DNA of 64,000 nt, taken from contig JACVRA010000420.1 of assembly GCA_019828545.1 (NCBI GenBank), positions 48,977 through 112,976 of the forward strand, in the 5' to 3' direction. The notes under the pieces are model-generated. The model saw only the letters and a list, made by a program, of their open reading frames with translations, was not told where the DNA came from and did no database searches. Each line of letters begins with the position of its first letter. The first letter of the stretch is position 1. The stretch is from Paracamarosporium sp. OC-R06-R3 (taxonomy: Eukaryota; Ascomycota; Dothideomycetes; Pleosporales; Didymosphaeriaceae). The translations under genes and the position numbers were made by a program. This document shows, in pieces, positions 1 to 64,000 of the stretch.

Positions 1-2092
1 CACGAAATAAGAAATCCCTTGAGCGCCGTTCTGCATCTCGCCGAAGAGGTCAAAGAGGTAGCACGCGACCTCGGCAACAGCTACAAGGACGCCAAATGCC
101 AGATCGATGACATCCTAGACGCTGCCGATACCATTCTTCTCTGTGTGTCGCATCAAAATACACTAGTTGACGACATTCTATCGTTTTCGAAACTTGATTC
201 CATGATGCTCTCGCTGGTTCCTAGGGGTGAGTAACTTACATCGACCATGACAGACGTCACCTAACCGCAGCACAGAGGTCCGACCAAAGTGGGAGTTTTC
301 AAAAGCGCTAAAAGTGTTCAACTCGGAGTTCAAAGCCAAGGGTATCAAGTTCAACTACGCTATGGACTATTCATACGATGAGATAGAAGTCGACACTGTC
401 ATCGCCGATTGCAATCGGATGAAACAGGTCCTGGTCAATCTGATTACGAATGCGATCAAATTCACGGCTAAGAAGGACGGTAATCGCCATATATCCGTCT
501 CCATGGGCGCTTCAGTTGAGCAGCCAACTTCTTATCCACCCAACGTAATATTTTTCAGCAAGGATGAAACCGCTTTTCACATTGATTCTACCATGAGTGC
601 CGAATGGGGCAGCGGGCCTGTCATGTACCTCATGGTAGCTGTCAAAGATAGTGGCATTGGTATCAGCCAAGAGGGACAGGCCAAGCTTTTCGAACGATTT
701 AGGTATGACTGTTGCTTCTCGCCCGTTTTGCATGCAAACACTAAAACATCGCCTAGGCAAGCTACACCGAAAACGCAAGAAAAGTACGGAGGTTCCGGTT
801 TGGGACTCTTCATTTCCCGTAAATGTACGGATAACAACCTGCCCCTTTGAGCCACTAGACTAACTTTCGTAGTATGCCAGTTGCACGGTGGAGATATTGG
901 AGTGTCGAGTAAAAGTGGTGAAGGCTCTACTTTTGGTTTCTACTTCAAGGTCCGCCGCTTGACAGGCAGTCCGGGAGAAAGTCGACCACCCATGAGTACG
1001 CGTTCATCAGAATCGTCGAGCGCACCCCAACGATCACAAACACCGAGGCCATCGTACAGTCGTGCAAATTCCAACCTCAAACGTATCAAAGAACTGGAAC
1101 ACGAACAAGGCAATTCGGACAGACACAATAAATACGACGGTTCGGACAAGACCAATAAGGATAAAGTCAAGGCCAAGAATGATCAGGGCAAGACCCACAA
1201 GGATGAGGACGAGACCAACAAGAATGGCGACCAGCCTCCCGAAAGACCGCCTATAAAACCCCTCACTAGTAATGCTGGGATCGACGCTGAGGAAATGGAC
1301 ATGAACGAGTCCCTGAGGAACCCTCCCACTGAATATCGTCCTGAAGCGCACCCTGAATCCAAGCGAGACAGTCGTTACGAGGAGACCGAAGGCATTGCGA
1401 GCAAAGTTGAAGAGCGACGCTCTTCCTTGACGGAAGGGATTGAAGACCGCCTCCCCGACCTGCAACGCGGGGAGACGAAAAGGCAAGAATCACGTTCTCT
1501 GGACCGCTCCGAGTCAGATAGGCAAGAACCATCTGACACACGTAGCACCCTCCTCTTGGTTGAAGATAACCTTATCAACCAGAAGGTGCTTAGAAGGCAA
1601 CTGCAAGGCAAGGGGTTCGAGGTGAGTCAAATATCCACTTCGTCTGAATACACTGCTGAGCCCAACAGGTATTCGTAGCAAACAACGGCCAAGAAGCCAT
1701 CGACGCCGTCGCCGAACGCGGCCAGCTCGAGCCCGACGAGGGCGGGCCCAGAAATTATTTCGACTGCATCCTAATGGACCAGGTGAGCCTCCCCTTTCCG
1801 TCAAACCCCCGGAATACGATCTGAATCCCGCTCCTCCCTCGGTATCTAATTCCAGCTTTAGGAAATGCCCATCAAAGACGGCAACGCCGCCACCGTCGAG
1901 ATCCGCGACCTTCAAGAAACGGGTAAAGCCGGCCGGTCACCCATCCTTGGTGTATCCGCCAACGTTCGCGAGGCGCAGACGAAGAGCATGTTGGAAGCCG
2001 GCATGGACGCGGTGATCTCGAAGCCGTTCAAAGTCGAGGACTTGGTGGGGAGGATCAGGAAGTTGGTGCCTAAGAGTGGGGAAGATGGATAG
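1..2092 (+). CDS. Hybrid histidine kinase, C-terminal part (5' truncated by window)
   Basis: The window opens exactly on the H-box ([13 protein letters not shown]), so the sensor region lies outside. Exons 1-226, 276-702, 757-824, 873-1621, 1669-1782 and 1862-2092 give 604 codons plus stop, with every frame closing. Domains in order: HisKA phospho-acceptor His at residue 1; HATPase with N-box [18 protein letters not shown] (about 120), G1 DSGIGIS (about 199) and G2 GGSGLGLF (about 229); a charged Lys/Asp/Glu/Arg-rich linker of about 200 residues; then a receiver domain with LLLVEDN (about 467), phospho-acceptor Asp in ILMDQEMP (about 527) and the invariant Lys in SKPF. All catalytic boxes are intact, so autophosphorylation and relay to an Hpt protein are expected from the family. 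The signal sensed cannot be read here. The long charged linker is unusual and probably disordered. Confidence 0.95.
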
Positions 2093-2623
2093 GGGAGGAG
2101 GCGGATAGAAGGGGGTAGGAGGGGAAGAGTAGGAAGGAGGAGAGGGGTGTGTACGATATGTACGATGACGATGATGATGGTTATGATTGATGACGATCAT
2201 GATGGTGATGGTGGTGTGTTTTCGTGGGGAGGTGAGGTGGGATGGAGAGGAGAAGAAAAAGTGACGGACTAATGAATACTTGGCATCTTTGCGTTGCATC
2301 GCTGTATATCCCCCATTTTCCGACTTGGTTGTAAATCGATGGATCGCTTAGAAGGGTTTTACGAATCTAACTGGTTTAAATGGCTTCTGTGGTTTACCTT
2401 ATTCGCGTGACGCTGTAGCGGGAAATAATCTGCTTGTGATGTGATGGGTGCGTGTGGGAGGGTAGTATGGTTACGGGGAAGGTGTGTGACATCTTAGTCA
2501 AAAGCAACACTCTTGATTGCGAAATCCTGCTTTTTGTAAGTACGCGGTTGTGTGCTGGTTTGAAGGGAATGTCATTTTTACTATTTATGTTTTTTTGGGG
2601 CTTGGACTTGTGCTCTATTGGGG
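2093..2623. other. Convergent 3' intergenic region
   Basis: This lies between two genes that converge tail to tail. A purine-rich run at about 2094-2150 and ATG/GAT-rich simple sequence at 2160-2215 follow the histidine kinase stop and look like 3' UTR. I see no coding potential. Confidence 0.5.
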
Positions 2624-4736
2624 CTACGCGTTCGTCAAAAAGGAAAAGGAAAAGAGAGGAGAGAAGAGAGATAAGAAAGCCCGGAGGAGGATTCGGATGA
2701 GGAGGAATACCGCGCAGATTATTATCACGCAAGTTCCTCCGACGATCATAGTTGGTTTTATAAGAGTGTCCCGTTCTTGTTTGGAGAGAGTGGAGTCTGA
2801 TGGTTGGGGTTGGATGGGCTCGTTTTTCGTGGCTGCGTGGTCGTGTCCCGGGTTGGTGTGGACTTGGGGTTGAGTCTTTTGTTTCTCTGGATTGCTGCTG
2901 TTGGATGACGCTGGTTGCTGAACCTGGCTTGTAGTCTTCACGGTCCGCGAAGCCGAGCTCTTTTCTTCCGAAAGGTCGCGTCCAATCTTTTCAAACGCGT
3001 TGCGGAGTCCGTTTTTCGAAAAGCCCATGCTTATCTGAAGGGACGTGTCGCCTGATTCCCTGTCGCGGACTTCATGGCTGATCTGTGGACTGGGTCGAGG
3101 TTTATGTGGAAGTTGGTTCGGAGGTTGGGGGAATTCACCATCTTGCTCTGACCAATCTAGTTCCGCGAGCTTCTTCTTCATACTCTCAATGTCAGAAGAC
3201 GTATCTCGGTCCGACTTCTCAATTGCCGCGGAGCATAACGCCTCCCACGACAATCGCCACAGAGAGCTCGGGATGAGGGCAAAATCTTGAGGTGACGGGA
3301 TAGGTAGGGCTTGGCTGGCTCCTTGTATGTGTCTGTAGATCCTGTCTGGAAAGTCGGGCTGACGGTCGGGCTCCAGAATCAAGTCCAAAGCGTGTAGAGC
3401 CCTGATGTTCATTCCTAGCTTTTGTGTCGTCCCCACCAGAACTTCCATGCAGATACGAATGTTGTTGTCCAAGGCTGGCGAAACTTGTTTCAACGCTTCG
3501 TCGACAGCGTCTTCGAAACTGGTGTGACTGTCTCCTTCGCCCAAGGGATCAACATGGTATCGAGCTTTAACGTGGGAACCCAGGCCTCGCACGACATGTT
3601 CCAATTTTTCCAAGAACAGCTTGGTGGGGTCGTCCGGTCGTTCTGTAATGGTTTTCATGCTGTAAATACCATTGGCTTGTGTGGGCATGCCTAAGTAAAA
3701 CTCGAGAGCGCTTTTCAACGCTGACTGCGACCGATACACAATCAAAGGTAACTTGCAGGCTTGATCTAACATGACCGAATTAAGCATCTGAACATCTGGC
3801 GTTTTCAGGGTCGCTGTGTCTATGCATGTATGCTGCCAGCAACCCGACCCTATTCCTTTGAACATCTTCATCCCTATCTTCAAGAGGTTCCGGAAGCAGG
3901 GTGCTTCGCAAAACCATTATGAGGGTTGGCGAAATAACACCCAGGATGTGAAACTCTGTATACGCCGTCGTAGTACGTTCTCCTGTTATGGGGTGAACAG
4001 AGTAGCTAACAGGTCCTTCATATATGCTGAAAGCGTTTTCCGTAAGGATAAACTCTTCGCTTGGATTCGATGGCGTACATAGCGCAAGGTACATTTGTCG
4101 AATGGCTATGATCACCCACTCAGCGTCTCCAGGATATATGCGTTCAAGCAGATCCGTGACCCATTCTCCCTCTGGGTCGATATTCATCTCGATGATTACG
4201 CTTAGATTATCGAACCAGACGTCTAACGGTCGTTGAAAGTTCTTCCTGCGCATATACTCGAGAAATTCGGTCTTGTCGTTCGCCTCGTAGCCTTCTTCAT
4301 TCTGGTGGTTGAAGCGTCTGAAGAAAATTGGGCTTCGATACTTCATCACGAACAAGAATTTTCGCAAAGTGTCTTTCTCTGTTCGAGACATTGAAATTTC
4401 CTTTTTGCTATGCTTGTGCGCCTTGAGGATCCGCTGGATGATAAGGCTTGTCGCCGATTCGAGGCGACCCAGCTTGTTCTCTATATCAAACTGTTGCTCG
4501 CGAGTGAATTTGGAGTCGTCCTTGTACATGTCCAGGTTGCCAAATGTCTGCTTTACAGGGACTTCAACTAGTCCCGGAGGAACTGTATCAAGATTAACAG
4601 CGTAGAGCATCGGCTCTCCTGGATACAGTCGCCCTTGTGATTTTGTTTTCCTCCGTTTCTGGTTTTTGAATGAGAAATTGCGGAGCAGAAACCGTGGGAT
4701 GTAATGGTGATATTGGGCTTTTGTGTTCTGATTCAT
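2624..4736 (-). pseudogene. DUF4238-like gene split across two reading frames
   Basis: The 5' half (ATG at 4736, open to 3780, about 318 aa) starts QYHHYIPRFLLRNF, the hallmark of DUF4238 proteins of unknown function, often found in accessory regions. The 3' half (open from 3883 to the stop at 2624) continues the protein in the +1 frame. It has a long helical segment, a Ser/Gln-rich linker and a C-terminal hydrophobic segment (IVGGTCVIIICAVFLLI) that could anchor a membrane. The two open frames overlap by about 104 bp. No intron with a good donor and branch site joins them; candidates such as AGG|GTCGGG...TTCAG (61 bp) or GAT|GTTCAA (76 bp) would fix the frame but have weak donors. I infer a small frameshifting deletion, or a poor intron. 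The overall DUF4238 call is good; whether the gene is intact is open. Confidence 0.6.
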
Positions 4737-5767
4737 CCTCAGCCTTGGGACTTGACCCAATATTGAATAAATCACTCAAGTAGAAGGCAGGCCTGACTAA
4801 TTATGAAGACCAAAAGTGTAATATGCTTATTTTCTTATATAGAAACAAAGATAAAGTGAACGGTGAGGGTGCGCACGAATATCTATCTGAAGAAGTGGGC
4901 GTACTCATGGAACGCTGGTTCAGCCCCGCTCCACGTCATCACATGCATTTATGTGCGACCTCGAGCATCCTACTTTCATTTCATGCGTTTGTTATGACCT
5001 GTTGAGAGGACATTCGACTAGCACTAGCTGTGGCTTTATAGATGATTTGCACTGCATAGATAGCAGGAGGGAGAGGTCTATGTAAGTTAGCACAGCTCGT
5101 GATATCGCCACTCTCTAAGCTACACATGCTGCTCCCGTAAAGCGTTATGACACATTTGGTAGGCGCCTTTCTAAGCGCGCGCTGAACATAATTGGAGTGC
5201 ATCCGCATAATCTATTTTAGTATTTCGGGCAACTCAACATGTCGTGGAAACAGGTGGATAGTGTTGAGGTATCATAGACGATACACTGGGTAGTTAATTT
5301 AATTCGGTCTTAAAACCGACTAACGTCTTATAGACATGTTGGTCACTAGAGGTTGCAGTATGTTTATCTTCTAACGAATGTACCTGCGAATTCTTGTTAA
5401 TCGATTGATGGCTTTGGATCGTTCATGGAAAGAAGCATGGTTCTACAAATCAACAATTCGCATTACCAAACACCAACGTGTCCTCAAACAGGTGCATAAA
5501 GTCACCTTGCCTCGTGAAGGGTCGCCTTCTCCTCATTCTCACACCAACCGACTGCAGACACAAACGCGGCGACGCAACGAGACGACACATCGCTGACCTA
5601 AGGTGAGTTGCATTGCACAAGCCTTGCTCGACACATACTAAGAAGCCGTCCCTTCGTTCCCAACCAGACGCGCACAAGAGTATTCGAAAAATAACCCTCT
5701 CTACATAGACACCCATCTAATTCCTACCAGGCCTTCCCCAGTGTATTCTACCCACCCCAGATTGACC
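4737..5767. other. Intergenic region without recognisable gene
   Basis: AT-rich at about 5220-5360, with only short ORFs in all frames and no recognisable domain. It separates the divergent DUF4238 gene from a small membrane-protein gene, so promoters for both are expected here, but I could not pick out a specific element. Confidence 0.4.
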
Positions 5768-6187
5768 ATGCTCAACAACACCCTCGCAACCGTCAAACAC
5801 TTTCGAGCAGGCCAAGTCCTCTCCAACCTCCGTCGTCTCAACCCTATCCACCTCTCTCTCGCAGCCACCGCATACCGCATCCAATCGCAAAACCTCAGCG
5901 TACCAGACCGCTTCGGCATATTCTCTATTGGACCACCCCGACTTCAAGTCTACGAGGTGGCAAGATTCGTGTATGCGGTACTCATTATTATCTTTGCCGT
6001 TGTTGGGCTTACGTGCATCCTGGCGTGGACTTGGGCTTTGGGACTACCGAATATTGCGAAGATCGGGTTGATGTTTGCGGGGTATACGATTTCTATGGCA
6101 ATTTTCATGTGGTGGGTAATGTGTTCGAGTCCGAAGAGAGCGCGTGGGTATGTGTGGGAGGATTGGGAGGATAGGGGGCGTGTCTAG
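5768..6187 (+). CDS. Small predicted membrane protein, unrecognised
   Basis: An intronless frame of 139 aa from the ATG at 5768; the frame is open upstream but only through a GTG. The N-terminal half is polar/basic. Two hydrophobic segments follow at about residues 74-97 (YAVLIIIFAVVGLTCILAWT) and 102-123 (IAKIGLMFAGYTISMAIFMW), then a basic SPKRARG stretch and an acidic Trp-containing tail (EDWEDRGRV). The hydrophobic pattern and codon use look coding, but I recognise no family. It could be a lineage-specific membrane protein or a chance frame. Confidence 0.45.
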   Translation: MLNNTLATVKHFRAGQVLSNLRRLNPIHLSLAATAYRIQSQNLSVPDRFGIFSIGPPRLQVYEVARFVYAVLIIIFAVVGLTCILAWTWALGLPNIAKIGLMFAGYTISMAIFMWWVMCSSPKRARGYVWEDWEDRGRV

Positions 6188-7289
6188 GAAGAGAAGGCTG
6201 CAGGCACCGCACTCGATCGTGTAAGGGCTGAAACTTACTACATTCTTTGTTTGGACTACTTTCTGATTCAGGGCGTCTTTGATGGGAGCTGCGGCCATTT
6301 TGGCTGCGGATCCACTTCCTCTACACACCACTTATCAAAGCTCCTTTTCAGATATTGTGCAGAGGCAGGTATGCCTGATTGGGGGATGTATTTGTAGAAA
6401 TGTGCTGTTTCAGGGCCTATTACTTCCACTGTAAGCACGTACTCTAGCAATTTGGCGCAAAGTGGATCCAGGCCGAGCTCGAGCCGTGTTTTCCTACTTT
6501 TAGAAAATGAACCCTTCGCACGGCCCTACTAGTTAGCTCGGATATAACTTCGCAGAAGCTAGATATTATACTTTAACTCTGATGAACATTTTAAGAACCT
6601 GACCAACGTGGTTAAGTCTGGGCTCGAAGATGCTTTGCGATTGGCTGTCGTTCCCGCAGAGGGATTGCCTCATCTTAAAGGCAGATTTCGACTTGTAACG
6701 ATGCATTTAGCTCTGTGGCCTTGCGCAAGATTCGTCGTTGATGCGTAGAAGAACAGTTCGATACGTGGTATATGTAGACAAGCTTGTCCTTCAATATGTC
6801 GGATACATCTTCTTTTTAATGGATATCACGGTAAGCCGATGCACTTGAGAGCATGACTCGAGCTCATGGTAGTTCGTCGCCCAACCTCAATTATAGCTAA
6901 GTTTGGCTTATTTAGGGCTAGCTTGATGATATCTTGGCACGTTATAGCCCCACCTCGTGCCTAAGCAAGGAGACCAGCCGCACCCACATTGCATTGAGAC
7001 CACGCCGATTCTGGTTCTACCTATCGATCCTGATTCGGGAACTACACAGCGTTATCATATATCACTGTCAGCTACGAACAGGATATGAGGATAAGCACTA
7101 TCCATCTTCTCTTCCGTCCATCGTTGCTGTCAGCTACCCCAGTGTTTGCGTCAAGCGTATCATGCGCTACCAGCGGTTAGTCTTGTAGATAACTCTGCCA
7201 TTGTTAGAGTCGATACTAAGTACATTTTAAGATAAAATTACTCGAACTGTCAATCATTTTCATTCTGCCTGACCGTCCGTATTCCCAAC
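6188..7289. other. Intergenic region
   Basis: No convincing gene. A short minus-strand frame near 6270-6450 has no start context or domain. AT-rich stretches at 6545-6600 and 7200-7260 precede the downstream kinase gene. Confidence 0.4.
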
Positions 7290-9095
7290 ATGAGCATTAC
7301 CGCGAAATCCCAGGAAAGCCCCTATACTACATTCGTTAGACGATGGGATCTCAACACCGATGCAGCGATAAACTGGTCAGGCCAAGGAAGTCATGTTGAA
7401 TTCAAACGGAGGGAAGATATACCGCTCGCACTTCACGAGGTGCTCGGGTCTGGCGGTTATGCAGTTGTGCAAAAGGTCATCCACGTAGCTGGAAGTCATG
7501 CACCTTTAGCTCAAAAAATCATTCGGAACTACCGTAAAGGCTTGGAGTCAATCATGGCAGAGGTGAAGCATATACAAAAGCTCAGGCATCGTCATCTCAT
7601 ACAACTTGTTGGCACGTACGCGTTAAAACGGGACTTGCACATACTACTCTTCCCGGTTGGCCAGTGGAATCTGAGACAATTCCTCGAAGATTTACAGGAC
7701 TTTGACGCAAGTCATAAGGTGTACCCTGAGCTTTGCAGCCTCGGAACATTTTTCAAATGCCTTGCTGGTGCATTGGCACATCTCCACAACGAGACAACAC
7801 CTCACATAAAACATCTTGACATTAAACCAGAAAACATCATTGTGAGAAGATATGCACCTCATCGACTGACAGTTCTACTGACCGATTTTGGGGTTTCTCG
7901 AAGCTTTCAACCCGACACTACTAGTCAAGATTATGATACGCTGTACACAAGTCCTATCTACGCTGCGCCAGAAATATCTCAACATAAATCATTCGGACGC
8001 CCTGCTGACGTATTCTCCCTTGGCTGCGTATTTACGGAGATGATCTCAGTACTCGGCGGTAAGACCTTGTTGGATTTTGCAAATCACCGACGCTGCCATC
8101 GAGAAGATGGATCAACTACAGTTGCGTTTGGGAGCAACTTGAAAGCATGCGAAACGTGGCTGGAAGATTTGCGACTGAATGCACCCTTCCGACAGCTCCC
8201 GCTTTGGGACTCTGTATGGTGGACACAACTTATCGATTTGATCGCCAGAATGATCACAGTAGCACCCCTTGATCGTCCAACTAGTATAGGGTTGGTAAGA
8301 TTTTTTCCAAGCGGACCATGCTGTAATGTGCCATTAGAGGAATACGCGGAACCATCAAGCTTAAAACGACTGGTAAAATTAGACCCTCGCCATCCGGGCC
8401 ATCTGAGTGATATGAATTCTTCCGTAACGATGGATACACACTTGGTCCCTATGGTAACAGGGCCCTCTACCGAGAAATCGGTGCTTTCCATTCAGGTGTC
8501 TGTCCTGAATCGCATGAACACCTTAACAGGCATTGATCGGTCAGGGAAAGGAGCACATGCCGAGGTCAATAAATATAACTCGCCGACTGTTCGTCAACTT
8601 GATATCATTGGCCTGGGCAACAATTCCCTTGTGACAAAGATCGTATATACGCACCGCGGTCCATACCTTTTCGCCAAGATATCCTTCCAAAAAGGCAGGT
8701 ATCTTTTGCGCCTCAAAACACTGTTACGAGAGCTCCGAAGATTACGACGCGGTCACATTGTCCGGATGATCGGCACACAAAGTGAGATCATACTTTTCCT
8801 GTTGTTGACTTACCCTGCTGCACATCGAAATCATCAAACATTCTTGGAGAGCAAGACGTCGCATACAAATGCTCAACGCGTTCATTCAAACCTCAGAAGG
8901 TGTGAAAAAGCCCTGCGGAAATTTGTCAAATGCGTTATTCAAGGGCTGCATGCAGAGCTGATCCAGTCCAAGGCAGAGCTGAATCGCATCCTCGGCGCCA
9001 GAAGAAAACCATGTAGTCAGAATTATCTTTTCATTCACCCAGTGTTTCACCGTTTATGGATCCTGATAAACAGAATAATTGTGTTTATCATTTAA
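7290..9095 (+). CDS. Protein kinase with truncated second kinase N-lobe
   Basis: One intronless frame of 601 aa. The first domain (about 45-350) is a full Ser/Thr kinase: Gly loop GSGGYAVV, Lys in LAQKII (about 75), alpha-C Glu in MAEVKHI, catalytic loop HLDIKPENI (about 174, Leu in place of Arg in HRD), DFG in LTDFGVS (about 197), and YAAPE. The key Lys, Asp, Asn and DFG Asp are present, so activity is plausible. From about 430 a second N-lobe begins (GLGNNSLVTKI, LFAKISF, then an RELRRLRRGHIVRMIGT helix/strand), but no catalytic loop, DFG or C-lobe follows before the stop. The result is a kinase plus half-kinase. Fungal kinases of this kind are often lineage-specific and co-occur with STAND genes; the function is unknown. 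Confidence 0.8.
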   Translation: MSITAKSQESPYTTFVRRWDLNTDAAINWSGQGSHVEFKRREDIPLALHEVLGSGGYAVVQKVIHVAGSHAPLAQKIIRNYRKGLESIMAEVKHIQKLRHRHLIQLVGTYALKRDLHILLFPVGQWNLRQFLEDLQDFDASHKVYPELCSLGTFFKCLAGALAHLHNETTPHIKHLDIKPENIIVRRYAPHRLTVLLTDFGVSRSFQPDTTSQDYDTLYTSPIYAAPEISQHKSFGRPADVFSLGCVFTEMISVLGGKTLLDFANHRRCHREDGSTTVAFGSNLKACETWLEDLRLNAPFRQLPLWDSVWWTQLIDLIARMITVAPLDRPTSIGLVRFFPSGPCCNVPLEEYAEPSSLKRLVKLDPRHPGHLSDMNSSVTMDTHLVPMVTGPSTEKSVLSIQVSVLNRMNTLTGIDRSGKGAHAEVNKYNSPTVRQLDIIGLGNNSLVTKIVYTHRGPYLFAKISFQKGRYLLRLKTLLRELRRLRRGHIVRMIGTQSEIILFLLLTYPAAHRNHQTFLESKTSHTNAQRVHSNLRRCEKALRKFVKCVIQGLHAELIQSKAELNRILGARRKPCSQNYLFIHPVFHRLWILINRIIVFII

Positions 9096-10290
9096 GGGAC
9101 GAAGTAGCGGCATTGCCACTGGATATGTTTTGACGACGATGCGGCTGGTGTAGAAAACCAGATAGAGATGAGTCATAGCGAGTGGAGTTTGCGCCAAGTA
9201 TGTGACCCTAGCGAGTTGGCTCCACAGCGGAATTGCGCACCGAATGTTGTACCTTTACTAAGCTACCAAGCCTATAGGAGCCAAGGACTATTGACAAGTG
9301 GAGTTTTAGTAGTTATTGTAGACATATAGTTTAGTAAGAATGGTAAGGGTTCATGTCTTAATAGGTAATATAGCTACGCTCTTTTTTGTGCTGATTCGCA
9401 GGGGAATCATATTTTTTGTATCACTTTTTGTCTCAAGGCGTACGCCGAATTTTGGTCAAACCATCACCCCAAATAGGTAATATAGTAGGCGAATATTGAA
9501 CTGTTTAGGCTGTAGGGCCTTACGATCTCTTCACAGACATAACTTAGATACGGAAGATACGAACTCACCAGGTCTCTAATTGAAGCACACGCAACGAACC
9601 CTAATGTCGTTCTGGATCCCGTTTCTCAGCTACCGTGGCGACAAGTCGTACTGCCGTCCTTCAACAGAACTGCTAGCGGTTTTACTACCATCGTCATAAA
9701 CCATATCAAAGGTACTGACTCGAAAAGACTACGATACGTAATGCAATCTCAACCCACGAGGGCTACATGTGGTGGACTATTTTCAGAAAGCCGAAGGCCG
9801 ATCCATTTCAATCTTTCTTTCCGTCCAACGAAAGTATCATCTCATTGCTATGGAAATTGCTTGGCGCTTCTCGCGTTTTAATCTAACGCGTGGCCCTTCT
9901 CGAAATTGTCAATATTCTTCACATGCGGATTGGATCTTGTCTTATACCTTGATTCGACTTTACCGGGGCTAATCGTATTGGTAGCTTTTCGTGTCGGTGC
10001 AACACATGTTTGGTCCAAATTCTTGAGCAAGCTGACGTGAAACGAACTTTCTGATAGTGATTAATCGATGTGGGATACTCGTGGTAAGACCTTCATATAT
10101 ACAAGGTACACTTTAAACCTAACATGATGTGTAAATACTATATATACACGCGTAGATCCTCTATTCATCTATCGCTAAAACGCGACAACACACGCCTAAG
10201 CTTCTCCCCCATCTATCTATCTATACACAACCAAGCCACCCATCCTTCCCCACACCAACTGCACGCAAACCTCGTCTATGCTACATAACC
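9096..10290. other. Intergenic region
   Basis: About 1.2 kb with no supported gene. The octamer-like string taggtaatatag occurs twice (9361 and 9474), suggesting a degraded repeat. A TCTA microsatellite at about 10211-10224 lies just past the stop of the ATPase gene. Confidence 0.4.
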
Positions 10291-13200
10291 TCACATCTTC
10301 ATATTCTCCGCAATAAGCTTATACTCCTTCCTCTTCTTCCTCCACTTCGGATTCATCCTGACCTTCGCCAGCCCAATCCACTTCGCCAGAACAGGCAGCA
10401 CATACTTCTCGCCCGCGTACGCGACGACGAAGTTGCCGAGGCCCAGCACAAGCAGGAACACCTTGAAGCTTACGCTCATGGCCGTCAGTTCCATGAACTT
10501 GCTGAGCCACTGCGCAGGGTCGAAAAGCATGTAGCATGTGACGACGAGTGCGAAGAGGATGGTGACGACGAAGGGCAGGTTCTGCGACATGGGCTGCCGG
10601 AAGGGCTTTCCGACTGAGAGCACCACCGCGGAGAGCGTGTACTGGAAGCAGGAGACGAGGAAGAGGGCTGTGTTCTGCGAGTTGAGAGAGTTGGAGTGGT
10701 CCTTGTCTACGACCGGGGGCTGGTACCAGGGCTGCTTCTGCACGTAGTCGTAGGCGATAGCTTGCGTGAGGATGCAGAGTACTATTTGTCCCAGCAGCGG
10801 CGTTAGTACCTTGCGCGACACCAAACTAGCCGTAGGTCGTTTGCGGCTCAGCTGTGGAAAAGCGCCGGACCAACCCATGAAGATAGCGATTGGCAGGATA
10901 AGCAGAAGGTCGATGAATAGGAATTGGAAGTCACCAAGATTAGACGCGGATGCGTAGAGGAAGCTAACGGAGGTGAACTGGATGGCCGAGTACAAGCTCA
11001 TGTACTTGAAGCAGCTGAAACTGGTGACGAGGGCGGCACGTCCTTCTTTGATGACTTGCGGTACGCACGAGATATCGAAGACGCGGCTGGTGAACGGCGC
11101 TGCGACTGAGGCTTCCGCTTCCGAGAGCGAGATGCCTACGTCGGCGGCTTTGAGAGCACCACAGTCGTTTGCGCCGTCGCCACAGAAGCCGGCACAGTAA
11201 TCAATGCTTTGCAGTTTCTCAACCAGTTCGTGTTTTTCGTCGGGCGACATACGCGCGAAGACTTGCCCACATACCAGCATCTCGCGCAAGACCTTCTCCG
11301 GCGCGAAGTCGATGATCCAGCGGAAGACGTCTCCACTAACAGCCAAAGAGTAGTTTCGGAGATTAGAAATATCGTAAGGGAGCGATACATCGGCTTCGGC
11401 TGGTGGAGGTAGAGGTTTCAGGGTATTTTCGTCCAGCTTGAACATAGGGTCGTCGACGCTCTCCCAACTAAGGCTCGCGAGTGCAGTCCTAGAATCTCCC
11501 TCGACGAAATGTGGGATGAAACAATGGGCAGTTCTGTTGACGAGACCACACTCCCTAGCAACGCTAATAGCCGTCAGGATATTGTCTCCAGTGCACATGA
11601 CGGTCCTGATGTTGGCCCTTTCCAACTCCTCGATAACAGGAGTTGAGGTCGGCTTCAGCTTGTTCTCGAAGATGATGAAGCCTACAAACTCCAGATTCTT
11701 CTCGGCTTCCTCTCGCTTCATTTTCTGCATCTTGAGCCAGTTGACTTTGAGAGTTTTTGTGGCGCACGCAATGACACGGAAGCCTTTGTGTGTGTAGAAA
11801 GACAAGAGCTCCTCATAATCCGTAGGGAAACTGTCAGCGCGGCAGATGTCTTTCATACATTCCGGTGCTCCTTTGACATAAACCTGCCCGGTCTTCGAAC
11901 CGAATTGGCGCACGATGACGCTTGCTCTCCTCAACTGGGACACAAATTCAAAAGACTTGAGCACACCAAGCTCGATGGGTTTCCTGTTCTCATCGTCCTC
12001 TTCATCATCGATATCGTACTCGCGGCCAGGGGGTGGCCTAGCAACAGAAGGTCGGAGCTTATCCTGCTCATCATCCCCGGCGCCAGCCCCTTGCTCTCCC
12101 TCAGTGAAGCTCCATCCAGTGAAGTTGAACATCTTGACATCCAGCGGATCACCAAGAAGCTCATCGTCGATCAGTCGTAAGGAATGGCAAGTGGCCATGG
12201 TATACAGTATGGCCTTGTGTTTTGCATAATCGACTGTGGGGTCCCGATCGTATCTCGAATTTGGAAGCACGTCGACATTCTCGGTAAGGATCTCACTGAA
12301 CCGGTTCGCCGGCCGTTCGACAACGCGCACTCCAAGCACGTCCAACCCCTCTTCGGTCAGAGTTCCCGTCTTGTCAAAGCAGACCACATCAAGTTTACCG
12401 CCGACATTCACTCGCTGAGGCGAGATACAGAAGATTTGCTTCTGCTTGAGTCGCGATAGGGCAAAATTAGTGCCAATAGTAAGCGTCGCAGGAAGCGCGG
12501 GTGGGACAACGATCGTGATCAGATCAAGCGCGCGGACCACGATCAAATGCCAAGCGAGGCCGAAGTGGATGAAGTTGATGAACGAAGCGACGAATCCTAT
12601 CATAGCGATACCTGCCATGACTGATATGTATCGGAAAGAGTCGCGGTAGAACTTGAAGCCAGAAGGCTTGGGGAAGAGCATCGATCGTACCAATGCGCCC
12701 TTTGTCGTGTTGAAACCGGTTCGTACTACCATAGCTAAAGCCGCAGCTTCTTCATCGCTGTCGTCTTCATGAGGTCTTCGAGCGCGAATAATCTTCGTTC
12801 CAGAAAACAGCATATGCCTTGCAATTTCCGGGTGAATCGTAGAAGCGCTAAGGTCGAGAACGTCCAATGCTTCGTCCGTCATAGGAATTTTAGACACAGG
12901 TACTGATTCGCCAGTAAGCATGCTCTCGTTGACGATGCAGTCTCCCGAGAGTAGCAGGCTATCGCAAGGAAGCTGGGTTAGGGATGGGTCTGTGACCTCA
13001 TAGACATCGCCTGGCACCAACTCTGCCGAGTCGACGGTGCGCCAGAAACCGTTTCGTAATACACGCACCTCGCATTCAAAACGCGATACTTCTCGCAATC
13101 GTTTCATCGTAGCTTTCGTTTCGATCACTGTGGCGGTTATGCTGACCACAGAAATGATAAAAATGCACGCAGCATAGTAGTAATACTCATCGACAGACCA

Positions 13201-14386
13201 AAGGAATAAACTTGCGATTTGGAAAACGTAGAACGGATTGATGACTTCCTCGACCAGCAGTTGACCGAGAGGCCTTTCGGCGAGGTCAATGAGGTTTTTG
13301 CCGAAGACCAACTCGCGATACTCGCGTTCTTCGGTATCGAGACCTTCGCGAAGCGCCGAGACATTCGTCCATAGAGGATCTTTCCAAGTGTTGGCCAGGA
13401 TGAATTTGTCCTTAAGCGGGTGGTAGCAGAAACGAATGTAGCGATAGTCGAGGCTGCGTAGCTGCTTCATAACAGGATCAAAGTCCTCGTCGTAATCTCG
13501 ATGGTGATGCTTTTCAGGATCACCAAAGACCGTCGACAGCGAGCGGCCATATTCCTGCTCTTCAATCTGCTGCACGGCAAATTCGCCCCATTGGTTTTCG
13601 ATGACCAACCACGAACATTCCTTGAGCGGCGCAGGTCGTCCTATCAGAGCCACTTTCCACCGTGGTAACCACTGAAGGACGAGCCATGCGAGCCCAACCG
13701 TGATGATACAGAGCATTGCATATATGCCAAATCCGACTGTTGACGTGTTGAAACCAGCCACGACAATGGTCAAATCTTCAGTCAGGATGTAGAGCTTTTG
13801 GTTCGTTCGCCGCCCTCTTGCACCATCACCCGAACCGGCGCTAGACACGGAGGACTGCCTGCGCAGCAAAGGCCGATCTACCGAGCTCCTCCTAGAGTAG
13901 CCAGAGGACTTGCGGCGCCTCTGCGACGGTGCAGGTGAACGCCCATTCTCCAGCTCGTCCAGCTCTTCCACGGTGTACCCATCATACTCAATGTCGCCAT
14001 ACTCCTCTGCAATGGCCTCTTCCTCGATACCCTCGTCTGAGTCGCGGTCCTCGTCGTAGTAGGTGAAGCTCGTGGTGGAGTCTGCGCGGGCGCGGCGGTG
14101 GGCAAACGAGGAAATGCTCGTGGGAACGCTCTCCGACATGGGGCCCGCGAACATCTTGATTGTGGTCGTCAGCTGCTGTTTCGATGTGCGGGGCGCGTTC
14201 AAAGGGCGGAGCTCTACCTCGTCCTGCGCCATCTCCACGTCCTCCATGAAGCTGGCCGCGCTGTGCCTGTCATTAGCATCGCCTACCACGCGACGAGTGA
14301 TGCGAAAAAGCATACTTGCTGACATTGGAGCCAGACCGGTACAGTGACCTCCTGCGGCGCCTCTCGGGGCTCCGATTGGCGTCCAT
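10291..14386 (-). CDS. YPK9: P5B-type cation/polyamine-transporting P-type ATPase
   Basis: Exons 14316-14386 and 10291-14266 give 1348 aa. The uninterrupted frame continues upstream of the real start, but a 49 bp intron (14267-14315, donor GTATGC, branch GCTAATGAC, acceptor CAG) leads to a better N-terminus beginning MDANRSPERRRRSL in a good ATG context. P5B membership rests on PPALPATLTIG in TM4 (P5A enzymes have PPELP), followed by CFDKTGTLTEEGLDVLGV with the phosphorylated Asp at about residue 654, MCTGDN, and CGDGANDCGALKAADVGISL. The N-terminal 200 residues are acidic and Ser/Arg-rich, then TM segments begin. Yeast Ypk9 and human ATP13A2 are vacuolar/lysosomal polyamine exporters, so the same role at the vacuole is expected. 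Length and motifs indicate an intact enzyme. Confidence 0.95.
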
Positions 14387-15649
14387 GGTGTCGACGCTGG
14401 GATATACACGCGACGAATTCAGGGCATTGTCGGTTGGAGGAAGAACTGGGATGCCCAGACGTGCCGTACCTGCGTCTGTGCAGCGATGACGATGTCGGAT
14501 GAACCTTGCAACGCTTATCGCACTTCGCTAATCTAGTCTGTTTAAGGAATAGTCGTCCCTTGCCGTTCACGACAGAATATTCGTTCAATTGCAAGTAAAG
14601 CGCGCTTGTTCTCATAATATATACCTTTTTAGAAAATTTTGGTAGCGAATTTATTGTCCTGGGTTCACCTAACTGTGTCGGTCATCCGGCCCAATGCACT
14701 GCCCAATCCAACACCTTATTTTCCACTGAAGCGTGCTCACGAAAAACCATCCCATGGGGTTTTATTGTGGTACTGTACACAATGAAAGTCGTGCTACATA
14801 GTGTTGTAGGGCTATCTCTATGACCTCAAGTTGTCGAGGAACGAGGAAGAGGATGCACCCTAAACGCTAATACCAGGAGAGGATGAACAGTCGTGTCCCT
14901 TCTATTCAAATTTCGGACCGTGTTAGCAAGAGTGCTATTCTACTTTTCAAATAAGAAAGGACTTCTGAGTCACACTCAACCTCGTATGCGACTGTTGTCT
15001 ACAGACCATTAATCACAATTGCGAGATGGAAATTGCACCATAAAACGTTATGACGGGTACTCCACGCGCACTATCCTCTTATATGGCTGCTATAGGTACC
15101 CCAAGGAACTATCTTCCTCTTCCTCTTTTCCTCTCCTAGCTACGATAATTACTCGCCTATTGCTGTGTAATAAGTTGGCTGAGAGGCAATCGGGGATAGG
15201 ATAGGCTTAGGACATGAGCTATTCCTAGGCTAGATAGCAGGATGAAAAGGGGAAGTCGGGGTTACTCCGAAGGAGCCTCAGGGGATCTCCTAAGCTAGGA
15301 GGATAATAGGAACATAGAACAACACCAACGGAAAATAGAATGCGTAGAATAACAATTGTACGATAGGCTTTCGATAGGATCAATCCCTACTTAACGCAGA
15401 TTTCTCCTGATACATGATCGACGCAGTCCAACTACACAACACTATAATGAGACTATCAGAGGGAGGGAATTATAACGTGTCGCAGAAATAAACACGTAAT
15501 TACAGCTCTAAAATTACATGATTTCTCCTTTTATATCTAGTATAGTTTTAGATCCTAATTACCTATTTAATAGGCTAAGCTCATCTTATCTCTACTATAT
15601 AGCAATAAATCAAACAGTGCTCGGTAGGCTGGACTTTCCTATAGTTGTC
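14387..15649. other. Intergenic region, AT-rich in its second half
   Basis: The first 300 bp hold the promoter/5' UTR of the ATPase gene. From about 15290 the sequence is strongly AT/TA-rich with no open frame, as expected for an old inactivated repeat. I see no gene. Confidence 0.4.
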
Positions 15650-16080
15650 TCACCTATAAAGAAAGTATATGCTCATTAAATAAACGAATACAATGTAGAT
15701 ACTCCCAAATACATAAACGAGCGCTGCTCGATCTTTCTGTATACTAATATAAACCAAGTAAAGATATACCACGTACAAAGCCGTAACACTAAGACCATAA
15801 GTCCCAAGGTGATGAGTTGTTATCATGAGCCGAATCCAACGAAGAACCCGCGCTGGGATCCGCACCCATGCATTGTCGCTTTCCCATGCAGGGGTTAGAC
15901 TATCGAGGTCGTTGCCAACCAAGCCTTCTTCTACATTGTATTCTACGTTCTGTAGACCTCCTATCAAGAGTTCCTCCTCAGGACTGTCAGGTGTGCGTCA
16001 GAGGAGCTTGTTAGATCAAAATCAGATACGACTCACGGGGAACGAGACAAAAGTCCCGCCGGAGTGGAGAGTCGAACCAT
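15650..16080 (-). CDS. Small predicted membrane protein, two exons
   Basis: Exon 1 is 16037-16080 (ATG at 16080, MVRLSTPAGLLSRSP), then a 53 bp intron 15984-16036 (donor GTGAGT, acceptor GACAG), then exon 2 15650-15983. The sum is 378 nt, 125 aa. The protein begins with an acidic stretch (PEEELLIGGLQNVEYNVEEG) and ends with one weakly hydrophobic and two strongly hydrophobic segments rich in Tyr, Val and Leu. A strong donor-like GGTGAGA overlaps the stop, so the gene might continue into another exon, but I found no good acceptor. Not a family I recognise. Frame closure across the intron is the main support. Confidence 0.45.
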
Positions 16081-16478
16081 GTGCAGAAGACAGAACAGTG
16101 TACAGGTGGCTTCGAATCAAGCAAATTAGAGATTCGAGGTGTCTATTGCAGGTAACAAGTGATCAATATAGATCTGAGACGTGGTGAGTGTGCTATGCAA
16201 AAGATTTAACGGTATTCTATGGGTACATCCGCATGGTGGTTTTCGCGAAGTAGAATGATCAAGCTTACAGGTTCAGGCATCCGTAGATAACTCGAAATTT
16301 CGCCCCCAACGAGCTTTTTCAGCCTTGCTTATGTAAAAATCACCATGCACCGCGTGTCTTGGACAGAGCCGCATCGCAGTTTCTCACATCTCCCCGTGCA
16401 CACGTCCGCCGTTGGTAAGACGAAATCTCCTTTAGTGAAAATACCTGCACCCAACCTCTTAGAGCCCAAGATAGCCCT
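16081..16478. other. Divergent promoter region
   Basis: About 400 bp between the small membrane-protein gene (-) and the STAND gene (+), with no coding potential of its own. It must contain the start regions of both. Confidence 0.4.
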
Positions 16479-19400
16479 ATGGCCGAACCTATCTTAATAA
16501 TCAGCCTGGTCTCTGGCATATTAACATTTGTGGACTTTGGTTTAAAGGTGTGTCAGGCATTGATAAACTACGAAACTCGACGACCAATGGAAAGTCAGAC
16601 GAGATCGACGAGCTTGATTCCTACATAGAAGATGTTCGCAATTGGAACGCAAAAGTGGTCAAAGAGCAAGCTTCTGGCTTAAACATCTCGCAAGATGATA
16701 ATCGAATTATCAATCTGGTACAGCAGTGTGAACAGTTAGCTAAGGAGCTTAGAACACTCGTCGTAACTTTGAAGATTCAGGATGGAACCATATTGGAAAC
16801 TGCGAGAGTGGCTATTCGAAGAAGACGGAAACATGACGATATTCAATCGCTACAGCTGAGGCTCCGAAATTTAGTCGGACAAGCCCGTGAGAGTGTTGAG
16901 CACGCATTGCAATTGTAAATGTTCCGTGTTACGTTCTAAATATAGACCCTACAGCGCCGGCCCAGATCTCGTGGTGAATTTGCGGTCTCGGAGCGTTTTA
17001 GTAGGGATAGTGGAGACCCAAACTATTTACCTCAGCCAGAATTAGAAGTTTTTCATCATCTAAACCTTTACAGTAAATCAAACTCATCAATAATGGCCAA
17101 ACTCAATCAGCTTCAAGCCTCGCAAGAGGCCGAAAAAATTCGTGATATATCACATCTGACGCGAATCCGGGAAGACATTCTCGACCTTGCCAAACAGAGC
17201 CAGCAAGACTTTCTGACGTGGGATCTAGCTCAAGAAGCCCGCCTTACCGGCTTAAGAATAAAGTTCGAGATGCTACAGAGAGAACAAGCTTTGTGTACTT
17301 ATCAGATCGAAGTGCTCAAGAGCCTTCACTTTCCAGAGATTCGTCGACGTTGGTACCAGATCAAGAAAGCAGACCAGCGATCTAATCAGTGGGTATACAA
17401 CCGTCAAGCAACCACGTTCCTGTCTTGGCTAGAAAGCACAGAGCCCAACGACGGTCTCTATTATATTACTGGTAAAGTATGTTCTTCTCGAGCTTGCGCG
17501 TGAGCCACCTTGCTAATCAACGCACAAACAAGGCCGGAAGCGGTAAATCCACATTAATGAAATCCATATTTGAGCACCCAGATACAACCCAGAGCTTGAA
17601 GGGTTGGGCCGGAGATTCGACGCTACACCAAGCAAGCTTCTACTTCTGGAACCAGGGGACCGACATGCAGAAAAGCGGAGTTGGACTTTTCCAGTCCCTG
17701 TTATACCAGATTCTCCGATCCTCTCCAGATCTCATCCAATCTGTCTGTTCACGCCGCCTGCATTACGAGTCTTGGACAATAGAAGAGCTACACGAGACGT
17801 TTAAACGCATCGAGAAAGAAACCCAGTTGGGTGCTAAATTCTGCTTCTTCATTGACGGCCTCGATGAATACGATGGCGAGGAGAAAGATATTAATCAGCT
17901 CCTGAAATCTTTATCGATATCTGGGCGTATCAAGATATGTGTGTCGAGTCGACCGGGGCGACAATATGAAGCTTTCTTACAACGATACCGTCGATCTTTC
18001 GACATTGCCCACTTCACTCGAGATGACATGCGTTGGCATATTAACAAGAGTCTGGAAGAAAGTGTAAACTGGAATGATCTGGTCGCTTCGAGCCCTGTCA
18101 GCTGTCAAGAAATTATCGAAGAGATCTCTGCCCGAGCGAACGGAGTTTGGTTATGGGTTTCTCTCGTCACAAGCGACATTGTCAAAGAAGCCGACAAAAA
18201 TGAAAAGGTTGAAACACTGCGTGAAATCCTCGCTCAGATACCAGAAGATCTGGAAGATTACTTCAAGCTCATGATCAGGAAGATCCCGAAGCATCATCGT
18301 GAAGACATGGCACGCATCTTTCTTATCGCAGTAGAAGAAGTACAACCTCTACCACTGTATGCTTTCGCATTGCTTGAAAAAGAGAAGGAAGATAGCAATT
18401 ACGCTATAAATGTGCCCATTGAACCAATCAACAAGGCAGATGTCGAGCTGGAATATCCTGCTCTGAAAAATCGCATCCGGAACCGCTGTAGCGACCTCCT
18501 TGTTGTAGACGATGAACCGCATCCAGTGTTTCTGGAACACTCAGTCGATTTTCTTCATCGAACTGTTCGTGACTTTCTTCGGGATTACGACAAACAACTA
18601 AGAGAGCATTTGAAAGATAAATCGTTTGACCCTCTAGTGTCTCTGAGTAAAATTTGCCTTGGCTTACTCAAGGCGTTGCCTGTTCAAAACTTTCGGGATG
18701 TTCAAACTATAAACAAGATCATCGGAGTGACCGATGAGCTGCTTTATTATGCTCGAGAGGCCGAGATGAGATGCAAGGACGAGGTATACACGTCGCTGAT
18801 CTCAATGTTGGACGAGCTGGAGAACGTCAACACTCACCACGCGCGTAATATCAACAATCACTGGACGCATGCAAGAGATTCTCCAAAACCCCGGGGATTT
18901 GACAATTATAGAGAAGGCGGAAAATGTAATTTCCTCGCTCTGACTGTGCAAGCTCGCCTAGTCAAATACGTACGCGCAAAGCTACAGGAAAACCCGAATG
19001 CTGCAAGTAAACCGGGAAGACCGTTACTGGACTACGCACTTCGACCGCGAAGGGTAACGCCGATATCTATGCCATATCACCACATCAGAGATGACCCGAG
19101 CGTTAGCACCGACATGGTGAAGATGCTGCTGTCTTCAGATATAAGAGCCGACCCAAATCAACCTGTCCGTCTCAACGGAGATCGCTCAGTCTGGGCCTTG
19201 TTCCTGTTATCTATTAACGAGACTCATGATCGGGAAACCAAGAATGGTAGCATGACCTATCAGAGCCTCAATGAAGCGTGGTATGATACCTGCAAAAACC
19301 TCATCCGCGCTGGTGCACGATCAGATTGTCTGTCTGTTGGTGGTCGTGACTATTCGACTGGATACAATAGCACGGAACGCATGGAAGCATCCTTCATACT

Positions 19401-19497
19401 TAAACACGTCTTTGGCAATGTTCGAGCTGCTATATTGATTCGAGAATGGGCGGAGCAAGAATCGCAGGCATCAGAAAACAATTGTGGAGTCATGTAA
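16479..19497 (+). CDS. NACHT-type STAND (NLR-like) protein with C-terminal CaaX motif
   Basis: The ATG at 16479 opens a typical fungal STAND N-terminus (MAEPILIISLVSGI...DFGLKV). The continuation (SGIDKLRNSTTNG...) is in a different frame from 16550, so the two disagree by one base. Coding then runs 16550 to about 16894, about 16955-17476 and 17533-19497. The intron 17477-17532 is clear (GTATGT, CTAAT, AAG). The one before it is less sure: the acceptor at 16954 is good, the in-phase donor GTTGAG is weak, and the better donor GTAAAT at 16915 breaks the frame. The intron 2/exon join creates the P-loop ITGKAGSGKSTLMK; Walker B is FFIDGLDEYDG. The C-terminal half has no WD40, TPR or clear ankyrin array. 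The protein ends NNCGVM, a CaaX prenylation motif. STAND ATPases act as signal-triggered switches, in fungi often in incompatibility cell death. This copy could be a pseudogene or carry a sequencing error at the start. Confidence 0.8.
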
Positions 19498-21305
19498 CTC
19501 TCACATAGCAGACGTTCGTAAATTCAGGTTTCTTTCTTATTAAATAAAGGTGGTCATGTGGAGCGTGACCTAGGAGGTTGATGATGGTAAAGGGTGAGCA
19601 CATGTGCCCCTCGCGGTGAATTAGTACTGATCAAAAATTAGAACATCGTATTAGTTATTTTTTGGTAATACGTCTAAATCATACAACCGACGTACGCACT
19701 CACCTTTCGCCGTCATCCCATTCCTTTGAGCCATTAGTTATTCTTCATCGATGAAATTATATTTCTATAAGCATCTAAACATACAGCAATATGGGGAGAA
19801 CCTAATTTCCCGAAGCCACCAATTTCGCTCTCCAACCAGCGTCAGTGCGCCTCACTGAACAGCATCATACTCCAAACCCATTACTCGCATCCCAACCCAG
19901 ACACCATCCACAGTCCCGGTAGCCAAGCAATCCTTCGTCATCCATCCTCCCATCGCGATCCCCCAAAGTTCACACTACACCACGCTACAATAACCCATCC
20001 ATCCTACACCAACCCCACAACCCGCTTCCCCAGCCTAGCCCTATCTCCTCACCAGCCGGCATCCCCTCACGTCAAAATAGCGGTGTATCAAAAACCCCCA
20101 TTCCCAATCCAGCAACACTAACCAACACCCCACCAACAACCACGCGCACGCGCTCGACAACTGGTCCTCGGATCGACATAACGCATTGTACTGTAGCCGG
20201 CGCGATGGCTGACTAGTAGATGAGCTTACACGTAGTGCGATGTATGTCAAGATTGCGATAACAATGCAAGTGTAATTGTGGGGCTAGATGCTGGTGTGAG
20301 ATGTGCGGGCTGAGGGTTTGGTTGGGATGTGCCGGTGCGCTTTGGAGCTTGTGGATGGAGGCTTCGTTCATGAGGACTGGTTAATCGAGCGTGTAGTATG
20401 GGTCCGGATCGCGCCGGAGCAGCGTACAGCATAAGTAATTGCGAAGACTGGGAGGATATAATATGCGACCAATCATATAACCGTTTCGAGGCTCGCTCGG
20501 ACAGCACAACAGCGCTCGACTTCACCTTCAACTCATACCGGGTGATTTTTAGAAAGAGTACATTCCTGAATTGAATCCTTTTCTCAAGGTCTGGAGTGCA
20601 GGCTGCATGCGTAATGATGTAATATCTCACCGGAGCAGTTTCACCACCAGCCAGCAATATACCAGGAACAAGCTTGCGTGGCAACTATACAAACTTTTGC
20701 CGGTCCGAGTCTCCAAGAGTATGGTCACGAACGCGGGTGCGGCAAGGCCTCCCGCAGACGATGTATGTAAGTGCCGATCAAACCTTCTCTTGGGAGAGGA
20801 GCTGGGGTGGAGACAAGGTCATGAACAGGTATGTGTATGCTAAGCATGAGCACGGGGACACCGGAGACAGGGTAGAGGATGGTGCGAGATAAACTTCCGC
20901 GAGTATCGTTGAACGCGGATCCGGAGTAGACCTCGCGTGCGATATGTGGGTGCAAGGTGCTGCAGCGATCGACACGGTCTGATCAGAGGTTAATACCGCA
21001 TGCTGCGCACCAGACCAGCAAAGACATGAATCGTGATCTGACATTTCGACAGGCCTGTAGCTAGGGAACTTGCGGAGAGGGAACAAAGGTGAAGTTGTCA
21101 ATGCCAAAATGTCATTGTCTTGGACTTTTCCTGCACCGCCACTTAACACCATGGTATGAATCGTTTGTAGCCATGCACGCCGTCACTGCCACCAAGCACT
21201 CAATAGGGTCATGTTTAACCTTTCATTTGTAAACATAACACCATGTGATGCCCATATTCATGTCGAAAAAACCGTAAGAGACCCCAGCCTATTCAACCAT
21301 GTCCC
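19498..21305. other. Intergenic region
   Basis: About 1.8 kb without a supported gene. Short frames on both strands (for example 20247-20684 minus) lack domains, introns or consistent composition. The stretch near 19800-20060 is C/A-rich simple sequence. Confidence 0.4.
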
Positions 21306-22255
21306 TTACACCTCCGTAAGCACCGTCTCCTTGAACTCCCGCTCAACCTGTGTTATATTAGCTCCACTGTTCAAGATTGATAGATATAGGTTTCCGTACC
21401 TTCTGGCCGGAGTCATCCTGGCTTGACTCGCCGTGGAGACCGAGGAGAGCGCCCAAATCGAACTTGGGCTGCTTGAGAAGCTTGAGCTTGCGGACGTGGA
21501 TCTAGGTTGTGTTAGCCCTAGTCTCTGGACATGCGCTTTCAGATCATCACGTACGTTCTGGAGGGGGTAGATGCCCTGGGTGGCCTTCTCAATCTCGCGG
21601 CCAATGACCTCGGGGATGAGCTTTTGGGTGAGCTGAGCAAGGGAGCAAGAGCTGGCCTCACGGGTCATGATCTCAGTCATCTTCTTGCGGATCTGCCTGA
21701 TCTGCGACGAAGCAGCGTAGGTAGTCTTCTTGATCTGGTTGGGTCGTCGCTTGGTGAAGGCGATGGCGAAAAGACGGACGAGGTAGTCATCGGTGGTCTT
21801 GACGACGACGTTGGCCTCGATGAGGGATTGCCACTTGCGGACGAGGGAGCGGAGCTTGTCGGAGGTGAAGTCGAGGCCGTGGAAGTTGGTCAGGCAGTTC
21901 CTGCCCTGGACCTCGTCGACGCGGAGCTTGACCTTGCGGAACGAGTGGTCCTCATCCTTCTGGAGGTCCGCGAGGGAGACCTCGAATATCCGGCCCTTCA
22001 GCGCATCGTTGGCGTTCTTGAGACCGGAGGTACGGTTGACGAGGGTCTTGCCGACGCTGTAGGAGGAAAAAAACTCAGTATGCTGTCCATTGAAATGTGC
22101 GCAGGCGGGTAATGTCGTGGCGGGGAGTCTTACTCTCGGACCTGGAAAGTGCCAGGAGCCTTGACGTTGTACCAGTCCTTCTTCGCGAAGGTATCGGTCT
22201 TCTTCTTGAGACCCTTCTTGCCCTTTGAAAGACGCTTGTTCTTGCCGACAGCCAT
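21306..22255 (-). CDS. RPS1: 40S ribosomal protein eS1 (S1e/S3a)
   Basis: Four exons on the minus strand: 22134-22255, 21555-22056, 21400-21501 and 21306-21347, total 768 nt, 255 aa, the usual size for eS1. Introns are 77, 53 and 52 bp with standard GT-AG ends. The protein starts [20 protein letters not shown] and has a lysine-rich N-terminal tail, the core with [20 protein letters not shown] and [19 protein letters not shown], and the C-terminus [20 protein letters not shown]. It belongs to the small-subunit head/platform region near the mRNA exit. Multiple introns at the 5' end are typical of fungal ribosomal protein genes. Confidence 0.97.
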
Positions 22256-23511
22256 GGTTGCGATGGGGTGGAAGGGCTGTTCTGGTTGTGTCGTTTAACA
22301 AGAAAGTGCGACCTTCGAAAATCTGCTAAGCGAGTGGTGTGCGCGCACGGACCGCATCACGTGCGCCAAGCAATTCCGGGTCTTCAGCAACGAACATCGC
22401 AACTGATTGCATATTTTTCCAACGGCACACTCGAATCTGCCCATTGCTTATGCTATGTTACCTATTCATCTACTGCAGTCAACATCTCCATTCATTGGAT
22501 TGCCACCACCAGACCGGAGGGTGTCCTTCCCCGCACCGCAAAATCTAATCGCAGTTTCGCCACAACGGTGTGGTTGGGTGTCGTTGCTTTGATGCTTACC
22601 ATCCTATGCACATGTCCTTAGCCATTGTGGCCAGGCCATACTCGTGTCAGACTCTTTGAAGTAGCTTGTAGCACCACTTGGAAGAGCTAGCATGGCGAAC
22701 ACAGAATGCGGCTCCAGAACGGCCATTCAACATACTAGAGCACTTAGCGACATGTTGAGAAGCATATCCCACAGCGACCGACTAGTCCGAAGTAAAATCG
22801 CGGCGTACTCGGGTAGATGTTGTTAATGGTATCGTACTGAACTACCCTACTGAGTCAACATAGGACCACTACTGAGACACCATTCTTCGAGGAAGCTGCG
22901 GATTCACACACTTTCGGCCAAGTATTGAGCTTTATGTTATCTTTTCATTTCTAGCTGCATAAGCTATGTCTCTTTCCTCGCGACTCATTCATGTTGGAGC
23001 CCTGTCCCGCTACTCTCCTGGTTCCCACCGCTAGTCTCGCTTCTCGCCTCGCTACTTCAATCCTCCCACAGACCACCAGCCTTGCACGCCTCTCTGTCGC
23101 ACACCGAAACTTCTAATTACTGAGTGACGTGGCAGTCAATCCGGAATGCCGATCGGCATCAAACTATCGAAGCGACTGCACGCTGTAATCCGTGGCTTTT
23201 CCTTCGACCCTCTCTCGTCTGTCGGTGTCCGCCCGACTGCTTTGAGCTCAAGTCATCTAGTTCCTCCTCGTCATCTTTCAGCAGGATTTGACACGCTTTT
23301 CGTGGCCTTCGCTGGCGTTGAAGCAGTTACATGGTCCTTCAATTGCCAGTAAATGGCTCGGTTCTCTGTCCGTTGGGGACTGGTTCCTCTACTGGCTTTT
23401 CTTTCCTCGATAAAGGAGTGGCGGCATTCTGGGGTAATCCTCAATGGCCATTGTGATCATGTTCTTGATCACGTTCTTGTTGAATTGCATCGTTTGGGTA
23501 ACACAGTCAAG
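22256..23511. other. Upstream region of eS1 and 3' flank of the next gene
   Basis: About 1.25 kb with no supported coding sequence. The part next to 22255 is the eS1 promoter and 5' UTR. Frames in 22268-22621 and 23146-23610 show no domain or coding bias. Confidence 0.4.
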
Positions 23512-24013
23512 TCACGTGTGTACTGCATTGTGCTCCCTCCGCTGACTTTGATATGGGTTCTCAGTCTGACAAAACTTCTCAAAGTCTGGGAAGCTGATGT
23601 AACCATCTGAGACAGGTTAGCTACTAGGCTGACATCCAAGGCTAGATATGCTTACCTTGTTGCCGATACTGATGAACGTAACGAGCACTCTCGCTCCTCC
23701 ACATGGCGGGCCGATCTGGGCTGTACATTGGACTGGAGTGCATCCTGACGTCCGGGGATGGCAGCGGAGTAGTAGATGGCGTCTCGGCCCTGGGCGTCGA
23801 TGGGTGCGAGGCAACCTTGGCGAGTAGGGCTGATGCTTTGGTCGGACTCCCCGATCCTGAATCTCTCCGGCTTGCAATAGTCGATTGCGTTGTGAGACAT
23901 GGCGAGGAGACGGTTGAAGGCGTCAGTGGTGGCCGACGGCTGCCTGATGTTGACCGTGGCTGCTGCGGTGCTTGCGTGGGGAGCGAGTAGTAGTATCTGT
24001 TGTCGTTCGCCAT
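23512..24013 (-). CDS. Small Ser/Pro/Thr-rich protein with conserved-looking C-terminus
   Basis: Exon 1 is 23656-24013 (ATG at 24013, MANDNRYYYSLPTQAPQQPR). A 49 bp intron 23607-23655 (GTAAGC...CAG) follows, then exon 2 23512-23606; together 150 aa. The first 110 residues are disordered and rich in Ser, Thr and Pro, with several SP/TP sites that proline-directed kinases could use. The C-terminal 40 residues are ordered-looking: MWRSESARYVHQYRQQ, then across the splice junction DGYISFPDFEKFCQ. The latter resembles a single EF-hand-like or short interaction motif, but I cannot assign a function. The gene lies alone beside a 3.9 kb gene-free upstream region. Confidence 0.7.
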
Positions 24014-27000
24014 TTCGAGGCTGATGTGGATTTGTTCGACCGTTCGACTCTGATTTACGGATGGGAAGGTTGGAATGACAGAGCAGAACAGTTGGAAGAC
24101 GTAGTGGTAATAATGGTGAGCGCCCGCGCCGAGACGCCATTCACCCAGACTACAACGCCTCTGCAAGTGCAGGGCACCCCTGCAACGCCAGCTGCATCAT
24201 CAGCCGGGCCCCCATCATTGACTTTCTCGGCCCTGGTCCGCTATGCACGATGCACGCCTCGTAAAAACGTGGACCGTTAGGACGGCTGGCGACAAGGCGG
24301 CTGCGCTGTCATGCGTTCATACGTCCTGACTCGTCCCCCAGCCGACACACGATCACACTTCATCTCAACGTGTGCGTTGGCCACCGCCTATATCCGTTTA
24401 GTCGCTCCCTAGCCCTGGAAGCGGCCGCTGGTTCTAGCGGGATTGCTGACGTTGGCTGTATTGAAGCCACTCGTGCCTGATTGGCATCCGCATCCTGCTC
24501 CGGGAGCGCGGGTTCCAAGGCGGCGGGGTCTCGAATCGGGGCATGGATGCGCCTTCAACAGACGCTTCCGTCATGGATGCGTGTGGTGGAGAGACGACTG
24601 CCGGACAGCCACAAACTCAGGGTCGGCAAGGTACGCATCGGTTGGTGCGAGGTTCCTGGCGGATGCCTTGCGAGACCTTCTCCTTGCCCAGGACCGCGCC
24701 GTGGTGTGTGCGGCCAGCTATGGGATGGAAAGACCGTGCAACCGCCTCACAATGAACGCTTCGCGTCTGCCTATGTCACGACGACGTATGAGGTGGTGTC
24801 AGAGACTCGGAGCCAGCTTGCTTTTGCCCGATTCCCCGCGCAATGACATGGCTCGCACAAAGAAGCACACAACACGAGCCAACATCCAACAGAATCCCAC
24901 GCACTGCACCTGCATTCCATCCTTTCAAGCTATGCTCACCCGTCATCTCACCTCCTCTATGACGCATCGCTGTTTATTTATTTGTTCTTCTGGCACCGAT
25001 ACTTGGCTATTATCTGCACGTCCGACGGGATCGATTAAGCGGCGGCCACGTACTGCCGGCCGCTCCCTCCCGCCAATCCACCAGTCGAACAGTCCACTCG
25101 TTCTGTGTCTCGCCATACATCCCGTCAACCGGGCTATCAATAGCGAGGGCGAGTGCTTCAAGACACTCTGCGCTGAGCGTCAGGTGCCTCGATGTAACAC
25201 TGCGAAATCCATTACGGAAGAAACTTCGGGCGACTCTCAAAGTGTCGGAAGTTCTGACAGTTCAGCTCGTGGCATAACATCGCGATCCACTCTTCTCTCC
25301 AGAGCGGGGCGGGCAGGCGTCCAGACTCGCATCTTCTTTGTACTAAACCTCAGCTGCGCTGCATGACGCTCGCGAGCGGCTACGACTGCCGGAAAATTTG
25401 CCCATAATCGCCGGTGGAAATGCTCTTCCTCCTGTGCAGTGCGGAGGAGTCATAATGAGCATTGACCCCATTCTGATTGACCGCTCAACAAGAGTTTATT
25501 ATGTCGCGGTGCACTTCGCGTCTGCTGTCTGGCGACCGATCGCATCGACGTGCTGGACCACACGACTCCTTTACCCCCTTGACTTCACACCGTGGCTTAC
25601 TCGTAGTCTTCGATGTGGCACTTCTTGATTTGACTGACGATGATCGCCACCGGTAGCTTTGCACTGGACCGCTACTAGCGATGGATGGTATTCTCTTTTT
25701 CCATCTACGAGCCTCGTTTGTTCACAAGCACAAGCGTGCCCACACCGCCGAGCACGCCAAACATCTGCCATATGCCATGCTGCCCAGTCCGTTATGAAAG
25801 CGCCTGCTAGCTCACGATACCGCACATGAGACGCTGTCGGTACCTTGCGCCCGCCCCACTGCCACGGTTAAGGTTATCTTGTGACACCCCCTCGCGCACC
25901 CCTTATACCCGTCTCAACGCTTCTGTAGGTGCTGTTGCTTTAGGAAGTAGTATGCACGAGATACGCAATCGCTATTCCAGGTAATGTACACTGATATGCT
26001 TATGAATCGGCGACGCGATGCAATCTGAGTTATCCTTCCGAGACGTGTGGCGGACCGCTTCGCCTCTCGGGGGATTCTCAGGACAGAAGACAGTCACCAC
26101 GACCCCCGCGCAGACCATCTCTCGCATCGCGGCAAACGCTGCGAAAATCTGCGCCGAATATGCACTCGCACTGCCGCCTGGGAGATGTGCAATGCAGCAT
26201 GCAGTGCTACACACCTTGGCCACCCCTCCTCCTCAGATCACCCTCACCTCTCTGCTCGGTGCCTCCCGAAGTAGCGCTGCCGCATCCGTCCAAAGCTCGC
26301 GCTCAACTCCCCACAGAAGCAAATCTAGAATGCGCATCCCAATGCTCTGCATGCCGATCTTTTCCGGCCCCAACACCACGCATGGCCTCGCCTACGCATG
26401 CAATGTATTGCCTGCTAGTCTCGTCCCTTCCACACGTGTCGCTGCGTATACCGGCATAGTCGCGGTGCGGTATACCCGCCACTCCACTCACCGTCTCAGT
26501 CCACTGCGTTGCCCCCGTTACTCTAGAACGCGCCTACAGTCCAGTTAGTTGCCACGAGAGCCAATACCGGCTTCTCGACGCACCCCCCCGAAACACAACA
26601 AGCAAACCCCGAGTTATCGACCGTCGCCATCCCAGCATGCTTTTCTCGTCCTTCCCTTTGCCGCCTCCCAGTCCCACCATGTCATCCCATTCGCGGTGAC
26701 CCAACCCACACATACCCCCCATACCCACCCACCCATCCTCAAAACACTCGGTACATATATTCCCGGCCGAGACGCCATCCATGCCATTTCCGCCGCCCAT
26801 TGTTGTCTAGCACGCCCACACCTATCTATCTACTCGGAGCAAAGGCGCGGCAAGGCGAGACAGCGGTCGAGCCCAAAAGCGGGCCGCCCCGGTAGTTTTC
26901 TACCCTTCTTGCGTTGTGTGCGTTGCCGAGCCGCGCTATGGAGAAGAGATAGGTAGGCAGGTAAACAAGGCAGAGCAAGGCAGGCAGTCATGCGGCGGGC

Positions 27001-27906
27001 GCTCGTTCGCTCGCTCGGATGTCCGGCGGTTAGGACGTGCGAGCGCGTAGGGCGGGTTTTGGGACGGGGAGCGGGGAGGTAGGGCTGGGCTGGCAGGTGG
27101 GGGTCCATGTGAATGAGGGTGCTTGATTTGGCTTTGGGTAAGATTCGGGAAAGGGGCTTGCTGCTGTTGCTACTGCTGCTGCTGAGGGCTGAGTCTGCAG
27201 GGCTGGGCACGTGAGGTTTTGTGGGTGGTGGTGCATGTGCGGGGAGCGTAGGTGCAAGAGGGGATTGGGGAGTGAAGTGGAGACGGGGTGTAGGCAGAAG
27301 GGTTTGGTGTCAGGTCAGAGTCGCACAGCTCGTGATTAGAACTAGAGATGCTATAGCAGCCGATCTGACTGCGCATCACTTGGTGAGAAGGCGAGTCTCG
27401 GGGTGTTTTTTCGCTTTCAGTGCTCGCTCTGGGTGCTACAACGTGTCTGCCTTTCGATGGCAAACCGACATCGCCGACGTGAGAAGTGAACAGTCAGCCA
27501 TGCGCAGCGTCAGCGGCGTGTGATGTTGAGCATCTGCGAGGCCGGACCAATTGCTAAGAGGATCTTGTAAGACATCGTGAGGGCGAGGCTTCATTCGTTG
27601 AGCTCGGGATGTTTGTTTTTTGCTTACTTGCCGTTATCGCGTGAGCTCTCGCTGTTCGTTCGGATCCGCAGAGCGAAGTGCAACCCACGCCTTACAGCGA
27701 GTGAAACATTGCACGGGCAATCTAAGCGATGATAAATCTTGTTATGTGTTGGGAATCGTCGATACAATGAGTCAACATGAAGCCAATCGCGAGAATTCGA
27801 CAAGACATGGGATGCATTCAGGATTTTTTCCATGTACAAGTAACTAGCGAGCTATATCGAAAGAGGTTATGTGCATTTAGTGCTGTGATTATAGTCAGTT
27901 CTTTAT
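24014..27906. other. 3.9 kb gene-free region upstream of the small Ser/Pro-rich gene
   Basis: Many overlapping frames on both strands, the longest 24443-25366, but none has a good ATG, a domain, splice logic or protein-like composition; they are rich in Arg, Cys, Ser and His as chance frames in GC-moderate DNA are. It could hold a long leader or regulatory region for the gene ending at 24013, a non-coding transcript, or both. The last part near 27907 is the 3' end of URC1. Confidence 0.45.
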
Positions 27907-29847
27907 TCATTCAAGTATCAAGGGGTCCGTGAGACTTACGTCTATGTCCTCCCAGCCGCGGCCCTTTACGTTCGCGAGCTCGTCCATCGACATGACATGA
28001 CCAGTGGTGACTAGAGAATTGTATATTAGCGGGATTCCTGTGTAAGGTTGAAGGTATTCCTGTCGCAATCACGGAGAATGGATCCAGCCCTTCAAAAGCC
28101 ATGTTGGTGATCGCGTGTCGCTATGCATAAAACTTACAGTAGCCAGCTTGAATCTTCGCATCGATCTCGACACGGCTATCCGCCGGTATCATCTCCTCGG
28201 GGATCGGAACACGCTCATGAATCGGGATGCCCTGTTCGACGATCGCGTCGTGTTTCATACTGAAGCTATGTTAGCTCTGACGTGCTGACGCTGTGTCGGG
28301 ATGCTGGGAAGTGTCGGAAACATACTTGGACATGCTGAGCATCCTGTCAATCTTCGTAATGCCGAGCCAGTGCAGGATCTGTTGTACATATTGGTCAGTG
28401 GCTGAATGCTGTGGAACTTTTGTGCAATGCAGGATGACTCACGTCAGGCATGAGTGCTTGGAAGCGCATATCCTTGACACCAGCAATGTTCTCGGTCCGC
28501 TTGAAGTATTCGCTCGCTCGGTCTTCTCCGCGCTTTCGCGCGTTGTACACAAGATACTTAGTCACCTCGCCGAGAGCTCGTCCTTCCTTGCGGAAGTAGA
28601 TGACGACACCACTGCCACCCTTTTGGGCTTCTTTGACGGCCTCCTCAACACCGAAGATGAGGTATGGACGGCATGTGCAGATGTCTGAGCCGAACACGTC
28701 GCTACCATTGCACTCGTCGTGGACACGAAGTGCGAGGCGAACGTTAGGGTCCGACATCTTTGCTGGATCGCCGAAGATATATACAGTTAGACCGCCAATG
28801 GGTGGCAAGAAGAGCTTGATGTCGTGTCGCGTAATCAGCTCGGGGTAGGATCCTCCAGTCTCTTCAAACAATGTACGGCGGAGAGTACCCTCATCTAGTC
28901 AAGTTGTCAGCATATGCAATGAGGGAAGGCTGATGTAACTGACCGATACCGAACCGCTCGGCAACTCCTGGTAAGTACCAGACAGGCTCAACGGCGACCT
29001 TGGTGACAGCCAATTCACCACTCTCGTTCAGACAGATCTTGCCATCAGGTACGAGACGTCCTTTTCGGACACTGTCTTCCAGTTCAGGAAGCTTCATGTG
29101 GGCTTTTGTAATGGCAATAGAAGGCCTGATTTCAACATTCTCTTTGTCTAAGATCTCCTTATACAGCCATGGAGCCAGATGTCCAAGAGGATCCATAGCT
29201 ACAATCTTCTTCTTATCGCTCCATTGCGGGAATGGTCCGATTGTTGCGGCTGGCTCAGTGTTGGTAAAGTCGGGCTTGTGTTCAATATCGAGATTTCCGC
29301 TTGCTACGGCGAGTGCGTGGTAGATCGAGTACGAGCCACCGTGAGCACCAATAGCTATCGTATGTTAGCAAAGTGAACAGCTTCCATGTGAAATAGAAAA
29401 CCTACCGTTGCGCCTACGAATGGTGTTTGCATGGCGAGACACAACAACGGGACCACGGACAGCTGGGTCTTTATGACCCCAATCCATGGGCAAAGGGTCA
29501 ACACCAGCCTGACCAGGATACGAGGTCAAAATAATCTTGGACGTCTTGGAAACGCTGGCTCGACGAGAAGAAGCATCAGCAACAGGTGCAGATTCTTCAT
29601 ACTGCTTGCTAACAGCCTCTGCGGTCTTCTCCGTTACAGACACAACAGCATCCTTGGCTTTCTCAAGAAGGCCCTTGGACGGTTGGTCCTTAGCCTCGTC
29701 CTTGATTTGCTTGATCTCGGACAACATGTTCACACGGCCATTGATAGCATCTACGGCTGACGCAAGCTGGGAGTTTTCCTTGCGCAAGGAATTGAGTCCC
29801 TCCAGGATCTCCTTGAGGAGGACATCACTTGAGCTTTCGACGGACAT
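27907..29847 (-). CDS. URC1: GTP cyclohydrolase II-like protein of uracil catabolism (Urc1)
   Basis: Exons on the minus strand: 29406-29847, 28944-29354, 28443-28894, 28326-28378, 28138-28259 and 27907-28010, total 1584 nt, 527 aa. The N-terminus has a predicted coiled coil (residues 1-60) and a Lys/Glu-rich linker. The middle region (RHANTIRRRN, AIGAHGGSYSIYHALAVA) precedes a GTP cyclohydrolase II domain. The three zinc cysteines lie in CNGSDVFGSDICTCRPYL, and RKEGRALGE matches the GCHII Arg motif. Urc1 is required for the uracil-catabolic (URC) pathway studied in Lachancea kluyveri; its exact reaction is not settled. The end is the least certain part: a strong donor GACGTAAGT sits just before the proposed stop, so a further exon downstream is possible. 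Confidence 0.88.
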
Positions 29848-30427
29848 GGTGACTCTGCAATGCTTTCATGCAAACACAAAGAATCCTCTGGGTGAACAAG
29901 AAAGTGGAACGAGGCAAATGTAAACCCTCCGTATGAACTGGCCACCTGTAGACAATGAACCGCTAGTTACCGAGGACGAGCAGATAGGCGCGGGTGATGG
30001 TTTGATTGAGATGAGGAATGGGAATGCTGGTATCAACCAAAAAGGGAGCACCTGCTTTCTATCCTCGAGCTCTGAATAGCAGAAGTAGAAAAGAGAGAGA
30101 AAGAGAGAGAAAGAGAAAGGGAGCGAGGGAGAGTGGCGGGGGAACTTGGAACGGTGGATGACAGGGCGCGTGCCTTTATCTGATTGGTGAAGCTTATCGA
30201 CGCATTGGGCAACAAGCCGGGGAGCGGTGACCTCCTAACGTTATCTTGGCGCTAATTGTCGGAGCTCCCCACCATGCATTCACACCTCATAGAACTTTGA
30301 CGAGCTTTTGGCCGCGAACGCGCAACACGACCACGACGCGCCACTCCCAGTCTTCGTACTTCCACATTTGCTTTTTTTATATTGGGATCTCCATTACAAC
30401 TTAAATACATTTTTCAGCCGTAGCGCA
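29848..30427. promoter_or_regulatory. Divergent promoter shared by URC1 and ELOF1
   Basis: The only space between two divergent genes (580 bp). It contains a purine tract of GAGA/AAAG units at about 30081-30134, a typical nucleosome-depleted low-complexity element in fungal promoters. I could not identify a specific factor site. Confidence 0.45.
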
Positions 30428-31056
30428 ATGGCAAGTAGACGCGCTCAGCCGTACGCGCGTTGGTCCTAACAGCGTGCAGGGTAAACGCAAGTCAGCAAAG
30501 AAACCCCAGGGCCCAAGGAAGGCATGTATCCGTGGTCGCGCAGGCTGCAAGAGGCACGCTGACCAGTTTTGCAGAAGGAGAAGCTTCCTACGACCTTCCA
30601 GTGCCTTTTCTGCAACCACGAGAACTCTGTCTCTGTCTCCATCGAGAAGAAGTCGGGCGTTGGCAACCTTCAGTGCAAGGTGTGCGGACAGACTTTCCAG
30701 ACCAACACCAACTGTACGTGGCGAGCATGTCTTTTGCGCGGGTTTGGGACAAGGATCCAGACAGGCCGGCGTTGTTTTCGCGCACACGCCAGACCGCGTC
30801 CGCATTATTATTACCTTGGTGCGGTAATAGACATATTAGAGCACGTGCTGACTGTCAAACAGATCTCTCTGCACCCGTCGATGTCTATGCGGACTGGGTT
30901 GATGCGTGCGATGCGGTAGCGAAGGAAGCAGCCGCGGCCAACACAGCGACACACAAACCTCTGCACCGCGGAGGCAGGTCTCGCGTGGAGGAGGAAACAG
31001 AGGACTTCGTCGTCCAGGACGACGCCGACGCTGAAGGCGAATACGACGATTATTGA
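30428..31056 (+). CDS. ELF1: Transcription elongation factor ELOF1/Elf1 homolog
   Basis: Exons 30428-30430 (ATG only), 30480-30521, 30575-30713 and 30863-31056; 378 nt, 125 aa. The first two introns begin GC rather than GT (GCAAGT...GTGCAG, 49 bp; GCATGT...TTGCAG, 53 bp); only this splicing gives [20 protein letters not shown]. The third intron is an ordinary GT-AG of 149 bp. The protein has the ELOF1 basic tail, the four-cysteine zinc ribbon (CLFCNHE and CKVCGQ), the conserved [17 protein letters not shown] helix and an acidic fungal C-terminal extension ([15 protein letters not shown]). ELOF1/Elf1 binds elongating RNA polymerase II near the downstream DNA and Spt4/5 and helps passage through nucleosomes and transcription-coupled repair. 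Confidence 0.93.
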
Positions 31057-31471
31057 GCGCCTGGACACGACCAGGCAACTGTACGTTGCATGTACAACAC
31101 CCCCAGGTTCAACTGCATGTAGTCAAAGGAATGACTAGCGGCATGTACGGCGTTCGAGGTATACCAGGGTTTTACGGGGTGGCGTTTTCTATCTATGTAG
31201 CGCGTTACTATCGTGCTTGTGATATTGGATATAAGTTAAAACGTATTTGTATGGAGCATAGTATCAAAAGGATTGACATCAACTTTCATGGCGGTTTATT
31301 CAAAATAACTTGAAAAAGTAGTAGTTGGCCGATGCCTCGCTCCCCTGTTCATAATTTGTCATATGCACTCCATACATGTTCTCATTCGTCATCGATGGTT
31401 GCACACCTTTTCTTTTTCTTCGTATTTTGTTTTTGTTTTCATGTTTCTACCACAACACGCAACGGTATCTC
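31057..31471. other. Convergent 3' region
   Basis: The 3' ends of ELOF1 (+) and the uracil phosphoribosyltransferase gene (-) face each other here. T-rich runs at 31405-31440 are in keeping with terminator/UTR sequence. No gene seen. Confidence 0.4.
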
Positions 31472-32356
<885 letters not shown>

Positions 32357-32890
32357 TTTCGGATGCTGATAAGAGTGAAGGGTGCAAGCGAAAGTGGAGA
32401 GGCCCGCAAAGTGGGAGATGCAAATGCTCGACCAAGGGACAACGGGACTTGGAACGCAACGGAGAGGAGGAGGGAATTGGAGAGAGGAGAGACAACAAGC
32501 AGCTGCAAGAGCCTCGCTCGAGGAGCCCAGGCTCGTGACCGTCGGCGACCTCCACCACCTGGGCGCCCGCAATTTTGAGGCTAGTCCCGTTGGTGGACCC
32601 TGGGTTGGGTGGTGCGCCTCGTTCACACCACCAGCCACAGCGCTGCCGAATCACGCATGCCTGCCGCTTCGTGTCGCCGTTGACGCAAGCAAGCAACCGG
32701 TTTCACGACAACAACGCCTGCGCCAGCCAGCCGGAGACATCACCCGCCCACGCGCCTTTCTGCCGCACGAGTCCGCCCCGACGCCTGCTCTGCGGCTCCC
32801 AGTTTGCTGTCGACGCGCAAACCGCTCAACACCCTCTCGTCCTCCACCATGCGCGCCTAACTCGACCTCCCCGCCCAACGTCCGCACGCC
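32357..32890. promoter_or_regulatory. Divergent promoter between UPRT and the Wapl gene
   Basis: A 534 bp region flanked by start codons on both sides. Long frames here (32046-32696 minus, 32382-32948 plus) have low-complexity Arg/Pro/Ser composition and are best read as chance. No specific site identified. Confidence 0.4.
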
Positions 32891-35800
32891 ATGGCCATGC
32901 CCATGTCCTCAGTGTTTACTGGGCCCGAGCGCCGCAAGAAGGTCGTGACCTACGGGCGAGCGACACGACCCAGCGCCGCCCCAGTATTCACAGAAGACCC
33001 GCCGTCGCCTGAGCGTCCGCGCAAGCAGGCGGGGAGACTCCCCGGGGCGTCGCAAAAGCCCGGAGCAGCCTCAGGGGCCAAGGACGCGTCCGATGCTTCA
33101 ACCACGCGTCGCCAGCAGTCGCCGGCACCTCTCGACGAGTTCGACGTACCGTCCGATAACGAGCCCACGCCTCGCGCTGCCCCGACCAAGAAGTCGCTGC
33201 ATAAGCCTCCACCGAAGCCTGTAGACGATTTCGACGTCTTCGATGTGCCTTCTTCCGGCGACGAACGAACAACAACAAATCATGGGAGAGAGAAGGCAGC
33301 TCAATCGCTGCGAAAGGCCAATGCGACGCGAACCAAAGTGCCTGCGCAACATGTAAAGGCGGCAGAAAAAAAGCAGGTTGCAGCAGTGCCTTCGGGCGAT
33401 TCCCACACCACAGCAACCTCGGCGGTACGGGTACGAGCGAAGACTCCTCTGGCTGTTGCGAAGCCCACGTCCACCGTGCCAGCAAAAGCGGTGAAGCAAA
33501 ATGCCCCGCCATCCAAAGCCACCTCACGACCGGCAGCACCTGCTCCGCCAGCTGCAATCAAGCAAAAGAAAGCAAAACCTACTCCAGCTCCTGTGGTCAC
33601 GAAGTCAGTACCAACACCACCGACTGAACCAAGCTCGGATTTTGGCGTATTCGATGTCCCCTCTTCTGATGATGAGATGCCGACGCAGACCCCCGTAAAA
33701 CCGCGTAACGCACCGATTGCACACGCAAAGGTACCATCAAAACCGTCCACATCACGGACGCCACTCTCACCAGAACCTTCGGCCGAATCCGATACGTCCA
33801 ATGCTTCCCACAAGCGCAAACGAGATGTCTCTGCATCGTCATCCGTGACGGTGAAGAAGTTGGATCCTACACAGAAGAAGAGGGAAGCGACCGCACCCCA
33901 GCGGGGCAGGAAGTATCAGAGGACCGAGGATAGCGTATCGCCAGGCCATGGTGCGAATGAGCGTCCGCAGTCAACCCTTGTGGCCGTGATCCATGACCCT
34001 CCAATCAACAAGCCGAAGCGCACAAACGCACGTACTGTCCCAGTCATCTCAAGACCTACGATCGCGAAAGCACAATCCTCGCCAGTCAAGCTTCACAATA
34101 TGCTTGATGAGCACTCAGCGACAAAATGGACAACTATACGAAAAAATCCTGAAGCACCAATTGCCGAGGACGAAACTATGTACGACATCCCAGAGGAGGC
34201 GACGCCTCTTGCGCGGGGCGTGAAGGCGGGCATGCCAGGTTCTGTGACACCACGTCAGCGAGATCTGTTCAGTAATTTATTGGAGGACGGTTCGGATTTG
34301 ACAACGCCAATGCCAAGCATATCAAAGCTTCGACTCACCGATCGAAAACCGGGCTCTGCTATTGCTGCGTTGACAAGGTCGTCGTCCGATATCCCTCAGT
34401 CTGCACATACGCGAAAGGGGAGGCTCATTGATATGCTCAAGCGGGCTGCTCCAAGCTCCATCGAAGAGAGCGAAAGCGACGGAGAATCGGAGGATAGCAC
34501 AGAGAGTGCAACCGTGCCGGCCGTGCCAGCCGTGCCTCGGCCCGTGGCCGTTCACCATGTTGCTTCTCAAGAGGTAGTGGAGGCGATGGATATTGATCCG
34601 GATACTCAGGCAAGCTCACAGACTTCGCGGGCGCCTGTTCCCATAATGGAGGGTTCTCGGACCTACGCCCAGCAGAGATCTTATCTTGAAGAGTCTAACC
34701 TCGAAGATGGGCTGTTGAATTGGGATGAGGACATTGACATTGACCTGACTGATAGGCAGGGCTCCGTCACTGGCAGCGAAGATGACTCGCAACAAGTGAC
34801 TGGACTTCCCGAACTTCGTCGCAAGGGACAGCTTTACAAATTCGAAGCAGAGACCCAGGCCATTATCGAGGACATATCTGGGAAAAGCAACACGAACATT
34901 TCGGCACGGCGTAGTGCAATGATAGAGTTCGCTTCGCAGATGGCCGACGAGAGCTATGTCAACCAGCTGCTAGAGTCAGCAATGACCTCCTCGTTACTCC
35001 GAGCCATCTCCGCTACTGGAGATATGATTTTTGACTTCGCAGCAGCTGTTGCTATACTGTTCATGCTCAGAACAAAACCGAGCTACGCCGTAGTAGAACA
35101 CATCTACCAGTCTGATATTCTGTCGACCTTGCAGAAGCTTCTGTCGTCGCCCATGTCGAGCTTCGATATATACCGCATCTCAAAGGACAGAAAGACGAAC
35201 ATGGCTGCCAGTGCCCGAGAGACAGTGGCAGAGTTTCGAACGCTTATCTTGAAGACTCTTGACTGGCCTGCGGAAGACGTGAGTAAGCTGTCGCCGCAAC
35301 TCTTGGCTATCAAGGTCCTAGAAGAGCTAGTTATAGGGCTCCGGAACCCTGGTAACACAGAGTCCATCATCGATGAGGACATGATCAGCAAAGTTCTCGA
35401 TGTAGCGGCTAGCCCTGTACAGAACCTGCGGTCAGGGAAGGCAACCGCACAAGATGACTTGATTATAGAGACAGCATTTTCCGCACTTGAGTCACTGTCG
35501 ATATCCAAGGACGGCCAAGCCACCTGGCCAGACGAGGTCCTCCGACGACTGGCTGGCATGATGTCTGCTTTCTTCGACACCACACGTTCATCGCCAATCA
35601 GGCTCGTCATCCGACTCTGCATGAACCTAGCCAACAGCCGGCCTCAAGCCTGTGAAATCTTCGCAGACCACACCTTCGTTACCCGCCTCACCCGTTTCAT
35701 CGTGGAATGCTTCAAGCTGCTTGGAGATAACACGAGCCAGCAGCAGTCGACGCGCGTCCGAGACGACCTCATCCTCGGCCTGGGCGCTATGATGAACCTC

Positions 35801-36253
35801 GCAGAGTTCAGCGACCAAGCCCGCCTGTGCGTGATCACGGGAGGTGATGAGACGCTCAGCGACCTCGTCCGCATCTTCCTCGAGGGCTCAGAGCGAGCCG
35901 ATCGCGTACGTTACCCCGTTCCTCATCCCCAAACATCCATCCATCCGCACACAGACAATCTAACTAACACCCTCCAGGCCGACTCCGTCGAAGAATCCCA
36001 CGCCCTCGTCCCCATCGGCTACCTCACCATCCTCCTCGGCAACCTCTGCCTAAACGCCCAGGTCCGCCGCAAAGTCGCCGCCTTGCTCCCAGGACACGAC
36101 ATCGCGCTGCTCGTGCAGAAGATCGGCGAGTTCGTGAGGTATAACCAGCGGGTCGATCAGGCGGAGTTCGAGGGCGCCGAGGGCAGGCGCACGTTGAGGA
36201 ATTTCACCGTCAGGCTTATGCTTGTTGTGGAGAGGTTGGAGGGGAAGGTGTAG
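32891..36253 (+). CDS. WPL1: Wapl/Rad61-type cohesin release factor
   Basis: Exons 32891-35905 and 35978-36253 give 1096 aa. The 72 bp intron (GTACGT, CTAACTAAC branch, CTCCAG) is a multiple of three and lacks stops, so the unspliced frame is also open. Residues 1-600 are disordered and basic, rich in Pro/Ala/Ser/Lys, with three repeats of the form FDVPSSDDE (about residues 80-90, 117-126 and 250-262) that look like short interaction motifs. The Wapl helical domain (about 620-1090) begins LRRKGQLYKFEAETQAIIED and includes LLGNLCLNAQVRRKVAALL. Wapl proteins with Pds5 open the Smc3-kleisin gate and release cohesin from chromatin. The N-terminal FDVPSSD repeats could be the docking elements for Pds5/SA; that part is inference. 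Confidence 0.9.
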   Translation: MAMPMSSVFTGPERRKKVVTYGRATRPSAAPVFTEDPPSPERPRKQAGRLPGASQKPGAASGAKDASDASTTRRQQSPAPLDEFDVPSDNEPTPRAAPTKKSLHKPPPKPVDDFDVFDVPSSGDERTTTNHGREKAAQSLRKANATRTKVPAQHVKAAEKKQVAAVPSGDSHTTATSAVRVRAKTPLAVAKPTSTVPAKAVKQNAPPSKATSRPAAPAPPAAIKQKKAKPTPAPVVTKSVPTPPTEPSSDFGVFDVPSSDDEMPTQTPVKPRNAPIAHAKVPSKPSTSRTPLSPEPSAESDTSNASHKRKRDVSASSSVTVKKLDPTQKKREATAPQRGRKYQRTEDSVSPGHGANERPQSTLVAVIHDPPINKPKRTNARTVPVISRPTIAKAQSSPVKLHNMLDEHSATKWTTIRKNPEAPIAEDETMYDIPEEATPLARGVKAGMPGSVTPRQRDLFSNLLEDGSDLTTPMPSISKLRLTDRKPGSAIAALTRSSSDIPQSAHTRKGRLIDMLKRAAPSSIEESESDGESEDSTESATVPAVPAVPRPVAVHHVASQEVVEAMDIDPDTQASSQTSRAPVPIMEGSRTYAQQRSYLEESNLEDGLLNWDEDIDIDLTDRQGSVTGSEDDSQQVTGLPELRRKGQLYKFEAETQAIIEDISGKSNTNISARRSAMIEFASQMADESYVNQLLESAMTSSLLRAISATGDMIFDFAAAVAILFMLRTKPSYAVVEHIYQSDILSTLQKLLSSPMSSFDIYRISKDRKTNMAASARETVAEFRTLILKTLDWPAEDVSKLSPQLLAIKVLEELVIGLRNPGNTESIIDEDMISKVLDVAASPVQNLRSGKATAQDDLIIETAFSALESLSISKDGQATWPDEVLRRLAGMMSAFFDTTRSSPIRLVIRLCMNLANSRPQACEIFADHTFVTRLTRFIVECFKLLGDNTSQQQSTRVRDDLILGLGAMMNLAEFSDQARLCVITGGDETLSDLVRIFLEGSERADRVRYPVPHPQTSIHPHTDNLTNTLQADSVEESHALVPIGYLTILLGNLCLNAQVRRKVAALLPGHDIALLVQKIGEFVRYNQRVDQAEFEGAEGRRTLRNFTVRLMLVVERLEGKV

Positions 36254-36818
36254 GTGGTTAAACGGGGGGTTTGCTGTCGTGGGTTGTTGGTGCCGAGGTT
36301 TAGAGAGGGGTGGGCGCTTGTCTTGGCGAGTCTTGTCTTGTCTTCACTCCCTCACACCCCTTCTTTTCTTTTTGTTCTAGGATTGGTTGGTTGGTTGGTT
36401 GGGTGCTTGGACTTTTAGGTCGAGGCTTGGACTGGGACTAGGCTAGGACGTGCTTTGGATATATCCGGAGTTGGCTTGTTGGGTTACTGGGCGACGATCT
36501 TGTGCATGGACGATGGAACGGAGGCTATGGTGAGATACCCCTGATGTACGGACTGCTTGCTTGCGAGGATATGAGTGCAATGGAATGGAATGTTAATGTG
36601 GATTTACCCTGATGCTGGTGCGTTGATGCCGTTGTCTGTGTGAGATTGGGTTTTGGTGGATGGGGAGTGGACGGGCACGGATGTGGGGGATTGTGGTTGG
36701 TCCTCTGATGGGAATGCTGCGGCGGTGTGGGTCTAGGCGACCAGCTGGCTCTCATCCTCTTCGGTCCTTGGAACCATTTCAAACTACCCTCCCTAGCTCT
36801 CCCGCGGTCGTATCATCT
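36254..36818. other. Intergenic region with simple repeats
   Basis: 3' flank of the Wapl gene. It contains a GGTT tandem at about 36382-36402 and T/G-rich low-complexity sequence. No gene seen. Confidence 0.45.
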
Positions 36819-38480
36819 TCAAAATAGGTGGTAGCACGTCAAAGCATTAAACCATGATGTACATAGAATAACTAGGATCGTACTGTCGTAGAAGCTGGAA
36901 GATACCTGCCTCTTGTTAACGAGTGGTAGTTCCAGGAAACAGTGGGATGACGTTGAGAGTAGATGGGATGGTGAGGTAATTTCAACGGTCTGGTTCCGCA
37001 ACGTCGTCGTGGGGTACTCGCCTGCACAGAAGGCGTCCTGAAAGTAGCCGCCATCGCAGATCGTATCTGCCACCTCAAAAGAGTTGGGATACGAGGTCCA
37101 ATAGACGATGGAATGCTGCTTGTAAGCTTTCGCATGGATCCGGTCCGGGACCTCATGTACCGGATCGTGGAAGAATGTCTTTCGCGTTGCTAATGTCGCT
37201 CTGGCACTTAGATTTACTGCCTAGGGGATAACCCGTAATGCAATGGCCTACAGTGTCGAGAAAACGAGGTCGTTCCCGGCGAAGGAGCAGAGAGCTAGGT
37301 CGGAGGTTGTGGGATCTACTCTTTAATATGTTCTCCCTTCTCGCCATCGAGGAACTGTTGGGTTGTATCGCCGCTACAAGCCCAAGCTTGCTAATCGGGC
37401 CGGCTGTCGTGAGGGAAACGAACAATCTCCTCGAGGATGGCTATTTAACTACCCGTACCGCGCTTGCAAATGTTGTTGTCATCCAGGGGGCTTACCAGCC
37501 CCGCTTCTAGCTACATAAGAGTCGCCAAAGGCCGCCTAACCTTCCTAGACGGGATATACAGGTGTGGCGATATCAATGTCCTCGTGACTCGGGCTATATG
37601 TTGCGATGGTGGTCCGCCGGTGGTAGACGGTGACTTGAACATGTTTGTCATATCTAATGATGTTGATGCGCTTGCATATGGCTGGCGGTTCCAGGGTCGC
37701 AATCTTGGGATCGTTCTTATAATCCGGGAAGGCTCCGTTGTCGATCATGTTTCGAGCATCAACAGTACCGACGAGCTCAATGGCATCAAGTGTGGCTTGG
37801 TCGAACACTGGTCGAGACGGAGCTCCCCTACGCTTGAGGGATTGCTCTCCGGGAAGCTTATGATCTACTATAAGTAAGCCTTACTCTACTTGAATCTGTT
37901 TCTGCAGGTTTAGAGGGAAGTGATAAGCCCTACATCTGTTAGCGCTGGGTGACAAGATTCGTCACTCACGATAATTGTTTTTGCGCGGGTTGTTGATGAT
38001 CCACTCGTTATAAGTAGATTGATCCTCTGCTGCCTTGTCCACAAGCTTCTGGGCCGCAGACAGCTCATGCTGGGTCACATTGAGGTAATGGCTGCTGACG
38101 ATTTTGCGTGGAGGTTCGTACTTAGCTGTGGCCTGGACCGCTTCGGCATGAGCCTGCTTGACATAATCCAGTTCACTTTGGCTTGGATAGAGTGGAACTT
38201 TATACTGTCTAGATTAGTGAGACCATCCACTGGCTCTGAGCCCGAAAAACCTGAAACCAAGAGGTTAAGGCTGGAGAGCAATATCGAAAGCAGTGGTCAA
38301 CGCGTCTTGCTTGTAACGATAGCAAGGAGGCACTAGGACAATCTGCCTTACGGAAAGAAGCTCTAGTGAGATGAAAGTAGACTTCTCAATCTCGACGATG
38401 GAACAGCTACTGAGGTCAAACGCAAACCTTTTAAATGTATGCTCATAGTTGTCCAGCGAAGTTAGATATCCACTACCCAT
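36819..38480 (-). pseudogene. Decayed multi-exon gene, family not recognised
   Basis: Protein-like blocks follow each other on the minus strand but in different frames and with stops between them. They are: a block with LDYVKQAHAEAVQATAKYEP and LSAAQKLVDKAAEDQSTYNE ending in PRKNNYR at a strong donor GTGAGT (about 37975-38190); a block with PVFDQATLDAIELVGTVDAR (about 37545-37840); a block TTQQFLDGEKGEHIKE followed by TAG (about 37320-37370); and a block with AYKQHSIVYWTSYPNSFEVA and DGGYFQDAFCAGEYPTT (about 36960-37140). No set of introns I tried joins them into one frame, and TAG/TAA stops interrupt several. This pattern suggests a pseudogene, possibly of a secreted enzyme. I do not recognise the family and the exact borders are approximate. 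Confidence 0.45.
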
Positions 38481-38968
38481 CTATCGTCATTAATGCCTAC
38501 TTTGACGCACTATTCTGTTTCCTGATAGCCCTCAGCCTCCCCTGGTCACCGGGCTTGTGCAAAACTCTACAGTATGTGAAGCTTGTCCGGCTGTATAGCT
38601 GTACATAGATACTGTGACATCTTGTTGATATCCGGAACTACTAGCAGGGGGCCCATGCGTGTAGAGGGGCGATTGACGAGCGAGCTTGACAAGCGTGATG
38701 CCCTGCAGAAGTTCTATGCCGTGAGAGCGCTACGCACATGTGAGTAACTGCACCATACCCGCTAATAGGGTAATATTGGTAAGAGGTAAGAGGTAAGAAA
38801 TGCATTTTACTCGTAGTGGACGGTGCCCTTTCCTAAATAGGCAGATTCGCGGAACAATCACTACCCCGAGGGTTATATCAGGCAACCTCCATAACTCATT
38901 CAACGTCTAGAACTCTCTTCAATCCACATCAACCACCTCGCTAGTGCTCCACCTCTTTCAAGGACACC
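38481..38968. other. Intergenic region
   Basis: No coding potential. A short tandem of GTAAGAG units lies at about 38779-38797. The last 100 bp hold the promoter of the downstream gene (CACCATGG start context at 38965-38972). Confidence 0.4.
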
Positions 38969-39856
38969 ATGGGACTCAGCCTCACCGTCGTTGTCGCGAC
39001 GCTCATACTTGCTACTCTTGGCGAACGACTTGCGCGCTGGCACCGCGTCCACAGATTGCTGTGGATGACCTGCACCCATCGCACCAACACCTCATACCAG
39101 TCACGGTTTGAGCGCCTGCATCACTTCTGGGTCCCTAATCCATCAGTTGTTCGTCCTCCAAACGAGTCCGATATTGTCACATTCGACCTCTCTGAAGGAC
39201 GCAACGGCTCGCTCGTAATCGAGATACCGCCAAAGAGTGGGTGGCGCACCCTGAAACATACCCACACACAGTTAGACAGCTGCAGCGACATCACCACCCT
39301 TTCGGGCCGCTGGTCTGTCGGCGACGGCGGGTTCTGGCACACCCCTGGCCCCGCGCCACCCGAGTATCCTGGAAGATGGGGCTCGTTAGGGAAATTGTAC
39401 GCTGACGATGTTGCAACTATCGCTACCGCGAGGCTCAGTGGCACGGTTGCATCCAGGGTTCTGGACCACCTCCTCTGCAGCTTGGTCCAGGATGCTGAAG
39501 TCTACTTTTACCTTTGCACCACGCCTATCTGGATTAGAGCCCTGTACGCGGTCACGCGGTTGGCACCTAGGCTGAGGGAAAAGTTGGTACGTCGGCTTCT
39601 CTGGGTGCAGACTAGGGCAACGCTGCATGTGCATGACTTTCTTGAGGACCACGGCACCATCACCATCTTTAGAATGATCAATCCTTGGTCGCCTCCACAC
39701 TGGGTCGATCCGTTCGAGAAACGCGTGCGTGTCGTCAAGTCGAGGGCTATCTCTGGGTTCAACTATTGGCTGGGAAAGACCGTGTTGGGGATGAGCGTTG
39801 GCTACGAGGAATACGTGCCGATTTGGGCAAATGATGCGGATTGGAAGGAATCCTAG
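38969..39856 (+). CDS. Protein of unknown function with N-terminal membrane anchor
   Basis: Intronless frame of 295 aa with a strong CACCATGG start. Residues 4-19 (LTVVVATLILATLGER) form a signal anchor or signal peptide, followed by basic residues. The rest is soluble-looking, with a small beta-rich region (VTFDLSEGRNGSLVIEIPP), a region rich in Gly/Pro/Trp (FWHTPGPAPPEYPGRWGS) and a C-terminal part with many aromatic residues (INPWSPPHWVDPFEKR). Composition and codon use look coding. I do not recognise the family. It could be a lineage-specific ER or secreted protein. The 3' flank carries part of a duplicated segment. Confidence 0.7.
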   Translation: MGLSLTVVVATLILATLGERLARWHRVHRLLWMTCTHRTNTSYQSRFERLHHFWVPNPSVVRPPNESDIVTFDLSEGRNGSLVIEIPPKSGWRTLKHTHTQLDSCSDITTLSGRWSVGDGGFWHTPGPAPPEYPGRWGSLGKLYADDVATIATARLSGTVASRVLDHLLCSLVQDAEVYFYLCTTPIWIRALYAVTRLAPRLREKLVRRLLWVQTRATLHVHDFLEDHGTITIFRMINPWSPPHWVDPFEKRVRVVKSRAISGFNYWLGKTVLGMSVGYEEYVPIWANDADWKES

Positions 39857-40292
39857 AGAGGCTCGGAAGTTCTAGGTGGACGGAGTTGCAAGGTGCCAAA
39901 GGGCTTGTCCAGGGTTTGTTAGCTTGTTCGTCGAAAGACCGATGTGCCGTATCTAGGCATACAAGTATGCCAATCTATACCTTGGGACGTTTCCTTGCTT
40001 GGTAGTCCATCATGTATCTATTCTCTTGCCAATGCGGACACAATCAGATCAATCTTCGTCTGAAATAATAACAATAGCTAGGGCACGAACAGGGGCGCAT
40101 CCGACAACTCGGCCAACTGCCAGAAGGAGTCTCTCAGAGAGAGGTTTGTAAGTCCTACTCTGCTGCAGTTGCAAGGTCTCAGAGGGTTTGTCCAAGGGTT
40201 ATCAGCTTACTCGTCAAAAGACCGATACGTCGTATCCAGACCCGAACAAGGGCGCGTCCGACAACTTGGCCAACCGTCAGGTTCACGCGAGC
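39857..40292. other. Intergenic region carrying duplicated sequence
   Basis: Holds the upstream, decayed copy of the duplicated segment annotated at 39884-40285 and the probable 5' region of the following small gene. The frame downstream is open back to 40188 through a TTG, so coding may begin before 40293 via an undetected exon. Confidence 0.4.
39884..40285 (+). repeat. Imperfect direct duplication, two copies
   Basis: About 80 bp at 39884-39965 match 40167-40248 (shared cores gttgcaaggt, aaagaccgat and gtatc), and about 35 bp at 40085-40121 match 40243-40282 (shared cores cgaaca, ggggcgc/agggcgc and tccgacaact). Differences are mainly C/T and G/A transitions. The first copy is split by about 120 bp and contains stops in the frame that stays open in the second. 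Confidence 0.7.
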
Positions 40293-40805
40293 ATGATAGC
40301 CAAGTTGGATGGCATCCTGGAATCGTTCAGGTCCAGGGAGATCACCATCCAGAAGATGAACACCGCCATCAACACTCTGCTAGACCGCCACTCGTTGAGA
40401 GACGACGACATGACCGAGGTGATACAGATGGTGACGGAGAGATACCCGGAGGAGGTCAAAGAGCTGGAGCAGGCAGTGGCCGTAGTAGCTGCCATGCCAG
40501 CAGTGATTCAAGGTGATACTGGTGCCATGGAGGGCGTGACTCAACCTGCCGCGCCGCTGATGCAGAGGTACGACAAGACCACCATGAGGCAGGCTGTTCA
40601 TGAGAGGACGACGGCTGACCTGCTGCAGGAACACCGTGCAGTCGATGGACGGGAAGGCTGTACCCAACGTCGCAAGATAGTACTACCATGCAACAATCCG
40701 GGTGGACAGCCGAACTGGTGGAAGGACACGGTTGATCGTATCCTGATAGTAGCGGTACGGTATACACGGTTGGATATGCAAGGACCCGCATTCCCGGGCG
40801 CGTGA
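40293..40805 (+). CDS. Small helical protein, unrecognised
   Basis: 170 aa from the ATG at 40293; the frame is open further upstream but with no ATG. The first 70 residues are predicted amphipathic helix (MIAKLDGILESFRSREITIQ, then MNTAINTLLDRHS and VIQMVTERYPEEVKELEQAV), which looks like real coding sequence. The C-terminal half is less protein-like and may include unspliced intron. The 5' part of the frame lies in sequence duplicated just upstream. The family is not recognised. It could be a fragment of a larger lineage-specific gene. Confidence 0.4.
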   Translation: MIAKLDGILESFRSREITIQKMNTAINTLLDRHSLRDDDMTEVIQMVTERYPEEVKELEQAVAVVAAMPAVIQGDTGAMEGVTQPAAPLMQRYDKTTMRQAVHERTTADLLQEHRAVDGREGCTQRRKIVLPCNNPGGQPNWWKDTVDRILIVAVRYTRLDMQGPAFPGA

Positions 40806-41991
40806 CTTTGGCGTGCAACGGTTGTTCCGGGACAAGATGGGGCAGGATAGGACAGGATAAGACGGACAAAACGGGAAAAGCAATTTGAAATGTTTCTGGA
40901 GCGCTTCCATGCAGACAGGGTGGGCCGATGTGGGAGCGATCGGACATGGATCGGGTAGTCCAACGCGTGCGCTGGCCAATTGTCTTTTCTCTCTTTCTCT
41001 CTTTCTTCTTCTTTGGACGCTTTGGTTGACATCATCGTATCTGCGTGCGTCTATTTAGGCTTGAGGGAGGATGTTTGGGATGCATGGGTGTGTGGGTAAT
41101 TGGTGGTTGGGCTTGGTCTTGGTCATGGTAGTGCAGGATTAGAACACGTACGTCTACACGCAGCATTCAGTAACACCCGAGTCCCAGCACCCAGATTAAA
41201 ACAAAGCCCCGGAAAGAAAGCCGCTCGCCGTGTCGACGCTGGACATTTTTTCCACGGCAAATGCCTAAATCTAAATTCAAGAGCCGGAGCGTGGCAATAC
41301 CGGTGCGGCATGGCATGCGTGAGTCGATCTGCAAGGAGACACAAATTTCCGGAGTCGGTACGGCTCGGGACAGGATGGGATAGGACGGAAGAGATGGGGA
41401 AAGCAATATGGGAGCAGGCTTCTGGCGTGCTTCCATGCTTGGATGCAGGCGTGCGGGATTGGGCGTGGGAGCGATTGGACATGAATCGGGTAGCCATGTA
41501 GGGAAGCTGGCCAATTGGTCCGGTGCCGCGCCGTACGCATGCCTGTCGCCTCTTTTTATTTTTTTTTTTGCGACGCTGTTCCGCTTTGCTCTCGCGGCCG
41601 TTTTGCGTGTGGTGCTGCGCGGTGCCTGGCGGTCCATGGGCGGCCCCACTGGCGGATGCGACGAATTACGGGCCTTGGGTTTACGTGATGCAATTCTGGT
41701 GGTGCCCAACGCGCTGCCAGGCATGACGGCATGAGGACGACGCGCCTGAGAGAATCGAGCGTCGACGAGACCATCGGGCTTCCTTCTTTGCCCGCCCGCT
41801 CCCGCGATTTTCTGCTTGCATCCAGCAGCTCTGCATCTCGCCGGCGTAGTTCCCGACCTAGCTGAACGAGGCATCGGCACTACCCACGGTTCCCTCGAGC
41901 GCTCCCTCCGCCCGTCAGCGCTTTCCACCTCACCCCAGGGCCATCACACTCCTGCTGGCCCCTTGCACCCTCTCGACACCTGCACGCCACC
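40806..41991. other. Upstream region of Rheb with segmental repeats
   Basis: About 1.2 kb with no supported gene. It includes both copies of the repeat described at 40829-41518 and a poly-T run at 41555-41570. Minus-strand frames across the repeat give similar peptides only because the DNA is duplicated. The last 150 bp are C-rich, as in many fungal 5' leaders. Confidence 0.45.
40829..41518 (+). repeat. Direct repeat pair, about 150 bp each
   Basis: Copy 1 is about 40829-40982 and copy 2 about 41367-41518. Shared blocks in the same order are gggacarratggg, aaagcaat, cttccatgc, gtgggagcgat, ggacat, atcgggtag and gctggccaatt. Spacing is about 540 bp. Neither copy has an obvious target site duplication or terminal inverted repeat. 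Confidence 0.65.
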
Positions 41992-42836
41992 ATGGCCGGC
42001 CCCAAGCAGCGCAAGATCGCCATTGTTGGCAGCAGAGCCGTCGGTGAGCGCCCTGTGCTCCACCGCGCCCTCTGCACCCGCTGACGGCACAGGCAAATCG
42101 AGCTTGACGGTCCAGTTCGTCGACGGCCATTTCGTCGAGAGCTACTACCCGACCATCGAGAACACGTTCAGCAAGGTCATCCGCTACAAGAACCAGGACT
42201 ATGCCACAGAGATCATCGATACCGCCGGCCAGGTACGCAGCCCGCGCCATTGTCCCCCGCCCTCTGCACCCCGCATCCAGCACATGGGCTGCAACCCCCG
42301 TCAACGTGGGACGCTGCCATTGTGTCTCCCCGACGTAGCACTGCTGACAGCGATGCCGTCTTTTAGGATGAGTACAGCATTCTTAACTCGAAGCACTTCA
42401 TCGGCATCCACGGCTACATGATCGTCTACTCGGTCGCCAACAAGCAGAGCTTCGAAATGGCCCGTATAATACGCGACAAGATCCTCAACCACCTGGTCAG
42501 TCACACCCACGGCGACCGCGTCGACCTCAATCCATATGTACATCCCTGATCTGCGCGCATGCGCTGGTCCGAGGCAACTAACACATTGTCCCGCAGGCCG
42601 CCGAATACGTCCCGCTCGTCATTGTAGGAAACAAGTCAGATCTGCGACCCGAGCAACGCCAGGTCACGGCTGAGGAGGGCAAGGCCCTTTCCACCGAGCT
42701 CAACTGCGGCTGGACCGAGGCCAGCGCGCGCTACAACGAGAACGTGCAGAAGGCATTTGAGCTCATGATTGGAGAGATCGAGAAGAGTCAGAATCCTGGT
42801 GAACCCGCAGGCGGGAGCAAATGTCATGTCATGTAA
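41992..42836 (+). CDS. RHB1: Rheb-type small GTPase
   Basis: Exons 41992-42043, 42093-42232, 42367-42495 and 42597-42836 give 561 nt, 186 aa, the usual Rheb length. The G boxes are all present: G1 GSRAVGKSS (Arg instead of the Gly at Ras position 12, the Rheb signature; split by intron 1), effector SYYPTIENTF, G3 DTAGQDEYS (split by intron 2), G4 NKSD and G5 EASAR. The protein ends SKCHVM, a CaaX farnesylation motif. Rheb, controlled by the TSC1/2 GAP, activates TORC1 at the vacuole and affects arginine/lysine uptake in fungi. A second possible 3' splice form is noted in the findings. Confidence 0.96.
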
Positions 42837-43620
42837 TGTAATGCTGGTGACTGACATGCGTCCCTTGCAGGTGAGGAGTTGGCGATACAGAAAGAGCGGG
42901 GCAGCCAGCCGCCTCTACAGCAGCGGTGGAACAAGGTCAAGGACAGCTGCAGACCTTCGTGAGGGGCCGCAGGGTATGCTATATTATACGTTGGGGGGGA
43001 GGGGGTTCATTTTTAGACGGCTAGACGGCTGGGCATGTTCTTGGTCTCTGGTAGAGGCGTAATGGCGTTCAGAGCGGAGGTGTAATGGGCGTTTTTGGAC
43101 TAGGAATCAGACACTCGTACATTGGTATGCTACACCGTGTTACCCCAAGATGTGCTCCGCAGAGGCCAATTGTGCCGCTCTCGACCCGCACTCCGACGAA
43201 CACAGATTTTGACCGATGCAATTCGGGGTCCGGGTCGCACGTGGGGGGCCTGTCTGGTGTTGTTCTCACACCACCTGCTGGGCCTTGGGTGGAGGAGTCC
43301 TCGAATAGGCAGCTCTGAAGCTATGACGACCGACCCACCGCAATCCACGCTTTCACATGATCGCGGTCGACCTGCCGAACGTGGAAAGTTGCAGAACGCA
43401 TCGCAGGACAGACTGCGCGGAGTTTCATTCACCCGGTCCGCTCGTGTTCGCTGCGCACCGCCACAGCTGACGCCACAGCTGACGCCACACTTGCCCCGCA
43501 GAATGTGGCCCCTGACTCATGCCACAACACCGCACTCATCGAACTTTTGAGACGTGGAGAGGGTCCAAAGTAGACGCGCCCAAACCTCTTGCCAGCTCGA
43601 GCTAGCCCGAATCCTGCAAC
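42837..43620. other. 3' flank of Rheb and promoter of SerRS
   Basis: About 780 bp without an independent gene. It includes the possible alternative terminal exon of Rheb (42871-42962). A perfect tandem pair of agctgacgcc... units lies at about 43465-43487 (cacagctgacgc twice), within the SerRS upstream region. Confidence 0.45.
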
Positions 43621-45307
43621 ATGTTGGACGTGTGAGTGCTTCAGTGTCTTACGCAATGCCCTTTTTTAGCCGCTCAGAACGACTGCGAGGGGACGAACTG
43701 ACATGGAGGGGTAAACAGTAACGACTTCATCGCCGAGCGCGGCGGCAACCCTGAGAAGATCCGAGAGTCGCAGCGCAAGAGACACGCCAATGTCGAGATT
43801 GTCGATGACATCATAAAGGATTTCGAGGACCACAGGCAGAGTACGAGCGCCCGCCGACCTGTATTCACCGTCGCACACGACCACCACCGTGGCTGGCATT
43901 GAAAAGGGCACATGGCTAACAGTGGCTTGAACAGCGCAGTATGCGGCGACGCAGATCGGCAGCACCATCAATGGCCTCCAGAAGCAGGTGGGACAGAAGA
44001 AGAAGGCCAAGGAGAACGCAGACGACCTGCTCAAGGAGATGGCCGACCTCAAGAAGCAAAAGGCCGCAAAGGAGGACGAGGCAGCTGAGAAGCTCGCCAA
44101 GTTGACCATCAAGGTCAAGACTGTCGGCAACTACGTGCACCCAGACGTGCCCGTGTCGGACAACGAGGACAACAACGCGATACTGAAGACGTGGTCGCCC
44201 GAGGGCAAGAAGCCCGAGTTCAACAAGGACGGCATCCCGCATCACGGCGTGCTCACCCGACTGAACGGCTACGACCCAGAGCGCGGCGTCAAGATTGTCG
44301 GCCACCGCGGCTACTGCCTCACAGGATACGGCCTCTTCCTCAACATGGCCCTCATCAACTACGGCCTCGAGTTCCTCTTCAACAAGGGCTACACGCCCAA
44401 CCAACCGCCCTTCTTCATGCTGCGCGACCAGATGGCCAAGACGGCGCAGCTCTCCGACTTCGACGAGGAGCTCTACAAGGTCACCGAGAGCAAGGACAAG
44501 CCCGAGACAGACAAGTACCTCATCGCGACGTCGGAGCAGCCCATTTCCGCGCTGCACTCGGAGGAGTGGCTCGGCACCGCGGACCTCCCCATCAAGTACG
44601 CGGGGTACTCGACCAACTTCCGCAAGGAGGCCGGCTCGCACGGCAAGGATGCCTGGGGCATCTTCCGCATCCACCAGTTCGAGAAGGTCGAGCAGTTTCT
44701 CATCACCAACCCGGAGAAGAGCTGGGAGGCGTTTGAGCAGATGCTTGAGACGTCCGAGGAGTTTTACCAGAGCCTGGGCTTGTCGTACCAGGTTGTGGGC
44801 ATTGTGAGCGGCGCGCTGAGTACGTTCAAATGCGGTTGTGGGATGGGACGAAGTTGCTGACTGATGCGTGATAGACAACGCTGCCTCTATGAAGCGCGAT
44901 CTCGAGGCGTGGTTCCCCGTCACCGGCGGCGGCGAGTACAAGGAGCTCGTCTCGTGCTCCAACTGCACAGACTACCAGACGCGCGAGCTAGAAATCCGAT
45001 TCGGTTTGTCTCCCTTGTCCCCTCCTTTCCCCTTTCCCCTCCCATCCATCTCACTCTAACCCCAACAACAGGCGTAAAAAAACAAACCTCGACCCGCAAA
45101 GAATACGTCCACGCCCTCAACGGCACCCTCTGCGCCACCGAGCGCACCCTCTGCTGCCTCCTCGAAAACTTCCAGACGCCCGACGGCTTCAACGTGCCCC
45201 AGGTCCTCAGGAAATATATCCCCGGCCAGCCGGAGTTTCTGCCGTTTGTTAAGGAGTGGAAGCCTGCGAAGGATGAGAAGGGGATTCCCGAGAGGCCGAA
45301 GGCTTAG
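43621..45307 (+). CDS. SES1: Cytosolic seryl-tRNA synthetase
   Basis: Exons 43621-43631 (11 nt), 43719-43840, 43935-44819, 44875-45003 and 45072-45307; 1383 nt, 460 aa, normal for the cytosolic enzyme. The N-terminal coiled-coil arm (about residues 35-110, [20 protein letters not shown]) binds the long variable arm of tRNA-Ser. The class II core follows with motif 1 near [14 protein letters not shown], motif 2 [19 protein letters not shown] and motif 3 [19 protein letters not shown], including the catalytic Arg. A basic/proline C-terminal tail ends the protein. It charges tRNA-Ser and tRNA-Sec-type substrates with serine in the cytosol. All introns have consensus ends. No sign of a mitochondrial presequence. 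Confidence 0.97.
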
Positions 45308-46492
45308 GGTGGGCGGAGCGAAGTAGCGTGTTGCATATGAGAAGAGAAGAGATGGAAGGTTGGAGGGAGGGGAGATATACCAGCGACCTATTCAGCGAGC
45401 GTAGGAAAATCAAAATATGCGTCGTCTACTGCCTTGTCTTGTCCTTCTGCCGGTGTTCCAACCCGGAATCGTGTGTGCTGCCGCTCATCCCGTCTCATCT
45501 CATCACACCCTTATTCCTTTCTTTCTTTCTTTCTTTCTTCTTATCTCATTCTTCACGCTATATAATCTCATCTCGTCTCGTCTCATCACTTCCTGGCACG
45601 TACTTTGAGTTACTTTGAGTCGCATGTACTCACTTTACGCACTCACGCAATCTACGCAGTCTACGTAGTCCAGTCTGGATTTCGTAGGGATGGTCTAGTC
45701 TACTCCCCAACGAAACGAATATGGAGGAAGGAAGGGAGAAAGGGAGGAGGGAAGGGAGAAAGGAAAGGGGTCGTACGAATGTATTGCTTACGTCTAGACT
45801 AGACGCGTGTATACTATATTATAATCTCCTTTCTGTCTATATAAGGCTGTTGGTGTAGGTTTTGTGGGGTAGAGTGGATTGGATTGGATTGGGTGAGGTC
45901 AGGCAGACATGGCGGTGGGAGGTGCTGTGGGTGGAGTATGAGGGGATGGTATTTGGGAAGAGGGTTTTTGATGTGGGTAGATGGTTAAGAGGGCCATGGA
46001 GAGTTTGGAAGGAGGGCAGTGGTGACGCGAGGGTGGGTTGGATAGGGGTTGGGTTGGAAGGGAGGGTGGGCGGAGGGGAGCTGGGCTTGGATATATGAGA
46101 GATTGATGGGCTGGGTGCGGGTATATGCGAATGTACTGTAAACTTTTGCTGACACCGTTTGACCAGGGGAGGCTGAGAGTTGGAGGAGAGCGGAAAAGAG
46201 CGCAGATCGGGTCATCGTGACGATATACAGGTAGTGACTGGGGCTCGGTTCAAACGGTATCAACAAAAATCTACGGTATGTGAGTACCGTGGCCTGTCGT
46301 GGTGTTTAGCGTGCGGTTTCCAAGGCCCGTCATGCGGGAAGTCGCACCTATAGGATAAACGTTGAACCATTCCACAGGCCGTGTTCGCTACTTAAAAACA
46401 GATAATAGTTTGAGAGTGGCGTGCACTCTGGGAAAATCAGAGGCTTCCACTCTTAAACGTTGGATGCTCTACATACGCTGCCTAGACGCTTG
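45308..46492. other. Convergent 3' region with simple repeats
   Basis: About 1.2 kb between two converging genes. It includes a TTTC microsatellite at 45516-45539, an AGGAAGG/GGGAGAAAGG purine stretch at 45725-45770 and TGGATTGG units near 45877-45890. No gene seen. Confidence 0.45.
45516..45539 (+). repeat. CTTT microsatellite
   Basis: About five to six tandem CTTT units in the 3' flank of the seryl-tRNA synthetase gene, directly readable. Confidence 0.85.
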
Positions 46493-47557
46493 CTAGCCTA
46501 GTTTGTTTGTCCACGCCGGCTTGTATGTTCCCCTAGGATCGTAACAAAGTGCGTACCAGAGCACAGACAGTAGGAAAATAGCAACGAACATGGTCCAGGC
46601 GCATATAGAGTTCCGCGTAGTCCCACCAATTTCTTCATCTGTCCTGCCCAGCCAGATGGATGTTTGGAGAAAAACGTTTCGGCGGACAATGTCGTATCTC
46701 ATAAGGAAGCGAGATGCCATCATGAATGCACCCAATAATCCCATTACTACAAGAACTTTGGCATAGAGCGTCTTCATGGTATGAGAAAGAGTGATGTCGC
46801 CGTGGGAGTCACGGTCCGGGATAATGTAGTCGATGATTTCGATACAGCCGAATGAACAAAATACACCCTGTGAATATAGAGCAAAATTTCTAAGCCACCA
46901 AGATATCCTATCCAGAAGCCGCTCCGTGGCCGGAGATCCAGCTGGAAGCCGGTGGTCTACGTGTGCGATGGGGCGATCTCCCCACGAACGAGCGCGTCCG
47001 GATGGCGTGCGCTCTTTAGCGCGTTTCCACACGAAGTTCGTTATCTCTGTGACAATGTAGCAAACGGCGAACATGACTATCCACGCCTGGGTCCAGGGTA
47101 TGCCCCTGCAGCTCATGATCTTAACTACCTGCGGCAACAAGCCCAAGAGCGGCACAAGGATGCGGAAGAATCCCATGTTTTCCATCTTTTGCAGGCCAAG
47201 CCTTTCCTCTTCGCCGTGTTTATATGCTCTTTCGACACACTCATACAGACAGTTCCGGACATTCCATTCGTGCACCGTCCAGCCTTGCTCGCGCATCTGC
47301 ACCACCGATATCACGATGAAGTCAGCGAATAGTTGTACGACATTGCAGGCGCACATGACGGGTGAGCTCCGCGCATAAGTACGCAGACGGATCGGCAAAC
47401 TAAGTATGCGGCCAGACGGCTGTGTCATAACGCTCAACTGGATGGCAACCAGGGCCCAAAATATGCTCTGCCATGGCACTTGAGTATCTTCATCTATTCA
47501 TGGTCAGTCGAATCGTGGGAGAAAGAGCACCGTCATGTGACTCAACAAACCTTCCAT
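46493..47557 (-). CDS. Polytopic membrane protein, unrecognised
   Basis: Exon 1 is only 7 nt (47551-47557, ATGGAAG). A 57 bp intron 47494-47550 (GTTTGT...AATAG) follows, then exon 2 46493-47493; together 335 aa starting MEDEDTQVPWQSIFWALVAI. About seven hydrophobic segments are visible, among them ACNVVQLFADFIVISVV, ILVPLLGLLPQVVKIM, AWIVMFAVCYIVTEITNFVW, LYAKVLVVMGLLGAFMMASR and TMFVAIFLLSVLWYALCY. A basic hydrophilic loop (WKRAKERTPSGRARSWGDRP) sits near the middle, probably cytosolic. I recognise no transporter or receptor family. The alternative is a start at an internal methionine (MPWQ... frame), but that one would not be an ATG. Confidence 0.65.
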
Positions 47558-48391
47558 GACTGTACAACTCGAGGCGCTGTTTGAAGTCGAATGCGTTTGC
47601 GCTGCGCTTGAAGCGATGTCCAAATAATGCAAAGGCTAAAGATTCGACGGATTATGTCGCCGTGATACTGTAGATACAGATCGAAGAAACGTGAAGGATA
47701 TATGCGTAAGCGCATAATTCAGCCTTCTGGTCAGCCGCCAAGGCCCGCACACAGCCCCATGCAGGACGACCCCAGTAATCTTCATTGTTCGTTTCGGGCT
47801 CTATATCTCGAGGCAGCAGTCTTATGTAATGATTCATGACATAATCTGAAGCACCACCAGTGGCTACACAGCCGCCACAACAACCTCCATTGTTGATTGC
47901 AGCTTCGGACTGGTGTGGAGAGCATTCCGTATGTCTGTATCCGAAACATCGCGATGGAATATGGTATTTTCAATCGACTTGCGACCGGTTCATTGCACGA
48001 AAGATACTAGAACTGCCCAATGAAGGGAGTATTGAGTCGTTACGCATCTTGAGAAAAGCGATGACTGTTGAAAGGGTATTTGACCTAGTGTTTAGTGGGG
48101 ACATACAGCGATACGATAAATACAAGTCATCAGATAGTCAGCTGCGCTGTAAAGCTTACGACAACAGTAATTCCCTCCTTGGTTTTCATTCTTAGCCAAT
48201 ATCGTGCTTCATCTAAAGTACGATGTATTCACTGAACCTCGTATGAAGAGTTGAGGGTCAGACGTTGCTAATATTGGGGTTATGGCTGTATTTATGTGGT
48301 CGATGGGAGCGGTGGTGACCGAAAATGCGGATCTTCGTTGCGTACGAGAAAGATCTGTACCATTCCACCTGGCTCTACCTATTCTCGATGC
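47558..48391. other. Intergenic region
   Basis: Short frames on both strands (47652-47837 minus, 47860-48195 plus) have some protein-like composition but no domain, no ATG for the plus frame and no partner exons. An upstream exon of the membrane-protein gene could lie here. Not annotated as a gene. Confidence 0.35.
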
Positions 48392-50064
48392 TCATCCGAT
48401 GCTGTCTGCAGCACACTCTAAAACGTCGACAACTTGCTCGCGAAATGCTTGCTGCAATCTTAGGCCATTCTTGTTGTCATCGTCGACATCAAAATCTCCC
48501 GTCAAACAACGGACGACGAGCTGCGTGTATTTCTCTCCAACTTCTCGTGGCAAAGCTTTGTTTGCCTTCTTGACCAAGTAGTCTTGGATCGTCCAAGGGT
48601 CAGTCACGTTCTTAAACCCAGCTCGTTCGAGCGACAGCACAGGCCGCCATAATCCAATTTCCAGAAGTACGACACCCAGACCATAGATATCATGGACTTT
48701 CTGGAAGCGTTTCTGTGGCCGATTTTGCCGTTCGGGGTGGCGATAGACGTTACGGGCAGGATTAATGTCCTGTCGTCCAGAGGAGAAGTCGAGCTCAGGC
48801 CTGCTGAATTCGAAACCCATTACCCATGGTTGAGCAATCGACAATCTCTCTTCCGTGTCCAAGGTCTCCCCATATTTCAAGCACCGTGGAAAGAACACGA
48901 TGTTCTCACTCCGGAAGCTCTCGTGTACCCATTCTACAAGTTGAAGTCCACTTATTGAACTGGCCAAATGCTTTGCCAATCGAAGTCGCTCGCCCAACGT
49001 CGGTCGAATCTTCTTCGAGTCGTAGAGTTGGAGAAGACTGTATGGCACTCCTTCCATGCCATCTGGGATTTCGAAGAGGAAGGCCACTCTGTTGAACCGT
49101 GGATCCAGGTTCCATCCTTTGCAGCTCAAGGTACGAAATGCCACGTCTTTCTGCTGACCCAATAGATGAGCGAGTAGCTCTATGCGGTTGCGTGTACGTT
49201 CTTGCAGCGGTACAGGCTCCGTCCGTTCGGGCGCATAGCTTCGAAATTCAACGAGCGAGGCCGATCCTGGCAGCTCGACCATTGCAAGTCCCCCAACGGC
49301 AGAATTCAAAGCTGCCAATTTTCTGAACAAAATCTCATTCTTGATTTCGAGGCTCGTCGAGACGGCTTGTAACCCGGTCGTTGTCAGGTGGAGCTGTGCT
49401 GGCAAGTTGTAACCGAGCTTCTTCGAATTCTCGTCGTGCGCAAGACGGTCAAGGTGTTTCAAGTTTACGCCTACGCTACTTGCGTGACACAGAAGCTGCA
49501 CTTGGATGTAGACCTTATCATTCGATTTAGTAAAGTTGTTGATGATGGATTGTAGCTTTTTCTTTTCCCAGAGTGCCCATTTCAGACGTATCCGGGGGCT
49601 GCTTTTTCTCTTGATCATCATTCCTGTGGGGGGAGTCAATTCGACGCGAGCCGCACTCAACGTAAGATCTGCTGAACTTCCATATTGATGTTCCTCAAGT
49701 AACTCCACAGCCTCTTCAATAATCTTAAGAACCTTCTTCTGTTGGAACACAATTTGACACTGCACGTCATAGTGAAACTGCATAAATAGGCATCGGCCAT
49801 TGTATGCAATAGCAGGCTCAAACAGTAAGCATTTGAGTGTCCTAGTACGATCATGCTCCTCTATCACCTGGCGTGCCAACTCTTCACTTTCCTACAAGCG
49901 TTTCAACTCAATAGTCAGCTATGAAAGGCTAAGCGTGCGTGTTGAGAGTAGTGGGCCCGACCTACCTCATCAAAGTTTCTGTAATCACCAATGACCTCGG
50001 AAGCCTTCTTTGCGACCTTGCATACGAGATCGAAGACACCAACTGCTACCCCAGCGGTGTCCAT
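48392..50064 (-). CDS. HeLo-like domain plus pseudokinase protein
   Basis: Exon 1 is 49966-50064 (33 codons, MDTAGVAVGVFDLVCKVAKK...), then a 74 bp intron 49892-49965, then exon 2 48392-49891; 532 aa. The N-terminus (residues 1 to about 200) is helical, starts with a Gly/Val-rich amphipathic segment and resembles the HeLo/HELL cell-death domains of HET-S and related fungal proteins. The C-terminal half (about 260-520) is kinase-like but lacks catalytic residues: where HRD is expected there is HESFRSENIVF, and where DFG is expected there is MGFEFSRPE. YRHPERQ, DIYGLGVVLLEIGLW and the C-lobe helices are kept. Family knowledge: HeLo is related to the four-helix bundle of MLKL, which also precedes a pseudokinase. 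Divergently transcribed from a kinase-ankyrin gene 462 bp away. I am sure of the pseudokinase-like half, less sure of the HeLo label. Confidence 0.75.
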
Positions 50065-50526
50065 CTCGGACAGCGCACAATTCTGCCGAGTGAAACCTTG
50101 CGGAAGGGAGTATAGACGAGGTACGAATCCTTCTTAAGCTCCTTTTGACGTGTTGCACCAGGAGATGCGAGAAAGTGGCCGAATAATTGTCTCTCAGGAA
50201 GGCTAGATTGGTGATGATGGGCTGACGAATGACGAAATAGAACGAACGGGGCGCTGGACATTAAAGACGCGAACTTGATGTAGCCTCATGTAACCGCTGT
50301 CGATAGTGTCAGCCGTGGGGTCCGAGATTGATTGATCGTAGGCGGCCAGCCACATACCCCGCCCTCAGCCTCGTGTCCACCCGAAGCACCTGAAGGACCG
50401 AGTTTTCTCTAGAACTCGACCCTTAATCTGCACAGAATCATGCTAGTGACCAGGGATGTCGAAGTTTCTGCCGTGAGGTCTCAATCCTGGTTGAACAAGG
50501 CTCCGCTGACAGGACCGTATTAGAGC
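50065..50526. promoter_or_regulatory. Divergent promoter of the pseudokinase/kinase pair
   Basis: 462 bp flanked by ATGs on both strands and without coding sequence, so both genes probably share control. No TATA box or known factor site could be singled out. Confidence 0.5.
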
Positions 50527-53500
50527 ATGTACTCAGCCTCAATTCCATCCACGCGACGAACGGTAGATAGCCTTCAATCGTCACGATTCAGCTTGAGCGC
50601 TACTACAAAGCCTCAGGCTCAAGGACTACAAGACATCATTGAGACTATCCAAAACTTGAATCTCGAATTCTACCCGCATAATGAAATTGAACGTGGTGAT
50701 TCAATCGGAGAAGGCGAGACCTTTTGGGTTGAAAAAGCCAAAACTAAAGGGAAAGTGATGGCCATCAAACGTTTAAAGATATCCAGCAACTCGCGAGAAG
50801 AGTTCATCCGCCGGATTCAATCACTTCTCCTTGAACTACAGATTATGCATCATGGACCACTCAGAAATCATCCCAACATTCTCACTTTACTAGGCTGGGG
50901 CTGGAATACTTCAGGTGCCAGTGTTCTTCCATACATCCTTGTGGATTACTGTTCAGGAGGAAACCTGCGCCAATATCTCGTAAAGAGCAGATCCAGTAAG
51001 GGATACACTGCATCTTATGGCCCAGAACGAGAGGCTATACGACACAAAGAACTTTTCATGGCAGATATAGCTGCCGGAATTCAAGCTCTCCACACCACAG
51101 GCATTATACACGGAGATGTTAAGCTCGAAAACGTGCTAGTGTCTGATTTCGACGAACGTCGTCGTTGTCCTACTGCCAGAGTCTGTGACTTTGGGCATTC
51201 AATCGTCAAAGGACCAGAAAGGGAAAACGGAAGTTCTGGTACATACAGAGGAACAATCCGGTAGGTGCTAGACTTTACGTGGAGTGGTATCTCGCTAAGT
51301 TATTTGAAAGTTACCATGCGCCAGAGATCATACAGCAGAAGGCAAAACCTTTTGACCAGATGGAGCTAAAAAAGTGCGATATTTGGGCGTTCGGACTTCT
51401 AGCTTGGGAGATCCTCCTTGATGGTGCGTCATACACCGATAAATTAGCGATTGACATCATGGAAATCGAGACCAAACCCGGCGAGGATCGACAGCTCCTT
51501 TCAAGCGCCGTCACATCAACACATATCAGTTATGACCCAATTCAAAGAGCCATTTTCAAAGACGTCTTGAAGGGTACATTACAGTACGAGCCTCACATGC
51601 GTATTAATCAGCTCGACTCTCTGCTCATTATGAAGAAATGGAGGTAAGTACAGCGGCGTACAGAATGGGTTTGTGCCTTCTTTGACAGCCTGCGCAAAAC
51701 AAATTGGTCGTTGGAAGTAAAGATGGGCAATCTTCTTCTTCTCGCTGACACTATTCCAGGACTACAGGCACAACAAATCTCGAAGCCCAATTGGCTCTGC
51801 ATAGCGGTACATCTGAATGGTCTTATGAGGTGAGTCGAGATGCGGTAGATAGATTTTTAGGTATCAATACTAAATCGTGTGCAGATTTTTCGCCACGACA
51901 ACGACCGTGAAATTTTTTGGATCCATAAATCACACATCGCGGAAAACTTCAAATCTGCTTTCGAAAGCCAAAGTGGTGACGAAATTGTAGAAGGATCAGC
52001 TGCATGGCAGCTTGGTTGTTGTTACGCTACTGGATTCGGGGTACCGAAGGAGTGGAGAAAGGCCGATGAATATTTTGAGCAAGCGGTTAAATTGGGAAGC
52101 AAGGTTGCGCAGAATTTCGGCCCAATGCTACTTAACCAAGGTTTCGGACACGAGGGCAAGACATATCGTGCCACTATTCAGCGAATGCTCTCTCTGGACG
52201 AAGTTCCTGTAGGCATGATGTTCGATCAGCGTCAGGATATCATCTCAATACAGACCGTTACTAGCCAGCCGCTTAGCAAGACCTCACCGATGGTTGATGA
52301 GGCTGTACGGAAAGGATACGCCAAGGCTATCGAAGATATGTCTGCATCCCATTCATGGCTCAAGCTTGACTATAAGGAGCCACCTATTACTCAAGCCTTG
52401 CGCACCGGAAACCTGAGGGCTGTGTGGGCATTGTTGTACTGGGGTCTTTCCCCAGACAAAACCGATGAGAGCGGCCGCAATATGTTCCACTGGCTCTTTA
52501 TGATCGATGACGACGCAATGACCTTCGCAGAAATTTTCTTAAAGCAACATGGAAAGGTCCGTTCGAGAACTCTCAACCAGTCCGCATTTCGGACCATGAG
52601 CGTTCATCCTCAGTGGCCTCTACGACTATATGGTACACCTCTAATGCATGCCATTGCTACCGGAAGCAGAAACACAGTCGCTGCGTTACTGAAACTTGGA
52701 GCAGATCCCTTAACTACAAGTCGCACCGAGAATGACATACGTAGTGAAAGACATTGGACAGCTATGCACACCGCTGTTGAGTATCACGATGCAGATATAT
52801 TGAGTCTGCTCAATGGAACACTTACGGAACGCGCTGTATTCATAAATTTAGACTACCTGACGGCCTTGTCCTCAGCTACGGTTTTTGAACGATTTGCGAT
52901 GCACGGTCGGAATGGCACGAGAAATTTACACCGCGTCATCCGGATGTTCGAACGACCAGAAATAGATAATACTACGGATGGTCCTGGAACAGCAGAACAA
53001 AGTTCTTTAATTTCCACAGCCCAATCAGATCTATCATCCCTCGTATTGTCGTTAGACATTGATGACCTTATGGTCAGCGAGGCACTACTTGATCTAAATT
53101 CGAACCATGCCAGATCACTTTATGTCCTCTACTCTAGAGGCACCTCAATCTCCAGCTACCCCATCCATCATGCGATTCAAATGGCCTCCCAAAGAGACGA
53201 TCCAAATGCACTGGCGGCTGTGGAACTTGTCTTGAAGCATGACCCACATGGGCTTTCCCGGGTGGATAGCTCAGGCCGAACATGTCTTCATGTAGCGGCA
53301 ACTGGATTATCTTCTCATGTTATAAAATTCATTGCTGAACGAGACATTTCTTTACTCCATGCAAAAGACAACCAAGGCGCATCGCCCATACACTATTGCG
53401 AGTCAAACACGGTCCTCGAGCATCTCGCATCTTTAGGGGCACACTTAGATGCAACCGACAAGCAGGGAAGGTCCCCCATTTTCTATGCTGCCAGTAAAGG

Positions 53501-54833
53501 TTCGAGCAAGGTCGTGGACGGACTTTGCAGGTTGCATGCCGTCACTGACGCGCCCATGAGATCACCCTGGAACCCTCTGCACATGGCGATAATGCATTCA
53601 AAATTCGAGATAGTGACCTGCCTTATCGCATACGGAGCTCAAGTCAACCTCAGGAACACCGCTGGAAACACGCCACTTCACATTGCAGCTCGACGGTCCT
53701 CCCGATACGAGCTGCAATTACTGCTTGACAAGAATGCAAATATCTCCGTTAGAAACAACGTAGGCCAATATCCATTGCACATCGCTGCTGCATGGAACAA
53801 CCTGGCTGCTGTCGAATTATTTTCAGAGTACATGCCAGAACACATATTGTTAGATGCTGGAACGGAAGACGATGTCCGTACAGGAATACCGCGCTCACCG
53901 CTCTGTATATGCGCAGAACGCTCATATTTCGAGGCAATGCAGACAATGTTATTACGGCTGAATAAATGCGACGTTGAAAAACGAGACCGACACCAACGAA
54001 CCGTAATCCATTATGCTGCTATGGTTAAAAACACTCCCTTGATTTTGTGGTTGATGACATGGAGGGTCAACATTGACGCACGTGATGAGAATTCCGACAC
54101 TCCTCTCTTGAATGCTATTTGCAGTAGCTTTCCCGGTGATACCTTGGAAGTGTGTAGAACTTTGGTAGAATCTGGGGCTTCTGTCACTGCACGCAACCAC
54201 AAGGGTGAATTCGCATGGGATATGGCTTTCAAAACAAAACGCACTGACGTAATGACATACTTGCTATCACATAGTTCATCAGCATGTCAATGCCTCACGT
54301 TGATGGAGAATTTGTTTACTCAAGAGAACTCGACTTCATCTGCAGTCGAAGAGGTTGATGCAGGATCATCAGAAGAACTCACCGAATTTTCCACCGATAA
54401 AGTGTATGAAGCACAGGAACGCAAGGCCAAGCATATAAGGAGGCGCTGTGAACATAAATTAGTGCGAATGGGTATTGAGGAGTCGAATAAAAGCCTTCTG
54501 TTAGCGCTGAAGTCACGGTTGCAAGATATGGAAAATTCAGCAAGGAATAGGGATCAAGCACGACAGTACCGGACCATTTTGAATAGTATGCAGGACGCCC
54601 TTGAGCGTTTGAACTCTAATCCATGGTCAAGATTAGGAGAACCCACAAACGCATGGCTTCGGAGTGGTTGGCTTGGTCGCGATCCAGTGTTTGAGCGGGT
54701 TCCCTATCATGGCCAGGCAAGAGACGTTCCACTTACTGGTAGATGGAACTTCGAGGAACCGCAACCCCTTAACAATCCCGAAGAACTGCGCGTCAGAGCG
54801 AGAAATATTCTCAGTCGCCTGATAAGACGGTAA
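50527..54833 (+). CDS. Protein kinase - Sel1 repeat - ankyrin repeat protein
   Basis: Exons 50527-51260, 51311-51643, 51760-51829 and 51885-54833 give 4086 nt, 1361 aa. The kinase domain (about 55-350) has Gly loop SIGEGETFWV, Lys in VMAIKRLK, catalytic loop HGDVKLENVL (about 195, Gly for Arg in HRD), CDFGHS (about 221) and YHAPE, so the catalytic set is present. A Sel1-like repeat follows (about 417-455, LGCCYATGFGVPKEW...). Ankyrin repeats extend from about 545 to 1190; clear units include GRTCLHVAATGLSSHVIKFI, GRSPIFYAASKGSSKVVDGL, GNTPLHIAARRSSRYELQLL and GQYPLHIAAAWNNLAAVELF. The C-terminal 170 residues are charged and helical. Kinase-ankyrin proteins (for example RIPK4 in animals) are signalling kinases with a sensing/scaffold tail. 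The gene is paired head to head with a HeLo-like/pseudokinase gene. Function otherwise unknown. Confidence 0.9.
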
Positions 54834-55410
54834 AGATGTGCTATTATAGCAAATGTATTCTTCCAGTAGTTGGAGAGTTTGATATCTAAGCAAAGTTAGC
54901 AAGAGAGTTACGTACTAAACCTTACTATATTCCGTAGCGCCATATAAGTAGTAGAATATCTGCTGTTAGATCCTCCCTGTAATCCTAGATCCTTAATAGG
55001 TTTTTTACATTTCCTTTCTCTTCGCCGTCTTCTACGTACCGCCTTTCTATAGTTACTAGTCATTAATCATTCATTTAGTTTGATCTAATCAAATAAGTTG
55101 CTTCAGAAAGCTATTAATCATAATCTTAATAGTTCTGAATAAGAGATAGATGCTTGCACGGGCTATTGGTGAATGAAGTATGGCGAACGAACTATTTGGA
55201 AGGTCTTGGACAAGATCGTCATTCACATGATGAGGTGTTGCAAGGGTACGGCTCATTTGTGATCTAATGATTCACAGTCTCGTGTCTGTGAATGCAACAA
55301 ACACAAATACCTCGACCGCAGGAGTATATAAGACAACGCGTGTCTCCTAACTGGTTGTGAGCCACTGCCACAGCGCGCACCCCACTTCGAAAGACCTCAG
55401 AACCTCGACA
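54834..55410. other. AT-rich intergenic region with ribokinase promoter
   Basis: AT-rich from about 54900 to 55145, possibly an eroded repeat. Nearer the ribokinase gene a TATA-like gtatataag lies at about 55324, some 87 bp before the ATG. No other gene. Confidence 0.5.
55324..55332 (+). promoter_or_regulatory. TATA box of the ribokinase gene
   Basis: gtatataag is a good match to TATAWAAR, placed about 80-90 bp upstream of the ATG at 55411, a usual distance in filamentous fungi. Confidence 0.5.
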
Positions 55411-56561
55411 ATGCCAACAACCCGTTCCACCGCGTTGAGCGCAGATGTGAAAAATTTCGTCGTGTCCGTTGTGGGCGGAACGACTATGGATCTAGTTTTT
55501 GAAGCCGAGCGGATGCCTAAAAACGATGAGTCATTGGATGCGGATAGTCTAGTCTACAAACCCGGTGGGAAAGGTTCCAACACATCGATAGCTATTTATC
55601 GGTCTCAGTACAAGAAACCCGTCGACGGGGCCAAACCAGAGCCAATCGAGCCGCTACACGTATCGGACATCAGCACCGGACCTGACAGCAATACAAATTC
55701 AGACAAGCGACGACGTGGTGCTGTAGTGTATCTCAACACTGCCGTGGGAAATGATCAATTTGGGAAGGATTTGACAAGAAGCTTAAAGCAAAACGGCATT
55801 GATACACATGGAGTCCGCACGTTTTCGGGCCAAAGCAGTGGCACCTGCGTGGTTTTTGTCAATCCATTCACGAAAGAGTCTTGCGATATCGGGTACCCGG
55901 GCGCCAATACGAGTTGGACACCTCGCGAGCCCGACTCGGTAACATGTCTTACGGGGAAGGAGCCACAAACGCCAGATCTCATCGTCTGCCATCTGGAGAC
56001 GAGACAAGAAACAATTGAAACGGCCCTAGCCACCGCTGCTAGGCATGGTGTTGAGACGCTGCTGAACCCGTCGCCGGTGATGCACATACTCACCGAACGT
56101 TATAAGTGCATAACACATCTAATTCTGAACGAGCTAGAGGCAGCGGAGCTAGCTCCTGGAGATCAAAAGAAGCTGAAGACTATCGAAGAACGGAGGAGAG
56201 CTGCTAAGTATTTCCTGGGCCAAGGAGAAAAGAATGTTGTGATCACAGTTGGCGTGGAGGGTGCATTCTTTGCCACAGCGACGTGCGACGGCATTGTGCC
56301 AGCGGTGCCAAATGTAGACATCAAAGACACAACAGGAGCAGGGCAAGTCTAACGCAGTTTATAACAAGGAAGAAAAGCTAATATTTGGCCCTTAGAGACA
56401 CGTTCGCCGGGTACTATGCCATGGATTACGTGAGGCAACGGCATCGCGGGGAGTGGGATATCAAAAAGGCTGTCGAGTTAGGTTGTCGAGCAGCTGCGAA
56501 GACGATACAACAGGTCGGGGCGCAAGATGCTATTCCGTGGGCAGATGAACTTGAACATTAG
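55411..56561 (+). CDS. RBK1: Ribokinase (PfkB family sugar kinase)
   Basis: Exons 55411-56342 and 56396-56561 give 1098 nt, 365 aa. The ATG at 55411 is chosen over upstream in-frame GTG codons. PfkB features: N-terminal VVGGTTMDLVFEAERMP (ribose contact), the first PfkB signature around KPGGKGSNTSIA, an N-T-A-V-G-N-D-Q-F-G motif, LLNPSP, LILNELEAAEL, and the second signature DTTGAGDTF with the catalytic base Asp. The intron (56343-56395, 53 bp) begins GCAAGT and splits the GAGD motif; only a GC-AG junction restores it. Ribokinase phosphorylates D-ribose to ribose 5-phosphate in the cytosol, feeding the pentose phosphate pathway and nucleotide synthesis. An insertion at residues 85-120 (Asp/Ser/Asn-rich) is longer than usual. 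Confidence 0.93.
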
Positions 56562-56884
56562 TTGGCGGCATACCCCTCTGGTGACACATAGCTAGAGGTG
56601 GTAGATCCATGTGTCCTGCTAGTAGCACTAGAATATGCCAGCGCGATCTCGGACCATCAACTGCTACGTGTCAGTGCCAACATAGCCCCATCGCATCTTT
56701 TTATACTTCATGAGAGTCTCTTACATCATATTTTGAAGCCTACTATTATACTGATATAATAGTACTAGTACTACATATAACGCCGAAGTGCTGTCGGTAA
56801 CACTACTAGAGGCTATATGACTTAAGACCAACCAGACCAAAACTCCCAACTCCATACCCAGCGGCGCTCCTTAGTACCCAACGT
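56562..56884. other. Short convergent 3' region
   Basis: About 320 bp between the ribokinase stop and the stop of the secreted RNase-like gene on the other strand. TA-rich at 56745-56785. No gene. Confidence 0.45.
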
Positions 56885-57984
56885 CTAGGCAATCTTGCCC
56901 TTCGATTTCTTACCACCCTTGGCGGCTGTGCCGCCCTTCTTAGGATTTTCGACACAGATATCAAACTCCTCGCCAGAACCAGGCTCGCGCTCAACCGTCT
57001 TAATGTAGTTGTACTTGCGGTCTAGGACAACGTATTGAAGCTCGGGCATCATACCGGCTGGAGTGAGGGTTAGCATATGGGATACGGTAGGCGAGAGGTG
57101 TAGTGAGGGAGAGAAGGGAACTTACTCTTCCAGACGCCCGTCTTAAGGATGGGGAACATCCAAGCGGCCGCACCGACCTTGACCTTAGCCGCCTTGTTGC
57201 ATTTGGACTTGGTCTTCTTAGGCTTGGTCGTCTTTGGCTTGGTCGTCTTTGGCTTGGTTGTCTTTGGCTTGGTTGTCTTTGGTTTGGTTGTCTTTGGCTT
57301 GGTCTTCTTAGGCCTGGTCGTCTTAGGCCTGGTCGTCTTAGGCCTTGCTCGGGAGCGTCCGCCTCCACGGGCACGGGCTTCGAGGGCGCGGGTCACCAGA
57401 GACTGACCTTCGTGGTCGTGGTCCTCTGGAGTCCCAACATGGAGATGCTCGTCGTCTTCCTCATCATCCACGTCCTCATCCTCCTCGTCCTCCTCGTCCT
57501 CCTCTCCCTCATCATCATCATCCTCATCATCATCATCCTCATCATTTTCATACTCACCATCTTCGTCGTCGTCGTCGTCCTCCTCCTCCTCGTCTTCATG
57601 CTCCTCCCTATCCTCCAGATCTCTCTTCACCCCCTTACTCTTAGTCCCCTTGGCTTTGGCTCCGCCCTTGACCTTGATCTTCACCTCCTTGTCATGTGTG
57701 TACTTGGCTGGGAAGTGAATGCCCTTGCCCTTCTTGCCCTTGAGTTTCATGGCCTTGGCCTGCTTCACAGCGGCCTGAATTTTGGCCGCGGTGAACTTTA
57801 CACGGGGGCAAGTCACGCCAGTGGTAAGGGCGCTGGTGTTGTCGCACTTATCAACCGCGCCCTTCTTGCCGGTCTTGCCGGTCTTACCGCCGGCAACGGC
57901 TTTGGAAGTGGCCCTGTCTTCGAGAAGGGGGTTCGCAGCCGCGAGGGCTGCAAGACCCAAAAAGAGAATGTTTTTGATAAGCAT
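56885..57984 (-). CDS. Secreted RNase T1-fold-like protein with large low-complexity insertion
   Basis: Exon 1 57126-57984 and exon 2 56885-57057 (intron 68 bp, GTAAGT...CTCCAG) give 343 aa. Residues 1-17 (MLIKNILFLGLAALAAA) are a signal peptide. The protein then has a segment (CDNTSAL...TCPRVKF, HFPAKYTHDKE) and a C-terminal segment (WMFPILKTGVWKTG, ELQYVVLDRKYNYIKTV, EEFDICV) that together follow the strand order of microbial RNase T1/F1. T1 catalytic positions are changed: the His of YPHxY is Ala in FPAKY, the Glu of YEWPI is Met in WMFPI, and the Arg and second His are not kept. Between the segments are about 190 extra residues: a Lys/Gly stretch, an Asp/Glu run (57430-57610), and KPKTT-type repeats (57220-57350). 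Probably a non-catalytic secreted effector-like or RNA-binding protein; the fold is inference. Confidence 0.65.
57220..57350 (-). repeat. 15 bp tandem repeat encoding KPKTT/RPKTT
   Basis: About nine in-frame 15 bp units; on the plus strand each reads ggcttggtcgtcttt with small changes (taggcctggtcgtct in the last units). They encode KPKTT, RPKTT and KPKKT within the secreted protein. Units in the middle are almost identical, which suggests recent expansion. Confidence 0.9.
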
Positions 57985-59236
57985 GGTGGCGATGGGTCCG
58001 GCCCCTGATTCACGATATCGAAAAGTGAAGGTTTGAGAAGAGTGAAGTAAAGGAGCGAATGAAGATAAAATCAAACGAGTGTATATTTCGAAGCGAAAGT
58101 AAAAGCGATGCGGAACGAAGGTAAATGTAAAAAGAACGTCTTGCGCCGAAGTGACTGGCTGAAGAGCCTCATCCACAGCGCTGGGCCCCTGAAATATATC
58201 TACGAAATTGCATACTTGCGGTCTTCAGTCCTACCAGCCGCGATGATTTTAGAAACCCGTCGCGTAGTCCACATAGCCCATCTGCCTGCCAAGGACATTG
58301 TCCGACGCATCAAACTCACTACAAACGGGAATTACCACCGTAGAATCACTAGTACATACTTGACAAATTCACAATTTTACGGCCGAAGTTAGGAATACGA
58401 GAGGTTTTCTGTGGGTCTGATTATGGCAGCACTGCCAGATCCCTGCACCTAGTTTCATTCAGGACTAGTGTCGGGTTGGGGGCTAAGCCGGGGTCAGCAG
58501 GGCGGAGGGTCAACCCGCTTTTAATGGCTGTGTAGACAGCTGCCGAACTTCAATTCGGACATCGGACTTTTCAGACTGGAACAAAAACTGCGAAAGTTAG
58601 CTTAAGCCGTGGCAGGTTAAAATTTTCGCTGCGGACAAATTAAGCTATCAATATGTCTACGGGAGCTACGGTCTAGGGTGGGCCCTAGGGTGTATACACA
58701 AAGCTTGTCAAAATCCCCGGTCTAGACAGGTGCTGTTATGACTATGCAGGTCACAGGCAGCATATGATAGACAGTGTAGGCTGAGACGATACGTATACGA
58801 TTGTATGAGAGACGAATCGCTAGCTTCGGCTAAGATTTAGACAAGACTGTACGAGTAAGATCCTTCGCTTACTCAGACTTGGCACCCTTGGGCCCATTCA
58901 AGGCATAAATGGTAGCCAAGTCACAAAAGGAGCTAGTTCAATTTACTCGGCGTCTATGCTGGCGTAACTTCAGGGGCGAACTCGTACGAGATAGTGAAGG
59001 CCATGTTAGAGCGGACATCGGGCATTGCAGCAGGGGTCCACTTTGCAAATACGAATTTAGAGGTCGCAGCATGTAGAGCTCGTATGGGTTATAAGATATG
59101 CGTGTGAGTCCTCTCAGGTTGAGCCAAAACAACAACCATCTTCCTATCCATCTTCACATTCGTTCCTTCGGTATCAGTCTGCGACTGTATACCTTCCATT
59201 CGTTCCTTTTTTCCATTTTTTCTTGTTTTGGCAAAC
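57985..59236. other. Intergenic region
   Basis: About 1.25 kb between two divergent genes for secreted proteins. No supported gene. Short frames (58108-58392 plus, 58938-59135 minus) have no domain. Confidence 0.4.
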
Positions 59237-60131
59237 ATGCATTCCTTCTATCAATTTTTCACGTTCGCCTTCCTCCAGATCTTGTTGTGGTGCAGCAATG
59301 GAGCAGAGGCCGTCACTATTAAAAAACGCATAAAGCCAAGTAACCTCAAAGTTGGCGTAGAGCTCGATCGAGATCTCTTCAACGCTGGTGGTGAGCCGTA
59401 TCTTGCTGGCGCACCAGAAATCAGCGCAAAAAATACCGGGAACCGTGTCATCTTCATGGCCCACTGGCGGGTCGACGCCCCGCTCACAGATGGACAGCTC
59501 GTACAAATTGCCATGGACGGCTACATGGACATGATCGAAGGCGTTAAGCCAGCGAATTATGGTAACCAGGTCGGAACCAGCAAGAAAGCTCTCCCCGGCG
59601 TGATAACGGTCTTCCACTGGGAGAACGAAATTATCATCACCAGCTCGCAAAGTAAAGGTCTCCCGCTCACGTACACACGCAACCAACATATTCTTGAGCT
59701 CGTCCAGCAGTGTATCGCACCAAATCTGGAAAAGTCCGCGCAAGCCAAGTGCGGAGAGATGAGCGCCGCCCAGCTCTTCGTGCATCTGTATCCGAATACT
59801 GCTATTAGTTCGAAGGCTATCGTTAGCGTTACGGTTCAAGGCGACGAAAGCAACCCTACGGGTACCACAATGGAGACGCTCCTTGCGAATGGAATCAAAG
59901 CACCATGCTCTCATCCTGCGGTAAGTCTCCACACATGAACTCCTATGCTAGTGTAACTCACGCAATGAATAGGGTAATGGCTGCGACCGAATTATCGGTC
60001 CTGGCAAGGTCATTCGCAGGGAGGTCCCGGTAGGCACCGCGCCGGCTCCCTACTCCACCAGCCGCTGGACTCAGAGCGATACTCCCCTAATATCCTTCGT
60101 TTTACCTTCGGCTCAAGTAGTCCATGCCTAG
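59237..60131 (+). CDS. Secreted protein of unknown function
   Basis: Exons 59237-59920 and 59973-60131 (intron 52 bp, GTAAGT...AATAG) give 843 nt, 280 aa. The first 24 residues (MHSFYQFFTFAFLQILLWCS plus NGAEA) form a signal peptide with a likely cut after AEA. The mature part has four cysteines (QQCIAP, AKCGEM, APCSHP, NGCDR), which could form two disulfides, a repeated-looking hydrophilic core (GNRVIFMAHWRVDAPLTDGQ; VITVFHWENEIIITSSQ) and a Pro/Ser/Thr-rich C-terminus. I recognise no family. It might be a cell-wall or effector-like protein; that is inference from the signal peptide and cysteines only. Confidence 0.75.
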
Positions 60132-61050
60132 GTATTTGGGTGGTCAAATGATATTGGTATCGTGCATTGGGTATTTAGGAGCATGTACGATCAGGGTTAT
60201 ATAGATGGGGTGCGGGGTTTTGAGTAATCGATTCAGATTACTGAGGACCATGGGTAAGGAGTTAAGGAATGATGTTGAGTTGATTGGTGTGCGTCGTTCC
60301 TATGCCAAAATCCTTGTTTGGATTAAGTATGTAGTAGCATCAGGCTATAGCTCTCAATGCACAGAAAGCGATTTTAAGCTTACGCATAACGTCTGATTTG
60401 CTTACTCAATTGTTATCTGGGATCTATCATATTCTAATTATCCGATCAACGCAATCATCCTTGAGTGTCACCAAACCAGCTTATAGTTCTATAGAAAAGA
60501 AATCATTGCCTTATCTGTTTCACCACCCCGCACTTTTTGCTTTCTTCTTTCTGTTGGTGGAAGGTCACCCGCTATGCATTGTTCTATCCTAGCTTTTGTT
60601 TGTTAAAAAAGAGCCGTTTGGTTAGTGCATACAGCCTTGAGTAACACCAAGGCGCCACGTATCATGCACGAACAAGGGTTTTAAGCGCACAGCTGTAGGG
60701 CTTTTGCCTAAAGCACGCGTTATCAACAAAAGCTGCTTCACCTGTCCTTACTCCTACCCAAGATGTTCAATGGCGAACTTCACGTACTAGATCGCCACAA
60801 GGTGAGGTAAAAATATACTAGTAATCACATCTTTATAGTGTCATCTAGCGGTGTTTGATCAAAGACCGTATAGGTAAGCGAGGAGTATCTTGGAAGAAGG
60901 CAGAGGGTAATGAATACATTTCACTGCCATATACATCGTATCTACACGCCATTTCTCCAGGGTTCATGATAAACCAACTGTTTGGTAATACATATATTGT
61001 ATAGTCGCACTATATATAAAACAGCTCGCCACCACGTTCACTGCCTCCCA
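60132..61050. other. Convergent 3' region
   Basis: About 920 bp, AT-rich, with no supported gene. The short frames at 60205-60592 lack any recognisable feature. Confidence 0.4.
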
Positions 61051-62520
61051 TCACACGTCTTTCCAGGGCTCCTCATCCCTCGTCCTGATGATCCTATGCC
61101 TCAACGGTGATCCCTCAAAAACCCGATGAAAGTCCTCATATTTTTCAAGCCTGTCATAATCCGACGCCCAAGTCAGATAGAAGCAGATTTCAACAAGCTT
61201 TGGTGTCCTCGTCGCGGCCGCCTCGGTAACCCAAGACCGCAGCTTCGCCATTTCGCTTTCCGAATCGTAAGGATAGTCAGGGACCCAGTCTTCGTCGGTA
61301 ATCGTCACAATCTCAACATTAGGAGGCATGTTGTCTTCCAGTCGTGTCGATTCCTTTGGTTCGTCATCCCAATCTGGAAGGAGGAGTGTGAAAGGGGACT
61401 TAAATCGCTTGATGCTGACGAATTGGTCCAAGCCGTGCAGATTTCCTCGAACATTGATTTCCCTACGTTCGAAGTCATACCAGGCGACAGTATTGATGCA
61501 ATCGATGGTAAGATCCTCAAGTGTATCCTGGCAAGGTTTTATAGCTTCAACGAACCTGTCGAGGTCGATTGTGTCGGTATTTAGCGGGTCGACTTCAGCT
61601 ATATATTTCCACTCCCAGCTTAGCTTCTTGAGGTTTGTGGTTTGTTCTATGATTTGTGCCAAGAAGTCGACGTGGATGAATGACATAGACAGTGAGGTGA
61701 GATGAGATAGATTGGGCGGGCCTGCTGGCCCTGGCCAGGTAAACGGGAACGAGCTAGGGTTCAGACACCAGCCTGAAAGGCTACGTATTGACGGAAGACT
61801 GAGAAGTGCCATTACATCCCTCGGGTTAGAAAATTCTGGGTTGCACCCAGGGTTAGCCTCTATTGGGCCAGGATAAAAGACATCCTGGAGGTGTTGGAAG
61901 CGAGAAATCCCGTGGTTCAATGTATCAAAGGCGGCAGATTGGAATATCTTGCCAAGGAACTGGTTCTCGCCTGCGGTCTCTGGTGGCTTTGCGTCATCTT
62001 TGAGACCAGTAAAATCCGCCAAGACAACTGCATATCCAACGCGAAAGGTTATAAGGTTAGGCAGTTGAGAAAGTAGTAACGCAACATAGGCGTTTAAATC
62101 GCCTACGCGCAATTTCTCTATCCATAGACTAGCATACGAGAGGCCAGAACCTACGATAAATGAGATAAATTTAGGTAAGCCGTCTTCGTCTGTCGGCTGT
62201 GGTGGAGATGCCTTGGGTGTTCGGTGCTGATGATGATAGGGTTCTCGGAAAAGCCTCTGAATTTCGGGTTCACCATCGCGCAGACGCACTGACTTAATAT
62301 ATATTGCCAGCTTAGGGTTCTGAAAAATGCTTCGACAAAGGTGTATTAGAGGGCGTGGGTTGTTTCGATTGATGCTAAAATGGATTCGCGAATAGAGCAA
62401 TGGAGTTGCCGCTGCACGTAACTTCTTGCTCGTGAGGCTCAGGGCGGCGAGGTCACAGGTCGAGACCTGTTCGAGGATAGAGTCTGTGAGCTCTCTGGGA
62501 CAGTCATGGAAAGAGGCCAT
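61051..62520 (-). CDS. F-box protein
   Basis: Intronless 489 aa frame from the ATG at 62520. The N-terminal 45 residues are an F-box: CPRELTDSILEQVSTCDLAA followed by LSLTSKKLRAAATPLLYSRI. The rest has scattered leucine-rich-like strands (LTSLSMSFIHVDFLAQIIEQ; TLEDLTIDCINTV) as in fungal F-box/LRR-like proteins, and an acidic C-terminus. F-box proteins bring substrates to SCF ubiquitin ligases through Skp1; the substrate here is unknown. Large lineage-specific F-box families are common in ascomycetes. Confidence 0.88.
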   Translation of the reverse strand: MASFHDCPRELTDSILEQVSTCDLAALSLTSKKLRAAATPLLYSRIHFSINRNNPRPLIHLCRSIFQNPKLAIYIKSVRLRDGEPEIQRLFREPYHHQHRTPKASPPQPTDEDGLPKFISFIVGSGLSYASLWIEKLRVGDLNAYVALLLSQLPNLITFRVGYAVVLADFTGLKDDAKPPETAGENQFLGKIFQSAAFDTLNHGISRFQHLQDVFYPGPIEANPGCNPEFSNPRDVMALLSLPSIRSLSGWCLNPSSFPFTWPGPAGPPNLSHLTSLSMSFIHVDFLAQIIEQTTNLKKLSWEWKYIAEVDPLNTDTIDLDRFVEAIKPCQDTLEDLTIDCINTVAWYDFERREINVRGNLHGLDQFVSIKRFKSPFTLLLPDWDDEPKESTRLEDNMPPNVEIVTITDEDWVPDYPYDSESEMAKLRSWVTEAAATRTPKLVEICFYLTWASDYDRLEKYEDFHRVFEGSPLRHRIIRTRDEEPWKDV

Positions 62521-64000
62521 GTTGAAAAGATCGATGAAGATGCGGGTGGAGAGAAGACGACGATATAATGTGCCAGGTGTTTCGGCATGGGGCCAGGGAT
62601 GACACTGCTATTTTCGGTGATTGAGGCGAAGCCCCGGCGCTAACCCCTTTGGGAGATAAGGTAGTCCCACCCCGATGGCAAATTCTCTAGTCAAGTCAAG
62701 AGCGACCTGGAATTTTAGGGCTGCCCTCTCAATCCGTTAACGGCAGGGCCTCGTCCTCAAGCCGAGGACCAAAAACCAGAACCACTAGCCAGCCAGAATC
62801 CATGGGCCCGGAACCCAGGAACCTTTTTAATAATTGCCATAGACTGCACCCCGCCCTGCTGCGGCGACGAAGTCTGTTCGAGGTTGCGGTCATTTGATGA
62901 TGCAGTCTACACATGTTCCAGCTTGCGCAGGTGCCACGTTCCGCGCTAATCTTTATCACAGGGCCATGCGATATCTGGCACATGATCTAAGATTCGGATC
63001 TGATCTATCCAGTCCGCTATCTTGAGACAAGAAGCTCGCGGACATGGAAAGTCCTCTCGCTCTTTCTAGTATATCTTCATGGCTAATTTCAAACTCTGAC
63101 GGGCGAATGCCCTTTCCTCCGTTCATTGAGCGTTATTAATGAGCTAATATATTATGTGAGCCTTGACAGTCTCGTCACCTCAGCTCGTCGCATTTCAAAA
63201 TCGACTCATTCCACTATAATTATTCTACTTTCGCTTCGAGGAACTTCGCGCAGACCAAGCTAAATCAGAGCGCACGGATCTTGCGCGTTAAATCGCCCAC
63301 CAAAATTAGCTTCCCATGTGATTGAAATAAGTAGCACTGCTACATAGCCAAATTATTTCTCCAAATGATCTTGGTTCCTGTGCTTTAGCACTTCGCAAGT
63401 GATCGATATATATCACGCTCTGCTAGATGTACGAAGTGCTGAGAGTCCCTACTAACCGCATTTGTAAGTCCTCTGTTCCTTCGCGATCCTACCTTGAGCT
63501 TACCGATAAGCTTCTTAACCCTAAACTAACCTCGGGCGAGTGCCTTTGTGTGAAATGGTGGCGTGCGTGCCGCCACACGTGCTGCAAGTAGTCTAACGTT
63601 AGGTCCTCGGTCTTCGCCGTCGCAAGCAGGGAGAGGATTGTCTTAACGGACGAGGAAAACTATCTAGTCAGCGAAACTTTTCGTAGGCCAAAGGAAGATT
63701 TTGCTATACTAGTTGATAAAGTAATAACTACACTTAGACATGGACTTTGTTACTACTAGTAGTATTTAATTTAGTAAAGTAGTATATCTAAATAGTCTTA
63801 CAAGGTAAATTATGATACAGTTAATAGACTGTAACGTACTTTATAAGCGAGCGGGCAGTATAAGCGAGTGGGCACCCCTACCAACTTTACGCGCCTTTAT
63901 AGCGACCCAGCTCAACAACGTAATATTATAATTAAATATAATTGCTACCCTATATTAAGAAGTATTTTAGGTCTTCTTTGTACATGTTCGCGCGTTATGG
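62521..64000. other. AT-rich right end with possible transposon edge
   Basis: No supported gene in 1.48 kb. The sequence is increasingly TA-rich from about 63690. At 63844-63874 the motif ataagcgagYgggca occurs twice in tandem (aagcgagcgggcagtataagcgagtgggca), followed by a region resembling the non-coding terminal part of a fungal Tc1/mariner (pogo-like) element. The right end leaves the window, so a terminal inverted repeat could not be tested. Confidence 0.4.

Follow-up and report, generated by a model that had tools for sequence, protein, structure and literature searches.

A divergent gene pair of an ankyrin-repeat kinase and a HeLo-type pseudokinase suggests a RIPK3-MLKL-like module in filamentous fungi

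Analysis of a 64,000-nt window from Paracamarosporium sp. OC-R06-R3 (the whole stretch of DNA studied here) revealed a divergent gene pair. Its conservation in distant fungi and its recurrence in this genome point to a fungal counterpart of the kinase-to-executioner step in animal necroptosis. The minus-strand gene, named HLK in this analysis, encodes a predicted HeLo-type helical domain followed by a pseudokinase domain, and the plus-strand gene, named KANK, encodes an active-looking kinase followed by ankyrin repeats. With a probability of roughly 0.55, we favor the view that the two proteins form one sensor-kinase/executioner module resembling RIPK3-MLKL. That they act together in such an architecture had been proposed in a first-pass annotation of this DNA, and the proposal gained support, for the module and its architecture, from linkage, near-congruent trees, recurrence and gene fusions.

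As the first-pass annotation had stated, the two genes lie on opposite strands with 462 bp between their start codons (Table 1). Reading frame and the GT-AG rule, rather than transcripts, guided the choice of splice sites in both gene models, and the lengths of the nearest orthologs, both from Bimuria novae-zelandiae, are the same or nearly so. HLK contains a single intron and encodes 532 aa (ortholog P0001, 532 aa, 82% identity over 100%), and KANK contains three GT-AG introns and encodes 1361 aa (ortholog P0098, 1391 aa, 65% over 97%).

Table 1. Features of the HLK/KANK locus (positions within the window).
Feature	Position	Strand	Basis
HLK exon 1 (residues 1-33, helix 1)	49966..50064	-	ATG at 50064, GT donor at 49965, in frame with exon 2; ortholog P0001 reads through the same junction
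HLK intron, 74 nt, GT-AG	49892..49965	-	
HLK exon 2 (residues 34-532 and stop)	48392..49891	-	
HLK predicted HeLo-type helical domain, remainder (about residues 34-205)	49376..49891	-	AlphaFold helices, HeLo matches of homologs, hhalign
HLK DUF7580 pseudokinase domain (about residues 210-532)	48395..49363	-	
HLK HES at the HRD site (residues 356-358), without catalytic Asp	48917..48925	-	Numbering of P0001, same length
HLK GFE at the DFG site (residues 392-394), triplet as in MLKL	48809..48817	-	
HLK Ser403, activation loop; candidate phosphosite	48782..48784	-	Ser in 36/36 homologs
Divergent intergenic region, 462 bp; probable shared promoter	50065..50526	.	
KANK exon 1: N-terminus and most of the kinase (VAIK Lys, HGD, DFG)	50527..51260	+	
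KANK exon 2: APE motif and C-lobe	51311..51643	+	
KANK exon 3	51760..51829	+	
KANK exon 4: weak Sel1 match, ankyrin repeats, C-terminal tail	51885..54833	+	

In KANK, Pkinase and Ank_2 both score above their Pfam cut-offs (107.8 and 170 bits, respectively), and the Lys, HGD, DFG and APE motifs that had been read from the sequence are all present in the gene model. HGD and DFG are found in all of 20 KANK homologs and the VAIK Lys in 18, with gaps in the other two; by these motifs, the kinase is predicted to be competent. The Sel1 repeat of the earlier description is present as a match, which at 17.2 bits stays below the cut-off of 30.7 and is therefore weak. No NACHT or NB-ARC match in KANK was returned by the Pfam scan. 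Comparison of the kinase domain with the PDB gave generic matches with VEGFR2 and FGFR on top, and RIPK was absent among the best 60 of 679 matches.

The C-terminal domain of HLK matches DUF7580 (PF24476) above the Pfam cut-off (28.2 bits, cut-off 27), and 33 of 36 HLK homologs match it at E ≤ 0.001. It corresponds to the kinase fold without HRD and DFG residues that had been claimed for this protein: the HRD site reads HES in 31 and HKS in five homologs, with no Asp in any of the 36, and the DFG site reads GFE in 28, GFD in four and GYE in three, with one gap. MLKL likewise carries GFE at the DFG site, according to the accessible part of PMC6013482. When the HLK family profile was compared with PDB sequences, ranks 1 to 4 were taken by four MLKL sequences (E 1.7e-4 to 1.6e-3), with the match confined to one 56-position stretch; judged by sequence, MLKL is the nearest solved relative of the HLK family. 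Moreover, Ser403 is aligned gap-free to the loop of mouse MLKL in which the RIPK3 sites lie. A Foldseek search with the full AlphaFold2 model of HLK (pTM 0.80) placed plant AtMLKL3 (PDB 6ka4) first of 1196 matches (586 columns, E 2.8e-6), closely followed by c-Met at rank 2 (E 3.5e-6), and the overall overlay of AtMLKL3 on the HLK model is poor (TM-scores 0.36/0.36, rmsd 15.8). VIA-align listed BRAF first, and MLKL was absent among the best 50 listed.

The N-terminus of HLK had been described as HeLo-like and helical, which agrees with the profile comparisons and structure models. The HeLo match (PF14479) of the HLK in the window is sub-threshold for a single sequence in the Pfam scan (17.9 bits, cut-off 23.2); matches at E ≤ 0.001 were found in 21 of the 36 homologs, and HeLo stands in the precomputed Pfam column for eight of them. 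Alignment of the N-terminus by hhalign with five HeLo sequences, taken from loci at which HLK has no match, gave 93.4% (E 2.6e-7), and the reversed and five column-shuffled controls all remained at or below 0.6%. By profile comparison, the HLK N-terminus is HeLo-related. Long helices are seen in both AlphaFold models, full-length and N-terminus alone. The suggested comparison with known helical bundles was answered in part: the profile match to HeLo held, and the model of the N-terminus alone, which is helical, gave no PDB match at E < 1, with HET-S and MLKL absent among the matches listed, a result that does not speak against either fold. A phmmer search of HLK against the PDB likewise returned no match at E ≤ 1.

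The head-to-head arrangement recurs within the genome. An HLK search returned 16 rows corresponding to 14 loci, and eight of these (the window, C24, C114, C264, C31, C47, C32 and C38) have a divergently oriented kinase within 2 kb, compared to about 0.04 expected (binomial P about 8e-18); distances were measured from match to match, some of the loci sit close to the end of a contig, and the paralogs are non-independent. The underlying kinase list comprises at least 136 rows at no fewer than 112 loci plus three KANK-type kinase places from the KANK search, without which five of the 14 loci are divergent (P about 3e-10). None of 13 control loci, consisting of the eight remaining DUF7580 loci (of 14) and the five remaining HeLo loci (of nine), lies within 30 kb of a listed kinase on the same contig, in a list for which 122 of 266 candidates were scored and which missed the KANK kinase of the window, so that kinases near the controls could be unseen.

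Several partner kinases are associated with repeats. Ankyrin matches occur in same-strand frames beside or behind the partner kinases at C24, C47 and C38, a WD40 match lies in the frame of the partner kinase at C264, and a TPR match follows the second kinase at C38; the separate repeat and kinase frames probably belong to one gene. The pieces scanned at C31, C32 and C114 gave kinase-type matches only. Where the exon is visible, the partner kinase motifs are intact by eye; the first C38 kinase is partial, and C32 has DLG for DFG. The paired HLKs of this genome lack the first Asp of DFG, and the one at C32 keeps the Asp at the HRD site (HKD). HeLo passes the cut-off at C114 (27.2 bits) and C47 (71.8 bits), is sub-threshold at C24 as in the window, and was undetected in the N-termini at the other four paired loci (C264, C31, C32 and C38). 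A PDB search with the C47 paralog placed GCN2 on top and found HET-s (2wvn) at E 0.36.

The head-to-head layout with a kinase is lacking at six of the 14 HLK-related loci. For five of them (C305, C213, C75, C23 and C139), the kinase list has no entry within 10 kb, and at C198 kinase and DUF7580 reside in a single open frame. Similar fusions were found in other genomes when eight of the 11 HLK-search hits with a precomputed Pkinase domain were scanned: five (P0084, P0085, P0087, P0090 and P0091) carry an N-terminal kinase and a distinct C-terminal DUF7580, which passes the cut-off in P0085, P0090 and P0091 and lies slightly below it in P0084 and P0087. P0091 shows a weak HeLo match between the two domains. 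In P0069 and P0082 the kinase and DUF7580 matches overlap, and P0088 gave no DUF7580 row. The kinase-DUF7580 fusions support a functional link between kinase and pseudokinase. A KANK paralog on C111 (59% identity across residues 2-247) shows no trace of HLK in the 1.5 kb seen upstream, and C111 is absent from the rows of the HLK search.

Rare adjacency of the two genes in related genomes had been named as an observation that would speak against a joint function. We found instead that both proteins lie on a contig of the same size in 11 of the 12 assemblies represented in both search lists, in addition to the seven other loci with this layout in the present genome. The protein searches returned 97 HLK and 65 KANK hits, in lists bounded by search depth and 90% clustering; many hits are unpaired in the other list, which is no measure of absence. 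A third search with a KANK alignment as query (E ≤ 1e-60) gave 18 hits and added Fusarium denticulatum, along with vertebrate and insect ankyrins. The shared contigs measure 319246 bp in Bimuria, 49481 bp in Periconia macrospinosa, 2891359 bp in P. digitata, 356963 bp in Plenodomus tracheiphilus, 417302 bp in Cenococcum geophilum, 1779776 bp in Rosellinia necatrix, 27246 bp in Akanthomyces lecanii, 382439 and 3522188 bp in two assemblies of Bathelium mastoideum, 6703616 bp in Gaeumannomyces tritici and 112937 bp in F. denticulatum. A shared contig is weak evidence of linkage if chromosome-sized and strong evidence at 27 to 420 kb. In the twelfth assembly, of Trichoderma viride (ACHAQJ), the hits are on separate contigs, and the HLK hit (P0079) is distant (29% identity over 53%). 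Locus tags of both proteins are visible in four of the 11 assemblies and consecutive in three (LLEC1_03547/03548, M1822_004662/004663 and M1821_004405/004404); those of P. macrospinosa (DM02DRAFT_676715/502175) are non-consecutive, on a contig of only 49 kb, and JGI locus numbers of this type are not known to follow gene order. Linkage in the other assemblies is read from contig size and locus tags, and divergent orientation from the present genome alone. The adjacency of HLK and KANK is far beyond chance.

Quick trees were built for 13 pairs, namely those of the 11 assemblies with a common contig size, the window and C24 of its own genome. The HLK and KANK trees have eight of 10 splits in common, compared to at most four in 10000 label permutations, and the Mantel correlation (r 0.84) was reached by none of 10000 permutations; shared species history would in itself already raise such congruence. 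Both trees nest Cenococcum, a dothideomycete, among Rosellinia, Akanthomyces and Gaeumannomyces (support 96 and 100), and in both the present genome's C24 joins F. denticulatum (support 96 and 100); these four partners are sordariomycetes. Because the species tree would not yield these shared groupings, it seems that HLK and KANK were duplicated or moved together.

In the sensor-kinase/executioner module that we favor, KANK would be both sensor and activator: its ankyrin array, or WD40 or TPR repeats in some relatives, would recognize a trigger, and the intact kinase would turn active. HLK would be an executioner kept silent, whose GFE pseudokinase domain may dock with KANK or be phosphorylated by it directly within the activation loop, with Ser403 as the best candidate site. 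The freed HeLo-type domain would then oligomerize and insert into the membrane, and we infer that a hyphal compartment would be killed or walled off, within defense or non-self recognition. Weighing against this reading are the sub-threshold HeLo match in the window, the missing PDB match of the N-terminus, the narrow MLKL sequence match and poor AtMLKL3 overlay, the six loci lacking the head-to-head layout, the C111 paralog of KANK that shows no HLK, the four paired loci at which HeLo was undetected, and the Asp kept at the HRD site at C32. Alternatively, the pseudokinase might act as a scaffold or allosteric partner and turn KANK on or off, much as STRAD acts on LKB1, with the HeLo-type domain merely oligomerizing or anchoring and the outcome being signaling instead of death. 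Such a role would account for the active/dead pairing, the co-inheritance and the fusions without membrane attack, and it suits the four of eight paired loci at which HeLo was undetected. We nevertheless regard it as unlikely, given that the HeLo-type domain is found in most orthologous family members and that the HeLo/HELL domains in Table 1 of PMC12881547, as far as accessible, target the plasma membrane and kill.

Still less probable is a guard/antidote pair in which KANK restrains HLK, and killing would be unleashed once KANK is lost or inhibited or HLK is inherited alone. The head-to-head pairs and near-congruent trees suit such a pair, and a lone restrainer like the KANK paralog on C111 would be harmless; however, the five HLK-related genes without a nearby kinase match speak against it, and the intact kinase motifs of KANK homologs suit activation at least equally well. 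Divergent pairs a few hundred bp apart are common in compact fungal genomes, and HLK and KANK might share just a bidirectional promoter or a chance neighborhood without any physical or enzymatic link. This reading is strongly disfavored by the linkage in both Dothideomycetes and Sordariomycetes, the eight recurring loci, the near-congruent trees and the one-protein fusions. Filamentous fungi could possess a repertoire of NLR-independent death receptors, with ANK, WD40 and TPR kinases each head-to-head with their own HeLo-pseudokinase executioner, as a fungal kinase-to-MLKL arm of necroptosis that possibly shares ancestry with animal MLKL rather than being convergent; we put this forward tentatively, at somewhat less than even odds.

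Plant AtMLKL3 resembles HLK in combining a HeLo-type domain with a pseudokinase and differs in the arrangement of these domains; to our knowledge, plant MLKL has no kinase gene partner. The proposed HLK/KANK module resembles animal RIPK3-MLKL in pairing an active kinase with a distinct executioner, in which a domain of the four-helix type, predicted from sequence in HLK, is joined to a pseudokinase. GFE stands at the DFG site in both HLK and MLKL, MLKL is the best solved sequence match, and a conserved loop serine of HLK is probably in register with the RIPK3-site stretch. In contrast to the animal system, HLK and KANK are neighboring genes, the sensor repeats are carried by the kinase, and a RHIM-like core is missing from the pair in the window. 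Fungal necroptosis-like death, in the accessible text of a 2025 review (PMC12881547), involves HeLo effectors driven by NLRs and amyloids. The het-S/nwd2 pair and the two- and three-gene HELLP clusters described there similarly place a HeLo effector beside a repeat-bearing sensor, but they employ NLR sensors and amyloid templating, whereas KANK is a kinase without NACHT or NB-ARC match, and no motif common to KANK and HLK was found. Fungal gasdermins are also encoded beside an activating enzyme, a protease that is sometimes fused to WD40, TPR or ANK repeats (PMC12881547, accessible text); their activation is proteolytic, compared to the kinase proposed here to act on a HeLo-pseudokinase. The same text reports HELL domains in kinase/pseudokinase proteins, an architecture like that of HLK, and also mentions two- or three-gene clusters; neither a kinase partner for these proteins, nor a gene pair of this kind, nor DUF7580 is named in it.

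The first-pass annotation knew of no description of the active-kinase/dead-kinase layout, and we found no mention of the pair in the accessible parts of PMC12881547, PMC10197012, PMC9815663, PMC7889193 and PMC5485727, nor a description in a full-text literature search covering titles and the beginnings of abstracts, with most subscription literature outside its scope. The name DUF7580 is absent from the full-text literature searched. Within this literature, HeLo-pseudokinase fusions are already mentioned, and the conserved kinase/HeLo-pseudokinase gene pair appears to be the new part. Such a conserved pair would supply the kinase-to-pseudokinase step in fungal cell death, open the origin of the RIPK3-MLKL logic to testing in a kingdom with easy genetics, and extend the fungal immune repertoire by a sensor class composed of a kinase with ANK, WD40 or TPR repeats. 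Through HLK, DUF7580 would gain a testable role.

Mammalian and fungal amyloid motifs occupy non-equivalent pathway positions, according to the accessible part of a 2017 review (PMC5485727). Coupling of HLK and KANK by an amyloid or RHIM motif was considered and is unsupported, the pair showing neither the NLR sensor nor the shared amyloid motif of the HET-S/NWD2 type. In a search for an amyloid motif, the KANK N-terminus matched HLK no better than shuffles in the 12 of 13 pairs tested, one pair with a partial KANK being omitted. The RHIM-like core [IVL]Q[IVLM]G is absent from HLK and KANK of the window, for which the Pfam scan gave no RHIM row; over the 13 pairs, this core occurs once in an HLK and once in a KANK.

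A single 766-aa frame on contig C198 carries a kinase match and a separate DUF7580 match and is a fused form of the pair made up of HLK (HeLo-type N-terminus and pseudokinase) and KANK (intact kinase and ankyrin repeats). A KANK paralogue with 59% identity across residues 2-247 is located close to the end of contig C111, and neither an HLK search of the genome nor the 1.5 kb upstream revealed an HLK partner for it.

Among the HLK-related loci, the C305 locus encodes a 627-aa ORF with a pseudokinase, whose N-terminal part contains LLLLDCCYA, which we take to resemble a caspase-type motif rather than HeLo; a Pfam scan of this ORF gave no caspase-type match. At the C139 locus, HLK-related frames are followed by a same-strand frame that, judged by eye, resembles WD40 repeats.

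The window also harbors another protein kinase gene, ~40 kb from the HLK/KANK pair, and, ~30 kb from it, a gene for an NLR-like protein that combines NPHP3_N/NACHT-type and DUF7791 matches.

Features in the window and related loci on other contigs of the same genome
Feature	Sequence	Position	Strand	Remark
Other protein kinase	window	7290-9095	+	
P5-type ATPase	window	10291-14409	-	ordinary conserved neighbour
NLR-like protein	window	17479-19497	+	
Ribosomal S3Ae family	window	21306-22301	-	ordinary conserved neighbour
WAPL	window	32891-36253	+	ordinary conserved neighbour
Kinase/DUF7580 frame	C198	6412-8709		L069
KANK paralogue	C111	233943-235589		L033
Pseudokinase ORF	C305	2135-4015		L066
HLK-related frames	C139	46788-49650		L077
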